A DNA stretch of 64,000 bases from Gammaproteobacteria bacterium (GTDB lineage Bacteria; Pseudomonadota; Gammaproteobacteria; CAIRSR01), in NCBI GenBank assembly GCA_963575655.1, contig CAUYTY010000261.1:1-64000 (forward strand), read 5' to 3'. Shown piece after piece: positions 1-64,000 of this stretch. Each line of letters starts with the position of its first letter. The first letter of the stretch is position 1. A model generated the notes under the pieces. It was not told the origin of the DNA. It saw nothing but the letters and a program-made list of their open reading frames with translations, and made no database searches. Position numbers and translations under genes: made by a program.

Positions 1-30
1 GCTCACTCAACTAACTGTTAATTCAAGAGT

Positions 31-55
31 TGCACTTCGAGTTTGAATCCGCAAT
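31..55 (+). mobile_element. Possible IS30-type element end (remnant)
   Basis: A stretch around GTTGCACTTC followed by TTTGAATCCGC closely matches, with about two differences, the sequence at the 3' end of the IS30-type transposase remnant near 4.8 kb (read there on the minus strand). The frame here also reads a VAL-x-x-stop tail like that remnant's VALQG-stop. I infer an old IS30 right end cut by the window edge. It could be a chance match. Nothing else is visible in bases 1-128. Confidence 0.3.
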
Positions 56-128
56 GTCTATTCACGGTTCCATTCATCTGATCATTTCTCAGGATTTTTG
101 CCTTGCATCATCATTGCGCTCCCACTGT

Positions 129-2795
129 TTATCCTAGGCTGCTCGTATCAAAGGTCCCGACCTGGGTTCGGAATAACTGAGCGGCATGGAAAAAATTGAG
201 ATGCTCGGTTGCTTGGCTAAGTTGTTTAACGGCGTCGCTGCCAAAGTGCTGTTGGTACCAAGGCAACAACTTGGGAAGCAGATCAAGCGCCTGGATATCT
301 CGATTATCGAGAGATTCGAGGAAGGCATCGAACAGGGCGGGAGTGGGGGTGCATATCTCTTGCGGAGATTCATTTATCGTTGACGGTTCGTTCGCCTGAT
401 GGGTCTTTATGGCGGATATCAGATCATTCAGCGCACTCGCCAAGGCCGACAATAGATTCATGGTGTCGTCATGGTGCTGCGCCTTAACTGCGGTTTCCAG
501 GGTCCCGGCCAGATCAGCGACCCGATGCGCCGCTAGATTACCCGCGACACCGCGCAGGGTGTGTAAACGATGGAGGGCACTATTCCGATCACCATTATCA
601 AGGTCCGTGCGAACCTGGTGGGCAGTGGTACCAAAGTCTGTGACCAGGCGATCGAGCAGTATGGCAAATATGTGCGCATTTCCGTTCAGACGCTGGGCGA
701 TGAGCGGGGTATCAATACCAGTGATGGACGGAAAAGGTGAGAAAGGAGATTCATGCGTGCTATTTGTTCCTCTCTCGGACGATTTGACCGAGGCCAGATT
801 GGACAATACTGCGAATAATTCCGCGACATCGACGGGCTTAGCGATATGGGCATTCATACCAGCCTCTCTTGCCCGCTCGCGATCAGCAGGCAAGGCATTC
901 GCGGTCATGGCAATAATCGGCAGGGTCGAGAGTCCGAGTTGGTTGCGAATCGCACGGGTGGACTCGTAGCCGTCCATCTCAGGCATCTGTACATCCATCA
1001 ACACGGCGTCGAAGTGTGCACTCGCGACTCGCAGCCGGTCGAGGGCCTCACGACCGTTACCTGCGATCTCGACTTTGGCCCCTGCCCCATCGAGGATGGA
1101 GCGCATGACCATCTGATTGATCTCGTTGTCCTCGACCAACAATAGGGAGAGTCCCGCCAAAGGAACTCCAATTGGCGCGGTGGGACGCGGCACAACGGTT
1201 GGGATCTCCTGTCCCTGTCCGAATCGGGCGGTAAATCTGAAGGTACTACCTCGACTCAGTTCGCTCGTGACCGCGATCTCACCCCCCATGAGATCCACCA
1301 GCCGCTGGCAGATGGCCAACCCCAGCCCGGTCCCACCAAAGCGCCGGGTGGTCGAGGTATCCGCCTGATTGAAGGGGTCAAAGATACTTTGTTGCACGGC
1401 TGGGTCGATGCCAATCCCTGTATCACGGACCGTAAAACTCAGACAAACCTCGCCGGTGTCCATAGCCAGACGCTCCACCGTGAGCGCAACCTCCCCTTGC
1501 TTGGTGAACTTGATGGCATTGCCGAGGAGGTTCAACAATACCTGTTGCAGTCGGAGGGCATCGCCGACCAGTACCGGCGGGATATTTGCCGCGACGTGAA
1601 ACGATACATTGAGGTTCTTATTTTGGGCATTGGTGGTTGTGATCGTCGCCAGCGTTTCGAGCAGCTCGTCGAGACGAAACGGTACCGCCTCCAGTTCCAA
1701 ACGACCGGCCTCGACCTTGGAAAAATCCAGGATGTCGTTGATGATCCCCAACAGGGATTGAGCCGATTGCCGGGTCTTCGCGAGGTAATCACGCTGCATG
1801 GAAGACAGCTCGGTCTGCTCCAGGAGGTACAGGAGCCCCATAACTGCGTTCATCGGCGTCCGGATCTCGTGACTCATATTCGCCACGAAGGCACTTTTCG
1901 CGCGGCTGGCCTGCTCGGCGGCCTCGTGTTCGCGGTGGGCTTGGGCCAGCTCTAACTCCTTGGCTTGGAATTGTCGGGTGATGCGCAAATTTTCCTCGTG
2001 CAGGGCCTTACGGCGCAGCAGTGCACGGATCCGTGCCCGAATGATCTCGATATCGACCGATTTGCCGACGAAATCGTCCGCGCCCGCCTCCAGGCCGCGC
2101 ATCATGTTGTCCTTGGAGTCATCAGCGGTGAGCATGATGACCTGAAACAGGTGCTGCCCGGTTCGTCGTAGGCTATTCAGCCGCTGACAGAGTTCAGCAC
2201 CATCCATGCCCGGCATGATCAGGTCAACGACCAGACAGTCGAAGGACCCCGACCCGATGCACGCCAGGGCCGCCTCGCCATTGTTTACTGTGGTGACCTC
2301 ATACCCATCTTGTTCCAGATAGTGTTTGAGGAATTTGAGAAAGGTCGGGCTGTCGTCGACAACCATGAGCCGCGAACGACTTGGCCCCGATGGCTCGCCC
2401 CCCATAACCGCAGGTCGTTCTGCGTGCCGGCGCAGCAAGGCGCCAACGCGCATCAGCAGCACATCGGTATCGGCGGATTTCGCGATATAGTCATCGGCGC
2501 CACTTTCCAGCCCCTTTTGCTCGGTGTCTCGTCCAATAGCTTCGGTCAACATCACCAGAGGGATGTCGCGAGTCTGGACATTCATACGAACCAGGCGCGC
2601 CAACTCGGCGCCATTCATGCGCGGCAAGTGGTAATCGACCAGAATCAGGTCGGGTCGACTCTGGTTAAGTCGATCGAGCGCGGCCTCAGCGGTGTTCACA
2701 CACTCCGCAGTCCAGCCCTGTTCCTCCATGAGGAATTTCATCTGAAACGCCTGCGTTCGAGAGTCCTCGACGATCATGATGTGGGAGGAACTCAT
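129..2795 (-). CDS. Hybrid sensor histidine kinase, REC-REC-HisKA-HATPase-REC-Hpt
   Basis: An 888-residue cytosolic phosphorelay kinase. Two N-terminal receiver domains come first (phosphoacceptor Asp near residue 54 in [10 protein letters not shown]; second receiver motif [15 protein letters not shown]), then a HisKA box ([11 protein letters not shown]), an HATPase domain with GTGLGLAI, a third receiver ([13 protein letters not shown]) and a C-terminal Hpt domain with the phosphorylatable His in [11 protein letters not shown]. There is no membrane segment or sensory domain, so the two leading receivers probably take the place of an input domain. The start at 2795 ([11 protein letters not shown]) is preferred over an upstream Met at 2852 because it begins at the receiver fold and has GGAAGG about 11 bases upstream. 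It is divergent from a cheW gene 103 bp away, which suggests a link to chemotaxis or surface signalling. The output partner is not visible. Confidence 0.9.
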
Positions 2796-2898
2796 GTTTT
2801 TTTCGACCTTCCGAATATTGATAGATTGACGAGAGGGATTATCATATTCCACTATTTCACGACAACGAACAAACCTCCTCAGGTAGATAAAAAATACA

Positions 2899-3354
2899 AT
2901 GGCAACAGAACGCTCTCTGGTGGTTTTTTTGCTGGACGAACAGCGCTACGCCGTAGCGCTGAATCGTGTACAACGGACGATCCGGGTGGTGGCTATTACA
3001 CCGTTACCCAAAGCACCACCATTGCTGCTGGGTCTCATTGATTTGAATGGTGTGGCTATTCCCGTGATGAACGCTCGGGCATGTTTAAACCACCCCCCAC
3101 GCACAGTACGTCTTTCCGACCACCTTCTGATCGCCACCGTCGGGCAACAACGGGTCGCACTGCTGGTCGATGAAATTCTCGGAGTACTCGAGGGTGTGCC
3201 CGAAGACCTAACCCCCGCCGACACAATCCTGGCCAAGCTGGATCTCGTCGTGGGCACCGCCAAACACCCCGATGGACTCATCCTCATCATCAACCTTGAC
3301 CGCCTCGTAGATTTTGATGCAACGGCCATCGTTGCCCAGGGAGGTTCCCTCTAG
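2899..3354 (+). CDS. CheW-like coupling protein
   Basis: A 151-residue single-domain CheW. It carries the usual pattern of a VVFLLDEQRYAV first strand, the LLGLIDLNGVAIPVMN core and a late VALLVDEILGV strand. CheW proteins couple receptors to CheA. It is separate from the main chemotaxis cluster at 38-57 kb, which has its own cheW. It is divergent from the hybrid kinase. The next chromosomal gene on the same strand is a CheR with TPRs, and the IS607-type element lies between them. CheW plus CheR-TPR resembles part of a Wsp-type array, but the CheA, MCP and GGDEF partners are not nearby, so this is only suggestive. Confidence 0.85.
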   Translation: MATERSLVVFLLDEQRYAVALNRVQRTIRVVAITPLPKAPPLLLGLIDLNGVAIPVMNARACLNHPPRTVRLSDHLLIATVGQQRVALLVDEILGVLEGVPEDLTPADTILAKLDLVVGTAKHPDGLILIINLDRLVDFDATAIVAQGGSL

Positions 3355-3392
3355 GCATGTTAAACGTACTTTAATGTGTTAACATGTGATGT

Positions 3393-4034
3393 ATGAAATC
3401 ACAATCACAACCAGTTGGTATGTCAACAGGCGAAGCCGCACTCTACCTTGGTAGAGGTGTAAAAACACTTCAGGCATGGGATCGTGAGGGTAAGTTAAAA
3501 CCAGAAGGACGAACGCTAACCGGGCGTAGAGTTTATACCCGAGAACAATTGGATGTTTTTATGGGGTTGCGTCGTGAGATACCAGTTCCTATTCGCTCGA
3601 TTGTCTATTGCCGAGTATCGAGTAAGGCACAAAAACCGGACCTGAAGAATCAAAGACGCGTCCTTGAGGAATTCTGTGCGGCCCGTGGCTTGGTCAATGT
3701 TGAATGGTCTGAGGAAATTGGTAGCGGGTTGGATTTTGATAGGAAAAAATTCACGGCTATCATGGAAGCGGTTGAACGGGGCGAGATCAAAACACTGGTG
3801 GTGGCTCATAAGGATAGACTCACCAGATTTGGTTTCTCGTGGTTTGATGCAATGTGTAAACGGCATGGGTGTGAGCTGCTCGTTCTTAATAATGAGAGCC
3901 TGTCGCCTGAGCAAGAGATGATCCAAGATTTAATGACGATCATTCACTGTTTTAGCAGCCGCCTGTATGGACTGCGCAATTATCGAAAAAACCTCAAGGA
4001 AGCGTTAAAACAAAATCAAAAAAAAGAAAGCTGA
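3393..4034 (+). CDS. tnpA: IS607-family serine recombinase TnpA
   Basis: A 213-residue protein with an N-terminal MerR-like helix-turn-helix (STGEAALYLGRGVKTLQAWD, residues about 11-30) and a serine-recombinase catalytic domain. The catalytic Ser lies in IVYCRVSSKAQK, and a downstream Arg-rich motif reads VVAHKDRLTRFG. Putting the DNA-binding domain before the catalytic domain is typical of IS607 TnpA and the reverse of Tn3-type resolvases. The length is normal and the frame is intact. Two bases separate its stop from the tnpB start, as expected for coupled tnpA-tnpB. It may still be active, although its tnpB is not. Confidence 0.9.
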   Translation: MKSQSQPVGMSTGEAALYLGRGVKTLQAWDREGKLKPEGRTLTGRRVYTREQLDVFMGLRREIPVPIRSIVYCRVSSKAQKPDLKNQRRVLEEFCAARGLVNVEWSEEIGSGLDFDRKKFTAIMEAVERGEIKTLVVAHKDRLTRFGFSWFDAMCKRHGCELLVLNNESLSPEQEMIQDLMTIIHCFSSRLYGLRNYRKNLKEALKQNQKKES

Positions 4035-4308
4035 ACATGCCCCTTGTTACTCGTTGCGTAACCTCTCAAGATTTGACTGCATCCAAGCACACGCGCCTGG
4101 CGGAAATCGCTAAACGCTGTGGAGGGGTTCGTCATGAGGGCTGGCACCGATATGGTGGATTAGCTGGATTGGAAAGAAGAAATCGAGACATCAGAGATGA
4201 AGATTGGATGTCCGGTCCCTATCTAGGTTCTAAAACCTGATTGCCTGCAAGGATCTGGAAGGCGACTTTGGAAGATTACTAACCTGCGCGTTGGTTAGGG
4301 GACTCCAG

Positions 4309-4760
4309 CTAAATAGCATATTGGACGGATTCTTCTTTAAAAAGTTCTCTGACTTTCTCTGGCGATTTTTTTAAATCCTCTAAAAGTTGAGTAGCTTTAT
4401 TTTTTAACTCCTCCACATTACGAATAAGGTGACGCGCAATTCCTTGTGTCTTAATATTGCTCCATACTAGCTCGACAGGATTAAGGTGTGGAGAATAGGT
4501 GGGAAGAAAGAATATTTTAACCTTTCCATTTGTCGTCTCCAGATATTCCTTAACTACTTTTGCATGATGGGCAGAAGGTGGTGTTTCAGACCTGGATATT
4601 GCGGTAGCCATTCTTCAAACATGGGTATCGGGTGACTTTCTGCCATAATTTTGAAGTATTATCGTGCGCAACGAGAACTTTACTTGGAAAGAACCTCCAA
4701 TGGCTGACAGAGCTGTTTTGTGTCCATGCTGTAAATGGGCACTGGTCTATTTTGATTCTT
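4309..4760 (-). pseudogene. IS630-family transposase remnant (C-terminal part)
   Basis: The final 85 or so residues are readable: HHAKVVKEYLE, then FFLPTYSPHLNPVELVWSNIK, which holds the last catalytic Glu of the DDE_3 domain. Upstream, other frames give ALSAIGGSF and FEEWLPQYPGLKHH, which also fit an IS630 transposase, so at least two frameshifts have occurred. The N-terminal half and first catalytic Asp are absent. It lies inside the disrupted tnpB. IS630-type enzymes insert at TA, as do the TAGACATTATCGG elements nearby, but I see no shared ends that would link them. Confidence 0.65.
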
Positions 4761-4808
4761 GCTATAATCGATTGAAAATTATACACTATTCTATCTTAAG
4801 CGGCGGAT

Positions 4809-5200
4809 TCAACCTTGAAGTGCAACGGGTGGGTTAATCGATTGTAACTCATTATTGAACACTTCAAAAGGAGTTTTGAACCCGAGGCATTTCCGTGGCC
4901 GGTGATTTAGGAAATCCTTTGCCCTCTGGATAAGTTTTTCAGGGATGAATTTAAGACTCATCTTCTTTGGAAAGAACTGGCGGATTAGTCCATTCATATT
5001 CTCATTGGCGCCACGTTCCCAAGAGGAATATGGGTGTGCGAAATAGAACCCCGCATTCAGTTCCTTGGCGATTCGTTGATGTTGAGAAAACTCCTTGCCG
5101 TTGTCGGTCGTGATAGTGTGAACATGATCAGCGAAAGGCTTGAGTAAGGAAATCATCGTGTCCGCCACAACAGCGGCCTCTTTGCTAGCCACATGGGCAA
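4809..5200 (-). pseudogene. IS30-family transposase remnant (C-terminal part)
   Basis: About 130 residues of an IS30 integrase-type core are readable. TITTDNGKEFSQH holds the second catalytic Asp, and YSSWERGANENMNGLIRQFFPK holds the last Glu, followed by LNHRPRKCLGFKTPFEVF. The N-terminal helix-turn-helix and first Asp are missing. The coding match stops exactly where the 101-bp palindromic element at 5201-5301 begins, so that element marks the truncation point. A similar 3' end sequence occurs at 31-55. It is not functional. Confidence 0.75.
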
Positions 5201-5301
5201 TAGACCTTATCGGAAACCTCCTCATCACCCACCACAGTCAATATAAATCATGAGGTTGCGTTGTCCGGCAGAGCTAGGTAGGGGGTTTCCGATAAGGTCT
5301 A
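5201..5301. repeat. Palindromic element, TAGACCTTATCGG ends (variant of the TAGACATTATCGG family)
   Basis: It is bounded by TAGACCTTATCGGAAAC and its inverse GTTTCCGATAAGGTCTA. Its interior differs from the other copies and has no Pu/Py-rich palindrome. It abuts the truncated end of the IS30 remnant, and the next family member starts only 22 bp to its right. Confidence 0.7.
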
Positions 5302-5323
5302 TTAAACAGAATAGGTTAGATAT

Positions 5324-5492
5324 TAGACATTATCGGAAACCCAAAACCTCACCCCCCGACCCTCTCTCCTTAACAGGAGAGAGGGAGATTTTTTGCCTGT
5401 TCCGTCGAGGAGTTAAGCATAACAACGGAATAATTCTCCCCCTCTCCTGTTAAGGAGAGGGGGCTGGGGGGTGAGGTTTCCGATAATGTCTA
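5324..5492. repeat. Palindromic MITE-like element, TAGACATTATCGG family, copy 1
   Basis: A 169-bp element with terminal inverted repeats TAGACATTATCGGAAACC and GGTTTCCGATAATGTCTA. Just inside lie a C-rich block and its G-rich complement, plus two CTCTCCT-taa-AGGAGAG palindromes. TA at both junctions is consistent with TA target duplication. It has no coding capacity. The copies at 6009 and 61608 are nearly identical, so spread is probably recent. It lies in the gap between tnpB pieces 1 and 2. Confidence 0.85.
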
Positions 5493-6008
5493 TTGTCTTA
5501 TGCGTAGCTATTGGCTCCACGGAGAAAGCAATAGATTATTTTTGATGTTCAGGGTTATGCCTGCTTTACCCTCCATGATCAATGTTGGATTAAGGTATCC
5601 TCACTGGATCCCGAAAAACGCATTGCTATCCCCCTTGGTAAATTCAATCTTCCGATCACTGGCGCGATCCGGGTCCGGATCCGCGACGACCACGAGGTTG
5701 ATATTTTATATACCGTGGATGAGATAGATGCATGTGTAACTCGTTCTTGTAGGACGCAAGAGATCGGTATTGATAAAGGCTATACCAAAGTTTTTACTGA
5801 CAGCGATGGACAGCGCCATGGCGAGGGATTTGGTAAATTATTGTCGAGTGAATCGGACCACCTGAAAAAAGTTTTTGCCGCTCGCCAAACACTTGAAGCC
5901 ATTACCATTAAGTGTGAGACATCTGGTAAGACCGCCAAGGCGGCGCGGATACGGAATAATAACCTCCGGTGTGAGAAGCTCGCCGCACACCGCCGTTGAC
6001 ACCGACAA

Positions 6009-6176
6009 TAGACATTATCGGAAACCCAAAACCTCACCCCCCGCCCCCCTCTCCTTAACAGGAGAGGGGGAGATTTTTTGCCTGTTCCGTCCAGGAGTTA
6101 AGCATAACAACGGAATAATTCTCCCCCCTCCTGTTAAGGAGAGGGGGTTGGGGGGTGAGGTTTCCGATAATGTCTA
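6009..6176. repeat. Palindromic MITE-like element, TAGACATTATCGG family, copy 2
   Basis: A 168-bp near-identical copy of the element at 5324, in the same orientation. It separates tnpB coding that ends around 6000 from the VRTKVFSAEHSVLD segment beginning near 6180. It has no reading frame of its own. Confidence 0.85.
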
Positions 6177-6223
6177 ATGTGTCCGGACAAAAGTATTTTC
6201 GGCGGAGCACTCCGTCTTAGATA

Positions 6224-6368
6224 ACCCAAGTTGCCACCTACTTGCCCCCTCCCCAGCCCTCCCCGTAAACGGGGAGGGAGTAGACCGCAGACCTCCCCCC
6301 GTTTACGGGGGGATTGAGGGGGGACGATTGGATGCGATCCCGAATTTTGAATAGGTGGCAACTTGGGT
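6224..6368. repeat. TIR element (ACCCAAGTTGCCACCTA family), type B copy 1
   Basis: A 145-bp element whose inverted ends are ACCCAAGTTGCCACCTA and the decayed complement reading AGGTGGCAACTTGGGT. The interior contains CCCTCCCC-gtaaac-GGGGAGGG palindromes. It is flanked by the direct repeat TAGATA (6218-6223 and 6369-6374). Removing the element plus one TAGATA restores an uninterrupted tnpB frame, which directly supports insertion with a 6-bp duplication. Type B copies are also at 8340 and 21020. Confidence 0.9.
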
Positions 6369-6906
6369 TAGATAAAGCGGAGGCGATTGTCGTCGAGGAT
6401 CTGCGTCAATCGATCCGTGGTTATGATCGTGGGCGCAATATGAATAGACGCCTCTCGGGTTGGGTGAAAGGCCTAATTCAAGAGGCAATAGAAGCAACCT
6501 CCCGCCGACGCGGTGCATCGGTCAGCGAGGTCAATGCCGCGTATACGTCGCAATGGATTTCCAGTTGCTCAGCCTTTGGCAGGAGGTCTGGAGATGTCAT
6601 TCACTGTCCGTTGGACAGGGTCGTATTCATGGCGGACCACGTTTGCGGCGGTGAACATCTCCACCGTAAGAACGACACGGGGATTCGTCGTTTCCCGCCT
6701 TACCGTCAGGTGAAGCAGGTGTTGGAGGACCGTTCTCGTCAGACAGAAAGACCTTGCCTTGCTTCCGGGCAATGCAATGCCGATCCGTCATGCCTGAGAC
6801 TGCCCAAGCGAAACTCCAGTTGCAGTGGCAACACTATCAACGGAGAGCGAATTATCCTCAATCCATGCGTGCCATAATCACTTATGAGCACGTTAGAGGA
6901 AGCAGC

Positions 6907-8280
6907 ATGAACATGCCTACCACCTGGTTTAATCAGGCATTGATGGCCAGGGTCAGCACTGTCATTGCCGAACAGATGGGATTGCATTTTGCGGAAGATC
7001 GCTGGCCAGAGCTGGCCGAGAATCTCAAGAAGGCCAGTCAGGCGCTAGGGTTCAGGGATCCCGATGGCTGTATATCCCAGCTCGTATCCCAGGGGCTAAC
7101 CCTTCGACAGATCGAGACCTTGGCCAACCATCTGACGGTCGGCGAGACTTACTTCTTCCGGGAACCGGCAAGTTTTGAGTTACTCGAAGGCGAGATCTTG
7201 CCCGCGCTGATCGCAAAGCGCCGGGGGATTAGTCAAACTCTCCGGCTGTGGAGCGCCGGCTGCTGCACCGGCGAGGAGGCCTATTCGCTGGCCATTGCCT
7301 GTCTTCGCGCCATACCGGACATTGAGCACTGGCATATATCGATCCTCGCTACCGACATCAACCCCCAATTTCTCGACAAGGCTAGGCAGGGAATTTATTC
7401 CGAGTGGTCGTTTCGGGGCGCGCCCGCGTGGTTTCGCGAAAATTTCTTTTCGCGCGTAGCAGACCGGAAATTTGCCATCGTGCCGCAGGTCAAGCGCCTC
7501 GTCCATTTTGGGTATCTCAATCTGGCCACGGATGTCTACCCATCGTTTCACAATCACACCAATGCCGTAGATGTCATTTTCTGCCGAAACGTCATCATGT
7601 ACTTCACCCCTGAACGACAGCGGACGGTTGTGGCGGCGCTCCAACGCTGCCTAGTGGAGGGAGGCATTGTCCTGGTCAACCCCGCCGAAGCCAACGCCGA
7701 TCTTTTTTCGATGTTTTCTGTGGAAAATCATGAAGATGGGGTGATTCTCTTCCGCAAGACGACTCAGCCAACCCCGGTCGTTCCGACCTCGGTCACATTC
7801 TTCCCCGTCGAGCCTACCCCTAGCGCATCGCTTATTCCAATGGAGGAACCAGCCCAGCCACCGTCAAGCAACCCACCATCACCGGTGGTTAGCGAGTCCC
7901 CTTTGCAGGTTGCACGCGATTATGCCAACCAGGGCCAACTTGACAAGGCAATCCAGTGGTGCAAACGCGCCATCATGGCCGAACCTACCAATCCCGCCCC
8001 CTATTTTTTGTGCGCCACGATTCACCACGAGTCGGGTAGTCTTCAGGAGGCCATGACCGTATTTCGTCAAGTGCTCTATCTCGATCAGAATTACATTCTT
8101 GCCCATCATGCCTTGGGCCATATCTACAGGCAGCTCGAAAAACCTCGTGAGTCCCGGCGCCATCTTGCCATTGCCCTAGAACTTTTGACAGCGCGCAACC
8201 AGGATGAGGTTCTACCCGAATCCGAAGGTATGACCTGTAACCAGCTCATTGAGCCTATTCGTGTCATGATGCAGGCATAA
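6907..8280 (+). CDS. CheR-type methyltransferase with C-terminal TPRs (WspC-like)
   Basis: A 457-residue protein. The CheR N-terminal helical domain is followed by LTVGETYFFREP (about residues 77-87), the SAM-binding motif LWSAGCCTGEEAYSLA (about 114-129) and FCRNVIMYF. A Pro/Ser-rich linker (about 290-335) leads to roughly two TPR units at 338-440. CheR methylates glutamates of chemoreceptors, and TPR-bearing CheRs occur in Wsp and other alternative arrays. The start at 6907 (MNMPTTWF) has GAGGA six bases upstream; an open frame back to 6754 belongs to the tnpB tail. Its likely original neighbour is the cheW at 2899, now separated by the IS607-type element, so expression may depend on a new promoter. 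Confidence 0.88.
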   Translation: MNMPTTWFNQALMARVSTVIAEQMGLHFAEDRWPELAENLKKASQALGFRDPDGCISQLVSQGLTLRQIETLANHLTVGETYFFREPASFELLEGEILPALIAKRRGISQTLRLWSAGCCTGEEAYSLAIACLRAIPDIEHWHISILATDINPQFLDKARQGIYSEWSFRGAPAWFRENFFSRVADRKFAIVPQVKRLVHFGYLNLATDVYPSFHNHTNAVDVIFCRNVIMYFTPERQRTVVAALQRCLVEGGIVLVNPAEANADLFSMFSVENHEDGVILFRKTTQPTPVVPTSVTFFPVEPTPSASLIPMEEPAQPPSSNPPSPVVSESPLQVARDYANQGQLDKAIQWCKRAIMAEPTNPAPYFLCATIHHESGSLQEAMTVFRQVLYLDQNYILAHHALGHIYRQLEKPRESRRHLAIALELLTARNQDEVLPESEGMTCNQLIEPIRVMMQA

Positions 8281-8339
8281 TCACCGGTTAGACATTGCAA
8301 TCGTAGTTGTTGCGCCAGATTCTCGAATTGAGATAATTA

Positions 8340-8486
8340 ACCCAAGTTGCCACCTATTTGCCCCCTCCCCAGCCCTCCCCGTAAACGGGGAGGGAGTAGG
8401 CCGCAGACCTCCCCCCGTTTACGGGGGGGATTGAAGGGGGGACGATTGGATGCAATCCCGAGTTTTTAACAGGTGGCAACTTGGGT
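8340..8486. repeat. TIR element (ACCCAAGTTGCCACCTA family), type B copy 2
   Basis: 147 bp, about 95% alike by eye to the copy at 6224, flanked by TAATTA at 8334-8339 and 8487-8492. It occupies most of the 368-bp gap between the convergent cheR-TPR and kdsA ends. The rest of that gap shows nothing recognisable. Confidence 0.9.
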
Positions 8487-8648
8487 TAATTAAGAGAAAT
8501 TGTCAGTTGTTTGTGATTTACAAAACTGGCGCCCAATTGAATACCGTAGGTAATTGCAATTTTTCTATAAAACTGGGCCAACCATCAGGATTGCTGCACC
8601 TTCTAAGCAACTTCAGCTAAGTCACTTGGAAGGCAGTGATTTGATCCA

Positions 8649-9491
8649 TCAAGCAGAACCCATCTGTTGTTCGATAAAACCCGCAGCCTTAACCGTCGCA
8701 TCAATTGCCTGAAGGGTAGCAAGCAACGGCTCTAATAATCCTAGCGGCCAAGCATTAGGACCATCGGAAAATGCCTGTTCGGGATTAGGATGTGTCTCCA
8801 TAAATAGCCCAGAGATTCCTGCTGCCACGGCCGCTCGTGCGAGTACCGGCACGTATTCTCGTTGACCACCTGAGGCCATTCCCTGCCCTCCTGGAAGTTG
8901 TACTGAGTGAGTGGCGTCAAACACCACAGGACAACCCGTGGCGCGCATCGCAGAAAGGGAACGCGGATCCGAGACAAGATTGTTATAACCAAAAGAGGCC
9001 CCTCGTTCACATACCAGAATCGTAGAATTACCCGCCTGTTTGGCCTTATCCACTACATGAACCATATCCCAAGGGGCAAGAAATTGTCCCTTTTTAATAT
9101 TGACTGGCCGACCCGCCCGCGCTACCCGTTGAATAAAATCAGTCTGGCGACATAAAAAGGCAGGAGTTTGCAACACATCCACCACCTCCGCGACCATTTC
9201 TATCGGAGTATTCTCGTGAACATCAGTAAGTACCGGGACCCCTACCTCACGCCGTACCCGAGCTAAAATCGCCAATCCTTGCTCTAATCCCGGTCCTCGA
9301 GGGCTCCGTCCTGAGGTACGATTAGCTTTATCAAAAGAGGATTTATATATGAATGGAATTCCCAAACGCGTGGTAATTTCCTTGAGCTGAGTTGCAGTTT
9401 GCAGAGCAAGTTGTTCGGATTCGATGACGCAGGGTCCCGCGATCAAAAAAAAAGGACGGTCGAGACCGACTTCAAAATCACAGAGGTTCAT
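8649..9491 (-). CDS. kdsA: 3-deoxy-D-manno-octulosonate 8-phosphate synthase
   Basis: A 280-residue cytosolic enzyme that condenses phosphoenolpyruvate and arabinose 5-phosphate to Kdo-8-phosphate for lipopolysaccharide. Family motifs are [12 protein letters not shown] at the N-terminus, [38 protein letters not shown] and [17 protein letters not shown]. The start at 9491 ([10 protein letters not shown]) is preferred over a Met at 9530 because the upstream extension lies in a decayed TIR element. It is downstream of pyrG on the same strand, matching the common pyrG-kdsA(-eno) order, but eno is not here. Confidence 0.95.
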
Positions 9492-9528
9492 AAGATTACT
9501 TTCATGTTGTGTAATAAAGGAGCTACCC

Positions 9529-9618
9529 ATCCAAGTTACTACCTATGGCTCAATCACAACCGCGACTCCGATAGAGATTTCGGAATCACGGCTTGAAGGT
9601 TTGGTAGGGAGGAACTTG
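9529..9618. repeat. Decayed TIR element between pyrG and kdsA
   Basis: The left end reads ATCCAAGTTACTACCTA and the right end GGGAGGAACTTGAGT, both diverged from the family consensus. The interior has a CCGA...TCGGAATCACG palindrome like other type D copies. It lies just upstream of the kdsA start and so may affect kdsA translation or read-through from pyrG. Confidence 0.5.
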
Positions 9619-9695
9619 AGTTATCACTCTGAGGAGAAGTTTTAGTCGTAGATGATTCTACGAAAGGATACAATCCCGCGAGCGCGTTTTTACTA

Positions 9696-9723
9696 GGTTG
9701 GGCCTGCTTGCGTCGGCCCAACC
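9696..9723. repeat. Hairpin in the pyrG-kdsA spacer
   Basis: GGTTGGGCC and GGCCCAACC form a perfect 9-bp stem with a 10-base loop. No T-run follows on the minus strand, so it is not a standard intrinsic terminator for pyrG. Similar GTTGGGC...GCCCAAC arms occur inside the element at 18462. Confidence 0.5.
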
Positions 9724-9753
9724 AACGATTCCGCATTCAACGAGTTGCATCTT

Positions 9754-11403
<1,650 letters not shown>

Positions 11404-11428
11404 TTAAGGGGGAAAGGATTGGTAGCGG

Positions 11429-12829
11429 TCAGCGCCTAAACGAACCAATCTCGGAACGAGTCTTCTCTATCATTTTGGGCGTCTGACACGAAACCATAAC
11501 AAGCTCTTTGACGAATTCCTGGATGCGTTTATCGGAAATATCACCATGGTTCTTTATTAAATCCCGATTAACTTGTACCACCAGGTAGGGATTCCGTCCC
11601 GCAGAATGATTAGTTCTCTCAAGCACCGAACCATCAAATTCGATCTGGCTACCTGGATAATCTAGCACCCAGGAGCTATAGGTCCTATGAAAACGCTCTA
11701 TCAACTCTGGACGGTGGCTTGAAGGAAATTCCTCGGTTGCGTGTAGGTAGTGGGTCCGGTAGGGAAGGTAATGGCCCAGTGCCGTGACATCCATATCCCT
11801 TTCGTCGATGGGCTCGTTCTTTTTGGTGGTAGCATTCCAGCGATGTGTTTCTCGCTCCGTCTCAAACAAAGTCGATAAGCGGCGCCCCAGGGGCAGTAAC
11901 ATTTTTGTCGCATAATCGGTCTCAGAGGTCAATACCGCCACGACAGGAAGCTGCGACCCGAAATAGGTGGCATGTCCCGCAGCCAAATCACTCAACGGGG
12001 TGAATTGCAGTGCGGTTAGCGCCGGATTGATCAGTACCACTAGATTACCAAAACCGGTTACATCGCCTTGAGTGCCTTCTGGGGCAATGGTTTGAATAAA
12101 CCGACTTTTGAGCGCCTGCGTCACCGCAGCGTAGGTGGCGGTACCACCGAAACCATTACCAATAACAGCCAACCGGGTACGGCTACCATCACCGCCGATA
12201 CTATCCTTATCCTGCTTAATTCGCTCCAGACGACTCAGGACCTCACTAACACCGATCTCACCAATTTTCCGGGCAGTGTCTCTGCGTTCCCAAAAGCTGA
12301 GGTTGTCGAATATCGAGGTGGTAATCGTTCGCCCACGCCAACCTAGATATACCCCCACTACTTGGCGTGGCGGTTCATTGCTGTCTAGACTGATTCTCTT
12401 TTCCGATTCGTTAATCTGCGCCAACAGTTTGCGGAAGGTATCAACATTGTCATCTCCTGGCGCCGCATTGTGCTGCCAGCCATGCATAAATACCGTAATC
12501 AGCAGATCTTTGCCCACTGCTTCTTCATAAATCGTATTCAATACGGCTTCCATCTGTTTCCGATCAAAAAGTAATCCTTGATCGTCAAACTCGACAAATC
12601 CCAAGAGATATTCTTGGCTAACGGCTGAATCTTGATTTTGATTGGAGTTTGACTCTGAAAGATATTGATATTTCTGCAGGGCGTGAGACTCACACTCGGC
12701 GGAAGGCGTTGCGGCCTGATTTACGCACAAGCTGGTCTTCGTTCGATATTGCTGGTGCGGTGTACAGGCACTCAACCCGAGGGCCAGCAAGAGGATCGTG
12801 GCTGAGAGTTTGAGTTTGGTTCCGCGCAT
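11429..12829 (-). CDS. Putative lipoprotein with alpha/beta-hydrolase-like core
   Basis: A 466-residue protein with a lipoprotein signal peptide (hydrophobic ATILLLALGLSAC, lipobox LSAC at about residues 19-22), so probably membrane-anchored in the envelope. A central region has hydrolase-like strands: LLITVFMHGWQHNA, VVGVYLGWRG, and LAVIGNGFGGTATY at the place of the nucleophile elbow. That elbow reads G-N-G-F-G, so the usual Ser of GxSxG is missing and ordinary esterase activity is doubtful. It ends 37 bp upstream of the pyrG start on the same strand and might be read through into pyrG. No family name is recognised with certainty. Confidence 0.75.
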   Translation of the reverse strand: MRGTKLKLSATILLLALGLSACTPHQQYRTKTSLCVNQAATPSAECESHALQKYQYLSESNSNQNQDSAVSQEYLLGFVEFDDQGLLFDRKQMEAVLNTIYEEAVGKDLLITVFMHGWQHNAAPGDDNVDTFRKLLAQINESEKRISLDSNEPPRQVVGVYLGWRGRTITTSIFDNLSFWERRDTARKIGEIGVSEVLSRLERIKQDKDSIGGDGSRTRLAVIGNGFGGTATYAAVTQALKSRFIQTIAPEGTQGDVTGFGNLVVLINPALTALQFTPLSDLAAGHATYFGSQLPVVAVLTSETDYATKMLLPLGRRLSTLFETERETHRWNATTKKNEPIDERDMDVTALGHYLPYRTHYLHATEEFPSSHRPELIERFHRTYSSWVLDYPGSQIEFDGSVLERTNHSAGRNPYLVVQVNRDLIKNHGDISDKRIQEFVKELVMVSCQTPKMIEKTRSEIGSFRR

Positions 12830-13333
12830 GGTTTTGCCTCAATTTAGGATGGTGTTTGTTGTGGGGTTCCGGCGCTGCCTCAGCCGCGCCACTGTCGTCC
12901 CTCGGCCAGGGATCGACGGAAGGCAAGGGGCTAGATCCACGGCATGACTGAATTTAAGGAGGATCGGTCGGGGATTTTACGGTTGCACGCGAATGTCTAG
13001 GGTGCAGCATCTTCCCGTGCACACAATTTGTGCTCGTTCACCAAGGCCGCCGGGTTCGCGACCGCACCCACATGGGGAAGATAGGATAATATGAACTGCC
13101 CGCCGGAGGACACCGGCAAGAAGGTGGGGCTAGACGATATTCAACAAACCCAGCCGTCAGACAACTAGAAAACGCCATAATAACAAACGGTTACAAGATG
13201 GTAACGGTGCCGAAGATAGCACCGCTACCTATTGACTGGATATGATTCAGTATCACTTGCGCCCCTCACACTGGCGCACAACCCGTGTACACTAGGCCCC
13301 CCGTGAGGATCACGCCTAGATCCGGAGGCCCCG
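12830..13333. other. Intergenic region between divergent genes
   Basis: 504 bp between the minus-strand lipoprotein and the plus-strand membrane protein, so it should contain both promoters. I see no TIR element and no convincing gene. A 26-codon frame from 13091 exists but has no supporting feature. No clear promoter pair could be fixed by eye. Confidence 0.6.
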
Positions 13334-14305
13334 ATGAACTCGATACAGCCCCCCCCATCCCAAAATTCCGAACAACCTACTCCCTCGCTGCCCCCTCAGC
13401 GTTCGCTTTTCCGTCATCTCTGGACCAAGATCCCGCGTTCTGTCCATATCGGAGCGGCGATCTTGATGCTGTGCCTGGTGAGCTGGGTCGGCTACGCGAC
13501 AAGTGGCCAGTTCCTGGGTGCCATTGACCAGAAAGCACAACTTATCGCTAGAAAAACCGTAGAACAGACGGCGGCGGCGTTCCTAATAGCCAAGTCAGTC
13601 AATGGGGCGGTATCCGTGGCCTCCACCTTTACGGTTGGGGCAGGGGCACTGGTCAATGGTTCTATTGAACCGGGCAAAGTCTTGGACCCCTTCGACCGTT
13701 TGATTGATGATTTCTCCGATTACTTATTGGTGGCAGCCACCGCTGCCACGCTCACCGAATTGATCCTAGTCATTGACAGCAGTGTCGGTTTCAGTATTAT
13801 CATCCCCTTTTGTTGTTTCTTAGGGTTTTTGGTATATCTGTTACGGCATAGCCGAAGTGGTTGGAAATTCCATATTGGTAGCCTATGCCAGACGGTTTTG
13901 GCGTTTGTCGTGTTGCTACGGTTTGGATTACCGTTGGTGATGATTGTCTCGCACCAGGGCTACGATGTCTTTCTGGCCCCTCCCTACGAGCAGGCGCAGA
14001 CACGATTAAACGACATTCAAAACAAAACCAGGGCGATGTATGCAACCATCACTGAATCAAAAGATCACAGTGAGCAATGGATGATCTCGCGCTGGTTTGA
14101 TACGGCCTCCGACAAAGTAGATGGAGTGCGCGCGGCGGCGGCCGTTCTCAGAGATAATTTTGACCATTTTTTCGATGCGATATTCACCATGACTGCGGTA
14201 ATGGCCCTAGAGATCCTCCTTTTGCCGGTAGCGTTGGGTTGGATAATGTGGCGATTGACCCGTCGAATTACTGGCGCGCTGTGGTATCGAGAGATCCCAG
14301 CGTAG
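13334..14305 (+). CDS. Multi-spanning membrane protein of unknown function
   Basis: 323 residues with a Pro/Ser-rich cytosolic N-terminus (1-35), then hydrophobic segments near 42-60 (IGAAILMLCLVSWVGYA), 80-105, 128-148, 151-169, 184-208 and 275-300, with a hydrophilic, probably helical stretch at 215-270. The start has GGAGG five bases upstream of the ATG. I do not recognise a family. It is divergent from the lipoprotein gene and followed by holB with a 166-bp gap. Confidence 0.7.
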   Translation: MNSIQPPPSQNSEQPTPSLPPQRSLFRHLWTKIPRSVHIGAAILMLCLVSWVGYATSGQFLGAIDQKAQLIARKTVEQTAAAFLIAKSVNGAVSVASTFTVGAGALVNGSIEPGKVLDPFDRLIDDFSDYLLVAATAATLTELILVIDSSVGFSIIIPFCCFLGFLVYLLRHSRSGWKFHIGSLCQTVLAFVVLLRFGLPLVMIVSHQGYDVFLAPPYEQAQTRLNDIQNKTRAMYATITESKDHSEQWMISRWFDTASDKVDGVRAAAAVLRDNFDHFFDAIFTMTAVMALEILLLPVALGWIMWRLTRRITGALWYREIPA

Positions 14306-14471
14306 CTGGGTCGCGGGATTACGATATAGAACGACCGGCGTAACTATTTAGAATTTCTTCTGGTGCACTACTACATGGTGCAATGCTTTGTAGTAGCGCA
14401 TAAGTTTTTTGGTACACACAATGTTTTGTCCGCCGTATGTAGCTTATTAATCCCGCCTAAAGTTCTGCTGA

Positions 14472-15575
14472 ATGTCCGATCCCGCCATCCTGCCTTGGCA
14501 ATACGATATCTGGGAACACCTCGTAGCCCGTTACCGAACCGGACGCCTACCCCACGCCCTACTCTTTTCCGGCCCTCGGGGGGTAGGAAAGACGACCCTC
14601 GCTCGTTGTTTTGCCCATACATTATTGTGTGAGAAACCTACCGATAGTGGCCTTGCTTGTACCACCTGTCCCGCCTGTCGACGCCTTCTGGCAGGATCGC
14701 ACCCCGATTTTCTGTGGGTACAACCCGAGGCTAAGACTCGGGCGGAAGGCAAGATAGCAAGTCGAGAAGAGAGAGATGGAGGGAACAACAGCGCAACGAC
14801 CGAGATCGCCACGACCAGTAGCGGTAGCAACAAAAATGAAAAAGGTGAAAAGGGTGGCCGCATCATTCGGATAGATCAGATCCGCGCACTCGGGGAGTGG
14901 TTTGCCCTCAAACCTCACTATGGTGAACGCAAGGTGGCGCTCATCGTCCCTGCGGAGCAGATGAACATCAATGCAGCTAACAGCCTCCTCAAGACCCTGG
15001 AGGAACCCCCCAACGGGGCGCTATTGATGTTGGTTGCCACCCATCCCGTCCAGCTTCCCGCCACCATCCGTAGCCGTTGCCAGACGTTGACCTTTCCGCC
15101 GGTCGCAACCGAGTCAGCATTGCCCTGGTTAATCAACCGAGGGACCGGAGATCGGGAAGTCGCCGCACTCCTCTTGGCGCTAGCAGAGGGCGGCCCCTTA
15201 ACCGCGCTAACACTGGCCCAGAACGGGACGCTAGAGTATCGTCTGACGCTGTTTGAAGAGCTGGAAGGGGTGGTAACCGGACGTTTGGCCCCAGTAACCG
15301 TCGCACAGTCCTGGATGGCCCGTGAAGTAGAGCAGATTATTGATTTTCAGTGGAGTTGGACGGCAGATATGATTCGACTCTCCCTCGCCTCTCAAGTCGG
15401 TCTCGCCAATCCTGACCTGGCACCACGCCTGATGGTTTTGGCACGACAATTGGGGGTACGTCGCCTGTATGCACTGCTCGACCACTTGGGTGAGGCCCTA
15501 CGCTTGGTTCGAGGACCGACCAATCCCAATCTGCAACTTTTGCTGGAAGACCTGCTCATTCCCTGGCGTGCTTGA
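14472..15575 (+). CDS. holB: DNA polymerase III delta-prime subunit
   Basis: A 367-residue AAA+ clamp-loader subunit. Walker A is GPRGVGKTT (residues 34-42). Zinc-binding cysteines cluster at C53, C63, C66 and C69. The region AANSLLKTLEEPP is the sensor/SRC-adjacent part, and IRSRCQTL holds the SRC motif. Between the zinc module and IRIDQIR lies a low-complexity insertion (about residues 91-128, rich in E, G, N, S, T and K) absent from the usual proteins. In many gammaproteobacteria the order is pabC-mltG-tmk-holB; here tmk is absent and only an mltG remnant is seen 1.4 kb downstream. Confidence 0.92.
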   Translation: MSDPAILPWQYDIWEHLVARYRTGRLPHALLFSGPRGVGKTTLARCFAHTLLCEKPTDSGLACTTCPACRRLLAGSHPDFLWVQPEAKTRAEGKIASREERDGGNNSATTEIATTSSGSNKNEKGEKGGRIIRIDQIRALGEWFALKPHYGERKVALIVPAEQMNINAANSLLKTLEEPPNGALLMLVATHPVQLPATIRSRCQTLTFPPVATESALPWLINRGTGDREVAALLLALAEGGPLTALTLAQNGTLEYRLTLFEELEGVVTGRLAPVTVAQSWMAREVEQIIDFQWSWTADMIRLSLASQVGLANPDLAPRLMVLARQLGVRRLYALLDHLGEALRLVRGPTNPNLQLLLEDLLIPWRA

Positions 15576-15877
15576 GCGCACGGCAAAAAATCGCAACCGA
15601 AAACCAAGCATGTCGAGAACACGACTCTAGGAAAACAAGAAGGTCACGCTAATGTCGAATCAGCGCAAATGGTACGACGGGGAGATTTCAAACCAGGGCA
15701 ACAACGAAAACCATCGCAACGCCCAGGGGTAGAGCAATGAATTCGCCTGAGGGCACAGGACCCGCTCCGCCCGAACACAAATGCAACCGCCTTTTAGCCA
15801 CACCAGCGGTGCACAGAGACATTCGCTAACTCACAAGACTTATATGGTCTCGTGAGGGCTGCCAGCCTAAAAAGCTG
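15576..15877. other. Intergenic region after holB
   Basis: About 300 bp with no convincing gene. Two tiny frames (15652-15732 and 15737-15829) have no recognisable product. An imperfect hairpin, CTCACAAGAC...GTCTCGTGAG near 15831-15857, could end the holB transcript. Confidence 0.5.
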
Positions 15878-15907
15878 CCCCTTTCGTTGCATAGACAACG
15901 AAAGGGG
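15878..15907 (-). terminator. Intrinsic terminator for the gene at 15930-16487
   Basis: Perfect 12-bp arms CCCCTTTCGTTG and CAACGAAAGGGG with a 6-base loop. Read on the minus strand, the stem is followed by CAGCTTTT. It sits 22 bp downstream of the minus-strand stop codon at 15930. Confidence 0.75.
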
Positions 15908-15929
15908 GAGATCTCTTACACCCCTAGCA

Positions 15930-16487
15930 TTATGCAGGAGGGTCGATACGATTAAACCACTTACGGGATCCGAGTCGTGTCCAATCGCGCCTGGGCTGCA
16001 TACCCATGCGCTGAACCACTACCTTCACCCGTTTTCGGGTTTCCTCACGAGGGAGGGCTCCACGGGTCAGGGCTTGATAAAAATCTACCGCCTGCTCGAA
16101 ACGCACGCGGGAAATCTTTGCCTTACCCTTACCTCTGGCAGCAAGTCGCGCTTCTCTGGCGCTTCGTGGCTCCGATAGAAACGTGTGGAGATGTTTTTCC
16201 ACCTGACTCTCTAAAGAAACGCCATCGGCGTTGATGGTCTCATGGAGTAGGGCGCCAGCTTCTTTCAAGCTTAACCCAAACTCGGTAAGACCCGCCTTGA
16301 GCAGCTCACGCTCATGCTCCAGGAAGACAATTTTCTGTGGCCTGACATGCAGACGCACGTAGTCAGCGTAACGCTTGGCGACAACGCGGCGCGTATAACG
16401 CTCGCGGGGGTATGTGTCCTCCACGGATTTCAGTCTCGCCGGTGCGGAAGAATGGTGAAAACTACCATTGGCATGAGGAGAAAGCAA
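15930..16487 (-). CDS. Hypothetical basic protein
   Basis: A 185-residue, Arg/Lys/His-rich, soluble protein with no signal or membrane segment. It contains predicted helices such as FLEHERELLKAGLTEFGLSL and RSAREARLAARGKGKAKISR, and a basic C-terminus. The family is not recognised. Its charge would suit nucleic-acid binding, but that is a guess. A good terminator follows at 15878-15907, which supports it being transcribed. The start is uncertain; later Mets are absent, so the N-terminus could begin at another codon. Confidence 0.55.
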   Translation of the reverse strand: MLSPHANGSFHHSSAPARLKSVEDTYPRERYTRRVVAKRYADYVRLHVRPQKIVFLEHERELLKAGLTEFGLSLKEAGALLHETINADGVSLESQVEKHLHTFLSEPRSAREARLAARGKGKAKISRVRFEQAVDFYQALTRGALPREETRKRVKVVVQRMGMQPRRDWTRLGSRKWFNRIDPPA

Positions 16488-16619
16488 CCCATCCTGGAAA
16501 TTCGCTGCATCGGGTCACATCCCCAGCACAACGCGCTACTATTCCCCATGATTCTCTCACAACAGATGATTATTTTACGATAGTTCTCCTCCCTGTGCGC
16601 GTGCTCCTGTACCTACTTA

Positions 16620-16708
16620 ACCCAAGTTGCTACCTATGTGGTGAGAAACGAAAAAGCCCTTCCCCCGGAGGGAGAGAGGAGAAAAGCGTGCTAGGTGGCA
16701 ACTTGGGT
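16620..16708. repeat. TIR element (ACCCAAGTTGCCACCTA family), type C copy 1
   Basis: 89 bp with inverted ends and an interior containing CTTCCCCCGGAGGGAG. The left end is ACCCAAGTTGCTACCTA and the right end TAGGTGGCAACTTGGGT. It is flanked by TACTTA at 16614-16619 and 16709-16714. It is the best preserved copy of the 89-bp type (others at 24878 and 26821). Confidence 0.9.
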
Positions 16709-16984
16709 TACTTACTATTGATAGTGGCAATGGACGTCGCCACGCCCCTCCTAATCTCCAACGCGCGAGTCTTCCTCGCGCCCCCCCACCTGTCCAAGGG
16801 ACATTGCTACCACGCGGTAGCCCCGCATACCAACCTCCCTGCCTTGGCCCAGGATCTGCCCCGAGTATCGCATCATCAAGTACCGGTATCTTACTGTGCT
16901 GGGTTGCTGGTGTGGAGAATGGTACCGACTCTAAGCCTGGGAGCATCCATTGCCTTTCCGAGCCCTACGGCTTGAGCAGCGCCC

Positions 16985-17215
16985 TCGCTGGTAGTTTTCG
17001 GCACGCCGACCCACAACTGGATACCCTACAACACTTATATCCACCAGAGCCTACCTTCTACCCCCATCGCCCTACCCAGCCTTACCTCCTTGCATGCCAC
17101 CCGTACATCCCACACTGGGGAAGGAACTTTACTTCGTATCGGAGGGAAACAACACACATCAGTTTTCCGTTACCCTGGAGAAGCATCATGCCGCAGCACG
17201 TCACTATCGCATAGC
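16985..17215 (+). pseudogene. mltG: Remnant of mltG (endolytic murein transglycosylase), C-terminal part
   Basis: Three frames together spell an MltG-like C-terminus: RHADPQLDT (ending near 17029), then YNTYIHQSLPSTPIALPSL and TSLHAT (about 17030-17090), then GKELYFVSEGNNTHQF and SVTLEKH (about 17118-17200). At least two frameshifts separate them and no full gene is present. MltG normally cuts nascent peptidoglycan and often lies next to tmk and holB, and holB is 1.4 kb upstream here. The assignment is from remembered family motifs. Nothing recognisable is seen in 16715-16984 or in 17216-17520. Confidence 0.6.
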
Positions 17216-17520
17216 GCCCACTAGCACGCGCGTCGATCCTAGCAAAACTCCATTACGCCCTGCACAGCGTTGCGAAATCAACAGCTTGCGTAGGATTGTT
17301 TAAAAATCCACCAATCATTCAAGTGATCGGTTATCGACACCAAGACTTCCACTTCCCTCCCAGGGAGGAAACGGTTGTAGATCGGATTTTTGAAGAATGG
17401 TTTTACGGGGGTTAATTGGGAATAAAAAGAAACGCGATCAGTCTTTTCCTGGTCACGCTTCCCCCCCTAATAAAAGCTAGTTATAATGCAAAGACTATTT
17501 TATCCGGTAGGAGAACTATC

Positions 17521-18456
17521 ATGTCCGAAGGCGATAAATTTCGCTTGGTTACGCGCAGTGACTTTGACGGTCTGATGTGTGCTGTGCTACTCAAACACCT
17601 CAATCTGATCAACGATATCAAATTTGTCCATCCTAAGGACATGCAAGATGGAAAGATTGAGATAACCGAACGGGACATTACCACCAATCTTCCCTTCGTC
17701 CCAAAGGTTCATCTGGCCTTTGATCATCATCATTCGGAGACGTTACGCAATCCTGGGGAACGTTCCAATCATATCATTTTTCCCGACGCCCCCTCTGCCG
17801 CACGAGTAGTATATGAACATTTTGGAGGGGCACGAACCTTTCCTAGTGCGTGGCAGGAGATGATGACCGCTGTGGATAAAAGCGACTCTGCCCAATTCTC
17901 CAGAGACGAGATCCTTAATCCCACCGGATGGGTCATGCTCAACTTTCTAATGGACTCTCGTACCGGGCTGGGTCGTTTTCGTGATTTCCGTATTTCTAAT
18001 TATCAATTGATGATGGACCTCATCGATTATTGCAGAAATCATGATATCGACGATATCATGAAACTGCCTGATATCCAGGAACGAGTCGAACTCTATACTG
18101 AGCATGAAGAGAAATTCTATGATCAGATCCAGCGCTGCGCAACCGTCCACCAGAATTTAGTCGTCCTCGATCTACGCAAAGAAGAAACGATCTTTGCAGG
18201 CAATCGTTTTGTTATCTATGCCCTCTATCCTCAGTGCAATATATCCATCCACGTACTCTGGGGACTCAAACTCCAAAATACTGTTTTCGCTACGGGCAAA
18301 TCCATTCTAAATCGCACCAGTAAAACCAACATCGGTGAGCTGATGTTGCAATATGGTGGTGGTGGGCACCCCAATGCAGGCACGTGCCAGATCGAAAATG
18401 ATAAGGCAGAAACGATTCGGGTAGAGCTGATCCGCCGCATTACTACCGATGGTTAG
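17521..18456 (+). CDS. DHH-family phosphoesterase (exopolyphosphatase-like)
   Basis: A 311-residue soluble protein. The N-terminal DHH domain has the metal motif RSDFDGLMCAVLLKH (residues about 12-26) and FDHHHSETLRN. The C-terminal DHHA1 domain ends with YGGGGHPNAGTCQI. This family includes nano-RNases/pAp phosphatases and proteins annotated as exopolyphosphatase-like; the exact substrate cannot be told. The start at 17521 (MSEGDKF) has TAGGAGA upstream, and the open frame back to 17416 is not needed by the fold. A TIR element begins 5 bp after its stop. Confidence 0.85.
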   Translation: MSEGDKFRLVTRSDFDGLMCAVLLKHLNLINDIKFVHPKDMQDGKIEITERDITTNLPFVPKVHLAFDHHHSETLRNPGERSNHIIFPDAPSAARVVYEHFGGARTFPSAWQEMMTAVDKSDSAQFSRDEILNPTGWVMLNFLMDSRTGLGRFRDFRISNYQLMMDLIDYCRNHDIDDIMKLPDIQERVELYTEHEEKFYDQIQRCATVHQNLVVLDLRKEETIFAGNRFVIYALYPQCNISIHVLWGLKLQNTVFATGKSILNRTSKTNIGELMLQYGGGGHPNAGTCQIENDKAETIRVELIRRITTDG

Positions 18457-18461
18457 TAGCT

Positions 18462-18615
18462 ACCCCAAGTTGCCACTTACCCGAGATAGCGTAAATTTAT
18501 GTAGGTTGGGCTGATATAAGGAAGCCCAACATTTATGCCGATCCTCAAGTTTGGCTTCTTTACGTCAGCCCAACCTGCGTGATCGACATAATCTCGGATA
18601 GGTAGCAACTTGAGT
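18462..18615. repeat. TIR element with a different interior (GTTGGGCT palindrome)
   Basis: The ends are ACCCCAAGTTGCCACTTA and TAGGTAGCAACTTGAGT. The interior (about 154 bp overall) carries TAGGTTGGGCT and AGCCCAACCTGC arms around a second AAGCCCAAC unit. It begins just after the DHH stop codon and ends about 110 bp before nadC. A flanking duplication is not clear. Confidence 0.75.
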
Positions 18616-18723
18616 TAGTTTAAACCAGTATTGTTGATCGCCTTCCCTCCCAACTCTTTCCAGTGGGTAGGGGCATAGATGGTTACGGATCTGTAATGGT
18701 TCCTCTCGTTGACCTCATTAAAC

Positions 18724-19563
18724 ATGATACCAACCGACCTTCGTGAAACGGTAATTCGAGCATTGGCTGAAGATGTGGGGCGCGGTGATTTGACTGCTGC
18801 CTTGGTGGGAGAAGGAATTGAAGCCACGGCTACGGTAATCTCTCGGGAGTCGGCAGTACTTTGCGGTTGTAGTTGGTTTAACGAAGTATTCCGTCAACTC
18901 GATCCAAGGATAATAGTGAAGTGGTTGGCCGATGAAGGCGACAACATTGTCCCGCAACAGACCCTTTGCCGATTGCAAGGCTCCGCGCGGGCATTACTTA
19001 CCGGCGAGCGTAGCGCACTTAATTTTCTTCAAACCCTCTCCGGCACGGCTACCATCAGTCGTCGTTTCGCCGAGGCAGTGGCCGGGACTTGTACCCGCGT
19101 TTTAGATACGCGTAAAACCCTCCCTGGACTTCGCAATGCCCAAAAATATGCGGTTCGGGTCGGAGGTTGTTATAACCATCGACACGGCCTAGATGACGGT
19201 ATCCTCATCAAAGAGAATCATCTCTTCGCCATGGGATCAATTGCTGCGGCGGTAACTGCCGCACGCACACTGATCCCACCGGGAATGAAGGTCGAGGTCG
19301 AGGTTGAAAATCTAGAACAGGTGGTTGCAGCCATAGAGGCAGGCGCTGACCTGCTGCTGTTGGACAATTTTAACCTAGATAACCTTCGTCAAGCGGTGAG
19401 TTTGTGTCGCGGACGGGTCCTCACGGAATCTTCGGGAAATGTAACCCTAGCAACGATTCGTACTGTTGCCGAAATTGGGGTTGATTTTATTTCCACCGGC
19501 GCCATGACCAAAGACGTACGTGCGGTGGATTTGTCCATGCGTTTCGCGCCGAGAGAGTACTAA
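18724..19563 (+). CDS. nadC: Quinolinate phosphoribosyltransferase (nicotinate-nucleotide pyrophosphorylase)
   Basis: A 279-residue enzyme of de novo NAD synthesis, converting quinolinate and PRPP to nicotinate mononucleotide. Motifs are ALAEDVGRGDLT at the N-terminus, RSALNFLQTLSGTAT, VLDTRKTLPGLR, QKYAVRVGGCYNHR, IKENHLFAMGS and, late, LESSGNV-type and FISTGAMTK. The ATG at 18724 gives the usual length; no strong ribosome-binding site is visible upstream. A minimal TIR hairpin follows 23 bp after the stop. Confidence 0.95.
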   Translation: MIPTDLRETVIRALAEDVGRGDLTAALVGEGIEATATVISRESAVLCGCSWFNEVFRQLDPRIIVKWLADEGDNIVPQQTLCRLQGSARALLTGERSALNFLQTLSGTATISRRFAEAVAGTCTRVLDTRKTLPGLRNAQKYAVRVGGCYNHRHGLDDGILIKENHLFAMGSIAAAVTAARTLIPPGMKVEVEVENLEQVVAAIEAGADLLLLDNFNLDNLRQAVSLCRGRVLTESSGNVTLATIRTVAEIGVDFISTGAMTKDVRAVDLSMRFAPREY

Positions 19564-19586
19564 TCGATATGTTGACTAGGTTATCT

Positions 19587-19630
19587 ATCCCAAGTTGCCA
19601 CCTAGCAAATTGCTAAGTGGCAACTTCAAT
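19587..19630. repeat. Minimal TIR hairpin (solo inverted ends)
   Basis: 44 bp consisting almost only of the two inverted ends back to back: AAGTTGCCACCTAGCAA then TTGCTAAGTGGCAACTT. It has no interior, so it is the smallest member of the TIR family in the window. It may be an internal-deletion form or the basic unit. It lies 23 bp after the nadC stop. Confidence 0.8.
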
Positions 19631-19800
19631 TGTTTATTCACAGTTTTCTGATATTACCCGTTAACGTTTCCTTCGATAATCATTCGCCCCCCCAATAGGA
19701 GGAGGCAGAGGGAGTGAACAGTTACTCTCTTCGAGATTGGTTACTGTAAGGGCGCATCGGCTATCCACTTAACCCGCAACACCTGTTTTTACGCATCCCC

Positions 19801-20688
19801 ATGACCACTCCTTTATTCCAAAGCACAATCACCAGTTTGCCCCTGGCTCACCGTGGAAAAGTCCGCGATATCTATACGGTGGACGAAGACCATTTGCTTA
19901 TTGTCACCACCGATCGGCTTTCCGCCTTCGACGTAGTTTTGCCTACCCCGATTCCAGACAAAGGACGGGTGCTTATGGCGCTCTCCAATTTCTGGTTCCG
20001 GCGATTGGCCCATCTACTGCCTAACCACTTGAGTAATCGGCTGCCGGAGGAAGTACTATCCGATGCCACCGAGTGTGCCCAGGTAGCGGGGCGTGCGATG
20101 GTGGTACGGCGACTGCGGGCGTTGCCGGTCGAAGCTATCGTCCGCGGCTATCTGGTCGGGTCGGGGTGGAAGGACTACCGCCAGACCGGTGCGGTATGCG
20201 GTATTCCCCTACCGCTCGGGTTGCGCGAGGCCGATCGTTTGCCGGAACCTCTCTTTACTCCCTCGACCAAGGCCGCAGTAGGCGCCCACGATGAGAATAT
20301 CGATTTCAGACAGGCCGAGATCTTGCTTGGGGCGAACCTGGCGCAACAGGTAAAGAAGGCCGCGTTGGCGCTCTATCAAGAGGCGGCAGACTACGCACGA
20401 GGACGCGGGATTATCATTGCCGATACCAAGTTCGAATTCGGTTTGGATGAGAACGGACAATTGGTGCTTATCGACGAGGTACTGACCTCTGATTCTTCGC
20501 GTTTCTGGCCGATGGATCAGTACGCTCCAGGTCGCAATCCGCCAAGTTTCGATAAGCAATATGTACGAGATTATCTGGAATCCATCGGTTGGGATAAACG
20601 CCCCCCCGCTCCGGTGTTGCCCCCAGAGGTGGTGGCATACACCACGCAAAAATATCAAGAGGCACTCCATCGCTTGGTTGGCGAATAG
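19801..20688 (+). CDS. purC: Phosphoribosylaminoimidazole-succinocarboxamide synthase
   Basis: A 295-residue cytosolic purine-synthesis enzyme joining aspartate to CAIR. Motifs are HRGKVRDIYTVDEDHLLIV at the N-terminus, RLRALPVEAIVRGYLVGSG, IIADTKFEFGLDENG and LIDEVLTSDSSRFWP. It is of the longer type (about 295 rather than 240 residues) found in many proteobacteria and eukaryotes. An 18-bp perfect hairpin starts 4 bases after the stop. Confidence 0.96.
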   Translation: MTTPLFQSTITSLPLAHRGKVRDIYTVDEDHLLIVTTDRLSAFDVVLPTPIPDKGRVLMALSNFWFRRLAHLLPNHLSNRLPEEVLSDATECAQVAGRAMVVRRLRALPVEAIVRGYLVGSGWKDYRQTGAVCGIPLPLGLREADRLPEPLFTPSTKAAVGAHDENIDFRQAEILLGANLAQQVKKAALALYQEAADYARGRGIIIADTKFEFGLDENGQLVLIDEVLTSDSSRFWPMDQYAPGRNPPSFDKQYVRDYLESIGWDKRPPAPVLPPEVVAYTTQKYQEALHRLVGE

Positions 20689-20691
20689 CAC

Positions 20692-20734
20692 GTAAAGGGG
20701 TCAGAGTAAACTTATATTACTCTGACCCCTTTAC
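20692..20734 (+). terminator. Hairpin terminator after purC (REP-like GGGGTCAGAGTAA arms)
   Basis: Perfect 18-bp arms GTAAAGGGGTCAGAGTAA and TTACTCTGACCCCTTTAC with a 7-base loop, followed by TTTT. The arm sequence is of the GGGGTCAGAGTAA type commonly seen as REP sequence in proteobacteria. It probably ends purC transcription. Confidence 0.75.
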
Positions 20735-20741
20735 TTTTAAC

Positions 20742-20901
20742 CGACATTCCGCCCCCTCCCTCGCTTGGCGAGATTTTTCGATTACACCCCGCTAATCCGC
20801 AGGAGGAATTAATTAGTTGCAGTGTCCGAAAAACTATGATTGAAAAATCAATTATACAGAAGAAGGGGGCGGGATGTCGATTTTAAGTTTACTCTGACCC
20901 C
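20742..20901. repeat. Composite palindromic repeat (REP-like)
   Basis: Outer arms CGACATTCCGCCCCCT (20742-20757) and AGGGGGCGGGATGTCG (20864-20879) pair almost perfectly. A further half-unit AAGTTTACTCTGACCCC lies at 20885-20901, the same sequence as the arms of the terminator at 20692. No REP-associated tyrosine transposase gene is in the window. The remainder of the purC-fimV gap is the TIR element at 21020. Confidence 0.6.
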
Positions 20902-21019
20902 GTTACTCTCACCCTGGGAGAGATGAGCTTTTTCGTTTTCCTCGCGGAGGCGTGGAAACAATGCGTAAGAATGGATATTGCGGATCAAGTGAACAGACTA
21001 TTTGAAGCCAATTATTTTA

Positions 21020-21165
21020 ACCCAAGTTTCCCACCTACTTGCCCCCTCCCCAGCCCTCCCCGTAAACGGGGAGGGAGTAGACCGCAGACCTCCCCCCGTT
21101 TACGGGGGGATTGAGGGGGGACGATTGGATGCGATCCCGAGTTTTGAATAGGTGGCAACTTGGGT
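21020..21165. repeat. TIR element (ACCCAAGTTGCCACCTA family), type B copy 3
   Basis: 146 bp, nearly identical to the copies at 6224 and 8340. The flanking direct repeat is TATTTTA (21013-21019 and 21166-21172). Its right-hand junction forms the fimV stop codon: the TAA on the minus strand uses 21165-21167, that is the last element base plus the duplicated TA. Confidence 0.9.
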
Positions 21166-24100
21166 TATTTTATTCTGGCTAGGAGCACCTCTGCCATTTT
21201 TCGTTGAGCGGGATTCCCTTCCTCGATTACCTCTTGCAGTGCCTCACGGGCACCCTCTTTGTCCCCGATGTCCAGATAGGCCTGAGCCATTTCTAGATTG
21301 TTCTGGATGGCATCGCCAAAGTCATCGAACTCTTCTTTGGTTTCTGCGCGGCCTCCTAACCAATTTTCCGAGGCATCCGCCAGAGAGGTCGGTTGCGGTC
21401 CTTTTTCTTCCGTAAAGGTGGACTGCTCCATATCTATCAGGTCGAACGTAAACGAGTTGTCCAGATCTTCTGATACCGGAGTCGTCTCTGGGGAAGTTTT
21501 CTTGGAGGGGAGCACCACCGTTGTGGCTTCTTCTTCCCCAAGGGATAGAAAATCCATGGACAGGAAGGAATCCTCATCGAGAGGAGGTGTCAATATCACT
21601 GCGGAGCTCTTAGACGGCTCTGTAGAATCAGGAGATTCCGCAAGGTCGTCCATTCCAATCAGATCGAATTCCATCGATTCATTCAAATCGATGGAAACCG
21701 TGCTCGTCTTCAGCATATCCCAACTGAGGTCTGGGGCTGCCGCCTCAACAGGTTGAAACGAACGGCGGTTCGAGGATTCCGCCGACATGCTGCTTGCAGA
21801 ATCAGAGGATTTCGGCCCTGGAACCGAGGTTTTCGGTACATCCCAAGGAAGGGCATCTTCTAATCCATCGGCAGACGCGGAAATCAGGGTCGTAGTAGTA
21901 AAAGAAGACGCGGGTGAAATTGTCGACTCCGATTCGATGTCCAACGTAAACATATCATCAAGACTCGAATCAACCTCCAGGTGAGTTGCTGCACTCGGAA
22001 CCGGGATGGCAACCGGCGGTTTCGGCGGAGAGGCAACCACCAGCGGTGCAACCGGTTGACGAACCGGACTCTGCGCCGCCTTCGACGTGGGGGCGAAGGT
22101 AAGAGGTGGCGGAGGTTCCGGGGCCGCCTGGAAGCTTGGGTCATCCATATCATCCAAGCCATCCAAACTGTCCAAGAAGCCCAAATCGAATTCTATGGTT
22201 TGGCCAGGTTCGCCCAGTTCGGCGTCGGCAACCGAGGGAAAAACCACTTGCGTAGCAGAAAAGTCTGCCGGGAGGGAAGACACCTGTAGACCAAAAATAT
22301 TGTTTGCTACCGCACCGAGGGGCACCCCCGCCGGCGTGGCCAGTGGTGCTCCCGCAAATAGGGCATGACCTGGTGCCAACTCTCGCCCCATAGCCAGCGC
22401 CTTTTGCCACAAGAAATGGTCATTGCGTGCCCCAAGTACTCCCCGCAGTTGTTGGGCCTGCTCGATAAAGGCGGGGCGATCTTTGGTGGCAAAATGAAGT
22501 TCCAGCATCTTGAGGCGCAAGTCCGCCCGGTCTGGGTCACGGGCGAGGATCGGTTGAATGAGATCTACCGCCTGTTGGTGGCGTCCACGAAGGACACAGG
22601 ACTCCACCTCCGCAAACAGCGGATCACTCGCCTGGTTTGCTTCCTTGTTCCAAGTGGAGAGGTTGCCTTGGAATTGGTTAGAACCCGCATCCTGGGACTT
22701 GGGGGGGATGGTAATTTCACCAGATTTTCCTAGTGATAATCCTGAGGCTGGCGGGGTCTTCTCGACCTTTGCCTGGAGCGGGACAACTTCCACGTTAATA
22801 TCGCTGGGGAAAACAATCGGTGGTGCTTTAGTCACCACAGTAGCCCGCCGACGGTGGATCAGCAGTCCCACGAGCAATCCTACGGTACCGAGAAGCGCCA
22901 CCACCAGCCCAACCAGGGTCTGATCGGCTAAGAACAGGTCCAAGATCGACTCAGGGGACTCGATAGTTGCGAGGTTTGGTTGAACCGGGGTTGACGTCGG
23001 TGGTGATGCTGGCGAGACAGCGGCAGTCGAGGCCGTATCTGGCGCTTGCTCAGACATCGGCACAATCGGCAGAGTAACGGATGACTCGGCCGAGACCGCT
23101 GGCTGGGCGGTAGGCGTGGGTTGCACGGTCGTGGGTTGGACAACTGCGGAAGGCTCACTGACCACTGGAGATGTCGCATCGGGACGATTCAATGGCGCTG
23201 CGCTAGCGACAGACGCAAGTGGTTGAACGTTCGAGTCAGACGACGTTGTGGGTAGCGTCTCGACAGGAGAAGGCGATTGCGTAGCGGCAGGAGATGTCCC
23301 AGACGCTTCCCCCCTGAGCTGAGCCTGAAGGGCCGCCAGGTTTTCATCCTTGATCCGAAGCATCCGTTGCATCGCACCGATCTGTTTTTCTAGCTCCGCC
23401 AGTCGGAGCCGCATTTCTTCGCTTTCTTTCTGATTGGTATGGCTAACCTCCTGAACCAAGTCGATCTGCTGGCGTAACGCTGTGACCAATCCGGCATCAC
23501 CACCACTCACTTTGCTCGCCTCTTTCCGCGTTGTGGGACGATCGGTCTGTCCCGGTTCCCGGTCCTTTTGCGTTGGGCTTAATAGCCGCAACTCAGCAGT
23601 TGTCCCGCCACTGGACAGCGACACAGCGCCTGGCTCTGGTCGAACGTCGCGGGCGGATTTGGAGGGTGTGGTTGCAGTTGCGGTCGTGGCCAGGGGAGCT
23701 GCGGTGGAACGGTTGTGACGCCCTTGCCAAGTCTGGCGGTGGTGATGCAATTCAGCCATGGCTTCCTCGCGACTCATCGCCCGCATTTGTTCAAGACTCG
23801 GTACCTTCAATATCGAACCAGCCTTTAGGCCATTGAGATTATTATCTTCGAAGTTCTCAGGATTGGCCTTAAGCAAGGCCGTCATGATCTGCTGATTCGA
23901 GAGAGAGGGATCGGGTCGAATATTTCCTGCAATCTTCCAGAGAGTTTCGTCGCGGCGTACTGGTCCATAGTGATCGGAGGGCGTCCGAGAGGTGGTGCCT
24001 GCCCCCCCCTCGGAAGGTTCCACTCCTTGGAGGGATCGCGCCGTGCTACGCCGGTCTTCGCGTTCGGCGGCGAAGGGTTGCAGGGAGGCAGTACGCAGAA

Positions 24101-24542
24101 TCTGTCGAGGAGGATCCAGTAGAACCGCATACTCACGTAACAACCGCCCTGATGGCCAATTGACCTCTAACAGAAAATTGAGAAATGGCTCTCGCATTGA
24201 TTCGGTAGAGCGAACCGTGATCACTGCTTTTCCGTTGGGGCGGTGGGTAATCTCAAAACGCAACCGTGACAATATCGCTGGACGTTCCAAACCCGCCCGC
24301 TGAAAATCCGCAGCCTCGGCAAGACGTGCGTTGAACCCCGCTAAATCTCTAGCGTCCTCGGCGAGGACATCGATCTCGGCGCGCATCGGTTGATTGAGGC
24401 CAGAACGGACCGAAATATTGCCAAGGCCCAAGGAATAGCCGACACCTGGCAATAATGCCGCCACCACAGCAGCTACGGGGACCAGCCTCCACGCCATGAC
24501 ACGCTCCGATACTTTCTTGCTCACTTTCGTTAACAAAGACAT
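21165..24542 (-). CDS. fimV: FimV-like peptidoglycan-binding protein
   Basis: A 1125-residue inner-membrane protein. The N-terminus has a hydrophobic segment (VPVAAVVAALLPGVGYSLG) and the FimV N-terminal domain (LGLGNISVRSGLNQPM). A LysM-type domain follows (about 190-250: YGPVRRDETLWKIAGNIRP). A coiled coil lies near 355-400, a Pro/Thr/Ser-rich region at 410-540, a membrane segment near 553-573 (LVGLVVALLGTVGLLVGLL), an acidic cytoplasmic part and a C-terminal FimV/TPR motif (AYLDIGDKEGAREALQEVI). FimV supports polar localisation and type IV pilus/twitching functions, partly through cAMP. The C-terminus is complete although its stop codon lies at a TIR-element junction. Next to asd, as in many gammaproteobacteria. 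Confidence 0.92.
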   Translation of the reverse strand: MSLLTKVSKKVSERVMAWRLVPVAAVVAALLPGVGYSLGLGNISVRSGLNQPMRAEIDVLAEDARDLAGFNARLAEAADFQRAGLERPAILSRLRFEITHRPNGKAVITVRSTESMREPFLNFLLEVNWPSGRLLREYAVLLDPPRQILRTASLQPFAAEREDRRSTARSLQGVEPSEGGAGTTSRTPSDHYGPVRRDETLWKIAGNIRPDPSLSNQQIMTALLKANPENFEDNNLNGLKAGSILKVPSLEQMRAMSREEAMAELHHHRQTWQGRHNRSTAAPLATTATATTPSKSARDVRPEPGAVSLSSGGTTAELRLLSPTQKDREPGQTDRPTTRKEASKVSGGDAGLVTALRQQIDLVQEVSHTNQKESEEMRLRLAELEKQIGAMQRMLRIKDENLAALQAQLRGEASGTSPAATQSPSPVETLPTTSSDSNVQPLASVASAAPLNRPDATSPVVSEPSAVVQPTTVQPTPTAQPAVSAESSVTLPIVPMSEQAPDTASTAAVSPASPPTSTPVQPNLATIESPESILDLFLADQTLVGLVVALLGTVGLLVGLLIHRRRATVVTKAPPIVFPSDINVEVVPLQAKVEKTPPASGLSLGKSGEITIPPKSQDAGSNQFQGNLSTWNKEANQASDPLFAEVESCVLRGRHQQAVDLIQPILARDPDRADLRLKMLELHFATKDRPAFIEQAQQLRGVLGARNDHFLWQKALAMGRELAPGHALFAGAPLATPAGVPLGAVANNIFGLQVSSLPADFSATQVVFPSVADAELGEPGQTIEFDLGFLDSLDGLDDMDDPSFQAAPEPPPPLTFAPTSKAAQSPVRQPVAPLVVASPPKPPVAIPVPSAATHLEVDSSLDDMFTLDIESESTISPASSFTTTTLISASADGLEDALPWDVPKTSVPGPKSSDSASSMSAESSNRRSFQPVEAAAPDLSWDMLKTSTVSIDLNESMEFDLIGMDDLAESPDSTEPSKSSAVILTPPLDEDSFLSMDFLSLGEEEATTVVLPSKKTSPETTPVSEDLDNSFTFDLIDMEQSTFTEEKGPQPTSLADASENWLGGRAETKEEFDDFGDAIQNNLEMAQAYLDIGDKEGAREALQEVIEEGNPAQRKMAEVLLARIK

Positions 24543-24836
24543 ACTGAAGATGGATCTCCAGTAAGGGGGTATCTCCTAATGCCCGCAGAAAAATCCCACG
24601 AGCGCCGTTTGCCTTTCTGTCTCGATCCAATCCACGGGGCAATCTTTTGCTTGCGATCAATATCGTGGATTTATCCAAAGGCAGAACACATTTCACAAAC
24701 AACTTATTTCTGCGTTTTTGTAACGAGATACGCCACGCCAGTGTCGAGGCTTTCTTTTTGGGCGGATATTCGGGCAGATTATGATCTGTCAGCTCAATTT
24801 ACGATTCACAGCTCGCTCATTTTTATCGAACCGCGC
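24543..24836. other. fimV upstream region
   Basis: About 300 bp between the fimV start and the hairpin at 24837. It should carry the fimV promoter. No gene is supported; I see no further repeat. Confidence 0.5.
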
Positions 24837-24868
24837 AGGTTGGATTGCAGTATTCCGCAATCCAACCT
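24837..24868. repeat. Perfect hairpin AGGTTGGATTGC...GCAATCCAACCT
   Basis: 12-bp arms around an 8-base loop, directly to the left of the TIR element at 24878. Similar GGTTGG...CCAACC arms occur at 9696 and inside 18462, so this is another small dispersed palindrome. Confidence 0.6.
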
Positions 24869-24877
24869 ACTTAACCA

Positions 24878-24966
24878 ATCCAAGCTGCCACCTAGTGCGC
24901 CTCTCTCACCTCCCCCTTCGAGGAGGGGCTTTTTCATTTCTCACCGCATAGGTGACAAACTTTTGT
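24878..24966. repeat. TIR element, type C copy 2
   Basis: 89 bp, the same length and interior type as 16620. The ends have diverged (ATCCAAGCTGCCACCTA and TAGGTGACAAACTTTTGT). It is flanked by TAACCA at 24872-24877 and 24967-24972. The right junction overlaps the asd stop codon (TAA on the minus strand at 24966-24968). Confidence 0.8.
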
Positions 24967-25994
24967 TAACCATTACCCAGATAGTCCCTAATCAAAACCT
25001 CGGCAATCTGGACGCTGTTGAGGGCAGCACCCTTACGCACATTGTCAGAAACTACCCACAGGTCCAAGCCACGCGGATGAGAAATATCCTCGCGGATGCG
25101 GCCAACATACACAGGGTCTTTTCCCGTCGCATCAATGGGGGTGGGATAACCACCAGGGCGACATTCATCAACCACCACCACGCCGGGGGCACGGGCAAGC
25201 AGATCCCGAGCGGCATCCGCCGTGATCTTCGTGCGGGTTTCGATGTGGACCGCCTCAGAATGGCCGTAGAAGACCGGTACCCGTACCGTAGTGGGGTTCA
25301 CCAGAATGCTTTCGTCGCACATGATCTTCTTGGTCTCCCAGACCATCTTCATCTCCTCCTTGGTGTAACCATTGTCCAGGAAGACATCAATGTGTGGCAG
25401 GACGTTGAAGGCGATCTGTTTGGGATAAACCTCGATCGTCGGCGCTTTGAAGTTGAGTAGTTCGGTGATCTGACGACTCAACTCGTCAATGGCCTGTTTG
25501 CCCGTACCGGATACTGCCTGGTAAGTGGCAACGTTGATGCGTTCGATGCCGACAGCGTCATAAATGGGTTTGAGCGCTACCACCATTTGAATGGTGGAAC
25601 AGTTGGGATTGGCGATGATGCCACGGTTGCGATAGTCAGCGATGGCGTGAGGATTGACCTCAGGCACCACCAAGGGGATATCCGACTCGTAGCGAAAGTG
25701 GGCGGTGTTGTCGATGACCACACAACCCGCCGCCGCTGCCCGAGGGGCATACTCAGCAGATACGGACCCACCAGCGGAAAACAACCCGATCGGAGTCTTG
25801 GTGAAGTCATGGTCTGCTAGGTTTAGGACCTTAATCCGTGCACCCCGGAAGGTGACCGAGCTACCTGCGGAACGCTCACTCGCCAGCGGATAAAGCCGAC
25901 CGACCGGGAAATTACGCTCCTCCAGGATGGAGATCATCGTCTCGCCCACCGCGCCAGTGGCGCCAACAACCGCTACATCGTAGGTCTTGCTCAT
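24966..25994 (-). CDS. asd: Aspartate-semialdehyde dehydrogenase
   Basis: A 342-residue NADPH-dependent enzyme reducing aspartyl phosphate to the semialdehyde for lysine, diaminopimelate, threonine and methionine synthesis. Motifs are VAVVGATGAVGETM (Rossmann start), the catalytic Cys in ANPNCSTIQM and the catalytic-His region VPVFYGHSEAVHIET. The stop codon coincides with a TIR-element junction, but the C-terminus (VQIAEVLIRDYLGNG) looks complete. A small hairpin CGCTAGGT-ggct-ACCTAGCG lies 59 bp upstream of the start (26053-26072). Confidence 0.95.
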   Translation of the reverse strand: MSKTYDVAVVGATGAVGETMISILEERNFPVGRLYPLASERSAGSSVTFRGARIKVLNLADHDFTKTPIGLFSAGGSVSAEYAPRAAAAGCVVIDNTAHFRYESDIPLVVPEVNPHAIADYRNRGIIANPNCSTIQMVVALKPIYDAVGIERINVATYQAVSGTGKQAIDELSRQITELLNFKAPTIEVYPKQIAFNVLPHIDVFLDNGYTKEEMKMVWETKKIMCDESILVNPTTVRVPVFYGHSEAVHIETRTKITADAARDLLARAPGVVVVDECRPGGYPTPIDATGKDPVYVGRIREDISHPRGLDLWVVSDNVRKGAALNSVQIAEVLIRDYLGNG

Positions 25995-26207
25995 TGCTTT
26001 TTGTGTCCTCGAACGATAGAAGTTCAGCGATGGTACAGCTGACCCTTCTTACCGCTAGGTGGCTACCTAGCGCAAGTTTTTTTTATAACTATCACGGCAA
26101 GTGCTTGTATATAGAAAAAGGCAAACGCGGCACCGCAGGCGAAGGTGCGCCACCACCATTTCACCTAAATTTTTCGATACGAGAGAGGTGACATATTATC
26201 CACTGGA

Positions 26208-26772
26208 TTAACCCGGACGTAACACCGCACCCGTCAGGGCATCGCGGATCGTGGTGGGCCGTGCCGCCCCCCCTAGCGTACCGTGAATCAGTAGGTCAAT
26301 CGTATGACCTAGTTGTCGTTGCACCGCCAGCGCGGTGCGCTGGGGGGGGGGCACCGGTACGATTGGCGCTGGTGGAGACCAAAGGGTGCCCTACGGCGCG
26401 ACACAACGCTGCGGCCAACGGATGAGCGGTGACGCGGACCGCGATAGTGTCACGGTCCCCACGTAACCAGAACGGAACGCCAGAACAAGCCGGCAATACC
26501 CAGGTCACCGGGCCAGGCCAGGTAGCAAGACAACGCTTCAGGACATCGTCTCCTACCGAGGCTAGGTAGGGCTCCACCTGGCCGTAATTCGCGGCGATCA
26601 ACAGGAGTCCCTTGGCTATCGGTCGGTGCTTGATCGCCAGCAGACGAGTGACCGCTGCACGGTCTAAGGGGTCACAGCCCAGACCATAGACCGCCTCCGT
26701 GGGGTAGGCCACAATCCCACCCTGCTGAATCACCGTAGCTGCCCGTCGCAACTGAAAACCAGAACAACCCAA
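26208..26772 (-). pseudogene. tsaC: Threonylcarbamoyl-AMP synthase (TsaC/YrdC), frameshifted in a 10-base homopolymer
   Basis: TsaC makes threonylcarbamoyl-AMP for the t6A37 modification of tRNA. Residues 1-130 match the family: IVAYPTEAVYGLGCDP, AIKHRPIAKGLLLIA, WPGPVTWVLPA and VSTSANRTGAP. A run of ten C on the coding strand (G at 26342-26351) shifts the frame; with nine, the protein continues QRTALAVQRQLGHTIDLLI and ends TTIRDALTGAVLRPG at 26208, giving the normal 187 residues. The start is a TTG with GGGAG eight bases upstream. The gene is essential in many bacteria, so a sequencing error or slip-strand variation is as likely as real loss. Confidence 0.8.
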
Positions 26773-26820
26773 GGTCTCACTCCCTGGCTATCCGTCTAAG
26801 CCGCGATGCCTCGTTTGCTT

Positions 26821-26909
26821 AACTCAATCTGCTACTTAGCGCGCCTTTCTCCCCTCTTACAGGGAAGAGAGGCCATCTCGTTTCCCACGCAGGAGCGTAG
26901 GAACAGGTA
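26821..26909. repeat. Decayed TIR element, type C copy 3
   Basis: It begins ACTCAATCTGCTACTTAGC and has the same interior pattern (CTTTCTCCCCTCTTAC) as 16620 and 24878. The right end is degraded (GTAGGAACAGG). It is 53 bp downstream of the purE stop. Confidence 0.5.
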
Positions 26910-26962
26910 TCGCGGCCTGAACAAATAGCCGACATTATCAAGTTACATGGCCAGAAAATTTT

Positions 26963-27472
26963 TTAGTTCTGACCTCGACCGCGACGCAGATCAGCATCTT
27001 TGGCCAATACTGCCGCAGTGGATGCCTCGCGATCAGCGCGCAACCGTACGGCCAGTTCTGGATCGGAGAGTGCGATGATCTGAGCGGCCAGGTAACCGGC
27101 ATTGCGTGCCCCGGCCCGGCCAATGGCCATGCAGGCCACAGGGATACCACCGGGCATCTGCACGGTAGAGAGCAAGGCATCAATGCCGTTTAATGGACCG
27201 GACTCCATCGGGATACCGATGACAGGTCGGATGGTTTGGGCAGCTACCGCCCCCGCCAAGTGAGCAGCAAGACCTGCCGCACAGATAAAAACGGCACAAC
27301 CACGTGCCTCAGCGTCTTGAACGTAGGCAATCGTAGCAGTGGGAGTACGATGAGCCGAAGTAATCTTGATCTCACAGGGAATACGAAAACGGTCAAGGAC
27401 ATCGATCGTGCCCTGGACAGTCGGCAGGTCCGAATCGGACCCCATCAAGACAGCGGCAAAGGTATCGTTCAT
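26963..27472 (-). CDS. purE: N5-carboxyaminoimidazole ribonucleotide mutase
   Basis: A 169-residue class I PurE moving the carboxyl group of N5-CAIR to give CAIR. Motifs are [41 protein letters not shown] and [15 protein letters not shown]. It belongs to the same pathway as purC at 19.8 kb but is on the other strand and 6 kb away. purK, a common partner, is not adjacent. Confidence 0.96.
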
Positions 27473-27742
27473 GAGCTTCTTTATTGGTCTTTACCCGGCA
27501 AGGTATAAGGGAAAATGATTTGACAATCTCCCTTTTGCACAGAAACATTCTAAATCATGTGGATAGTCGTCGATTACGACGGAAGCCACTGTACCGAGGG
27601 TGGATTGTTATCATTGATGGATCAATAAATCAAGCCGGGCCAGATTTCCCGACAAATTTTCTTGGTAATCTTGTATTGCCATTGATTTTGGTACGAAGAT
27701 AACTCCCGGCGCTGTCAAAAACCGATTGAATGGATTATTCCA

Positions 27743-29413
27743 ATGCGCGGTACCCGTCCCACCTTATTTGTTCTATCCGCCCTTCTCGTATTCTTTGTCG
27801 TCGCTCGCGCCGCCCCGATCACAAACCTCATTGACACTGCCGAAGCCTTTGCTGTGACCACTGCCCCATTACCGCAGCAGACGCAATCCGTCGCAAAACC
27901 GATCGATGACATCAGCATTGGCCGCTATGTATTAGGGAGTAAGACTCCAATCGGTCATAGCCTTACTGACTACAACTATGTCTACAAAGCCGAGGCCATA
28001 AACCAAGGTGGCAATTATTACCGAAGGATAACCGCGACTCCCCTCCCCCCCTTTCCGGCAGGTCTAAACGCCATCAATGGTGGTTTGAGTTTTGATGCTA
28101 TTGGCCCCAATGGCGGACCCGATGCACAAGTAGCAAGCCGTGATACCTTTTCCTTTCACCAACAACAATCCGCGTTAATCGACATGAACGCCCTACGCTG
28201 GCAGATTGTCGGAGAGTTGGTACCTCTTCCAGCAACTAATCACGGCACACTCACGGGCATCGTCGTAGATACTCTGTGCCGGGGGGTGGCCAATGCTACG
28301 GTCAGTGTGGGTACCGTTGGTACGACCGCCAAAACTGGACTTGATGGGCGTTTCTCCACCACTTTTGGTCTCGCTGATATTGGTTCTGGTCAAGTGCTGC
28401 TAGCCTCCACGACCCCGGCAGGCTACGCGGAGCACCAGTCCAAAGTGGTCCTAGGTCCTGCCACCGAGTACAGTACCACCCTGGTGGTCAAATCCGTGGC
28501 TACCCGGACCATGGCGACTGAGCCTAACAACCAGGGGTTGACTGTTCAGGAACCCTACTACGGATGGGCGAGTATCCCTCCGGCAAGCCTTCTGAACACC
28601 TTGGGAACCCCAGTCACTGAGCCAGTGACAGCACAACTCACCACCCTGCCACTCTTTGACGAGGACCGGCCAGCGTTTCCAGGAAATGATTTCCTCGGAG
28701 TCAATCCCAGCGATGCGAAAGCCACCTTGTCCCTGGAAGCGGTAGTGGTAGCGGAGGTCAAACTGGTAGGTACCTCCGGCACGCCCTACCATCGACTTGC
28801 TACTCCTGCAACTCTCCGTTTGGCTATCCCTGGGGTATTGTCCGGGCACCTTGCCGATGGTGATTCCATCCCCTTGTGGTATTACGACACGGTCACGGGC
28901 TATTGGCGTCAGGAAGGGATGGGGACGATACGCCGTTCGCCCACCGACGAGCGACTCTGGGCCGAGGGTCAGGTAACACACCTGTCTTGGTGGAGTTTCG
29001 CGTACCCCATCAACGACTATGCCTGTCTACGATTTCGACCCGTAGACGCGGAAACCAAAGCCCCCCTCCGTCACCTAACCTTTGAGATCGAAGGGATTAA
29101 CTTCGCCAGTGGTACTCAAGGAACACTACGGGGAGATGAGGTTGCCTTTACTACGAAAAGGACTCATGACTCGGCAAATCCGGCGCAGGTGCGATTGATG
29201 TTCTACGAGAACGGGAGTGCCAACTATCTCCAGCGAGATACTGTTAATCCTCTCCTTTATTACAAAGTATCCATGCCAGGGCTTGCTACCCCTATTTCCA
29301 TGCCAAGTGTGGCGACCAAGCATACGGATCACTGGGAAGATTGCCAGGATCTTGGCTTATTAAATATCTCCACATTCAAATTTACTGAAGCGACAGTTCG
29401 AAATGCTCCCTAG
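27743..29413 (+). CDS. Secreted protein with a carboxypeptidase-regulatory-like domain
   Basis: 556 residues with a Sec signal peptide (LFVLSALLVFFVVARA then A-P). A region around residues 170-250 (LTGIVVDTLCRGVANATVSVG, then FSTTFGLADIGSG) looks like a carboxypeptidase-regulatory or CILP-type beta-sandwich. Further on, LRLAIPGVLSGHLADGDSIP and LWYYDTVTGYWRQEGMG resemble extracellular domains of that group. It is probably exported or on the surface; function unknown. The stop codon TAG overlaps the left end of a TIR sequence (TAGCCCAAGTTGCCACCTA), so the original C-terminus might have been slightly different. Confidence 0.7.
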   Translation: MRGTRPTLFVLSALLVFFVVARAAPITNLIDTAEAFAVTTAPLPQQTQSVAKPIDDISIGRYVLGSKTPIGHSLTDYNYVYKAEAINQGGNYYRRITATPLPPFPAGLNAINGGLSFDAIGPNGGPDAQVASRDTFSFHQQQSALIDMNALRWQIVGELVPLPATNHGTLTGIVVDTLCRGVANATVSVGTVGTTAKTGLDGRFSTTFGLADIGSGQVLLASTTPAGYAEHQSKVVLGPATEYSTTLVVKSVATRTMATEPNNQGLTVQEPYYGWASIPPASLLNTLGTPVTEPVTAQLTTLPLFDEDRPAFPGNDFLGVNPSDAKATLSLEAVVVAEVKLVGTSGTPYHRLATPATLRLAIPGVLSGHLADGDSIPLWYYDTVTGYWRQEGMGTIRRSPTDERLWAEGQVTHLSWWSFAYPINDYACLRFRPVDAETKAPLRHLTFEIEGINFASGTQGTLRGDEVAFTTKRTHDSANPAQVRLMFYENGSANYLQRDTVNPLLYYKVSMPGLATPISMPSVATKHTDHWEDCQDLGLLNISTFKFTEATVRNAP

Positions 29414-29473
29414 CCCAAGTTGCCACCTATGCAAAGAGTAATAATATTGGTTCTTGGGAAACTTGAGCAGCTT
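29414..29473. repeat. Partial TIR element
   Basis: The left end GCCCAAGTTGCCACCTA is well preserved; the right end is only vaguely visible (AAACTTGAGCAGC). Probably a decayed copy between the secreted-protein gene and the DUF2782 gene. Confidence 0.4.
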
Positions 29474-29502
29474 ACAACCGGTTGATTATCTTGGATAACT
29501 CT

Positions 29503-29853
29503 ATGAAAATAAGATACCTTATTGCCTTGTTAATGATTGTCGTAGCAGATTTGGTTTACGCAACAGAAACCGCATTGCCTCCCCCTCCCCTTCCCGAAAA
29601 GGAAGAGATCACGGAATCGAGTGTTCCCTTGCCAGGAGAACTCCCCGAGCCCGAGGTTACGATCGTAAATCGTGCGGAAGAGCGTGTAGAGGAATATCGA
29701 AGGGGGGGGATCCTCTACATGGTGAAAGTCGTTCCACAGGTAGGTCCTAGTTATTATCTGATAGATACCGATGGCGACGGCAATCTTGAAACTCGCCGAG
29801 ATGGCCTAGAACCTAATATTTCGATTCCGATGTGGATGTTATTTCAATGGTAA
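29503..29853 (+). CDS. DUF2782-family small exported protein
   Basis: 116 residues with a signal peptide (YLIALLMIVVADLVYA), a Pro/Glu-rich stretch, and the family core VTIVNRAEERVEEYRRGG, then YMVKVVPQVGPSYYLID and MWMLFQW at the end. Probably periplasmic. DUF2782 proteins have no known activity. The start at 29503 (MKIRYLIALL) begins at the signal peptide. Its TAA stop overlaps the ATG of the next gene, which indicates translational coupling. Confidence 0.8.
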   Translation: MKIRYLIALLMIVVADLVYATETALPPPPLPEKEEITESSVPLPGELPEPEVTIVNRAEERVEEYRRGGILYMVKVVPQVGPSYYLIDTDGDGNLETRRDGLEPNISIPMWMLFQW

Positions 29854-30923
29854 CCAGTGACGCGACGCCAGAATTCGCCGAACCAGGCGCACAGATGTTC
29901 GCCAACCGTCTACGCAAAAATCTCAGGGAATTGGGGGGGTGGGCGGCCCGCGAGGGTATCGATTGCTATCGGCTGTACGATGCGGATATGCCGGAATATG
30001 CCCTTGCCATCGATATCTACCAAGGCGAGCGACGTTGGGTCCATTGTCAGGAATATGAGGCCCCGCCCACGATCGATCGCGAAAAAGCTGCGGCACGACT
30101 GGCTCAGGCAATGACGGTGATACCCATGGTGTTGGAGGTGCCAAAGACGCAGGTCTTCCTCAAGATCCGTCGACGCCAGAAGGACCGTAGCCAGTATCAA
30201 CGACAGAGTGAAGAGGGACGGTTCCATGAGGTCCGCGAGAATGGAGCTACCTTCCTAGTCAATTTTACCGATCACCTGGATACGGGATTATTTTTGGACC
30301 ATCGCCCGACACGGGCATTGGTTCGAACGTTGGCACAGGGGCGGCGATTTCTTAATCTCTACGCCTATACCGGTACGGCCACGGTACAAGCGGCTCTCGG
30401 TGGGGCCATTTCCACTACTAGCGTCGATCTTTCCGCCACCTATCTGGCTTGGGCGCGACGTAATCTCGTGCGTAACGGCTTTTTCCTCCCCAATGTCGCA
30501 CCGGAAAAGCAGGCTAAAGGCACCGGGATTGGAGCCAATCAACGCCACGAATTCATCACCGCCGACGTTCTCCCCTGGTTAATCGAGGCAGGGACGACGC
30601 AGGCTCAGCGATTACCCGGAAGACAACAGAAACCACGCTATGGTCTCATTTTTCTTGACCCCCCGACTTTTTCGCGATCCAAGCGGATGAAGGGGGTCCT
30701 CGATATTCAACGTGACCATCTCACGCTCCTCCTAGCAGCGGCAAGGCTCTTGGAACCCGATGGAGTTATTCTATTTTCTACCCATTACCGCCGATTCTTT
30801 TTGGACCGGGCCGCCCTAACCACAGCGCGATTGGTGGCGGAAGACATTACCACCCAAACCCTTCCCCGAGATTTTGCACGCAATGCGCATATTCACCAAT
30901 GCTGGCGCATTACCATGCTTTAA
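29847..30923 (+). CDS. SAM-dependent 23S rRNA methyltransferase, RlmK-like (stand-alone)
   Basis: 358 residues matching the C-terminal RlmK half of the fused RlmKL: GLFLDHRPTRALVR, FLNLYAYTGTATVQAALGG (SAM-binding) and LIFLDPPTFSRSKRM (catalytic NPPY-like loop). In E. coli RlmK makes m7G2069 and is fused to RlmL. Here the protein starts directly with the linker-like FANRLRKNLRELG, so no RlmL half is attached. The ATG at 29847 overlaps the preceding stop by seven bases. Confidence 0.85.
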   Translation: MVTSDATPEFAEPGAQMFANRLRKNLRELGGWAAREGIDCYRLYDADMPEYALAIDIYQGERRWVHCQEYEAPPTIDREKAAARLAQAMTVIPMVLEVPKTQVFLKIRRRQKDRSQYQRQSEEGRFHEVRENGATFLVNFTDHLDTGLFLDHRPTRALVRTLAQGRRFLNLYAYTGTATVQAALGGAISTTSVDLSATYLAWARRNLVRNGFFLPNVAPEKQAKGTGIGANQRHEFITADVLPWLIEAGTTQAQRLPGRQQKPRYGLIFLDPPTFSRSKRMKGVLDIQRDHLTLLLAAARLLEPDGVILFSTHYRRFFLDRAALTTARLVAEDITTQTLPRDFARNAHIHQCWRITML

Positions 30924-31156
30924 TTCACCGTGTATCAACCTCTTACGGCAATCCTCTGATACGATAACGGTAACCGTCCAGACCCTCCAGGGAGAACGAC
31001 CATCTTGGCCACGAGAGAGCAAGCGAGATACCCGCATTTCCAGGGGCGAGAGAACAATCACCGATGACGCTTCCTGGCGAACGGTCAGGTCGCGTCGGTC
31101 GCTTGCGCTAAAACTGGAAAATGTTAGGATTAGATATACATCAAAGACATAGCTCT

Positions 31157-32299
31157 ATGTTCCTTGCTCCCTATGCCTCCCATGAACGTCATTCGCGGGG
31201 TCGACGCCACCGTGAACCACCTCCTGAACTGCGCGGGGAATACCAGCGTGACCGGGACCGCATCATACATTCCACCTCTTTCCGACGGTTGGAGTACAAA
31301 ACCCAGGTTTTCATCAACCACCGTGGGGATCTCTATCGTACCCGCCTCACCCACTCCCTCGAAGTGGCTCAGATTGGGCGTAGCGTTGCCCGGATCATGG
31401 GTCTTCACGAGGATCTTAGCGAAGCCATCGCCCTGGCCCACGACCTCGGCCACGCCCCCTTCGGCCATGCCGGTCAGGAAGCCCTCAATACATGTCTAAG
31501 GGACTACGGAGGATTCGAGCACAACCTCCAATCATTGCGCGTGGTGGATGAGCTAGAGGAGCGCTACGCCGAATTTCGCGGGCTCAATCTTACTTTCGAG
31601 ACGCGCGAGGGTATCCTCAAACACTGCAATCCCGTCAATGCGGCGACAATTGGCGAGGTTGGCCTCCGCTTTTTGGTGGGCGGACAACCCTCTCTGGAGG
31701 CACAAGTAGCGAATTTGGCCGATGAAATCGCTTACAATTGCCACGATGTGGATGACGGCTTACGCTCGGGCTTGATTACGCTCGACCAACTCCGAGACGT
31801 ACCGCTGTTTCAGGAACCTTACGAAGAGGTGGTGCGTCTTTATCCCGACCTCTCCGAGCGGCGCGTCATTCACGAGGTGGTACGACGGATGATTAATCGT
31901 CAGGTGGTGACTCTGGTGGAGGCAAGCTTGGAACGTTTGAAGCATGCCAATCCCCGTGAGGCGGATGAGGTGCGACAGTGTGCCAGTCCTCTTATTCGTT
32001 TCTCGCCGTCCATGGTTGAACAGAATCACAAACTCCGCCAATTTTTGCACGCGGCCCTCTATGGCCACTATCGAATCCACCGCACTTCAGTAAAGGTAGG
32101 GCATCTGATCGGTGCATTATTTGAGGCTTTCTTCGCCGACCCGTGCCTGCTACCTCCTCAAACCCTAGCAATACTTCAGGAGCGAGAGGTGGAGAGTGGG
32201 GCTACGGGTCGAGCACAAGCCGTGGCCGACTATATCGCCGGCATGACCGATCGCTATGCCATCGTCGAATACCAGCGGGTGTTGGACCCCAGTGTCTAG
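31157..32299 (+). CDS. dgt: Deoxyguanosinetriphosphate triphosphohydrolase-like protein
   Basis: A 380-residue HD-domain enzyme of the dGTPase family, which removes triphosphate from dNTPs. Motifs are HSRGRRHREPPPELRGEYQR at the N-terminus, FRRLEYKTQVFINHRGDLY, the HD set RLTHSLEVAQ / ALAHDLGHAPFGHAG and LADEIAYNCHDVDDGL. A Met at 31121 would add 12 residues; 31157 matches the usual family start. It is not clear which dNTP is preferred. Confidence 0.9.
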   Translation: MFLAPYASHERHSRGRRHREPPPELRGEYQRDRDRIIHSTSFRRLEYKTQVFINHRGDLYRTRLTHSLEVAQIGRSVARIMGLHEDLSEAIALAHDLGHAPFGHAGQEALNTCLRDYGGFEHNLQSLRVVDELEERYAEFRGLNLTFETREGILKHCNPVNAATIGEVGLRFLVGGQPSLEAQVANLADEIAYNCHDVDDGLRSGLITLDQLRDVPLFQEPYEEVVRLYPDLSERRVIHEVVRRMINRQVVTLVEASLERLKHANPREADEVRQCASPLIRFSPSMVEQNHKLRQFLHAALYGHYRIHRTSVKVGHLIGALFEAFFADPCLLPPQTLAILQEREVESGATGRAQAVADYIAGMTDRYAIVEYQRVLDPSV

Positions 32300-32323
32300 C
32301 CTCGAACCTGTGATCGGAAGCCT

Positions 32324-32575
32324 ATGCGCATCTACCTGCAAACCCCTTTTACCTCTGAGCGCCCCCCGCGCTTTTGTATGCTCTCCCTGCAACAGGATTT
32401 GCTGGAGGGTTGGACCCTGATCCGAGAGACCGGTTACCAGGGTTCCTCAGGCCAGGTCAAACGCGAGAATTTTGGCAACCAAGAGGCCGCCGAACATGCC
32501 TTGGAAATCGCCCGAGATGCTCAGATCAAACGTGGCTATCGCGTAATGTTTGCCAGTGGCCGCCCTCCGCCCTAA
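32324..32575 (+). CDS. WGR-domain protein
   Basis: 83 residues, almost entirely one WGR-type domain: RFCMLSLQQDLLEGWTLIRE and GYQGSSGQVKRENFGN. WGR domains bind nucleic acid or accompany DNA-repair and regulatory proteins; a stand-alone copy has no fixed role. Its stop is 7 bp from the damX-like start, so the two probably share a transcript with dgt. Confidence 0.75.
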   Translation: MRIYLQTPFTSERPPRFCMLSLQQDLLEGWTLIRETGYQGSSGQVKRENFGNQEAAEHALEIARDAQIKRGYRVMFASGRPPP

Positions 32576-32582
32576 CCCCGTT

Positions 32583-34238
32583 ATGGCCGCCCCTGCCCCT
32601 CCCCGCACCCCAGCCCTTCGTTCCGAAGGAGGTGGCAGCGACCCTTTTGCTCCAAATACACACTACTTCTTTCAAGAAATTTCTCGCGTCCAGCGATTGG
32701 ACCTACTCTACAGCTTGCTTCACTACGACCGTTCCGTGTCGGTCCTCATTGGTCCTCCGGGGGCTGGTAAGACCACACTGCTCCTCCAACTCCAAAAGCG
32801 GATGAGGCGTACCCACCCTACCGCCCTGCTAACCGCCTATCCAGAATTGGAGGCGGAACCTCTATTGGACGAGGCCCAACGCCAGTTCAACGCTGCTTTG
32901 GCTGCGGGAGGACTGGAAGGGGCAATGGAAGCGGTAATGCTGGTCGATGATGCCGACACCCTCGCTGATGTGGTGTTAAGGGTGTTGCTCACCCCATCTT
33001 CTGGGCAGGGGAGCGGACAAATTCGAGTGTTAATTACCGGTACCCCAGCGTTGGAACAGCGTATTGCGTCTTTTTCGGACTTAGATCCCGCAGCCAGAGT
33101 GCTGGAACTACTGCCGTTTACAGAGGAAGACAGTGCCCGCTTTGTACGTGCTCGCCTGGAAGCAGCGGGTATTCACTCCCACCCGTTACTCCTGCCCGCA
33201 GCCCTCAAACGATTACACCACGAGAGTGGCGGCTGGCCGGGGGCGATCGTGACCCGTGCTCGAGCTGCCCTGAACCCTGTTGCAGCTCGACCCGGAAAGA
33301 CCCCGAAAGCAGCGCCCCCAAAAAAAATCGCCAAACCCAATAACCGTCCAGGAGTTAACCGCTTTGGGGGACTGAATCGCCTGGGAAGTATGATTCGCAA
33401 GAGTATTCGCCAAGCGATTCGTTCCTACTGGTTGTGGCCAGCGATGGGGGTGGTAACTCTGGCCATCCTTTTTGGGTTGTGGCCAAAGGATGTCCCGCAG
33501 GTTTTTTCACCAACGACGGTATCCACCCTGCCACCACCACCGGCTCGTGAGACTCCGCCAACACAACCACAACCCCCAACGGCAGAAAAATCTCCCAGTA
33601 CGGCGACGATTCACGAATCTCCTGCAGCAACCTCGACGGTCGAACACCCTGGTTCGAATCCTGCGCCGGCAACGCATCCACCACTCATCGGGCCACCCCG
33701 AGAGACCGTCGTTGCATCTTCACTCCCGCTCACATCGTTGGCGACGCCCCCCCCGGTATCGACTTCGCCCGCTCAGCTCTCCATATCCGCCACCGCTACG
33801 GGACCCACCACTGCTGCGCATCCTGCACCAACGCCCTTACCTGCCGCATCTACTACGTCCTCACCGCCTCAACCGGTGGTTGCCACGCCAGCTCCACCGC
33901 CTTCTAGCCCTACCCCTGCGACCTCTGGAGGTTTGCAATCCGAGGCGTGGTTACGGGCACAACGTCCCAATGACTATACCTTGCAGCTCATGAGTGGAAA
34001 TTCCGAAGCACCGCTCCAAGAATTTCTACAACGCTGGAAAATTACCGGAACGATGAACATCGCCCGTACCCGGCGCAGTGGACATGACTGGTTCGCGCTG
34101 CTCTACGGGTCCTACCCGAATTCACATCAAGCCCAGGAAGCGATCAAACAACTGCCCCACGGTATAGGGAAACCCTGGACACGTACCTTCGGCAGCGTGC
34201 AGCAGGACCTCCAGCCTTCCAATGGATTAGGAAGATAA
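32583..34238 (+). CDS. DamX-like protein: AAA ATPase, one membrane segment, SPOR domain
   Basis: A 551-residue inner-membrane protein. The N-terminal ExeA-like AAA domain has Walker A IGPPGAGKTTLLLQ (about residues 57-70) and Walker B-like AVMLVDDADT. One membrane segment is near 280-300 (LWPAMGVVTLAILFGLW). A long Pro/Thr/Ser-rich periplasmic linker leads to a C-terminal SPOR domain (YTLQLMSGNSEAPLQEFLQ), which binds denuded peptidoglycan at division sites. DamX is a cell-division accessory protein in gammaproteobacteria. The ATG at 32583 is used; a TTG at 32550 would overlap the WGR gene. Confidence 0.85.
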   Translation: MAAPAPPRTPALRSEGGGSDPFAPNTHYFFQEISRVQRLDLLYSLLHYDRSVSVLIGPPGAGKTTLLLQLQKRMRRTHPTALLTAYPELEAEPLLDEAQRQFNAALAAGGLEGAMEAVMLVDDADTLADVVLRVLLTPSSGQGSGQIRVLITGTPALEQRIASFSDLDPAARVLELLPFTEEDSARFVRARLEAAGIHSHPLLLPAALKRLHHESGGWPGAIVTRARAALNPVAARPGKTPKAAPPKKIAKPNNRPGVNRFGGLNRLGSMIRKSIRQAIRSYWLWPAMGVVTLAILFGLWPKDVPQVFSPTTVSTLPPPPARETPPTQPQPPTAEKSPSTATIHESPAATSTVEHPGSNPAPATHPPLIGPPRETVVASSLPLTSLATPPPVSTSPAQLSISATATGPTTAAHPAPTPLPAASTTSSPPQPVVATPAPPPSSPTPATSGGLQSEAWLRAQRPNDYTLQLMSGNSEAPLQEFLQRWKITGTMNIARTRRSGHDWFALLYGSYPNSHQAQEAIKQLPHGIGKPWTRTFGSVQQDLQPSNGLGR

Positions 34239-34475
34239 CCACTTTGGCCACCGGTTTGAGTTGAGATCTCGTGTCAAAATGACGGCGTTTTACATGTGTC
34301 GGTCTGCCGTCGCTCGACTCGCTAACTGTTGTCGAAGTCTTGGCGGGACTTTCTCTCCGATCCAGCAAAAGCCAATAACTAATTGTTTCTCATTAAATTA
34401 ACGCCTATTTCGAAGCTGGCACGATTGTAGCATATCCTAGGATATGCGGCATTCCAGCGAAGAAAGGGTCTACCA

Positions 34476-35495
34476 ATGAACACGTTGCTTGATTTAGCGG
34501 GAGGGATTGCTCAGGAATCACCTTCCGCCGCCATTTTTTTTCCATCCATCGCTCACCAGGAACCACCTCCTGCCGCTCTCGTCTTTCCACCTACCGAGGA
34601 TGACGGCCCGGCAACGAGTCTTCCTGCTCTACGCTTGGTGGGAGTTCTCCAGACTAGCCTGGAGCTGGAACAGATACTCCGTCTGTTTTCAGCGGAACTT
34701 GCCCCCCTGGTGAATCATGAAGGGCTGACCTTCTTTCCGCCCACCAAGGGCGGACATTTGGCCTTAGGACAACGCGCCCATTACAGCGTGAGCTACTGCC
34801 TTACCCTCTACGGTCATTCCCTTGGGACTTTGCTGGTGTATCGGGATCGACGCTTTACCAAAAACGAGGTAAAAACCCTTGAGGATTTGATGAGGGGGTT
34901 GGTCTATCCCCTGCGCAACGCCCTTCTTTACCAGGAGGCATTGGCGGCAGCCCTTCGTGACCCGCTCACCGGAATCGGTAATCGGGCAGCCTTGGATCAG
35001 GCATTGGATCGGGAGGTGAAATTAGCCCGACGCAGTGGCGCATCATTGTCCCTGCTGATCTTGGACGTAGATCACTTTAAGCGGGTAAACGATACCTATG
35101 GTCACGCTGCGGGTGACTGCGTACTGCGCACACTGGCCCATTGCGTTACGACCTGCGTTCGCACCACCGACCTTGTGGCTCGTTTCGGTGGTGAAGAGTT
35201 GGCCGTGTTGCTTAATAATACTGATGCACATGGAGCCTATCTTCTTGCCGAACGTATTCGTGTTGCGATAGAGGCTACGCAAATTCAACACAACAATCAG
35301 ACAATCCAAGTGACCGTAAGTATCGGGGTATCCGATCTTCACCCCAAAGACGATGAGCGCAATCTCTTCTGCCGCGCCGATGCAGCCCTCTACCGAGCAA
35401 AAGAGACCGGACGTAACCGCGTTCGCTACGGCAGCATTTCGGGCGAGACTATGACCATGGACTTGGTTATAGGTGAAACTAGAGGAAATGCCTGA
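34476..35495 (+). CDS. Diguanylate cyclase with N-terminal GAF-like region
   Basis: 339 residues making cyclic di-GMP. The region 45-150 looks like a GAF-type fold (LVGVLQTSLELEQILRLFS). The GGDEF domain has DPLTGIGNRAALDQAL, LLILDVDHFKRVNDTYGH and the active-site ARFGGEELAVLL. RTTD five residues before GGEE is an intact RxxD inhibitory site, so product feedback is expected. A purine-rich GAAGAAAGG precedes the ATG. It is 2.6 kb from the chemotaxis cluster, which encodes an HD-GYP regulator. Confidence 0.92.
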   Translation: MNTLLDLAGGIAQESPSAAIFFPSIAHQEPPPAALVFPPTEDDGPATSLPALRLVGVLQTSLELEQILRLFSAELAPLVNHEGLTFFPPTKGGHLALGQRAHYSVSYCLTLYGHSLGTLLVYRDRRFTKNEVKTLEDLMRGLVYPLRNALLYQEALAAALRDPLTGIGNRAALDQALDREVKLARRSGASLSLLILDVDHFKRVNDTYGHAAGDCVLRTLAHCVTTCVRTTDLVARFGGEELAVLLNNTDAHGAYLLAERIRVAIEATQIQHNNQTIQVTVSIGVSDLHPKDDERNLFCRADAALYRAKETGRNRVRYGSISGETMTMDLVIGETRGNA

Positions 35496-36286
35496 GGATC
35501 AATGCGCAAACTTCCGGCTACCCGCTGAAGCCGCGTTACCTAGTACCCGACCAAAAACCGTCTTAATTTCCAACTTAGAGGATGCCCGCCATTAGCCGAA
35601 GATTGAGCAAAACGATCTCCCCCCGACTAATAACCAACCAAAGTTACTACCTAGCAAGCGGTTAAATCATCGCTCCGGCGGAAATTGCCGGAATGACGAC
35701 CTAACGGGTTATAGGTAACAGCTCTAGCAACCATTCTCCGAAACTTACCCATCTATCACGATGACAAATGGTGTTCGGTTCCTGCTTCATCGAGGCTGCC
35801 CAGGGAATGGCTTGGTTTTCGCCAGTAAGACTCCCCTTAGCGGGGAGTCTTACGCGGATTGCGCCGCAGCCGACAACTCCCCCAGGTCTCACGACCTCTC
35901 CACAGGCTTAAGATTCCGTGGAACTCACGGTACGTTGATATTGTTGACTATCCAGTTTGGTTTAGCAAACGAGCCGAGGTGGATAAAAACATCCAGTGGT
36001 CCTATGTCGAGGGGTGTATTTGTGAATGTATGTCCATAAAAGAGCACATACCTGGCACCAGCCGATCACCCTCCGAGCGGTAAAATCGAGACAGTTTTTG
36101 GCCAAGCACTAGGCAGCAACTTTAGTCAGGCAAACGAGGAGCTGCAGGTGAGATAGATAGCTTGCCGACCAACAACCACATTAAGGACAAACAAATACAC
36201 TAAGTTACAAAAAACTGCAACAGTGGACACTATAATTAACTTAAAAACCTACCACGAACAAACTCAATAAGTGTTCGGGTCGTTGT
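35496..36286. other. Intergenic region with decayed repeats
   Basis: About 790 bp without a supported gene. A decayed TIR element with a TTGCCGGAATGACG interior runs roughly from 35635 to 35740 (ends AAAGTTACTACCTA and TATAGGTAACA). A strong hairpin lies at 35825-35853. A 75-codon frame at 35859-36083 shows no family resemblance. The rest is featureless to me. Confidence 0.5.
35825..35853. repeat. Perfect hairpin, 12-bp arms
   Basis: GTAAGACTCCCC and GGGGAGTCTTAC with loop TTAGC. There is no T-run on either side and no gene ends within 300 bp, so it is not an obvious terminator. Confidence 0.6.
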
Positions 36287-36292
36287 TAGCTA

Positions 36293-36407
36293 ACTCAAGT
36301 TGCCACCTATTAAACTCGGTCACAGGAAGAATAAAACTGTTAGGTGTAGATACCGGATGTGTTTGCAACATAAAATCAGCACGTTAGGCATAGGTAACAA
36401 CTTGGGT
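36293..36407. repeat. TIR element with non-palindromic interior
   Basis: 115 bp. Left end ACTCAAGTTGCCACCTA and right end TAGGTAACAACTTGGGT, flanked by TAGCTA at 36287-36292 and 36408-36413. The interior is AT-rich and unlike types B, C or D. It lies 35 bp upstream of the ankyrin gene, so its insertion would have moved or replaced that gene's promoter. Confidence 0.85.
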
Positions 36408-36442
36408 TAGCTAATCTCAAATCAGAAAATTAAGGGGGATCT

Positions 36443-37738
36443 ATGGAACATCGCATAACTGCGTTAATGGTTGCCTCAAGGAATAATCACATAGGGGCAG
36501 TTGATTTCTTGCTTTCAGAAGGAGCTAACGTTCACGCCAGAACAACAGATGAAACTACCGCATTGATGATAGCCTCTGAGCATGGCTATCTCGGAATAGT
36601 TCAAACATTACTTGCAAACAAAGCAGACCCCAACGCTAAAAGGAACGACGGCGTCACCGCATTAATGATGGCTTCCCGAAATGGTCACCTGGAAGTTGTC
36701 CACGCCCTCCTTGCCAAAGGCAATAATGTTAACGCAAAAATGTCGGATGGTATAACTGCGCTGATCCTTGCTGCAGAACGTGGTCATTCGAAAATAGTAC
36801 AAGCTCTGCTCTCAGCAGGAGCTCAAATTAATGATAAAACATTTGATTGCCGAACCGTGCAATCGTCTTCTAATAATCGATATGTCGTCTCTGATTTATT
36901 AGACGCAGCGGAGCATGGCGATGTAGGTAGAATTGCATCCCTGCTAAGTTATGGTATTCCAATAGATTCCACGCAAGACCGCGACTTGACCGCATTGATG
37001 ATTGCGTCACACAACGGCCATCTTGATGTAGTTAAAGCATTGATCGAAAGAAATGTCAGCATCAACGCAAGGATGTCCGATGGTGCAACGGCATTAATGG
37101 CCGCCGCCGCATATGGCTATCTTGAAGTGGTAGAGATGTTGCTTCACCACGGCGCTGATGTAAATATTAAAATGATTGACGGAGAAACCGCATTAATAGT
37201 TGCCGCTGAGTATGGTCGTCTCAATACGATACAAGCACTACTTAAGAAAGGCGCTGATGTTAACGCCAAAATGACTGACGGTACGACTGCATTAATGATT
37301 TCTTCCAATAATAATCACCTCAGAGTAGTCCAGTCGCTACTTTTCAGTGGGGTCGACGTCAACGCCAAAATGACCAACGGTACGACCGCATTAATGCTGG
37401 CCGCTGAGAACGGCCACCTCATGGTTGCGCAGGAGTTAATTGCCAACAGCGCAGACATCAATGCAAAAAGAAATGATGGTGTAAATGCGCTAATGTTTGC
37501 CTCAATAAATAATTACCAGAAAATTGTCCATGTGTTGCTTGCTAAGGGTGCTGACGTTAACGCAAAAAATGTAGACGGTATGACTGCGTTGACGTTTGCC
37601 ACAGAGAATGGAAATCTTGAAACAGTGCAAGCATTACTCGCGGGGGGGGGGCCGATACAAATCACTGGACGATGCATGATAAAACCGCCCTACAGATAGC
37701 GGCCGCGAACGGACACGCCAGTATTGAAAATTGTTAAC
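36443..37738 (+). CDS. Ankyrin-repeat protein with late homopolymer frameshift
   Basis: About 12 ankyrin repeats of 33 residues, with the consensus DG-TALM-A---GHL-VV-ALL-KGADVNAKM. A spacer at 150-175 breaks the array after the fourth repeat. There is no signal peptide. A run of ten G near 37642-37651 shifts the frame; as sequenced, translation stops at 37699 with the unrelated tail PIQITGRCMIKPPYR. With 8 (or 11) G the last repeat continues GADTNHWTMHDKTALQIAAA and NGHASIENC to a stop at 37736-37738. Ankyrin arrays bind proteins; the partner is unknown. Repeats are similar at DNA level, so recombination could vary their number. Confidence 0.85.
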
Positions 37739-38074
37739 TAAAGCGTCCTGATACGGTATAACCGTTCCCCTCTCCCACCGGGAGGGGGGATAAATTATTA
37801 CAGCGTGCCCCCTAATATAATAGACATTACCGGGAACCTTTCGGAAGCTAACCGTCATTCCGGAATAACGATATAACGAGCTATAGGTAGCAACTTGAGT
37901 TATCTATCGATACTCTTGAGTGATTGCATAACCGATAGAGCCTTTGTGTTGACCTAACGGCCACCAACGTAAAACTGCACAGAAATCGAACACAGCCGTA
38001 GGTTGCGCCAACGCAGAAGGTTCAAAATAAAACGCCGTCCCATCTCATGAACCGGAGATGAAATTGGGGGACAG
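37739..38074. other. Intergenic region with fragments of both repeat families
   Basis: A C/G-rich CCCCTCTCCC-accGGGAGGGG palindrome and TAGACATTACCGGGAACC (near 37821) look like a broken copy of the TAGACATTATCGG family. A TIR right end TAGGTAGCAACTTGAGT with a CATTCCGG interior follows near 37852-37900. No gene is seen. Confidence 0.5.
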
Positions 38075-39775
38075 TCAGCCAGTTGGTTCTAGTAATGATT
38101 CAGTTAGCGGATAATAGGCTACTACTTCATTTCCTCGCCCTCGAAACTCCACCTTTCGACACAGATGGCGTACGAGAACGATGCCCCGCCCGAAGGGAAT
38201 ATGATCGTTGTCAATGATATGTCCATAGGCCGCATAGTTAAATCCCGGACCACTATCCATTACCCGCACTCGTAACATCGGGAAGCGCTCTTTTACAATG
38301 GATAGATCGATGGTGATGTAGCCCTCGCTGAGTGCGGCCATGCGTTCGGTGCGTAGATTGATATAACGCTCAAAACCGTCGGTTCCGTTTTTAATTCGAG
38401 AATCGAGGCCGAGCAATCCGTGATCTACGGCATTGTTGTACAACTCCGCGAGGATGACAAAAAAGTTACTGAGTTGATGTTCTTCCAGCCCTGCCTGACG
38501 ACACCAATCCAGTAAGAATGGCAATACATCGATCCCGCGCACTTCCTTATGTCCTAATCGCAGAGTCAGGTGCCACTGCCCCGTGTCGTGCGTAACTGGC
38601 AATGAATGAGGGTGAGGCTCTGCCACCAACGGGCAGGTGTCCTGACATTCCAGTACTACCAAAGAAACATCATCCAACTGAGGCGCTTCACCCAAATGGT
38701 GATGAAGTGCCGCAATGATGCGATTGAGTCGATCGTGGGGCTGCGTTTTAAGCAGAATGTGGGTAAGTCCCGCCATGCCGAAGGGAGTACTTTGGGAATC
38801 TTCGGCCTCCAACAAACCATCGGAGCACATCAGGAGTTGGCCGGAAACCGGCCACTGATAGACCTCCAAGGCGGCGCTAAAGGCGGTATCGACCAAGATC
38901 CCGAGCGGGGGATGTACCGAAGAAAAGGTGCGCAGCACCTCGCCCGCCTGATTTACAAATAGGGCAGCGGGGCATCCACCATTCCAGACGCTAAGGGTAT
39001 TACTGGAAAACTCGACCGAGACGAGTACCGCCGCAACGAAACGCTCGCGCGGCATGAGACGGCGAATCTTGCGATTCATCTCGATGGCGATACGGGAGAT
39101 GGGAAATCCTTTTTCTGTCATGCCATAGAAGACCTCAATGGTCGGCATAACGCTCAGTGCGGCTGCCAATCCATGGCCAGTGGCGTCAGCAAGGGCTACA
39201 TGCAGATCACCCGCTGGGGTACGGGCACAGGCGACGAGGTCACCACTGAAATTGAGCGCCGGAATGATCCGGTAATCCACAAGATCGTCATTCTCCTGCC
39301 CGAAACCCACGATCCGATCCATCACATGGGCGGCCAGGTGGCGCTCTTCCTCGGCTTTGTCCCGATAGTCTCTGAGCCCGACAAGACTTTCGGTAAGTTG
39401 TCCCTGAATAGTGGCAATCCGCTCCATCACCCGGATTTTTTCCCGGAGGATGGTGAAATTTACCGGTTTTGTCAGGTAATCATCTGCACCGCTGGTGATT
39501 CCCCGCACAAAGTCGACTTCTTCGCCCAGGGCGGTTAGCAGGATGATCGGAACCCAGTGAGGTTCCGCCAATTGGCGAATCCGAGCCATGGCTTCGAAAC
39601 CATCCATCACCGGCATCATGACATCCATCAGAATCAAATCCGGCCGCTCGGCTTGATAGCGCTCCACGGCCTGTGCCCCGTCCATGGCGGTGACTACCGA
39701 GTGCCCCCAAGTACGACAATAGGTAGATGCCGTGACTAGGTTAAGGCGATGGTCATCCACAATCAGGATCTTCAA
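38075..39775 (-). CDS. Response regulator with PP2C phosphatase and HATPase domains (HsbR/RsbU-like)
   Basis: 566 residues in three parts. A receiver (LIVDDHRLN; acceptor Asp in LILMDVMMPVMDG near residue 52) is followed by a SpoIIE/PP2C phosphatase domain (about 185-385; DLHVALADATGHGLAAAL, LLMCSDGLLEAED, LDDVSLVVLE) and a C-terminal anti-sigma-type HATPase (about 420-560; VILAELYNNAVDHGL, RVMDSGPGF). This is the layout of Pseudomonas HsbR, which both phosphorylates and dephosphorylates the STAS protein HsbA. A STAS gene lies 183 bp upstream on the same strand, so the pair is a probable partner switch under receiver control. Confidence 0.9.
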   Translation of the reverse strand: MKILIVDDHRLNLVTASTYCRTWGHSVVTAMDGAQAVERYQAERPDLILMDVMMPVMDGFEAMARIRQLAEPHWVPIILLTALGEEVDFVRGITSGADDYLTKPVNFTILREKIRVMERIATIQGQLTESLVGLRDYRDKAEEERHLAAHVMDRIVGFGQENDDLVDYRIIPALNFSGDLVACARTPAGDLHVALADATGHGLAAALSVMPTIEVFYGMTEKGFPISRIAIEMNRKIRRLMPRERFVAAVLVSVEFSSNTLSVWNGGCPAALFVNQAGEVLRTFSSVHPPLGILVDTAFSAALEVYQWPVSGQLLMCSDGLLEAEDSQSTPFGMAGLTHILLKTQPHDRLNRIIAALHHHLGEAPQLDDVSLVVLECQDTCPLVAEPHPHSLPVTHDTGQWHLTLRLGHKEVRGIDVLPFLLDWCRQAGLEEHQLSNFFVILAELYNNAVDHGLLGLDSRIKNGTDGFERYINLRTERMAALSEGYITIDLSIVKERFPMLRVRVMDSGPGFNYAAYGHIIDNDHIPFGRGIVLVRHLCRKVEFRGRGNEVVAYYPLTESLLEPTG

Positions 39776-39958
39776 GGCTTGTCCTGGTTCCGGTGAAGTA
39801 AAAAATCATCTAAAAGACTTAGGCAATCAGCGCATAAAAAGATGAGCCCCAAGGTCACCAAGAAAATTAAAACACCAAGACATCTTCGTGGAAAATGTCT
39901 CATTTTCTCGGCTTTTTGTTCTTTTATTGCCTTGTTTTTGCCTAGAGGAAGGGAGGGG

Positions 39959-40270
39959 TTAGCGCAACGTGAACAGTTTGTGGAAATTGGCAACCTCAAG
40001 AATCTGACGCACTGCGCCACGACTATTCACCAGACTAAGTTTGATGCCGGTGGGTTCGGCCTTTTCCCGAAGCAACAGCAGCATCCCTAGCGCGGAACTA
40101 TCCAGATAATTCACGTCGGAGAGATCTACATCGATAGACTTTATCGTGCTACGGCTCAGGACATTTTCATAACTGTCCCGGAATTCACGACTGGCATTAA
40201 AATCAAAACGACCCTCAAGCTTGATAGTTGCTTTCTGGTCAGTGTCACTGGTACTGATCTGCATGGGCAT
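39959..40270 (-). CDS. STAS-domain anti-sigma factor antagonist (HsbA-like)
   Basis: 103 residues, a single STAS fold: ATIKLEGRFDFNASREF, SIDVDLSDVNYLDSSALGML with the expected phosphorylatable Ser after Asp-Ser, and GIKLSLVNSRGAVRQILEVA. The start is taken at 40270 (MPMQISTSD), with GAGAG upstream; an earlier Met at 40336 would overlap the cheB end. It is the likely substrate of the PP2C/HATPase protein encoded next. In Pseudomonas the equivalent protein links flagellar and biofilm control. Confidence 0.88.
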   Translation of the reverse strand: MPMQISTSDTDQKATIKLEGRFDFNASREFRDSYENVLSRSTIKSIDVDLSDVNYLDSSALGMLLLLREKAEPTGIKLSLVNSRGAVRQILEVANFHKLFTLR

Positions 40271-40310
40271 AGGAAGTCTCTCTGCGTACTTTAAATTGAA
40301 ATGTGGCGTT

Positions 40311-41414
40311 TTATATTCGAAGCTGTCGACCACCACTGCGGGTTAGATAACTTAATATCTTACCAGAGATCTCTGATAATGGAGCCTGTTCGTCCACTGC
40401 CCCCATCATAAACGCCTCACGGGGCATACCGTAGACAATACAGGTAGCCTCGTCTTGGCCCAGGGTATAGGCACCGCTTTGTTTAAGTTCGAACATCCCA
40501 GCGGCTCCGTCCTTACCCATTCCGGTGAGGATCACCCCGATGGCGTTGCGCCCTACCGTACTCGCTGCGGCACGGAAGAGCACATCTACCGAGGGACGAT
40601 GGCGATTGACCGGAGGATCCTGGTTTACCCCTAGGACATAATCCGCCCCGGAACGCTTGACCACAAGATGGGAATCTCCGGGGGCGATATAGGCATGTCC
40701 TGGCAGCGCCCGCTCGCCGTTGACCGCTTCCTGAACGCGGATACGACACAAGCGGTCGAGGCGTTCGGCAAAAGATCGCGTAAAACCGGGAGGCATGTGT
40801 TGGGTAATCAGGATGGCGGGAGCATCAGGCGGCATCCCTAACAGTACATCCTTGATTGCCTCAGTACCACCCGTCGATGCCCCGATCACAATAATGCGCT
40901 CGGAACTATACCACATCGGCCTGGAATGCCCTGTGGTAACAGGTTCTGAAGTTGCGACGGTAGTTGGCGGTGCAGTAGCAGCCTTCGGAGTCGTGCGCAA
41001 CAGGTGTGGCCGAAAGCGGGCGATCGCAGCCGCACGGATCTTGTCGGTGATCTCAAGGGAGTAGTCTTCCATCCCCCGGCGAATGTCCATGCGTGGTTTG
41101 GATACTACGTCCACGGCTCCCAACTCCAAGGCACGGAAAGTAACTTCTGAGTCACGCTCGGTAAGGGAAGAGACCATCACCACCGGCATGGGCCGCAACC
41201 GCATCAGCCGCTCCAGAAAATTCAACCCATCCATACGCGGCATTTCTACGTCCAGGGTGAGAACATCTGGCTCTAGTGTCTTGATCTTCTCACGCGCCTG
41301 CAAGGGGTCGGCCGCAGTGCCAACCACCGTCATGTCGTGCTCTCGGTTGATGATCTCCGTGAGCACGCTACGGATGAGAGCTGAATCGTCGACCACCAGG
41401 ACCTTAATTGTCAT
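40311..41414 (-). CDS. cheB: Chemotaxis glutamate methylesterase
   Basis: 367 residues. The receiver domain carries acceptor Asp55 ([15 protein letters not shown]), a linker of about 40 residues rich in Ala/Thr/Pro follows, and then the methylesterase domain has the catalytic triad in [11 protein letters not shown] (Ser), TQHMPPGFT (His) and [11 protein letters not shown] (Asp). CheB removes methyl groups from MCPs for adaptation after phosphorylation by CheA. The start at 41414 ([11 protein letters not shown]) begins at the receiver; earlier Mets are not needed. It sits between the HD-GYP and STAS genes. Confidence 0.95.
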
Positions 41415-41614
41415 AGATATGGGCTGACATGAAATACTGCAACGTTTTGATATGGTTTCTAGGCATAACAACCCCCGCATTCTAATTTTTCCCTTTAGAT
41501 TTTGTCTAGGACCATAAATGAGTCATTTTCTTTAGACATCGCCATATAGAAAAATGGGTTTGATTTGCCAATTTGCATTCCCCTGCGATGATATCCTACT
41601 AATGGTTTGTTTTA

Positions 41615-42832
41615 TTAATTCGTCGGATCGGCATAATATTCCGCAATCGTTCTAAACTCATCGACCACCCCCAGAAAGGCGTCCACTAGATCTGGATCGA
41701 AATGTGTTCCGCGTCCGTTTACCACGACATCGATGGCATCTTCAATAGACAGTGCGGGTTTGTAGGGGCGATGGCTAATGATGGCATCAAACACATCGGC
41801 GAGGGCCATCAGACGGGCAGGTAAAGGGATGGCATCCCCCGTGAGGCCCACCGGATAACCGGATCCATCCCAGTGTTCATGATGATAATGGGCAATCTCT
41901 TTGGTCAATTCGAGAAAGGCCAGCGGTGCCTCACGTTCCCCCTCTGCCAATACTGCCTCCGGGCCGAGCCGGGAATAAGCTTGTAGGGCTTGATATTCAC
42001 TCTCGGTACAGACTCGGCGCATCGCGTGGTCAATAACCTCCGCCCCAATTCGGCTGTGTTGTTTCATGACCTCGAATTCTTCCGGGGTCAGGCGGCCCGG
42101 TTTAAGGAGAATTTGATCGGAAATTCCCACCTTACCGATATCGTGCAATGCAGCAGCCCTGGTCATCAGATCGATAAAACGAGGAGTGAGGCGGTTGGCG
42201 TATTTAGGGTGACTCCGCAGTTTGCGAGCAAGAATGGTCACGTAGCCCTGGGTTCGGCGAATATGATTACCGGTCTCAAAATCACGGACTTCGGTCAGAT
42301 TAGCCAGTGCTTGTAGACTCACCTCTTGGATAATCTGATTTTCACGCATACGTCGCACGACCTCCCCCTCCAAAAAAGTGTTCTGGTCGTGTAACCAATC
42401 ACGCGCCCGCTTGAGCTCTAGATGAGTACGCACCCGTGCCAAGACAATGGCAGGGCGAATTGGTTTAGTGATGTAATCAACCGCGCCAAGGAAAAGTCCA
42501 CGTTCTTCGTCTTCGCTAGCATCCAACGCCGTTACGAAGATTACGGGGATATTGCGTGTAACCTCTTGGACACGCAGGCGTTCAAGAACGGCATAACCGT
42601 CCAATCCCGGCATCATAACATCGAGCAAGATTATATCCGGCAACGGTTCGGCGGTAGCAACCACCAGCGCCCGCGAGCCAGAACTAGCTACCTTTACACG
42701 GTAATAAGGTTGCAACAATCCGCCCAGAACAGTGAGATTCTCCGGGGTGTCGTCAACAACAAGGATGGTGGGTTGCTCCACACGAGAAGAACAACGCTGA
42801 ATAGGATCATCCCAGGAATTCGTGGCGATCAT
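41615..42832 (-). CDS. Response regulator with HD-GYP domain
   Basis: 405 residues. The receiver (TILVVDDTPENL; acceptor in DIILLDVMMPGLDG) is followed by a coiled-coil linker and an HD-GYP domain (about 185-395) with TRAAALHDIGKVGI, HSRIGAEVIDHA, HHEHWDGSGYPVGL and RLMALADVFDAIISHRPYK. HD-GYP proteins hydrolyse cyclic di-GMP, and the metal and GYP residues are intact, so activity is expected. The start at 42832 (MIATNSWDD) avoids overlap with the upstream channel gene. As part of the chemotaxis cluster it probably ties CheA signalling to cyclic di-GMP. Confidence 0.92.
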   Translation of the reverse strand: MIATNSWDDPIQRCSSRVEQPTILVVDDTPENLTVLGGLLQPYYRVKVASSGSRALVVATAEPLPDIILLDVMMPGLDGYAVLERLRVQEVTRNIPVIFVTALDASEDEERGLFLGAVDYITKPIRPAIVLARVRTHLELKRARDWLHDQNTFLEGEVVRRMRENQIIQEVSLQALANLTEVRDFETGNHIRRTQGYVTILARKLRSHPKYANRLTPRFIDLMTRAAALHDIGKVGISDQILLKPGRLTPEEFEVMKQHSRIGAEVIDHAMRRVCTESEYQALQAYSRLGPEAVLAEGEREAPLAFLELTKEIAHYHHEHWDGSGYPVGLTGDAIPLPARLMALADVFDAIISHRPYKPALSIEDAIDVVVNGRGTHFDPDLVDAFLGVVDEFRTIAEYYADPTN

Positions 42833-42873
42833 TTTTACATCTCGTGCATGGCACCATCCTTGGCCCTCAAATA

Positions 42874-43860
42874 TCAGGATACCGCTCCCCATACCAACAG
42901 GGCATTGACGGCAATATAACTTACAACGTAGACCCCACCAGCCCAACGACTAAAACGGTAAAGATTTCCAATATTCCATCGTTCGCGTGTTACCAAAATC
43001 ATCATAGCGCACCCTCCCAACACGATAAAATATAAGAAAGTAATAAAATGTAACCGATCAACCAGCGTTAATGCCTCACTACGGCCAATTACAGTATCTG
43101 CGGCACGTAAATTAATTACTGCGGCAAACAGCGAACCCACCATGGCACTCAAAGCTGCATTTACTAGTTGCGGAGTTTTCTGAATTTGCGGCAGTAGAGG
43201 AAAACAAAAAGCAGTAATTAGAAAAGAAACATAGAGTGCGGTATGCAATTTTATAAACAATATCCGCGAGACGCGCTCCAATTCTATATTGATGCGAATC
43301 TGACTATAACTGCTCTTTGGTGGTGCGCTTGGGTCCCCAAAGTTGCTATTGTAGTCACGCTGGGTATTTTCCACGGTCATTTTGCGGATGGCAAAACCAT
43401 CGATAACAATATCTTTAGCGTATCCGTCGTTTTTTGCATCATCGACATACCGGAAATGATTTATATCATCCTGGGCCTCTTCCATAATAATCGATAGGGT
43501 ATGGCGTTCAAAAGGAAAATTGCTCATATCCCAGGAATGACGAAAGGTACCTTGGATCTTCTGCTGTGACCAGGTCTGATTTTCTTTTTGTTGAGTAGTC
43601 TGAAGACTTATTGTGGCTGACTTAGCATTTACCAACTCCAGTGTCTTGAGTGGTTGGAGACGAGAGTTCTCATAATCGGTCCATACCCAGAAATCCGCCC
43701 CAAAGGTATTCGCCGCGAAATTAAGATCATGTATCGATATTACGTAGGCGCCAAGCGTGGCCTGGTCGGGTGCCCCGTTGGGCGCGGCATCCGCCCAGGC
43801 ATATCCCGTAACAAATACCAAGGCGACAAGTTCAATCAAATTACGGAGTAACCAGTTCAC
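42874..43860 (-). CDS. Pentameric ligand-gated ion channel homologue (Cys-loop/pro-loop superfamily)
   Basis: 328 residues. A signal peptide (LIELVALVFVTGYAWA, residues 9-24) is followed by a beta-rich extracellular domain (about 30-198). The superfamily loop appears as DMSNFPFERHTLSI (111-124) with the central Pro; the flanking cysteines of eukaryotic receptors are absent, as in other bacterial members. Four membrane helices follow: about 201-224, 232-253 (pore-lining, NAALSAMVGSLFAAVINL), 267-290 and 305-327. The intracellular M3-M4 loop is short. A GTG start has AGAGGT six bases upstream. It lies in the chemotaxis cluster between cheD (56 bp) and the HD-GYP gene (41 bp), same strand. Ligand and ion selectivity cannot be read. 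Confidence 0.8.
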   Translation of the reverse strand: MNWLLRNLIELVALVFVTGYAWADAAPNGAPDQATLGAYVISIHDLNFAANTFGADFWVWTDYENSRLQPLKTLELVNAKSATISLQTTQQKENQTWSQQKIQGTFRHSWDMSNFPFERHTLSIIMEEAQDDINHFRYVDDAKNDGYAKDIVIDGFAIRKMTVENTQRDYNSNFGDPSAPPKSSYSQIRINIELERVSRILFIKLHTALYVSFLITAFCFPLLPQIQKTPQLVNAALSAMVGSLFAAVINLRAADTVIGRSEALTLVDRLHFITFLYFIVLGGCAMMILVTRERWNIGNLYRFSRWAGGVYVVSYIAVNALLVWGAVS

Positions 43861-43916
43861 AAGAGACCTCTATGCGCTAATTGAACTATATCAGTGCGGA
43901 TATTAATTTTCTATCG

Positions 43917-44519
43917 CTAGAAAAGCTCAGCCCCGCCTCCGATTGGTACCGTATCGATGGCATGGCTATAGGCTCGTTCACGATTGATCAGGGTATTGTT
44001 GTGCAGCGTACGTAACTCGCGCACTAATACCCGCCCCGTGTCTGGAAAGAAATAGACCTTGCGGGGATAGACCCCCCCCAAATCGGAAGCCAACAGGCGG
44101 ATGCGTTCACGATCTAGATATTGGAGCACAAAGGCAGTATTGCGTGCCCCGACATCGGTAACACCGGCTAGCACCCGCCCCGCGCCAAACACCTTTGCCT
44201 CCAGGCGGGAACGGCTGGCCCCCATTTTGAGCAGGTGGTTGATGAGGAGCTCCATTGCGTAGGCGCCGTAGCGGGCAGACAGACTCAGGACGCTGTCCGG
44301 GTCGCCGCCGGATTCGGGCAACATAAAGTGGTTCATCCCTCCGATACACAATACGGGATCACGGATACAGGCGGCTATACAGGAACCCAGCACCGTAACC
44401 AGTACCATATCGCGCGACGTAACGTAATATTCGCCAGGCAGGATCTTGGCGGCTTGGCAATTGAATTGTCGATCCAGGTAGAGGTTCGGTGCTAGATGCT
44501 GGATACCCTCGTCCGTCAT
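43917..44519 (-). CDS. cheD: Chemoreceptor glutamine deamidase CheD
   Basis: 200 residues with the CheD core: the catalytic Cys in TVLGSCIAACIRDP, the His in GGMNHFMLPE, and EAKVFGAGRVL. CheD deamidates receptor glutamines and can interact with CheC-type phosphatases (none seen here). The ATG at 44519 is 2 bases after the cheR stop, so the two are coupled. The C-terminal tail of about 40 residues is longer than in minimal CheD proteins. Confidence 0.93.
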   Translation of the reverse strand: MTDEGIQHLAPNLYLDRQFNCQAAKILPGEYYVTSRDMVLVTVLGSCIAACIRDPVLCIGGMNHFMLPESGGDPDSVLSLSARYGAYAMELLINHLLKMGASRSRLEAKVFGAGRVLAGVTDVGARNTAFVLQYLDRERIRLLASDLGGVYPRKVYFFPDTGRVLVRELRTLHNNTLINRERAYSHAIDTVPIGGGAELF

Positions 44520-44521
44520 TA

Positions 44522-45427
44522 CTATCTCCGCGTCTTGGCAGCAATTGCCTGAGGAGTCAGGCAATAAACGGTCTGACCTAAAGGCTTCACCAGATCAGAG
44601 ACATGTTGAAGACTCTCGGCATGGCCCATGAATAACAACCCGTCAGGAGCGAGTACTCGCACAAACCCCTCCACGACCTCGCGCTGCGTTGGTTTATCGA
44701 AATAAATCATCACATTGCGACAGAATATGGCATCCAAGGGGGGCTCTACCTCCCAGGTCTCACCGAGTAGATTGAGTTGACGGAAGGTTACGAGATTCTG
44801 GATCTCGGGACGTACTCGGGCATAGCCCTCTTGCTGACCGGTACCACGCAGAAAAAAGCGACGTAGGCTTGTGGCAGGCAGACGATTTACAGCATCCAGC
44901 GGATAGATTCCCGCTTGTGCCCGTTTTAGAACATCGGTATCGATATCGGTGGCAAGTAGTCGTATCGGCGGGCTGAGAGTATTAAAACCTTCCGCTAAGG
45001 CAATGGCCATGGAATAAGGCTCTTCACCCGTAGAAGAAGCGGAACTCCACACCCGCACAACACCGTGCCCTTGAGCTATCCGAGCCTTGGCGTGTTGCAC
45101 CAGAAGTGGAAAGTGGTGCTCCTCGCGGAAGAAATAGGTGAGATTGGTGGTCAAGGCATTGAGAAAAGATTGAACTTCGACCCCTCCTTTCTCTACTTGA
45201 TCGAGATAGGCCCGAAATGAAGATAGATTTAGCGCCCGCAAGCGACGTACCAGACGGCTGTAGACCATATCCCGCTTGTGAGGTCCAAGACTGATACCCG
45301 CCAGACGATAAGCTAATTCTCGGACTCGAGTAAAATCGGCCTCACTCAGAGTGAACTGATGGAGGGGATCACCTGAGGAGCGGCTTGAGGTTTCCGGAGA
45401 CGCCGCCACAGGGGTTTGATTACGCAT
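44522..45427 (-). CDS. cheR: Chemoreceptor methyltransferase CheR
   Basis: 301 residues. The N-terminal helical domain is followed by LTTNLTYFFREEHHFPLL, the SAM site VWSSASSTGEEPYSMAIAL and FCRNVMIYFDKPTQ. It methylates receptor glutamates and is opposed by CheB in the same cluster. The start is 3 bp after the upstream MCP stop. A second CheR, with TPRs, is at 6907. Confidence 0.95.
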   Translation of the reverse strand: MRNQTPVAASPETSSRSSGDPLHQFTLSEADFTRVRELAYRLAGISLGPHKRDMVYSRLVRRLRALNLSSFRAYLDQVEKGGVEVQSFLNALTTNLTYFFREEHHFPLLVQHAKARIAQGHGVVRVWSSASSTGEEPYSMAIALAEGFNTLSPPIRLLATDIDTDVLKRAQAGIYPLDAVNRLPATSLRRFFLRGTGQQEGYARVRPEIQNLVTFRQLNLLGETWEVEPPLDAIFCRNVMIYFDKPTQREVVEGFVRVLAPDGLLFMGHAESLQHVSDLVKPLGQTVYCLTPQAIAAKTRR

Positions 45428-45430
45428 TAA

Positions 45431-48400
45431 TTATTCCTCCGCCATTGATGGATCGAGGTGGAACACATCCACCGCCATACGTAGCTCTTGCGCTTGTTCG
45501 GTGAGCCCTTCTGCGGCGGCGGTGGCCTCTTCGACCAGGGCAGCGTTTTGTTGGGTGGCCTCGTCCATTTGGGACACTGCCTGATTGACTTGCTCGATTC
45601 CCTCACTTTGTTCTTTACTAGCGGCACTGATCTCGGCCATCAGGTCGGTAACCCGTTTGACTGCCTGCACGATCTCGTTCATCGCTTGACCAGCCTGCTC
45701 TACCAATCGGCTCCCGTTGCTGACCTGGATGCTCGATGTGCCGATTAATCCCTTGATCTCTCTGGCCGCTGTGGCGGAACGCTGGGCAAGGTTACGCACC
45801 TCGGTCGCGACTACGGAGAATCCTAACCCCTGTTCTCCAGCACGTGCCGCCTCGACCGCTGCGTTGAGGGCCAAAATGTTGGTCTGGAAGGCGATGCCAT
45901 CAATGACCGTAATGATATCGGCGATTTTAGCCGAGCTTTCGGTAATCGAGCCCATCGTACTCACTACCTCCCCCATTAACTCCCCCCCACGCTCGGCGAC
46001 CTCCCGTGCTCCCTGGGCGAACTGATTGGCCTGCTCCGCGTTGGCCGCATTTTGTTTGACAGTGGAGGTTAGTTCTTCCATGGTCGCGCCCGTCTCCTCT
46101 AGGGACGCGGCTTGTTGCTCGGTGCGCCTAGAGAGGTCGGCGTTGCCTGTAGCAATCTCCTGCGAGGCCGACTCGATGGATTGCGCAGAGGTACGGATAC
46201 TGCCCACTAGAACCCCCAACTGATGAGTCGTTTCGTTGAGATGGTCACGAATGCGGGCAAAGGCGCCATCGTAATTGTTATCGATGCGAGCAGTGAAGTC
46301 GCCTTTGGCCATCGATTCCAGTGCTCGGACGGTACTGGTCACGGCGTCTTCCACCGTATTCAGCAGTCGATTGAGGGCCTCCGCCAGTGTATAGAAAAAG
46401 CCTTCCTTACCAGCAAGTTCGAGACGTTGCCCAAGGTCGCCGGCATCGGCGGCGCGCACCATCCCCTCCACCTCACCTTGGGTCTGGCGAAGGGTGGTAA
46501 CGTCTGTCCATTCAACGACACTGCCAAGGCGCACCCCCTCATGATTGACTACGGGATTTGCCACTAGATCAAAATGACGCCCAGCCAGAGACAGGCTATG
46601 ACGACCGGAATTTGTTTCCAGATCAAGATTTTTTCCTCCCAGGGCCACAATCTCGGCAAGATTCGTCCTCACCAACCGCCGGCTGTCGAAACTTGGCAGA
46701 TGAGTGCGAAGGGTTCCCTCAATTGCGGTAAACAGGTTAGTAACCGCAGGATTAGAATAGAGCACCTGCATCTTGGAGTCAGTAATAATCACTCCGGTAG
46801 AGACATGATCGAGGGCATGACGTATCCGTAGATTTTCATCGGAAGCGCGGCGTGCCTCACTCATATCGAAACCGAGTTTGACCTGCATAATCTTGATGGC
46901 ATCGAGGAGATGACCAATCTCGTCGTGGTGGACAACGGTAATATCATTTTCGTAGCAACCGTCACCAATTCGATCGAAGATCTCCGCAGCCTTTGAGAGC
47001 GGACGAGTAATTGCCCGTGCCAGGACCAAACCAATCAGTATGGCCACCAATAGAAACAATGCGACCGTTCCCAAGGTACCATAGAGACGGGTGGCCAAGG
47101 TATTGAAACGAATATCAAGCAGTTCAACCAAAGCCGGGGTTGCACTATCGAAGATATCAAAGGCGGCGGTAATGGCAGTGGTTGCACTATCAAATACTTC
47201 CTTGGCATTGACGGTTATACCATCCGCTCCAAGTAATCCCTGTTCGACCAAGGCCTGAAAGGTAGCGATTCGCTCATCAAAGACCCGAATACGACCTTCA
47301 ATACTTTCCTTGAGGTGAGAATTGTAACCCACGGCAATGGCAAGCCCTTCTGTCATCGCTTTGGCATTGACTTTGGTATCGGCCAGCAGGGAAATGATCT
47401 GCTCCCGTTGACCAGGAAGAAAAACACGTTTGGCGGCAGCCCCTGACCCCTTCGCACGAGACTGTCCCATGCTTTCGGTCAAAGGGGGGATACGGTTGAC
47501 TACCACATCCATTAGATAATAGATATCTAATTGAGAATTTAGTACCAAACCCGAACCATCTTCTACGTGACGAATTAATTTGAGGAGTGCGCTAATCAGA
47601 TCGGTATGGTTGGAGAAACTATCCGGGGCGGTCATTCCCCATACTTGTTCACGTAGGGATTGCCAACGAGTAGTCAAGGCCGCTAATGGAGCAGCGGTGG
47701 TAAATCCAGCCCCTTTTTCGGCTTCTACTTGGGAAAGATGCTGAAAGTCCGCCTTGATTCGTTCTTCCAGCGCCAACATTCGCGGTTTAAAGGAGGTATC
47801 CCCATTGAGGAAGGCGCTAGACATTCCCCGATGCTGCTGGAGATGCTCAAGCGGAGCGCGCAAGGCAACCACGTAGGCAAGTCCACGTTGTTCTATTACG
47901 TCATCGCGAATTTTCTCGTTGATTTCCATTGCCAACAAGCCAATCGCCAGCGCCAAGGGTACGGCCATGGCAATGCCAATGGTTAGAAATTTCTGCCAGA
48001 CTCGGAGACGCCTAAAGAAATTGAATTTTGTCCCAGATTTGTGCTGACTACGTCTCTCGCGCAGGTCTCGAAAGTAGGATTCAGCTTGGCGCACGTCCTC
48101 TGGTGTGGGACGAGTCCGCGTTGCCATATAGCCCACCATTCGACCGTGTTCGCGTAATGGCGCGATTTGGGCCTTGACCCAGTAGAAATCTCCGTTCTTA
48201 CAACGATTTTTGAGTATTCCGCTCCACGGTCGATCCGCCTTGAGGTGTTGCCAGAGTTCCGTATAAACCACCGCAGGCACGTCAGGGTGACGCAGCAGAT
48301 TGTGCTTGGCCCCCAACATTTCTTGATCCGTAAATCCAGAAAATTCCGAAAAGAGGGGATTGACGTAAGTGATCACCCCATCAAGGTCGGTCTTGGAAAC

Positions 48401-48460
48401 CAACGGAACCCCTTCCGGGAAGGGGCGCTCACTACCGGTAAGATGCGAATAATGATTCAT
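45431..48460 (-). CDS. Methyl-accepting chemotaxis protein, PAS plus periplasmic helical domain, HAMP, PAS, MCP
   Basis: 1009 residues. An Aer-type PAS ([17 protein letters not shown], residues about 22-120) precedes a membrane segment near 165-185, a helical periplasmic region (about 190-455) with [14 protein letters not shown], and a second membrane segment ([16 protein letters not shown]). Then come a HAMP, a second PAS-like region near 560-670, and a signalling domain with the hairpin [20 protein letters not shown]. The cytoplasmic N-terminal PAS could sense redox or oxygen; the periplasmic part resembles NIT-like helical sensors but I cannot assign a ligand. The CheR-binding C-terminal pentapeptide is not present. 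Confidence 0.9.
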
Positions 48461-48808
48461 GGATGTCTATAACTCTCGGCCAGAGATCTCAACAAAGGGG
48501 GGGCAATAAAACTGTTCGTGGGCTAGAAGAATAAATAAAGCAGTGCCATGAAAAATGTTAGACAATAAAACTTAAGCCGAACGATTTTTAGATATTTAAC
48601 TGCAAGCTGCCACTTACGGCTCACTCAATCATTATTCCGGCAGGAATTATCGGAATGACGACCTAATGAGTTAACAACCACCTGGATTATTTGGTCTCTT
48701 TGAGGGATCTTGCGTAGTTTGCAATCAATATTGCTCCTGGATAACTATGTCAACGGCATGATTATTCGGAATAATTAATTTGGTTGTGAGTCACACAAGA
48801 ACCCAAAC
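48461..48808. other. Intergenic region between two MCP genes, left part
   Basis: It contains a decayed type D TIR copy (about 48600-48700, left end CAAGCTGCCACTTA, interior ATTCCGGCAGGAATTATCGG). Its right part (from about 48755), running into the adjoining pseudogene, resembles 49530-49625: a short shared sequence with an AGCCAGCGGAAT hairpin. No intact gene. Confidence 0.55.
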
Positions 48809-49398
48809 CTACCAGCCAGCGGAATTTCTTCCGTTGGCCGATAAGATAGCGTTACCTTCAGGAGTAAGTACGTCTTTAATGTCACCATTTACTCCGTAAA
48901 CTATTACAATTACCCAGTTTCTAGCAGTCCGTTTTACTTCTGCAACAGTATCTAGTTTTGTACGATAACCCAAGTTACCACCTAGCACGCTTTTCTCCCC
49001 TCTTCCGGAGGGAGAGAGACTTTTTCGTTTCTCACCGCATAGGCATACCAATTACATGCAGAAACGTTCTTTATTCGTTATATTGACCACCTATTAGAGC
49101 TAATTTCCCCTCTTTCTTGAGATACGGAGAACTCACTTGAGGTTCAACGAGTTGGAGATTTTCGTTATGCTAGCGTTAATGAACTTTGAGTTAGCATTAC
49201 CGCCCAGCATAAGGAACACTTTTAAGTATAATTAGTATAGCAACTTGGGTTACAATAAGTTTTTGCTTCTTTTTGTGTCCCAACTTCAAGTGTTACCCAC
49301 CTTCCATTTGGTTGCTTAACTACGGAGATTTCTTCCCAACAAATTTGTTTTTCGTACCATATTGTTTCGGTAGAAGTACTAGCCGGCGCACGCCACAC
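48809..49398 (-). pseudogene. Small DUF2188-like gene interrupted by a TIR element
   Basis: On the minus strand the frame from about 49398 reads WEEISVVKQPNGRWVTLEVG then TQKEAKTY up to the element, and resumes after it as RTKLDTVAEVKRTARNWVIV, IVYGVNGDIKDVLTPEGN to a stop at 48809. Taking out 48968-49250 with one copy of the flanking repeat joins the two in frame. The pattern (V-Q-NG-W, then a TK-A helix, then a final G-NG-I strand) resembles DUF2188 proteins, with moderate certainty. It interrupts the minus-strand MCP series and may be a passenger gene. Confidence 0.6.
48968..49250. repeat. Long TIR element interrupting a DUF2188-like gene
   Basis: 283 bp. The left end is ACCCAAGTTACCACCTA, followed by a type C interior to about 49045, then about 190 bp of unrelated AT-rich sequence, and the right end TAGCAACTTGGGT. 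The flanks are TACGATA (48961-48967) and TACAATA (49251-49257), a 7-bp duplication with one change. It shows that a large, non-palindromic interior can be carried between family ends. Confidence 0.8.
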
Positions 49399-49590
49399 TC
49401 TCTAACCTATTGGTATTCTGTATCTCAGCATTTTTAACAAAAGTTGCTACCTATAGTTCAATCCAATCGTCACCCCGACAAGGAATACCGGAATCCAGAT
49501 GCAGTTCGTTCCCCATCGCAGCCTACATACGCCAACGGCGTGGTTACCCAGAATAATTAATTGGCAGTAAGCCACACGAGATCCCAAAAT
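49399..49590. other. Intergenic region upstream of the DUF2188-like remnant
   Basis: Contains a left TIR end (AAAAGTTGCTACCTA near 49440) with a CACCCCGACAAGGAAT interior, probably a decayed type D element, and part of the sequence that resembles 48755-48850. No gene. Confidence 0.45.
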
Positions 49591-49624
49591 TATCAGCCAG
49601 CGGAATGGATTCCGCTGGCTGATA
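49591..49624 (-). terminator. Perfect 16-bp hairpin after an MCP gene
   Basis: Arms TATCAGCCAGCGGAAT and ATTCCGCTGGCTGATA with a 2-base loop. On the minus strand it is followed by ATTTTGGG. It sits 20 bp after the stop of the MCP at 49644, so it is a likely terminator, splitting the chemotaxis cluster into at least two transcripts. Confidence 0.65.
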
Positions 49625-49643
49625 GAGTTAGGCGGCGATTCGA

Positions 49644-52556
49644 CTAAAACTCCTTCCAGGTATCTTCATCCTTTCCGGTGGTCGGCAATCCCGGTTTTCC
49701 ACTTGATTTTACTGTGACGGAGGAGGCCGAACGCGTCATAGGCGTTGTGTGTTTGGTTGCTGCTGTCGGTCGAGTAGAGGTTAGGGCACGTCCTGCGGTC
49801 GGTTTGGCCTTGCTCACCTCCCCTTTTGGCGGTTGCAACACTGAATGCTGCCTCACGGGCCTCGCTACTGCTGACGCAGTCGCCATTCTCTTGGTGGGAG
49901 CGTCTTCCAGCTTGAACTGGCTTACCGCCGTGAGTAGTTGCTCCGCCTGCTCCTGGAGGGATTCAGCGGCGGCGGCGGCCTCCTCGACTAGGGCCGCGTT
50001 TTGCTGGGTGGTCTCATCCATCTGGGAGACTGCCTGGTTAACCTGCTCGATACCGCGACTCTGTTCCTCACTGGCGGCACTAATCTCGGCCATTAGGTCA
50101 GTAACACGCTTGACCGCTTGTACGATGTCTCCCATGGTCTGACCCGCCTGCCCCACCAGTCGGCTGCCGTTATTGACTTGGGTCGTTGACGCATCAATAA
50201 GTGATTTGATCTCCTTGGCCGCCGTAGCCGAACGACCGGCAAGACTGCGTACCTCCGCCGCAACCACCGAAAATCCCCGTCCCTGCTCTCCGGCGCGTGC
50301 AGCCTCAACTGCCGCATTGAGGGCCAAAATATTGGTTTGGAAGGCAATTCCATCAATAACTGAAATGATATCGGCGATCTTGGCGGAACTCTCTGTGATC
50401 GAACCCATGGTTTTCACCACCTGTCCCACCAGTTCGCCACCGCGTTCTGCTACGTCTCGTGCCCCTTGGGCAAATTGATTGGCCTGACCAGCATTGGCTG
50501 CATTCTGTTTGACGGTTGAGGTCAGTTCTTCCATGGTTGCCCCGGTCTCCTCTAGGGACGCGGCTTGCTGCTCGGTACGCTTGGAGAGATCGGTATTACC
50601 GACGGCGATCTCTCGGGAGGCTGAACCAATGGCCTCAGCCGCAGAACGAATATCCCCCACCAATGAACTCAACTGATGTGTGGTCACGTTGGTGTTTTCT
50701 CGAATCCGAGCGAAGGCTCCACCGTAGGTATTGTTGATGTGCGTGGTGAAATCGCCCTGCGCCATGCCCTCCAGTGCGTGCACGGTATCGGATACCGCCC
50801 CTTCCACCGTTACTAACAGTTGATTAAGGGCCTCCCCCAGACCTCGCAAGAATCCTTCTTTTCCGGAAAGGTTGATGCGTTGCGTTAGGTCGCCGGACTG
50901 GGCGGCACGAACCATTGCCTCGATCTCGTCCTGGACGCGCTTGATATCGGTGCAATCAGACCACTCTACCACGCTGCCCAGGCGTTCCCCCTGAGCGTCG
51001 CTCACCGGATTCGCCACCAGATCGAAGCTACGCCCGCCAATGGCAACATGGGCACGATAGGTAGCACGCAGCTCCCCCAGCAAGCGACGCTGATGGGCTG
51101 GGTTGCGGTGGAACTCATCAAAATTGCGCCCTAATAAATCTCGAGCCGAAAAATTGGGGAGATCCTTGCGGATATCGGCCTCAGCGTGGGCCATCATCTC
51201 CACCACTGCACGGTTGAGATAAATAAGCTTGCCATCCGGGTCGGCAATCATAACGTTGGTTGAGACGTGATCCAGCGCCGTTTGTACCCGCAATGCCGCT
51301 TCGGCGCGCCGCTTTGCCTCAGTCATATCGACGGAGAGTTTTATCTGCATCGCCTTGAGGGCGAGCATCAGGCGTCCCAGCTCATCGCGGCGTTGCACCT
51401 CGATCCGCTGATCGAAGCGTCCCTCGGCAATGGCGTTGAAATGGCGTATCGCCTCAGCCAACGGGCGACGCACCGAGCGCAACCCAAACCACACCATTGC
51501 TAGCAATAACCCCACAACCCCCAACGCCTCCATCCCGTGGGACAAGATCTCATCCCAGACGGCTGCGTCTACGTCATCCACGTAGATACCGGAACCGATG
51601 ACCCATTCCCAGGGCTCAAAACCCTTGACATAAGAAAGTTTAGGTACTGGCTGAGTTATTCCTGGTTTGGGCCACTGGTACGCCACGAACCCCGCTTTTA
51701 CGGTACGTACTACGTGCACGAACTCAACGAATAGGTGTTTACCTAAAGGATCGGTGATATCCGTTATATCCTTGCCCTCCAATTCCGTTTGGTATGGATG
51801 CATTACCATGCGTGGTTGGAGGTCGTTGACCCAGAAGTAGCCTTGGGCACCGTAGCGCAGTCCACGCAATGCCGTGAGTGCGGCCGCCTTGGCTACGTCA
51901 TCCGTCATTCGTCCGGCCAATCGCTCATGGTAGAAATAATCCACCACGCCATAAGCGGTTTCGACCGCATGTTGAGCAGTCTCGCGGTGCGCTTGCATGA
52001 AGACGTCGCGTTCATCATTAAGCCATCGGCTAAAGGTAATCCCAGCCGCAAGTAGGAACAGGAGCAACGCCACCACGACCCGCCCTTGTAGGCTCAGGTG
52101 ATGTAGTGCGGTCTTAGCCCGTGTGAGGAACCCTGGACCCTTGGCGCGCCCAGCGTTCATCTCTCGGTAGGTGTGTTCAACCTCCTCGATTTGAGCACGA
52201 CTCGGCTTTTTGCGTACCGACATATAACCCACCGTCTGCCCGTTTTCGTGGATGGGCGTAACGTTGGCCTCTACCCAATAAAAATCGCCACTTTTGGTGC
52301 GATTTTTAACTAATCCGGTCCAGGGTTCGCCGCGTTTGACTGTCGCCCAAAGGTCGGCAAAAGCGGCCGCCGGCATATCGGGGTGGCGCACGAGATTGTG
52401 GGGAGACCCCAATAATTCTTTCTCGCTAAAACCGCTGATGGCCATAAATTCGGCGTTAGCGTAGGTAATGACTCCATTGAGGTCCGTTTTGGATACGAGT
52501 TGGATGTTCTCGCGAAATTCTCGTTCCGTCGTGGTTACTGGCATATTCATACGCAT
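49644..52556 (-). CDS. Methyl-accepting chemotaxis protein, PAS plus Cache, HAMP, PAS, MCP
   Basis: 970 residues. An Aer-type PAS ([17 protein letters not shown]), a membrane segment near 165-180 ([15 protein letters not shown]), a single-Cache (sCache_2-like) periplasmic domain (about 185-330; [19 protein letters not shown] and [14 protein letters not shown]), a second membrane segment ([14 protein letters not shown]), HAMP, PAS and a signalling domain with [21 protein letters not shown] basic, Thr/Ser-rich C-terminal tail of about 90 residues ends [11 protein letters not shown], close to the CheR-tether type (xWxxF). sCache_2 domains often bind small carboxylates. The start at 52556 (MRMNMPV) has GAGGAG eight bases upstream. 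Confidence 0.92.
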
Positions 52557-52572
52557 GGCATGAACTCCTCGA

Positions 52573-53088
52573 TCACTGTTGGGCAAGAGTGCGGCGGGCC
52601 AGTGTATTTTCATCCACTAAGGCCATTTCTCGACTTGTCATAAGTCGTTCGATATCTACCAAAATGAGCATACGCCCCTCAGTCGTACCTAATCCCATCA
52701 GGTATTGAGTATCCAAAGCATTACTAAACTCCGGCGCCGGTTTAATCTGATCTAGGGTAAGGCTAACAACATCCGAGACCCCATCGACAACCACCCCGAC
52801 AATCCGACCAGAGAGATTGAGCACAATAACTACCGTGCGTTCATGATATTCGGCATTACCTAATTGAAACTTTACACGCAGGTCCACAATAGGAACAATG
52901 GCGCCACGCAGATTGACGACACCTTTGATAAAAGGCGGCGTATTGGCAATTGGTGTTACTGGGTCATAACCACGGATCTCCTGCACTTTCAGGATTTCTA
53001 CGGCATACTCCTCATTTCCCAGTGTAAAAGTGAGAAATTCGCGCGCGCTGTGTGCAATGTCAGCGGAGCGAATCGCTTGGGCAGTCAT
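52573..53088 (-). CDS. cheW: Chemotaxis coupling protein CheW
   Basis: 171 residues, a standard Che[42 protein letters not shown] and [14 protein letters not shown]. It connects receptors to CheA. The start at 53088 ([10 protein letters not shown]) has GAGGT upstream. It lies between cheA and an MCP, 16 bp from the latter. Separate from the cheW at 2899. Confidence 0.95.
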
Positions 53089-53492
53089 GGTTCGGACCTC
53101 GTTATTAGAATCGGGAATAACCTTCTTTGATTCAGGATACACCAAGAAACTGCTTATATTTTTAGAAGAAGATCAGTTTTCTGTCTACCGGCTCGATACT
53201 CATTCATGTTTGGTTGGACCTGAGAAAGCGCACTGAGGTACGAAACGCACCAGTCGTGAATGATGCGTTGACTCATTTAAATACTATGCTCTGCACGACT
53301 TTATGCTAGTGGTCCCAAACATACCCTGGATTTCTTTGCAAACCTGGTTGTGTTAGAACACAGTACACGACCCAATTGAGCATGGAACTGTATCCAACTT
53401 AAGTTTCCAGCTAACCAACGATGAAACCGCCACTCCGGCAATCCCTGCCGGAATGACGGTTGAATTGGAGCATTAGGTAGCACTTAAGTTAA
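53089..53492. other. cheA-cheW intergenic region with a type D TIR element
   Basis: A 404-bp gap. The right half (about 53397-53491) is a decayed TIR element with interior GGCAATCCCTGCCGGAATGA; its right end GTAGCACTTAAGTTA reaches to within 2 bp of the cheA stop codon. The rest (53089-53396) should hold the cheW promoter but shows no gene. Confidence 0.55.
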
Positions 53493-55844
53493 TTATCCAG
53501 CGATTCCTGTACGGGTGGCGCGACGCACTAGATAGCCCACATCTAAAATCAGCGCGACTCGACCATCACCCATGATAGTTGCACCAGAAATACCGTCAAC
53601 ACGACGGAAATTAGATTCCAGACTTTTGATGACGACCTGATGCTGACCCACGAGTTGATCTACGAATAGCGCAATGCGCCGCCCTTCGGCTTCTAACAGG
53701 ACCAAGATGCCTTCCTCTGGAGTACGCACGGTAGGAGTAATCCCAAGCACTTCGTACAGGGGCAGAACAGGCAAATATTCGCCACGTACCTGTACTACCT
53801 GACTGCGCCCCGCGACGGTACGAATATCGGCAACCTGCGGGCGCATTGATTCCATGATATAACCCAGTGAGATGATAAAAATCTCCGCGCCCACGGCGAC
53901 CGAAAGACCATCCAGAATCGCCAAGGTTAGGGGAAGGCGCACAGTAAAGGTGCTCCCTATTCCTTGCATCGAGTTGATATCAACGGTTCCGCCCATATCC
54001 TGGATATTGCGGCGGACGACATCCATACCCACGCCCCGCCCCGAGACGTCTGTAACCTGGTCTGCGGTGGAAAACCCTGGGGCGAAGATGATCTGCCAAA
54101 CCTCTTGGTCAGACATTCCGTCGTTCACGGATAAACCACGCTCCCGGGCCTTTGCCAGAATACGTGCACGATTAAGCCCTGCACCATCGTCGTGAACCTC
54201 AATGACCACATTCCCCCCCTGATGGGAGGCGGAAAGTGTGATATGCCCCAAGCGATCCTTTCCCCGTGCGGCTCGCACATCCGGGGCCTCAATACCGTGG
54301 TCCAGACTATTGCGGATCAAGTGAGTAAGGGGGTCGGTAAGTTTCTCGGTGAGCCCCTTATCTAGCTCTGTACCTTCACCCAAGGTGGTAAGTTCCACCT
54401 GTTTCCCAAGCTTTCCCGCCAGGTCTCGTACCAAGCGCGGAAAACGGCTAAACACCACGCTGATCGGCATCATGCGAATCGACATGACGCTCTCTTGTAG
54501 GTTACGGGTATTGCGGTCGAGTTGATCGAGTCCCGCTTGCAGGCGAACGGTCCAAGTTGGGTCTAGCTGAGAGGCAACCTGCGCCAACATGGATTGGGCG
54601 ATGACCAGTTCCCCTACCAAATTCATGATCTGGTCAACCTTCTCTACACTCACCCGAATCGAACTGCTCTCGGCCTTATGAGTCGGTGATTTGGCCGCAG
54701 AGATTGGCGTTGGAGTGGCCGCCGGTTTGGTGGCAACCATCGGTTCTAGTGTGGTGGAGGGAGCAGATGCAACCACCAGCGCCTCTGCCCCAGAATCTGT
54801 GGATGTAGGGGCACCAGGCGCGTTGGGAAAGAAGCCGTAGGGCACGACGGTAGAGGAAGGAGTAGTTGCCACCGTCGATTTTGGTGTAGCGGGGGGGACG
54901 GCTACCGACGTAACAGGGGCTCCAGGTGCGTCGGAAAAGAAACCGTAGGATGTATCAACGGCGACTAATGGCACGGAGATGGTCGACGGCACGCCGGGAG
55001 CGTCCTCGAACAAACCGTAACCAGGATCCGCCAACACGGAGGGGCTCCCTGGAGCGCCATCGAAGAAACCAAAATCAGCCTCCTCGGCGGACATCGTGGC
55101 CTCAATGTCGAACAATGGCGCAAAGAAACCATAACTGGTCTCGGTTTCTACCTCCTCAGGGAGTGGTTCGAGGTAGATCTGCGCGGGGTCGGCGTAAAAA
55201 GCCAGGTCCTCTTGGATATCCTCGCCACTGTCGAGGGTAAAGAGGTGAATTTCCCAACTCCCCTCAACACTTTCATCAACCGGACGTTGCACCACATTTA
55301 CGGTGCCATGCCGCTCCCACTCTTCCAACAAGGGGGTTAGCCCTCGTTTCGCGGCCTCTGCCGGGAGGACAAAACGCAGCCGCCAACGATGTAACTGAGC
55401 AGGCTCGTTCCCGGACTCGTTGTGTAGGGAAGAAGACAGGTGCATGGACTTGGCCGGGGTCGTCAGGAACCTCTCCAACCGTTGAATCACCGCATCGGCG
55501 GCCGCAGGATCCACGATCTGTCCGGCACGGTGTCCCGCGAGCTGCCCCTGGATGGCGTCCACAGAGGCGAGGAAGGTGTCCACCATCTCACGGGTGGGCT
55601 GCATCTCACCCTTGCGCAAAAGGTCCAACACCGATTCCAGGACATGAGTCAACCCAGCCATGTCAGTAAAACCAAAGGTCCCACTGCCTCCCTTAATGGA
55701 GTGGGCCGCTCGAAAGATGGCATTGAGGACATCAGGCTCAGGGGCTTCTAGATCCAGCCCGACGAGTAGATGCTCCATCTCCGCCAAGTGTTCAGTGGTC
55801 TCATCAAAAAGGGCGGCGTGAAAGATGCTGAGGTCGATACTCAT
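53493..55844 (-). CDS. cheA: Chemotaxis histidine kinase CheA with GFFxDAPGxP repeats
   Basis: 783 residues. The Hpt domain has the phosphorylated His48 in RAAHSIKGGSGTFGF. A second small domain lies near 155-225 (RWRLRFVLPAEAAKRGL). Residues 238-347 carry five versions of a short motif, YGFFAPLF and four of GFF-x-x-APG-x-P, in a Pro/Ala-rich linker. Then follow the dimerisation domain (VDQIMNLVGELVIAQSML), the ATP-binding domain (NSLDHGIEAP, GRGVGMDVVRRNI) and a CheW-like end. CheA autophosphorylates and passes phosphate to CheY and CheB. The ATG at 55844 has GGAG seven bases upstream. Confidence 0.95.
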   Translation of the reverse strand: MSIDLSIFHAALFDETTEHLAEMEHLLVGLDLEAPEPDVLNAIFRAAHSIKGGSGTFGFTDMAGLTHVLESVLDLLRKGEMQPTREMVDTFLASVDAIQGQLAGHRAGQIVDPAAADAVIQRLERFLTTPAKSMHLSSSLHNESGNEPAQLHRWRLRFVLPAEAAKRGLTPLLEEWERHGTVNVVQRPVDESVEGSWEIHLFTLDSGEDIQEDLAFYADPAQIYLEPLPEEVETETSYGFFAPLFDIEATMSAEEADFGFFDGAPGSPSVLADPGYGLFEDAPGVPSTISVPLVAVDTSYGFFSDAPGAPVTSVAVPPATPKSTVATTPSSTVVPYGFFPNAPGAPTSTDSGAEALVVASAPSTTLEPMVATKPAATPTPISAAKSPTHKAESSSIRVSVEKVDQIMNLVGELVIAQSMLAQVASQLDPTWTVRLQAGLDQLDRNTRNLQESVMSIRMMPISVVFSRFPRLVRDLAGKLGKQVELTTLGEGTELDKGLTEKLTDPLTHLIRNSLDHGIEAPDVRAARGKDRLGHITLSASHQGGNVVIEVHDDGAGLNRARILAKARERGLSVNDGMSDQEVWQIIFAPGFSTADQVTDVSGRGVGMDVVRRNIQDMGGTVDINSMQGIGSTFTVRLPLTLAILDGLSVAVGAEIFIISLGYIMESMRPQVADIRTVAGRSQVVQVRGEYLPVLPLYEVLGITPTVRTPEEGILVLLEAEGRRIALFVDQLVGQHQVVIKSLESNFRRVDGISGATIMGDGRVALILDVGYLVRRATRTGIAG

Positions 55845-56033
55845 GCGTTCGCTCCGGGGCGAGAAAATATGCGGCAAAGCCGCACCGCCGTTCAGCCGAT
55901 CATCAGCATATCGGAATGCTGTTTGACTTTATTAAAAAGTCACAGGGCAGTAGCCATTCAAAAACACACCAAGATTTTTCTTATCATACAAAAATCACTT
56001 AATGTTCTTGAATTCTTGATTCTCGACAGTTCT

Positions 56034-56399
56034 CTAGCCAATTACCTTCTTTACAACTTCCAGTAATTTTTGAGGGTCGAAAGGTTTGACCAGCCAACCC
56101 GTAGCCCCCACTGCTCGACCTTGGCTTTTCATCGCGTCGCTGGATTCGGTAGTGAGCATCAAGATGGGTACGGTTCGATATTGGGGGGTAGCGCGTAGGT
56201 TTTTAATCATAGTCAGACCATCCATGCCCGGCATATTCTGGTCGGTAAGCACCAGATTGACGGGATTGGATCGGGCCTTACTTAGACCATCATTGCCATC
56301 CACCGCCTCCATCACTTGATATCCCGCCCCCTTGAGGGTGAAAGCGATCATCTGACGAATCGAACTGGAATCGTCTACTGCAAGAATAAGTTTTGCCAT
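56034..56399 (-). CDS. cheY: Chemotaxis response regulator CheY
   Basis: 121 residues, one receiver domain: ILAVDDSSSIRQM, acceptor Asp53 in LVLTDQNMPGMDG, LMLTTESS (switch Thr) and VKPFDPQKL with the conserved Lys. It is a single-domain regulator that binds the flagellar switch or an equivalent. Between an MCP gene (19 bp) and cheA (189 bp) on the same strand. Confidence 0.95.
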   Translation of the reverse strand: MAKLILAVDDSSSIRQMIAFTLKGAGYQVMEAVDGNDGLSKARSNPVNLVLTDQNMPGMDGLTMIKNLRATPQYRTVPILMLTTESSDAMKSQGRAVGATGWLVKPFDPQKLLEVVKKVIG

Positions 56400-56418
56400 T
56401 GCTGAATTCCCCCGGAAA

Positions 56419-57627
56419 CTAGAAAAGTTCGACATCCCCAGCGGCCATCTGTTGCTGGGATACGGCGATATGTTCGGTTTTGGTGAGCAGATCGGCGGTC
56501 TCGGCGATGGCATCACGCAAACGTTCAATCCGTCCATGGTAAGTGGATGCCAGAGGTTCTCCCTCTATTTCAGATCGATCGATAGCGCGAATGCCGGAGA
56601 GGAGGGCGACCATACCATTAACTCGCCGCTCCAGATGTTCGATAAGCTGATTGGTCAGGTCTTCGAATTGAAGCGCCGTTACCGCGAGGTTGACACTGCC
56701 ACGGACCTCGGTGCTGATGCGGGAGATATTGGCAACGCTGGTCTGAACCTCTTGGTCGAAGCGCTCTACCTCCGTCATCACCTCGGTAATTTTGATCTTG
56801 GACTGCAAGGCAAAATTCATATCGTGGGAGGCCAGATCGCCGCTCGCCTGCATAGCCCCCTCCAAAGCACCGTGGACTTCACCCACATGGGTACGAATTT
56901 GACCGCTAAATTGCGCGGAGTGTAATGAGAGTTTGCGAACTTCATCAGCCACCACCGCAAAACCTCGTCCCGCTTCCCCAGCGCGTGCCGCCTCAATGGC
57001 CGCATTGAGGGCGAGTAGGTTAGTCTGCTTGGCGATGTTTTCTACGCCTTCCACATCGGTGAGAATTGAGGTCACGGTTCGATTCACATCATCCATGCGT
57101 TGCGCAATCTTCACGCTGTACTTACTAATATGAACAATGGATTCGATATATTTTGTCATGGTCTCGCCGGTTTGGCGCACAAACTCGCTGATATTGATAT
57201 TATTGGTGGCATTATTGGCGAGGGACGCATTACGTTGCGCCAAGATGGGCACGATCAAGTCCTCCTGGTGCCGAGTCATGGCCTCCATGCTTTTGAAACT
57301 TTCGGTAAGTTTCTGCACGGCATCGCGGAGGAGGCGCCTTACCTGGGCCAGTTCCGTACCAAAATTACCAATCTGCATATCAAAATGCTGGGCGAACTCC
57401 TCCAATAGGGCATGGAATTCGTCGGTGAGTTGATTGAGATCCGCTAATTCAGCGCTACGGATCTGTCCATGCTGTTCACGAAAGCTTCCGACAATGCTGG
57501 AGGCGACCCAACCGGCAGTAACCAACACCACAGCCAACAGGTGTAGAAGGGGGACATCGGTAACCAACACCATGAGACAACCGAAACCACCACAGGCCAG
57601 ACTGATGAGCAGAGGCTTTTGGTACAC
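56419..57627 (-). CDS. Short membrane-bound MCP without periplasmic domain
   Basis: 402 residues. Two closely spaced N-terminal hydrophobic segments (about 6-22 and 27-46) leave no room for a periplasmic sensor. A cytoplasmic helical part follows and the MCP hairpin is [20 protein letters not shown] with [13 protein letters not shown]. The C-terminus is helical. A GTG start has AGAGGAG five bases upstream. As the first gene of the cluster it may sense a membrane or cytoplasmic signal, or act with a partner protein. Confidence 0.88.
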
Positions 57628-57716
57628 GGGTACTCCTCTTCTTCGGGACGCCCCCTCCCCCTAAATTAGGTGGGAGCGTCAGACAGACATGGCGCGGCAC
57701 GGCGCGGTGTGATTGA

Positions 57717-59386
<1,670 letters not shown>

Positions 59387-59387
<1 letters not shown>

Positions 59388-59538
59388 CCAAAATTGCTAC
59401 CCACAACTCATTAGGTCATCATTCCGGCAAGGATCGCAGGAATTCAGACACCCCGGATGATTTAGTCGGTAATTTACATTCCTGCGTCTTGGATTTCGAC
59501 AGTCCCCGTTGGAATGACGAATGGGTAACGACTTGGGT
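59387..59538. repeat. TIR element, type D copy
   Basis: 152 bp between ends ACCAAAATTGCTACCCA and GTAACGACTTGGGT. Flanks are TACTTA (59381-59386) and TAATTA (59539-59544), one mismatch. The interior has TCATTCCGGCAAGGAT and CCCGTTGGAATGACGA. It starts on the pgm stop codon and ends 46 bp before the PAS-protein start. Confidence 0.8.
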
Positions 59539-59584
59539 TAATTATCCGAGTATTTCTGTTAACCATACTCAAACAGACTTCCCA

Positions 59585-60106
59585 ATGAAAGATAAAACCA
59601 TTATTCCGAATAATCGCGAGCGACTGATGCGCGAAGGAGATTTTATCGTCTCCAAGACAGATACTCGCGGAATAATTATCTACGGAAATCCAATTTTTAT
59701 CGAATTTTCTGGCTATACAGAGCAGGAACTCCTGGGGACCCATCACAACATTATTCGCCATCCTGACATGCCACGCGCGGCGTTTAAATTGGCATGGGAT
59801 ACCATCAAAACGGGCAAGGAATTCTTCGGTTATGTTAAAAATATGTCTAAGGATGGTAGCTTCTACTGGGTGTTCGCCCACATTACTCCAGATCTTGGAC
59901 AGAATGGAGAAATTGTTGGGTACTATTCGGTGCGCCGTTGCCCGAAACGGGGCGCCATCGAGAAAATAGAACCGATTTATCGGAAGATGTTGGCTGCTGA
60001 ACAAACCGTTGGCGCCAGACAAGCTATTGAGGCGAGTACCAAGGTATTACTCGATGTACTCAATTCAATAGGAACAAGCTATGAAGAACTGGTTTTCACA
60101 CTCTGA
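59585..60106 (+). CDS. PAS-domain protein, CetB-like energy-taxis sensor
   Basis: 173 residues, one Aer-type PAS domain: [59 protein letters not shown] and [18 protein letters not shown], with a short helical tail. There is no membrane segment or signalling domain. It overlaps by 26 bp the following membrane MCP. In Aer the two parts are one protein; a split version with a PAS protein and a membrane transducer is known as CetB/CetA in Campylobacter. Many Aer PAS domains bind FAD; the residues suit that but I cannot confirm it. The start at 59585 (MKDKTII) is chosen because upstream sequence is TIR element. Confidence 0.85.
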
Positions 60107-61379
60107 AGTGCGGCGCTGGCTGGCCTTTGCTCTCCTATTAATTGGGGCGGGGCTGGCCTTTCTCGGGCCAGGGTATGCCCTTGCCTCATTGTTGCCAGCA
60201 GCCTCCTTACTGCTCCTGCCAATGGCAACCACAAACGATGAATTAGGCGAAATTAACCACCTGTTGGGCGAGGTTCGAGATGGACGATTGGTTTTCCGTT
60301 TGCCTCATTCTTATGCCAACCCCTCACTGGAGAGAATTCGCGCCAATATCAATTCTAGCCTCGATCAAACCGAAACCGCTTTTCGCGAAATGCTAGGAGC
60401 GATGGAATCATCCGCCGGCGGTGATCATTGGCGACGGTTACAAATCTCTGGTCTACACGGCACTTTCAAGAGTGTGTTAGAACAAATGCAAGTGCTCCTT
60501 GACCGGCTGGAACAATCACGAGAGGCGACTATTCGGGAGGCGCTACTGTCGAGAATTTTTCTGCGCTCGGAGCGTGGCTTGTCCGTTGCTATTGGTCGTG
60601 TTAGTGAAGCCCTTGAGGAAGTTTCCACCGACTCCTCTCAAGTTGAACTTCGCGCCCATGCCTTCTCTGATTCTTCTGCCACCATGTCCAATGCTGCGGA
60701 ATCTATGTCTGAAGCCCTTGGGCGAGTTCAGACATCGACCGAAAACGGTGCAGGGTCACTGGTTCAACTCAACGAAAAAACGGAAGCCATAAAAGGACTG
60801 ACCAATCAGATCAATCAAATCGCGAAACAAACCAATCTCCTGGCCTTGAATGCCGCTATCGAGGCGGCGCGTGCGGGTGAATCAGGCCGAGGTTTTGCTG
60901 TGGTTGCCGATGAGGTGCGTAAACTCGCTGCGCAGGCCCAGCAGGCGGCAGTAGAGATTGCCCAAGCCATTGCGGCAGTTTCATCCGCCATGGATGAGGT
61001 TTCTTTACAAATCGGTGGTCTTAGTGAGGCGGTATCCAGTGCCCGCACTACCGCCGATTCCTTCAGTCACGAACTGGCCAATTCTTCCAGTTCGGCTAGC
61101 GTCGTCGAAGAACTGGCTAGTGCGATAGGCAAAGGCGCTGGGGTTATGGAAACATCCATGCGTATGGTTGCCCTGGCCCAGAAGGCTCGCTCCGATGTTA
61201 ATTCCATTATAAACGGCGAAGTCGTTGACATCACCAATCTATCTGATATCGAACAACATGCCTTGAAAACAGCTAACTCCGCGCAATGGAAAAAAGGCAG
61301 TAACGAAAGAGATGCGCTATTAAAAATTTATGAGGAATTATTTTCTTATATCGAAAACGGTATGAGTATCTCCAAATGA
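60081..61379 (+). CDS. Membrane MCP, CetA-like transducer
   Basis: 432 residues. An N-terminal hydrophobic hairpin (about 12-50: [34 protein letters not shown]) is followed by a HAMP-like region and the signalling hairpin [20 protein letters not shown] with [14 protein letters not shown]. There is no periplasmic sensor or PAS domain. The ATG lies inside the end of the PAS gene (AGGAAC upstream), so the two are translated together. It probably reports the state of the PAS protein to CheA. Confidence 0.88.
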
Positions 61380-61417
61380 ACTAGGCTAATTTAATCCAAA
61401 TTGCAGCCTAGTAAACT

Positions 61418-61805
61418 AATCCAAGTTGCTACCTACAGTCTCAATCTGTAATTCTTCCCAGACAGGTGATTTTTTGATCGCCCCCCCAACTCCTCCCGTT
61501 TGGAGGGGGAGAAAACAACGCCAACCATTGATATTGGCCACTAAAACTGAAAATTCTCACTCCCCCTCCCAACGGGAGGGGGTTGGAGGGGGGGGGCGAT
61601 CAAGACATAGACATTATCGGAAACCTCACCCCCCTGCCCCCCCTCTCCTTAACAGGAGAGGGGGAGAATTATTCCGTTGTTATGCTTAACTCCTGAACGG
61701 AACAGGCAAAAAATCTCCCCCTCTCCTGTTAAGGAGAGGGGGGCGGGGGGTGAGGTTTTGGGTTTCCGATAATGTCTATTACTCAATGCAGGTAGCAACT
61801 TGGGT
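61418..61805. repeat. Long TIR element containing a second inserted palindromic element
   Basis: 388 bp between ends AATCCAAGTTGCTACCTA and GGTAGCAACTTGGGT, flanked by TAAACT at 61412-61417 and 61806-61811. The interior has CCCCCAACTCCTCCC...GGGGGTTGGAGGGGG arms and, from 61608 to 61778, a complete copy of the TAGACATTATCGG element. A further left-end fragment (AATCCAAATTGCAGCCTA) lies at 61393. This fills most of the gap between the CetA-like gene and tusA; 61812-62019 shows a partial type D unit near 61820-61870 and nothing else. Confidence 0.85.
61608..61778. repeat. Palindromic MITE-like element, TAGACATTATCGG family, copy 3 (nested)
   Basis: 171 bp, nearly identical to copies at 5324 and 6009 but with the interior inverted. 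TA is present at both junctions. It lies inside the TIR element at 61418, so it was inserted after that element. Confidence 0.88.
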
Positions 61806-62019
61806 TAAACTGTTGAGTCGTCATTCTGGCAGAAATTGGCAGAATGGCACATAGATGACAACCTGAGTAAGCGACTGAGCAATCTCTCGGTCTATGAATA
61901 ACTTCCGTTTCTGACGTCCCCCATAAATTTAAATCCACACAAAACAACCACATAGCGATCCATTGATTCTATTTCGTTATCGATAGATACTGTGCCTCCA
62001 TCGTACGATACGTTCTGCC

Positions 62020-62250
62020 ATGTCTCGCCATTCCCTTGATGCTCGCCACCTCCTCTGTCCCATGCCCGTGATCCGCACTCAAAACCGAATAGCCACGCTC
62101 GCCTCTGGGGAGGTATTGGAGGTGGTTGCCACTGACCCTGGGGCCTTGATGGATATCCCTGCCTGGGTCCGAATCAACGGTCATCAACTCCTGGGGACCC
62201 GCCGCGAAGGTCGCGAGGTTTTCGTGGTTATTGAGGTAGGTGAATCGTGA
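62020..62250 (+). CDS. tusA: Sulfurtransferase TusA-like protein
   Basis: 76 residues of the TusA/SirA fold: the active-site Cys in LDARHLLCPMPVIRTQNRI and the second half GEVLEVVATDPGALMDIPAW. TusA carries persulfide sulfur for tRNA thiolation and other uses, and in sulfur oxidisers for sulfur metabolism. The last codons overlap the GTG start of the CDF gene by four bases (GTGA). Confidence 0.92.
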   Translation: MSRHSLDARHLLCPMPVIRTQNRIATLASGEVLEVVATDPGALMDIPAWVRINGHQLLGTRREGREVFVVIEVGES

Positions 62251-63413
62251 TCTCCTCCGAGAAGACCAACCTCCAGCGTTACCAAGAAGCTCAACGGGCC
62301 AATTGGGTTGGGGCCTTTGCCGATACCATTCTTACCGTGGTTAAATTAGTCTTCGGGGTTATTGGACAGTCGCAATCGCTCCTCGCCGATGGATTTCACT
62401 CCCTGGCTGACGTGATGGCCGACCTGCTCATTCTGTTTGCGGCCTGGCGTGGTCGGGAAGGTCCTGACGCCGAACATCCCTACGGTCACGCCCGCATCGA
62501 GACTGCTGCCTCTGTGGGTATGGGGTTGATTCTGTTTCTCATCGCCGTTGGACTCATGCGGGACGCTGTAGAACGCCTCTTCAATCCCTCTCAACTCATG
62601 ATCCCCGATCGGGTCCCGCTCCTCATCGCGGGTCTCGCCCTGCTGATCAAGGAGTTGCTTTACCGGTACACCCTCGCGCTGGCGCGTCGCCACCGTTCTC
62701 AGCTCCTTCAAGCCAATGCCTGGCATCACCGCTCCGACGCGGTTTCCTCCCTGGTCGTGCTGGTAGGCGTTGCGGGTACTCGAGCGGGGTTGCACTATCT
62801 GGACGCAATAGGAGCAGTACTGGTAGGGCTAATGATCATTCACGTCTCCTGGGAATTGTCGTGGAATGCCATGCGTGAGCTGGTCGATACCGGACTGTCG
62901 AAGGAACAAGTAGCAACTATCGATCGTGCCATTCGAGCAGTAGACGGAGTGAAGGCCCTGCACATGTTACGTACCCGCCACATGGGAGCCGGAGCCTTTG
63001 TCGATGTTCATATTCTCTTGGAAAACCCAGAAATCAGTGTCTCTGAAGGGCACCAGGTGAGTGAGACAGTGCGTGCCAAACTCATCAGAGAGATCGAAGA
63101 AGTAGCCGACGTAACAGTCCACATCGACTCGGAAGACGACGAAAAACAATCCAGTTGCGTCTCCCTCCCGTTACGCGACCAAATCATGCTCCGAGTCCAC
63201 AAGGTATGGCACGATGTCGAAGCTGCCCAATACTCCCGAGAGGTGGTCCTCCACTATCTGGCCGGACAGATCCATCTGGACGTAGTCCTACCACTCTCCC
63301 TGTTGGAGGAGAACGGGGATGTCTCGCAGCGTGCCCATCAGATCGAGACCACTCTCCAGCAGGCAGCCCTGTCCGACCCCGACCTTGGCCGCATCCGGGT
63401 GCGTTTCGAGTGA
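62247..63413 (+). CDS. Cation diffusion facilitator (FieF-like)
   Basis: 388 residues. Membrane segments start with VGAFADTILTVVKLVFGVIG; the metal motif SLLADGFHSLADVMADLLIL carries HxxxD. A second motif is ANAWHHRSDAVSSLVVLVG. The C-terminal cytoplasmic domain includes MLRTRHMGAGAFVDVHILLE. It exports divalent metals such as Zn or Fe by proton antiport. The C-terminal 100 residues are longer than in E. coli FieF. A GTG start overlaps tusA, indicating coupling. Confidence 0.92.
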   Translation: MISSEKTNLQRYQEAQRANWVGAFADTILTVVKLVFGVIGQSQSLLADGFHSLADVMADLLILFAAWRGREGPDAEHPYGHARIETAASVGMGLILFLIAVGLMRDAVERLFNPSQLMIPDRVPLLIAGLALLIKELLYRYTLALARRHRSQLLQANAWHHRSDAVSSLVVLVGVAGTRAGLHYLDAIGAVLVGLMIIHVSWELSWNAMRELVDTGLSKEQVATIDRAIRAVDGVKALHMLRTRHMGAGAFVDVHILLENPEISVSEGHQVSETVRAKLIREIEEVADVTVHIDSEDDEKQSSCVSLPLRDQIMLRVHKVWHDVEAAQYSREVVLHYLAGQIHLDVVLPLSLLEENGDVSQRAHQIETTLQQAALSDPDLGRIRVRFE

Positions 63414-63636
63414 CAAATTCCGCCATATTTTGGTGCAACCCACACTCGAAGCGCCCTAAAATAGCGCCCCCCCCCCCCTTCCCACTACATCCTCCCGAGA
63501 CTCCGGGTAGAATATCCGTAGGCAATGAATCAACATACCGTACCGAGATAACTGCCTAGCCCCTTGAGCCCTTTTGGTCAGGGGGTGATGGTGTGAGTCG
63601 TGGGGAGTACTGAGTCACGAGACACACCCTGTGGTC
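63414..63636. other. glnA upstream region
   Basis: Includes an 11-base C run near 63468 and a TTGGTGCAA sequence at 63431 that is like half of an NtrC site. No gene is supported. Confidence 0.4.
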
Positions 63637-63652
63637 TGGCATAATTCGTGTT
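63637..63652 (+). promoter_or_regulatory. Possible sigma-54 promoter for glnA
   Basis: TGGCATAATTCGTGTT keeps the GG of the -24 box and the spacing of ten bases to a GT where GC is usual at -12. It is 85 bp upstream of the glnA ATG. Nitrogen-controlled glnA genes often have such a promoter, but the -12 box is imperfect. Confidence 0.3.
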
Positions 63653-63736
63653 TACTTCGGTGTCCCTAGATCTAACCCGTCTGGCCCGCGGGGAGGTCTC
63701 AATATCAGGCCAATCCTCTTAACGGAGAGTAGATAG

Positions 63737-64000
63737 ATGTCCCCTGCTGATGTGCTCAAGACAATGCAAGAACAAGAGGTGAAGTTTGTCGATTTTCGCT
63801 TCACCGATACCCGCGGGAAGGAGCAGCACGTCACCGTCCCAGCGAAGACGGTCAACGAAGATGCCTTCACCGACGGTAAGATGTTTGATGGCTCCTCGAT
63901 CTCTGGCTGGAAGGGTATCCAGGAGTCCGACATGATCCTGATGCCCGAGGCTAGCTCGGCGGTGCTCGACCCCTTTACCGACGAGCCTACCCTGAATCTG
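63737..64000 (+). CDS. glnA: Glutamine synthetase type I, N-terminal part (cut by window edge)
   Basis: The first 88 residues: [40 protein letters not shown] and [17 protein letters not shown], all in the beta-grasp N-terminal domain. The enzyme makes glutamine from glutamate and ammonia. GGAGAG lies upstream of the ATG. The rest is outside the window. Confidence 0.95.

Follow-up and report, generated by a model that had tools for sequence, protein, structure and literature searches.

The window, a 64,000-nucleotide stretch of gammaproteobacterial DNA, carries a chemotaxis (che) cluster on its minus strand. The gene order is cheA-cheW-MCP-MCP-cheR-cheD-channel-REC/HD-GYP-cheB, followed by genes for a STAS protein and a REC-SpoIIE protein (Table 1). 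The channel is a homologue of the pentameric ligand-gated ion channels (pLGICs). CheR, CheD, HD-GYP, CheB, CheW, CheA, and the two MCPs were identified with Pfam and NCBIfam, and the REC-HD-GYP protein possesses the c-di-GMP phosphodiesterase motifs HD and HHE..GYP. In PDB searches, the PAS domains of both MCPs best match the aerotaxis receptor structure 8dik (E=2.5e-36 and 2.6e-39). Because both receptors have Aer-type PAS domains, the cluster probably serves energy taxis. Between the two MCP genes lies a stretch of about 1.2 kb (48473-49643) with a G+C content of 0.42 that, if overlaps with its neighbours are disregarded, contains no ORF of 100 aa. Beside the cluster, a plus-strand gene (36443-37699) encodes a protein made up almost entirely of ankyrin repeats. 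The genome as a whole is very che-rich, with 39 CheW-domain and 50 MCP signalling-domain matches.

Table 1. Features of the che cluster, of the channel gene within it, and of pLGIC gene pairs at other loci. Positions are those of the window unless given in amino acids (aa) or as loci.
Feature	Position	Strand	Remarks
cheA	53493..55877	-	
cheW	52573..53145	-	
Chemoreceptor	49644..52613	-	Aer-type PAS, sCache_2, HAMP, PAS, MCP signalling domain
Chemoreceptor	45431..48460	-	Aer-type N-terminal PAS, HAMP, PAS, MCP signalling domain
cheR	44522..45427	-	PF01739, 5e-57
cheD	43917..44564	-	likely ATG at 44519; PF03975, 9e-32
pLGIC homologue gene	42874..43860	-	ORF of 328 aa, GTG start
Channel signal peptide	aa 1-23		cleavage between AWA and DAA
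Channel periplasmic ligand-binding domain	aa about 34-195		
Channel M1-M4	aa about 197-328		hydropathy; helices near 197-227, 230-259, 262-293, 305-328
Pro-loop core (M)SNFPFE	43499..43524, approximate	-	P115, start residue uncounted
Pre-M1 basic residue R195 and neighbour	43270..43275, approximate	-	alignment; start residue uncounted
Pore helix M2, QLVNAALSAMVGSLFAAVINLRA	43099..43167, approximate	-	alignment to GLIC
REC-HD-GYP response regulator	41615..42832	-	likely ATG at 42832; PF00072, PF13487, PF01966
cheB	40311..41480	-	
STAS-domain protein	39959..40336	-	
REC-SpoIIE phosphatase-HATPase protein	38075..39775	-	
Cache-pLGIC and MCP-like gene pairs	L134-L136, L138, L142-L150	same strand	other families of the phylum

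The channel gene has a Shine-Dalgarno-like AGAGG site 6 nt ahead of its GTG start. Its place between cheD and the HD-GYP regulator, on the same strand and with short gaps, is as given in the preliminary description: measured by the likely ATGs, 56 nt separate it from cheD and 41 nt from the REC-HD-GYP gene. Immediately upstream of the channel gene is a sequence that weakly resembles a promoter, and co-transcription is therefore uncertain.

By hydropathy, the encoded protein is composed of a signal peptide, an extracellular domain, and then four transmembrane helices. The signal peptide, the Pro-loop FPFE, and the four membrane helices on which the first assignment was based are all present. 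The Pro-loop has the pattern aromatic-P-aromatic-acid, the acid being Glu where Asp is commoner, and the pre-M1 R195 is presumably its salt-bridge partner. A Pfam search found no domain in the protein, hence neither an MCP signalling domain nor HAMP.

GLIC is the proton-gated pLGIC of Gloeobacter, and membership of its superfamily had been proposed for the window protein. A chance resemblance to pLGICs, shown by an unrelated membrane protein with four helices and a beta-rich domain, would fit several of the direct results. Searches of Pfam, NCBIfam, and the PDB sequences with the single sequence matched nothing useful, a two-sequence profile of the window and congener channels matched no pLGIC structure, and AlphaFold on the single sequence gave only a low-confidence model (pLDDT 43), in which strands are followed by four C-terminal helices. 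Genome searches across 369 sampled genomes of the class found relatives of the channel in 14, a count that includes the genome of the window. Some of the relatives have architectures already known from prokaryotic pLGICs, with a PBP-I or Cache domain fused in front, and weak Neur_chan_LBD or Neur_chan_memb matches. A profile of the 14-member family, window protein included, matched GLIC over the whole chain (E about 1e-35).

Circularity was controlled for with profiles built without the window and congener channels (66 sequences) or without any member of their eight-row clade (60 sequences). The former finds the window channel at 1.3e-52, and the latter still finds it at E=3.1e-40 over nearly its full length, far beyond chance. 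Shuffled copies of the channel gave no report at E<=10 against these profiles, and the best other ORF of the window reached E=0.8-1.3. In hhalign, the channel aligned at 97% probability (E=7e-11) to a group whose best structure matches are sTeLIC, DeCLIC, and ELIC. Among 69 aligned sequences, all keep the Pro-loop proline and 68 the pre-M1 arginine; the window protein has both. As far as sequence homology goes, chance resemblance is thus already refuted: the leave-clade-out match (E=3e-40), the hhalign result, and the two universal residues all speak against it. It is hardly credible as an explanation, and the window protein is almost certainly a pLGIC homologue.

Within the tree, the window and congener channels belong to a well-supported clade of eight (100/96), and a channel of the sister genus, from genome G002, is one of the other six. 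The loop-A WxP segment of the extracellular domain (about 20-24 aa) is typical of GLIC and of animal members and is deleted in the window clade. Of the 68 prokaryotic pLGICs sampled in the phylum, about 60 are likewise without it, so the canonical ligand site is incomplete in most of them. Judged from these alignments, the segment is not defining for prokaryotic pLGICs. M2, with prime numbering taken from the alignment to GLIC, reads 2'S, 6'G, 9'F, 13'I, and 16'R. It carries no charge from -2' to 0', that is, no acid at -2' or -1' and no base at 0'; the other prokaryotic rows shown, the congener excepted, have a basic residue at 0'. These residues suggest that the window channel does not belong to the cation channels of the GLIC type. 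Its 16' arginine and the lack of an acidic ring point weakly to anion selectivity or to low selectivity, which is a guess from the sequence.

The cheD/HD-GYP junction was compared in one congener (G001) and two genomes of the sister genus (G002 and G003). The G001 channel is 61% identical to the window channel over its full length. G001 keeps the order cheR-cheD-channel-HD-GYP, and there the stop codon of cheD and the ATG start of the channel gene overlap (TGATG). The upstream neighbour of its cheR is a divergent transglycosylase gene rather than the MCPs of the window, so the block has been kept despite a changed upstream side. Both sister-genus genomes have a homologous cheA-cheW-MCP-cheR-cheD-HD-GYP cluster, but the channel is absent at the junction, where cheD adjoins HD-GYP; the sister-genus pLGIC is located by an ABC-transporter gene. 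Conservation of the neighbourhood, on which the preliminary description had let its reading depend, therefore holds in the congener and fails in the sister genus. The simplest reading is that the channel was inserted at the junction in the window's genus, the alternative being loss in the sister genus. A role as a core adaptation component was considered and rejected because the sister-genus cluster does without the channel, which is an add-on and not part of the adaptation machinery.

The composition and divergence of the channel gene differ from those of its neighbours. Its G+C content is 0.448, below most neighbours and below the 0.53-0.57 of cheR, cheD, HD-GYP, and cheB; in G001 it is 0.38 against 0.46-0.58 for the neighbours. 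Between the window and the congener, the channel has diverged faster (61% identity) than cheD, cheR, and HD-GYP (81-85%). Both features are as would be expected of an acquired accessory gene. The channel dN is 0.28 and synonymous sites are saturated, and the gene is therefore under purifying selection.

Among 68 pLGIC loci from the class and phylum samples, the only one inside a che operon besides that of the window is the congener's. MCP, CheW, and CheR genes near the pLGICs of L120, L133, and L161 form no consistent shared operon and were not counted. The window's genome encodes a second pLGIC (G000:C256, locus L160, 10075-12658, plus strand; Neur_chan_LBD 9e-20). The likely start of this pLGIC gene overlaps a dCache_3 sensor gene. 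Upstream on the same contig and strand are MCP, cheW, STAS, and cheA genes, with an opposite-strand isochorismatase gene in between. Since the genome is so che-rich, this proximity could be due to chance. Chance placement is less likely for the window channel because its exact junction is conserved.

A different association is observed in a Cache-pLGIC clade from five families, where all 13 of 13 members have an MCP-like gene directly next to the pLGIC gene and on its strand, with an overlap or a gap of at most 94 nt. The MCP-like partner is roughly 520-590 aa long and has a degenerate signalling tip (NLLATSASAEASR..RGF); in L150 its reading frame is broken. This association is conserved and not due to chance, and it is a link between pLGICs and chemoreceptors that is independent of the window operon.

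Two further groups of loci are of note in their own right. Proteins of about 1040-1400 aa combine PBP-I, a pLGIC-type ligand-binding domain, and MscS (L082 1731-4850, L083 1613-4759, L084 1801-4914, L086 1993-5421, L091 1233-5453), and those of L086 and L091 also have a C-terminal cyclic-nucleotide-binding domain. By their domain matches (Pfam was run on L082, L086, and L091), a pLGIC binding domain is here joined to a different channel. At L008/L037 and L105 (G243), a pLGIC gene with a mid-ORF in-frame stop adjoins a Cache-pLGIC and is a possible pseudogene.

The reading preferred here, held tentatively and at a little under even chances, is that the channel gives the energy-taxis operon a second, ionotropic input through ion flux. 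The protein would be a homopentameric inner-membrane pLGIC with a periplasmic ligand-binding domain, inserted into an existing energy-taxis che operon in the ancestor of the genus, between cheD and REC-HD-GYP, and kept since. A periplasmic ligand or ion condition would open the pore, and the ion flux would shift membrane energisation or the periplasmic ion balance. The Aer-type chemoreceptors encoded in the cluster may then read this shift. The channel would be co-expressed with the adaptation enzymes CheR and CheD and with the c-di-GMP phosphodiesterase. A channel acting on membrane energisation would fit an energy-taxis system. The effect on membrane potential and taxis first proposed for this gene is thus plausible and is strengthened by the Aer-type receptors in the cluster.

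The channel may instead be a laterally acquired, functional pLGIC with another use, for example in sensing pH, osmotic conditions, or nutrient ions; it would be expressed when the che operon is on and have no input to taxis. This is a real possibility, though a doubtful one. It would account for the lower G+C in both species, the faster divergence, the absence from the sister-genus junction, and the possible own promoter, and it agrees with the relatives found in unrelated neighbourhoods and with most surveyed pLGICs lying outside che operons. What it explains less well is that the exact junction is kept in two species whose channels are only 61% identical, that cheD and the channel overlap in the congener while cheR there stands in a different upstream setting, and that the channel is under purifying selection.

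Coupling to taxis could also proceed without ion flux. In that case the protein would be a non-conducting, conformational receptor for a periplasmic ligand and would pass its signal on through contact with the MCPs or CheD, which we consider distinctly unlikely. The small residues at M2 2' and 6' are as in conducting members, and the window protein is without a cytoplasmic signalling domain. The unusual pore, with Phe at 9', Ile at 13', and uncharged residues at -2' to 0', would nevertheless suit such a receptor. The pairing of Cache-pLGICs with MCP-like genes (13/13) suggests protein-protein coupling, and the MscS-linked relatives show the binding domain recombined with a membrane module of another kind.

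GLIC and ELIC serve as standard models of nerve receptors, although what bacterial pLGICs do in the physiology of the cell has, to our knowledge, not been established. The window operon provides a concrete and testable setting, in which a pLGIC gene lies in a cheR-cheD operon beside Aer-type receptors, is present in the congener, and is missing in the sister genus. The Cache-pLGIC and MCP-like pair is a second, more widespread setting for a pLGIC role. Taken together, the channel of the che operon and the Cache-pLGIC with a degenerate MCP as its putative cytoplasmic partner could make pLGICs a recurrent ionotropic input to chemosensory systems, a generalization that we regard as rather unlikely.

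Compared with the known structures, the window channel shares with GLIC the full-length profile match, the Pro-loop, the pre-M1 Arg, the four transmembrane helices, and the lack of an accessory domain. It differs from GLIC in that its clade is without the loop-A WxP and its M2 has no -2' acid and has Arg instead of Ile at 16'. ELIC, sTeLIC, and DeCLIC are of the same superfamily, and the second channel of the window genome belongs to their group. The window channel, unlike this group, has no Cache or other N-terminal domain, its loop-A segment is deleted, and its pore residues differ.

Prokaryotic pLGICs (ART-LGICs) were proposed to be chemotactic receptors by Tasneem et al. (PMC549065, 2005) on the basis of fused or operonic PBP, Cache, and MCP-N domains. 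A later pLGIC inventory (PMC4795631) mentions neither chemotaxis nor operons, and no report of a pLGIC inside a che operon was found in the open-access literature. The gene of the window channel, in contrast to the ART-LGICs of the 2005 proposal, lies inside a cheR-cheD-HD-GYP-cheB operon. Through this operon, the long-predicted link between pLGICs and bacterial movement is now open to experiment. With Aer/energy-taxis chemosensory clusters, the window shares the arrangement cheA-cheW-MCP-MCP-cheR-cheD-cheB and receptors with Aer-type PAS domains, and it is set apart from them by the channel gene between cheD and the REC-HD-GYP gene.
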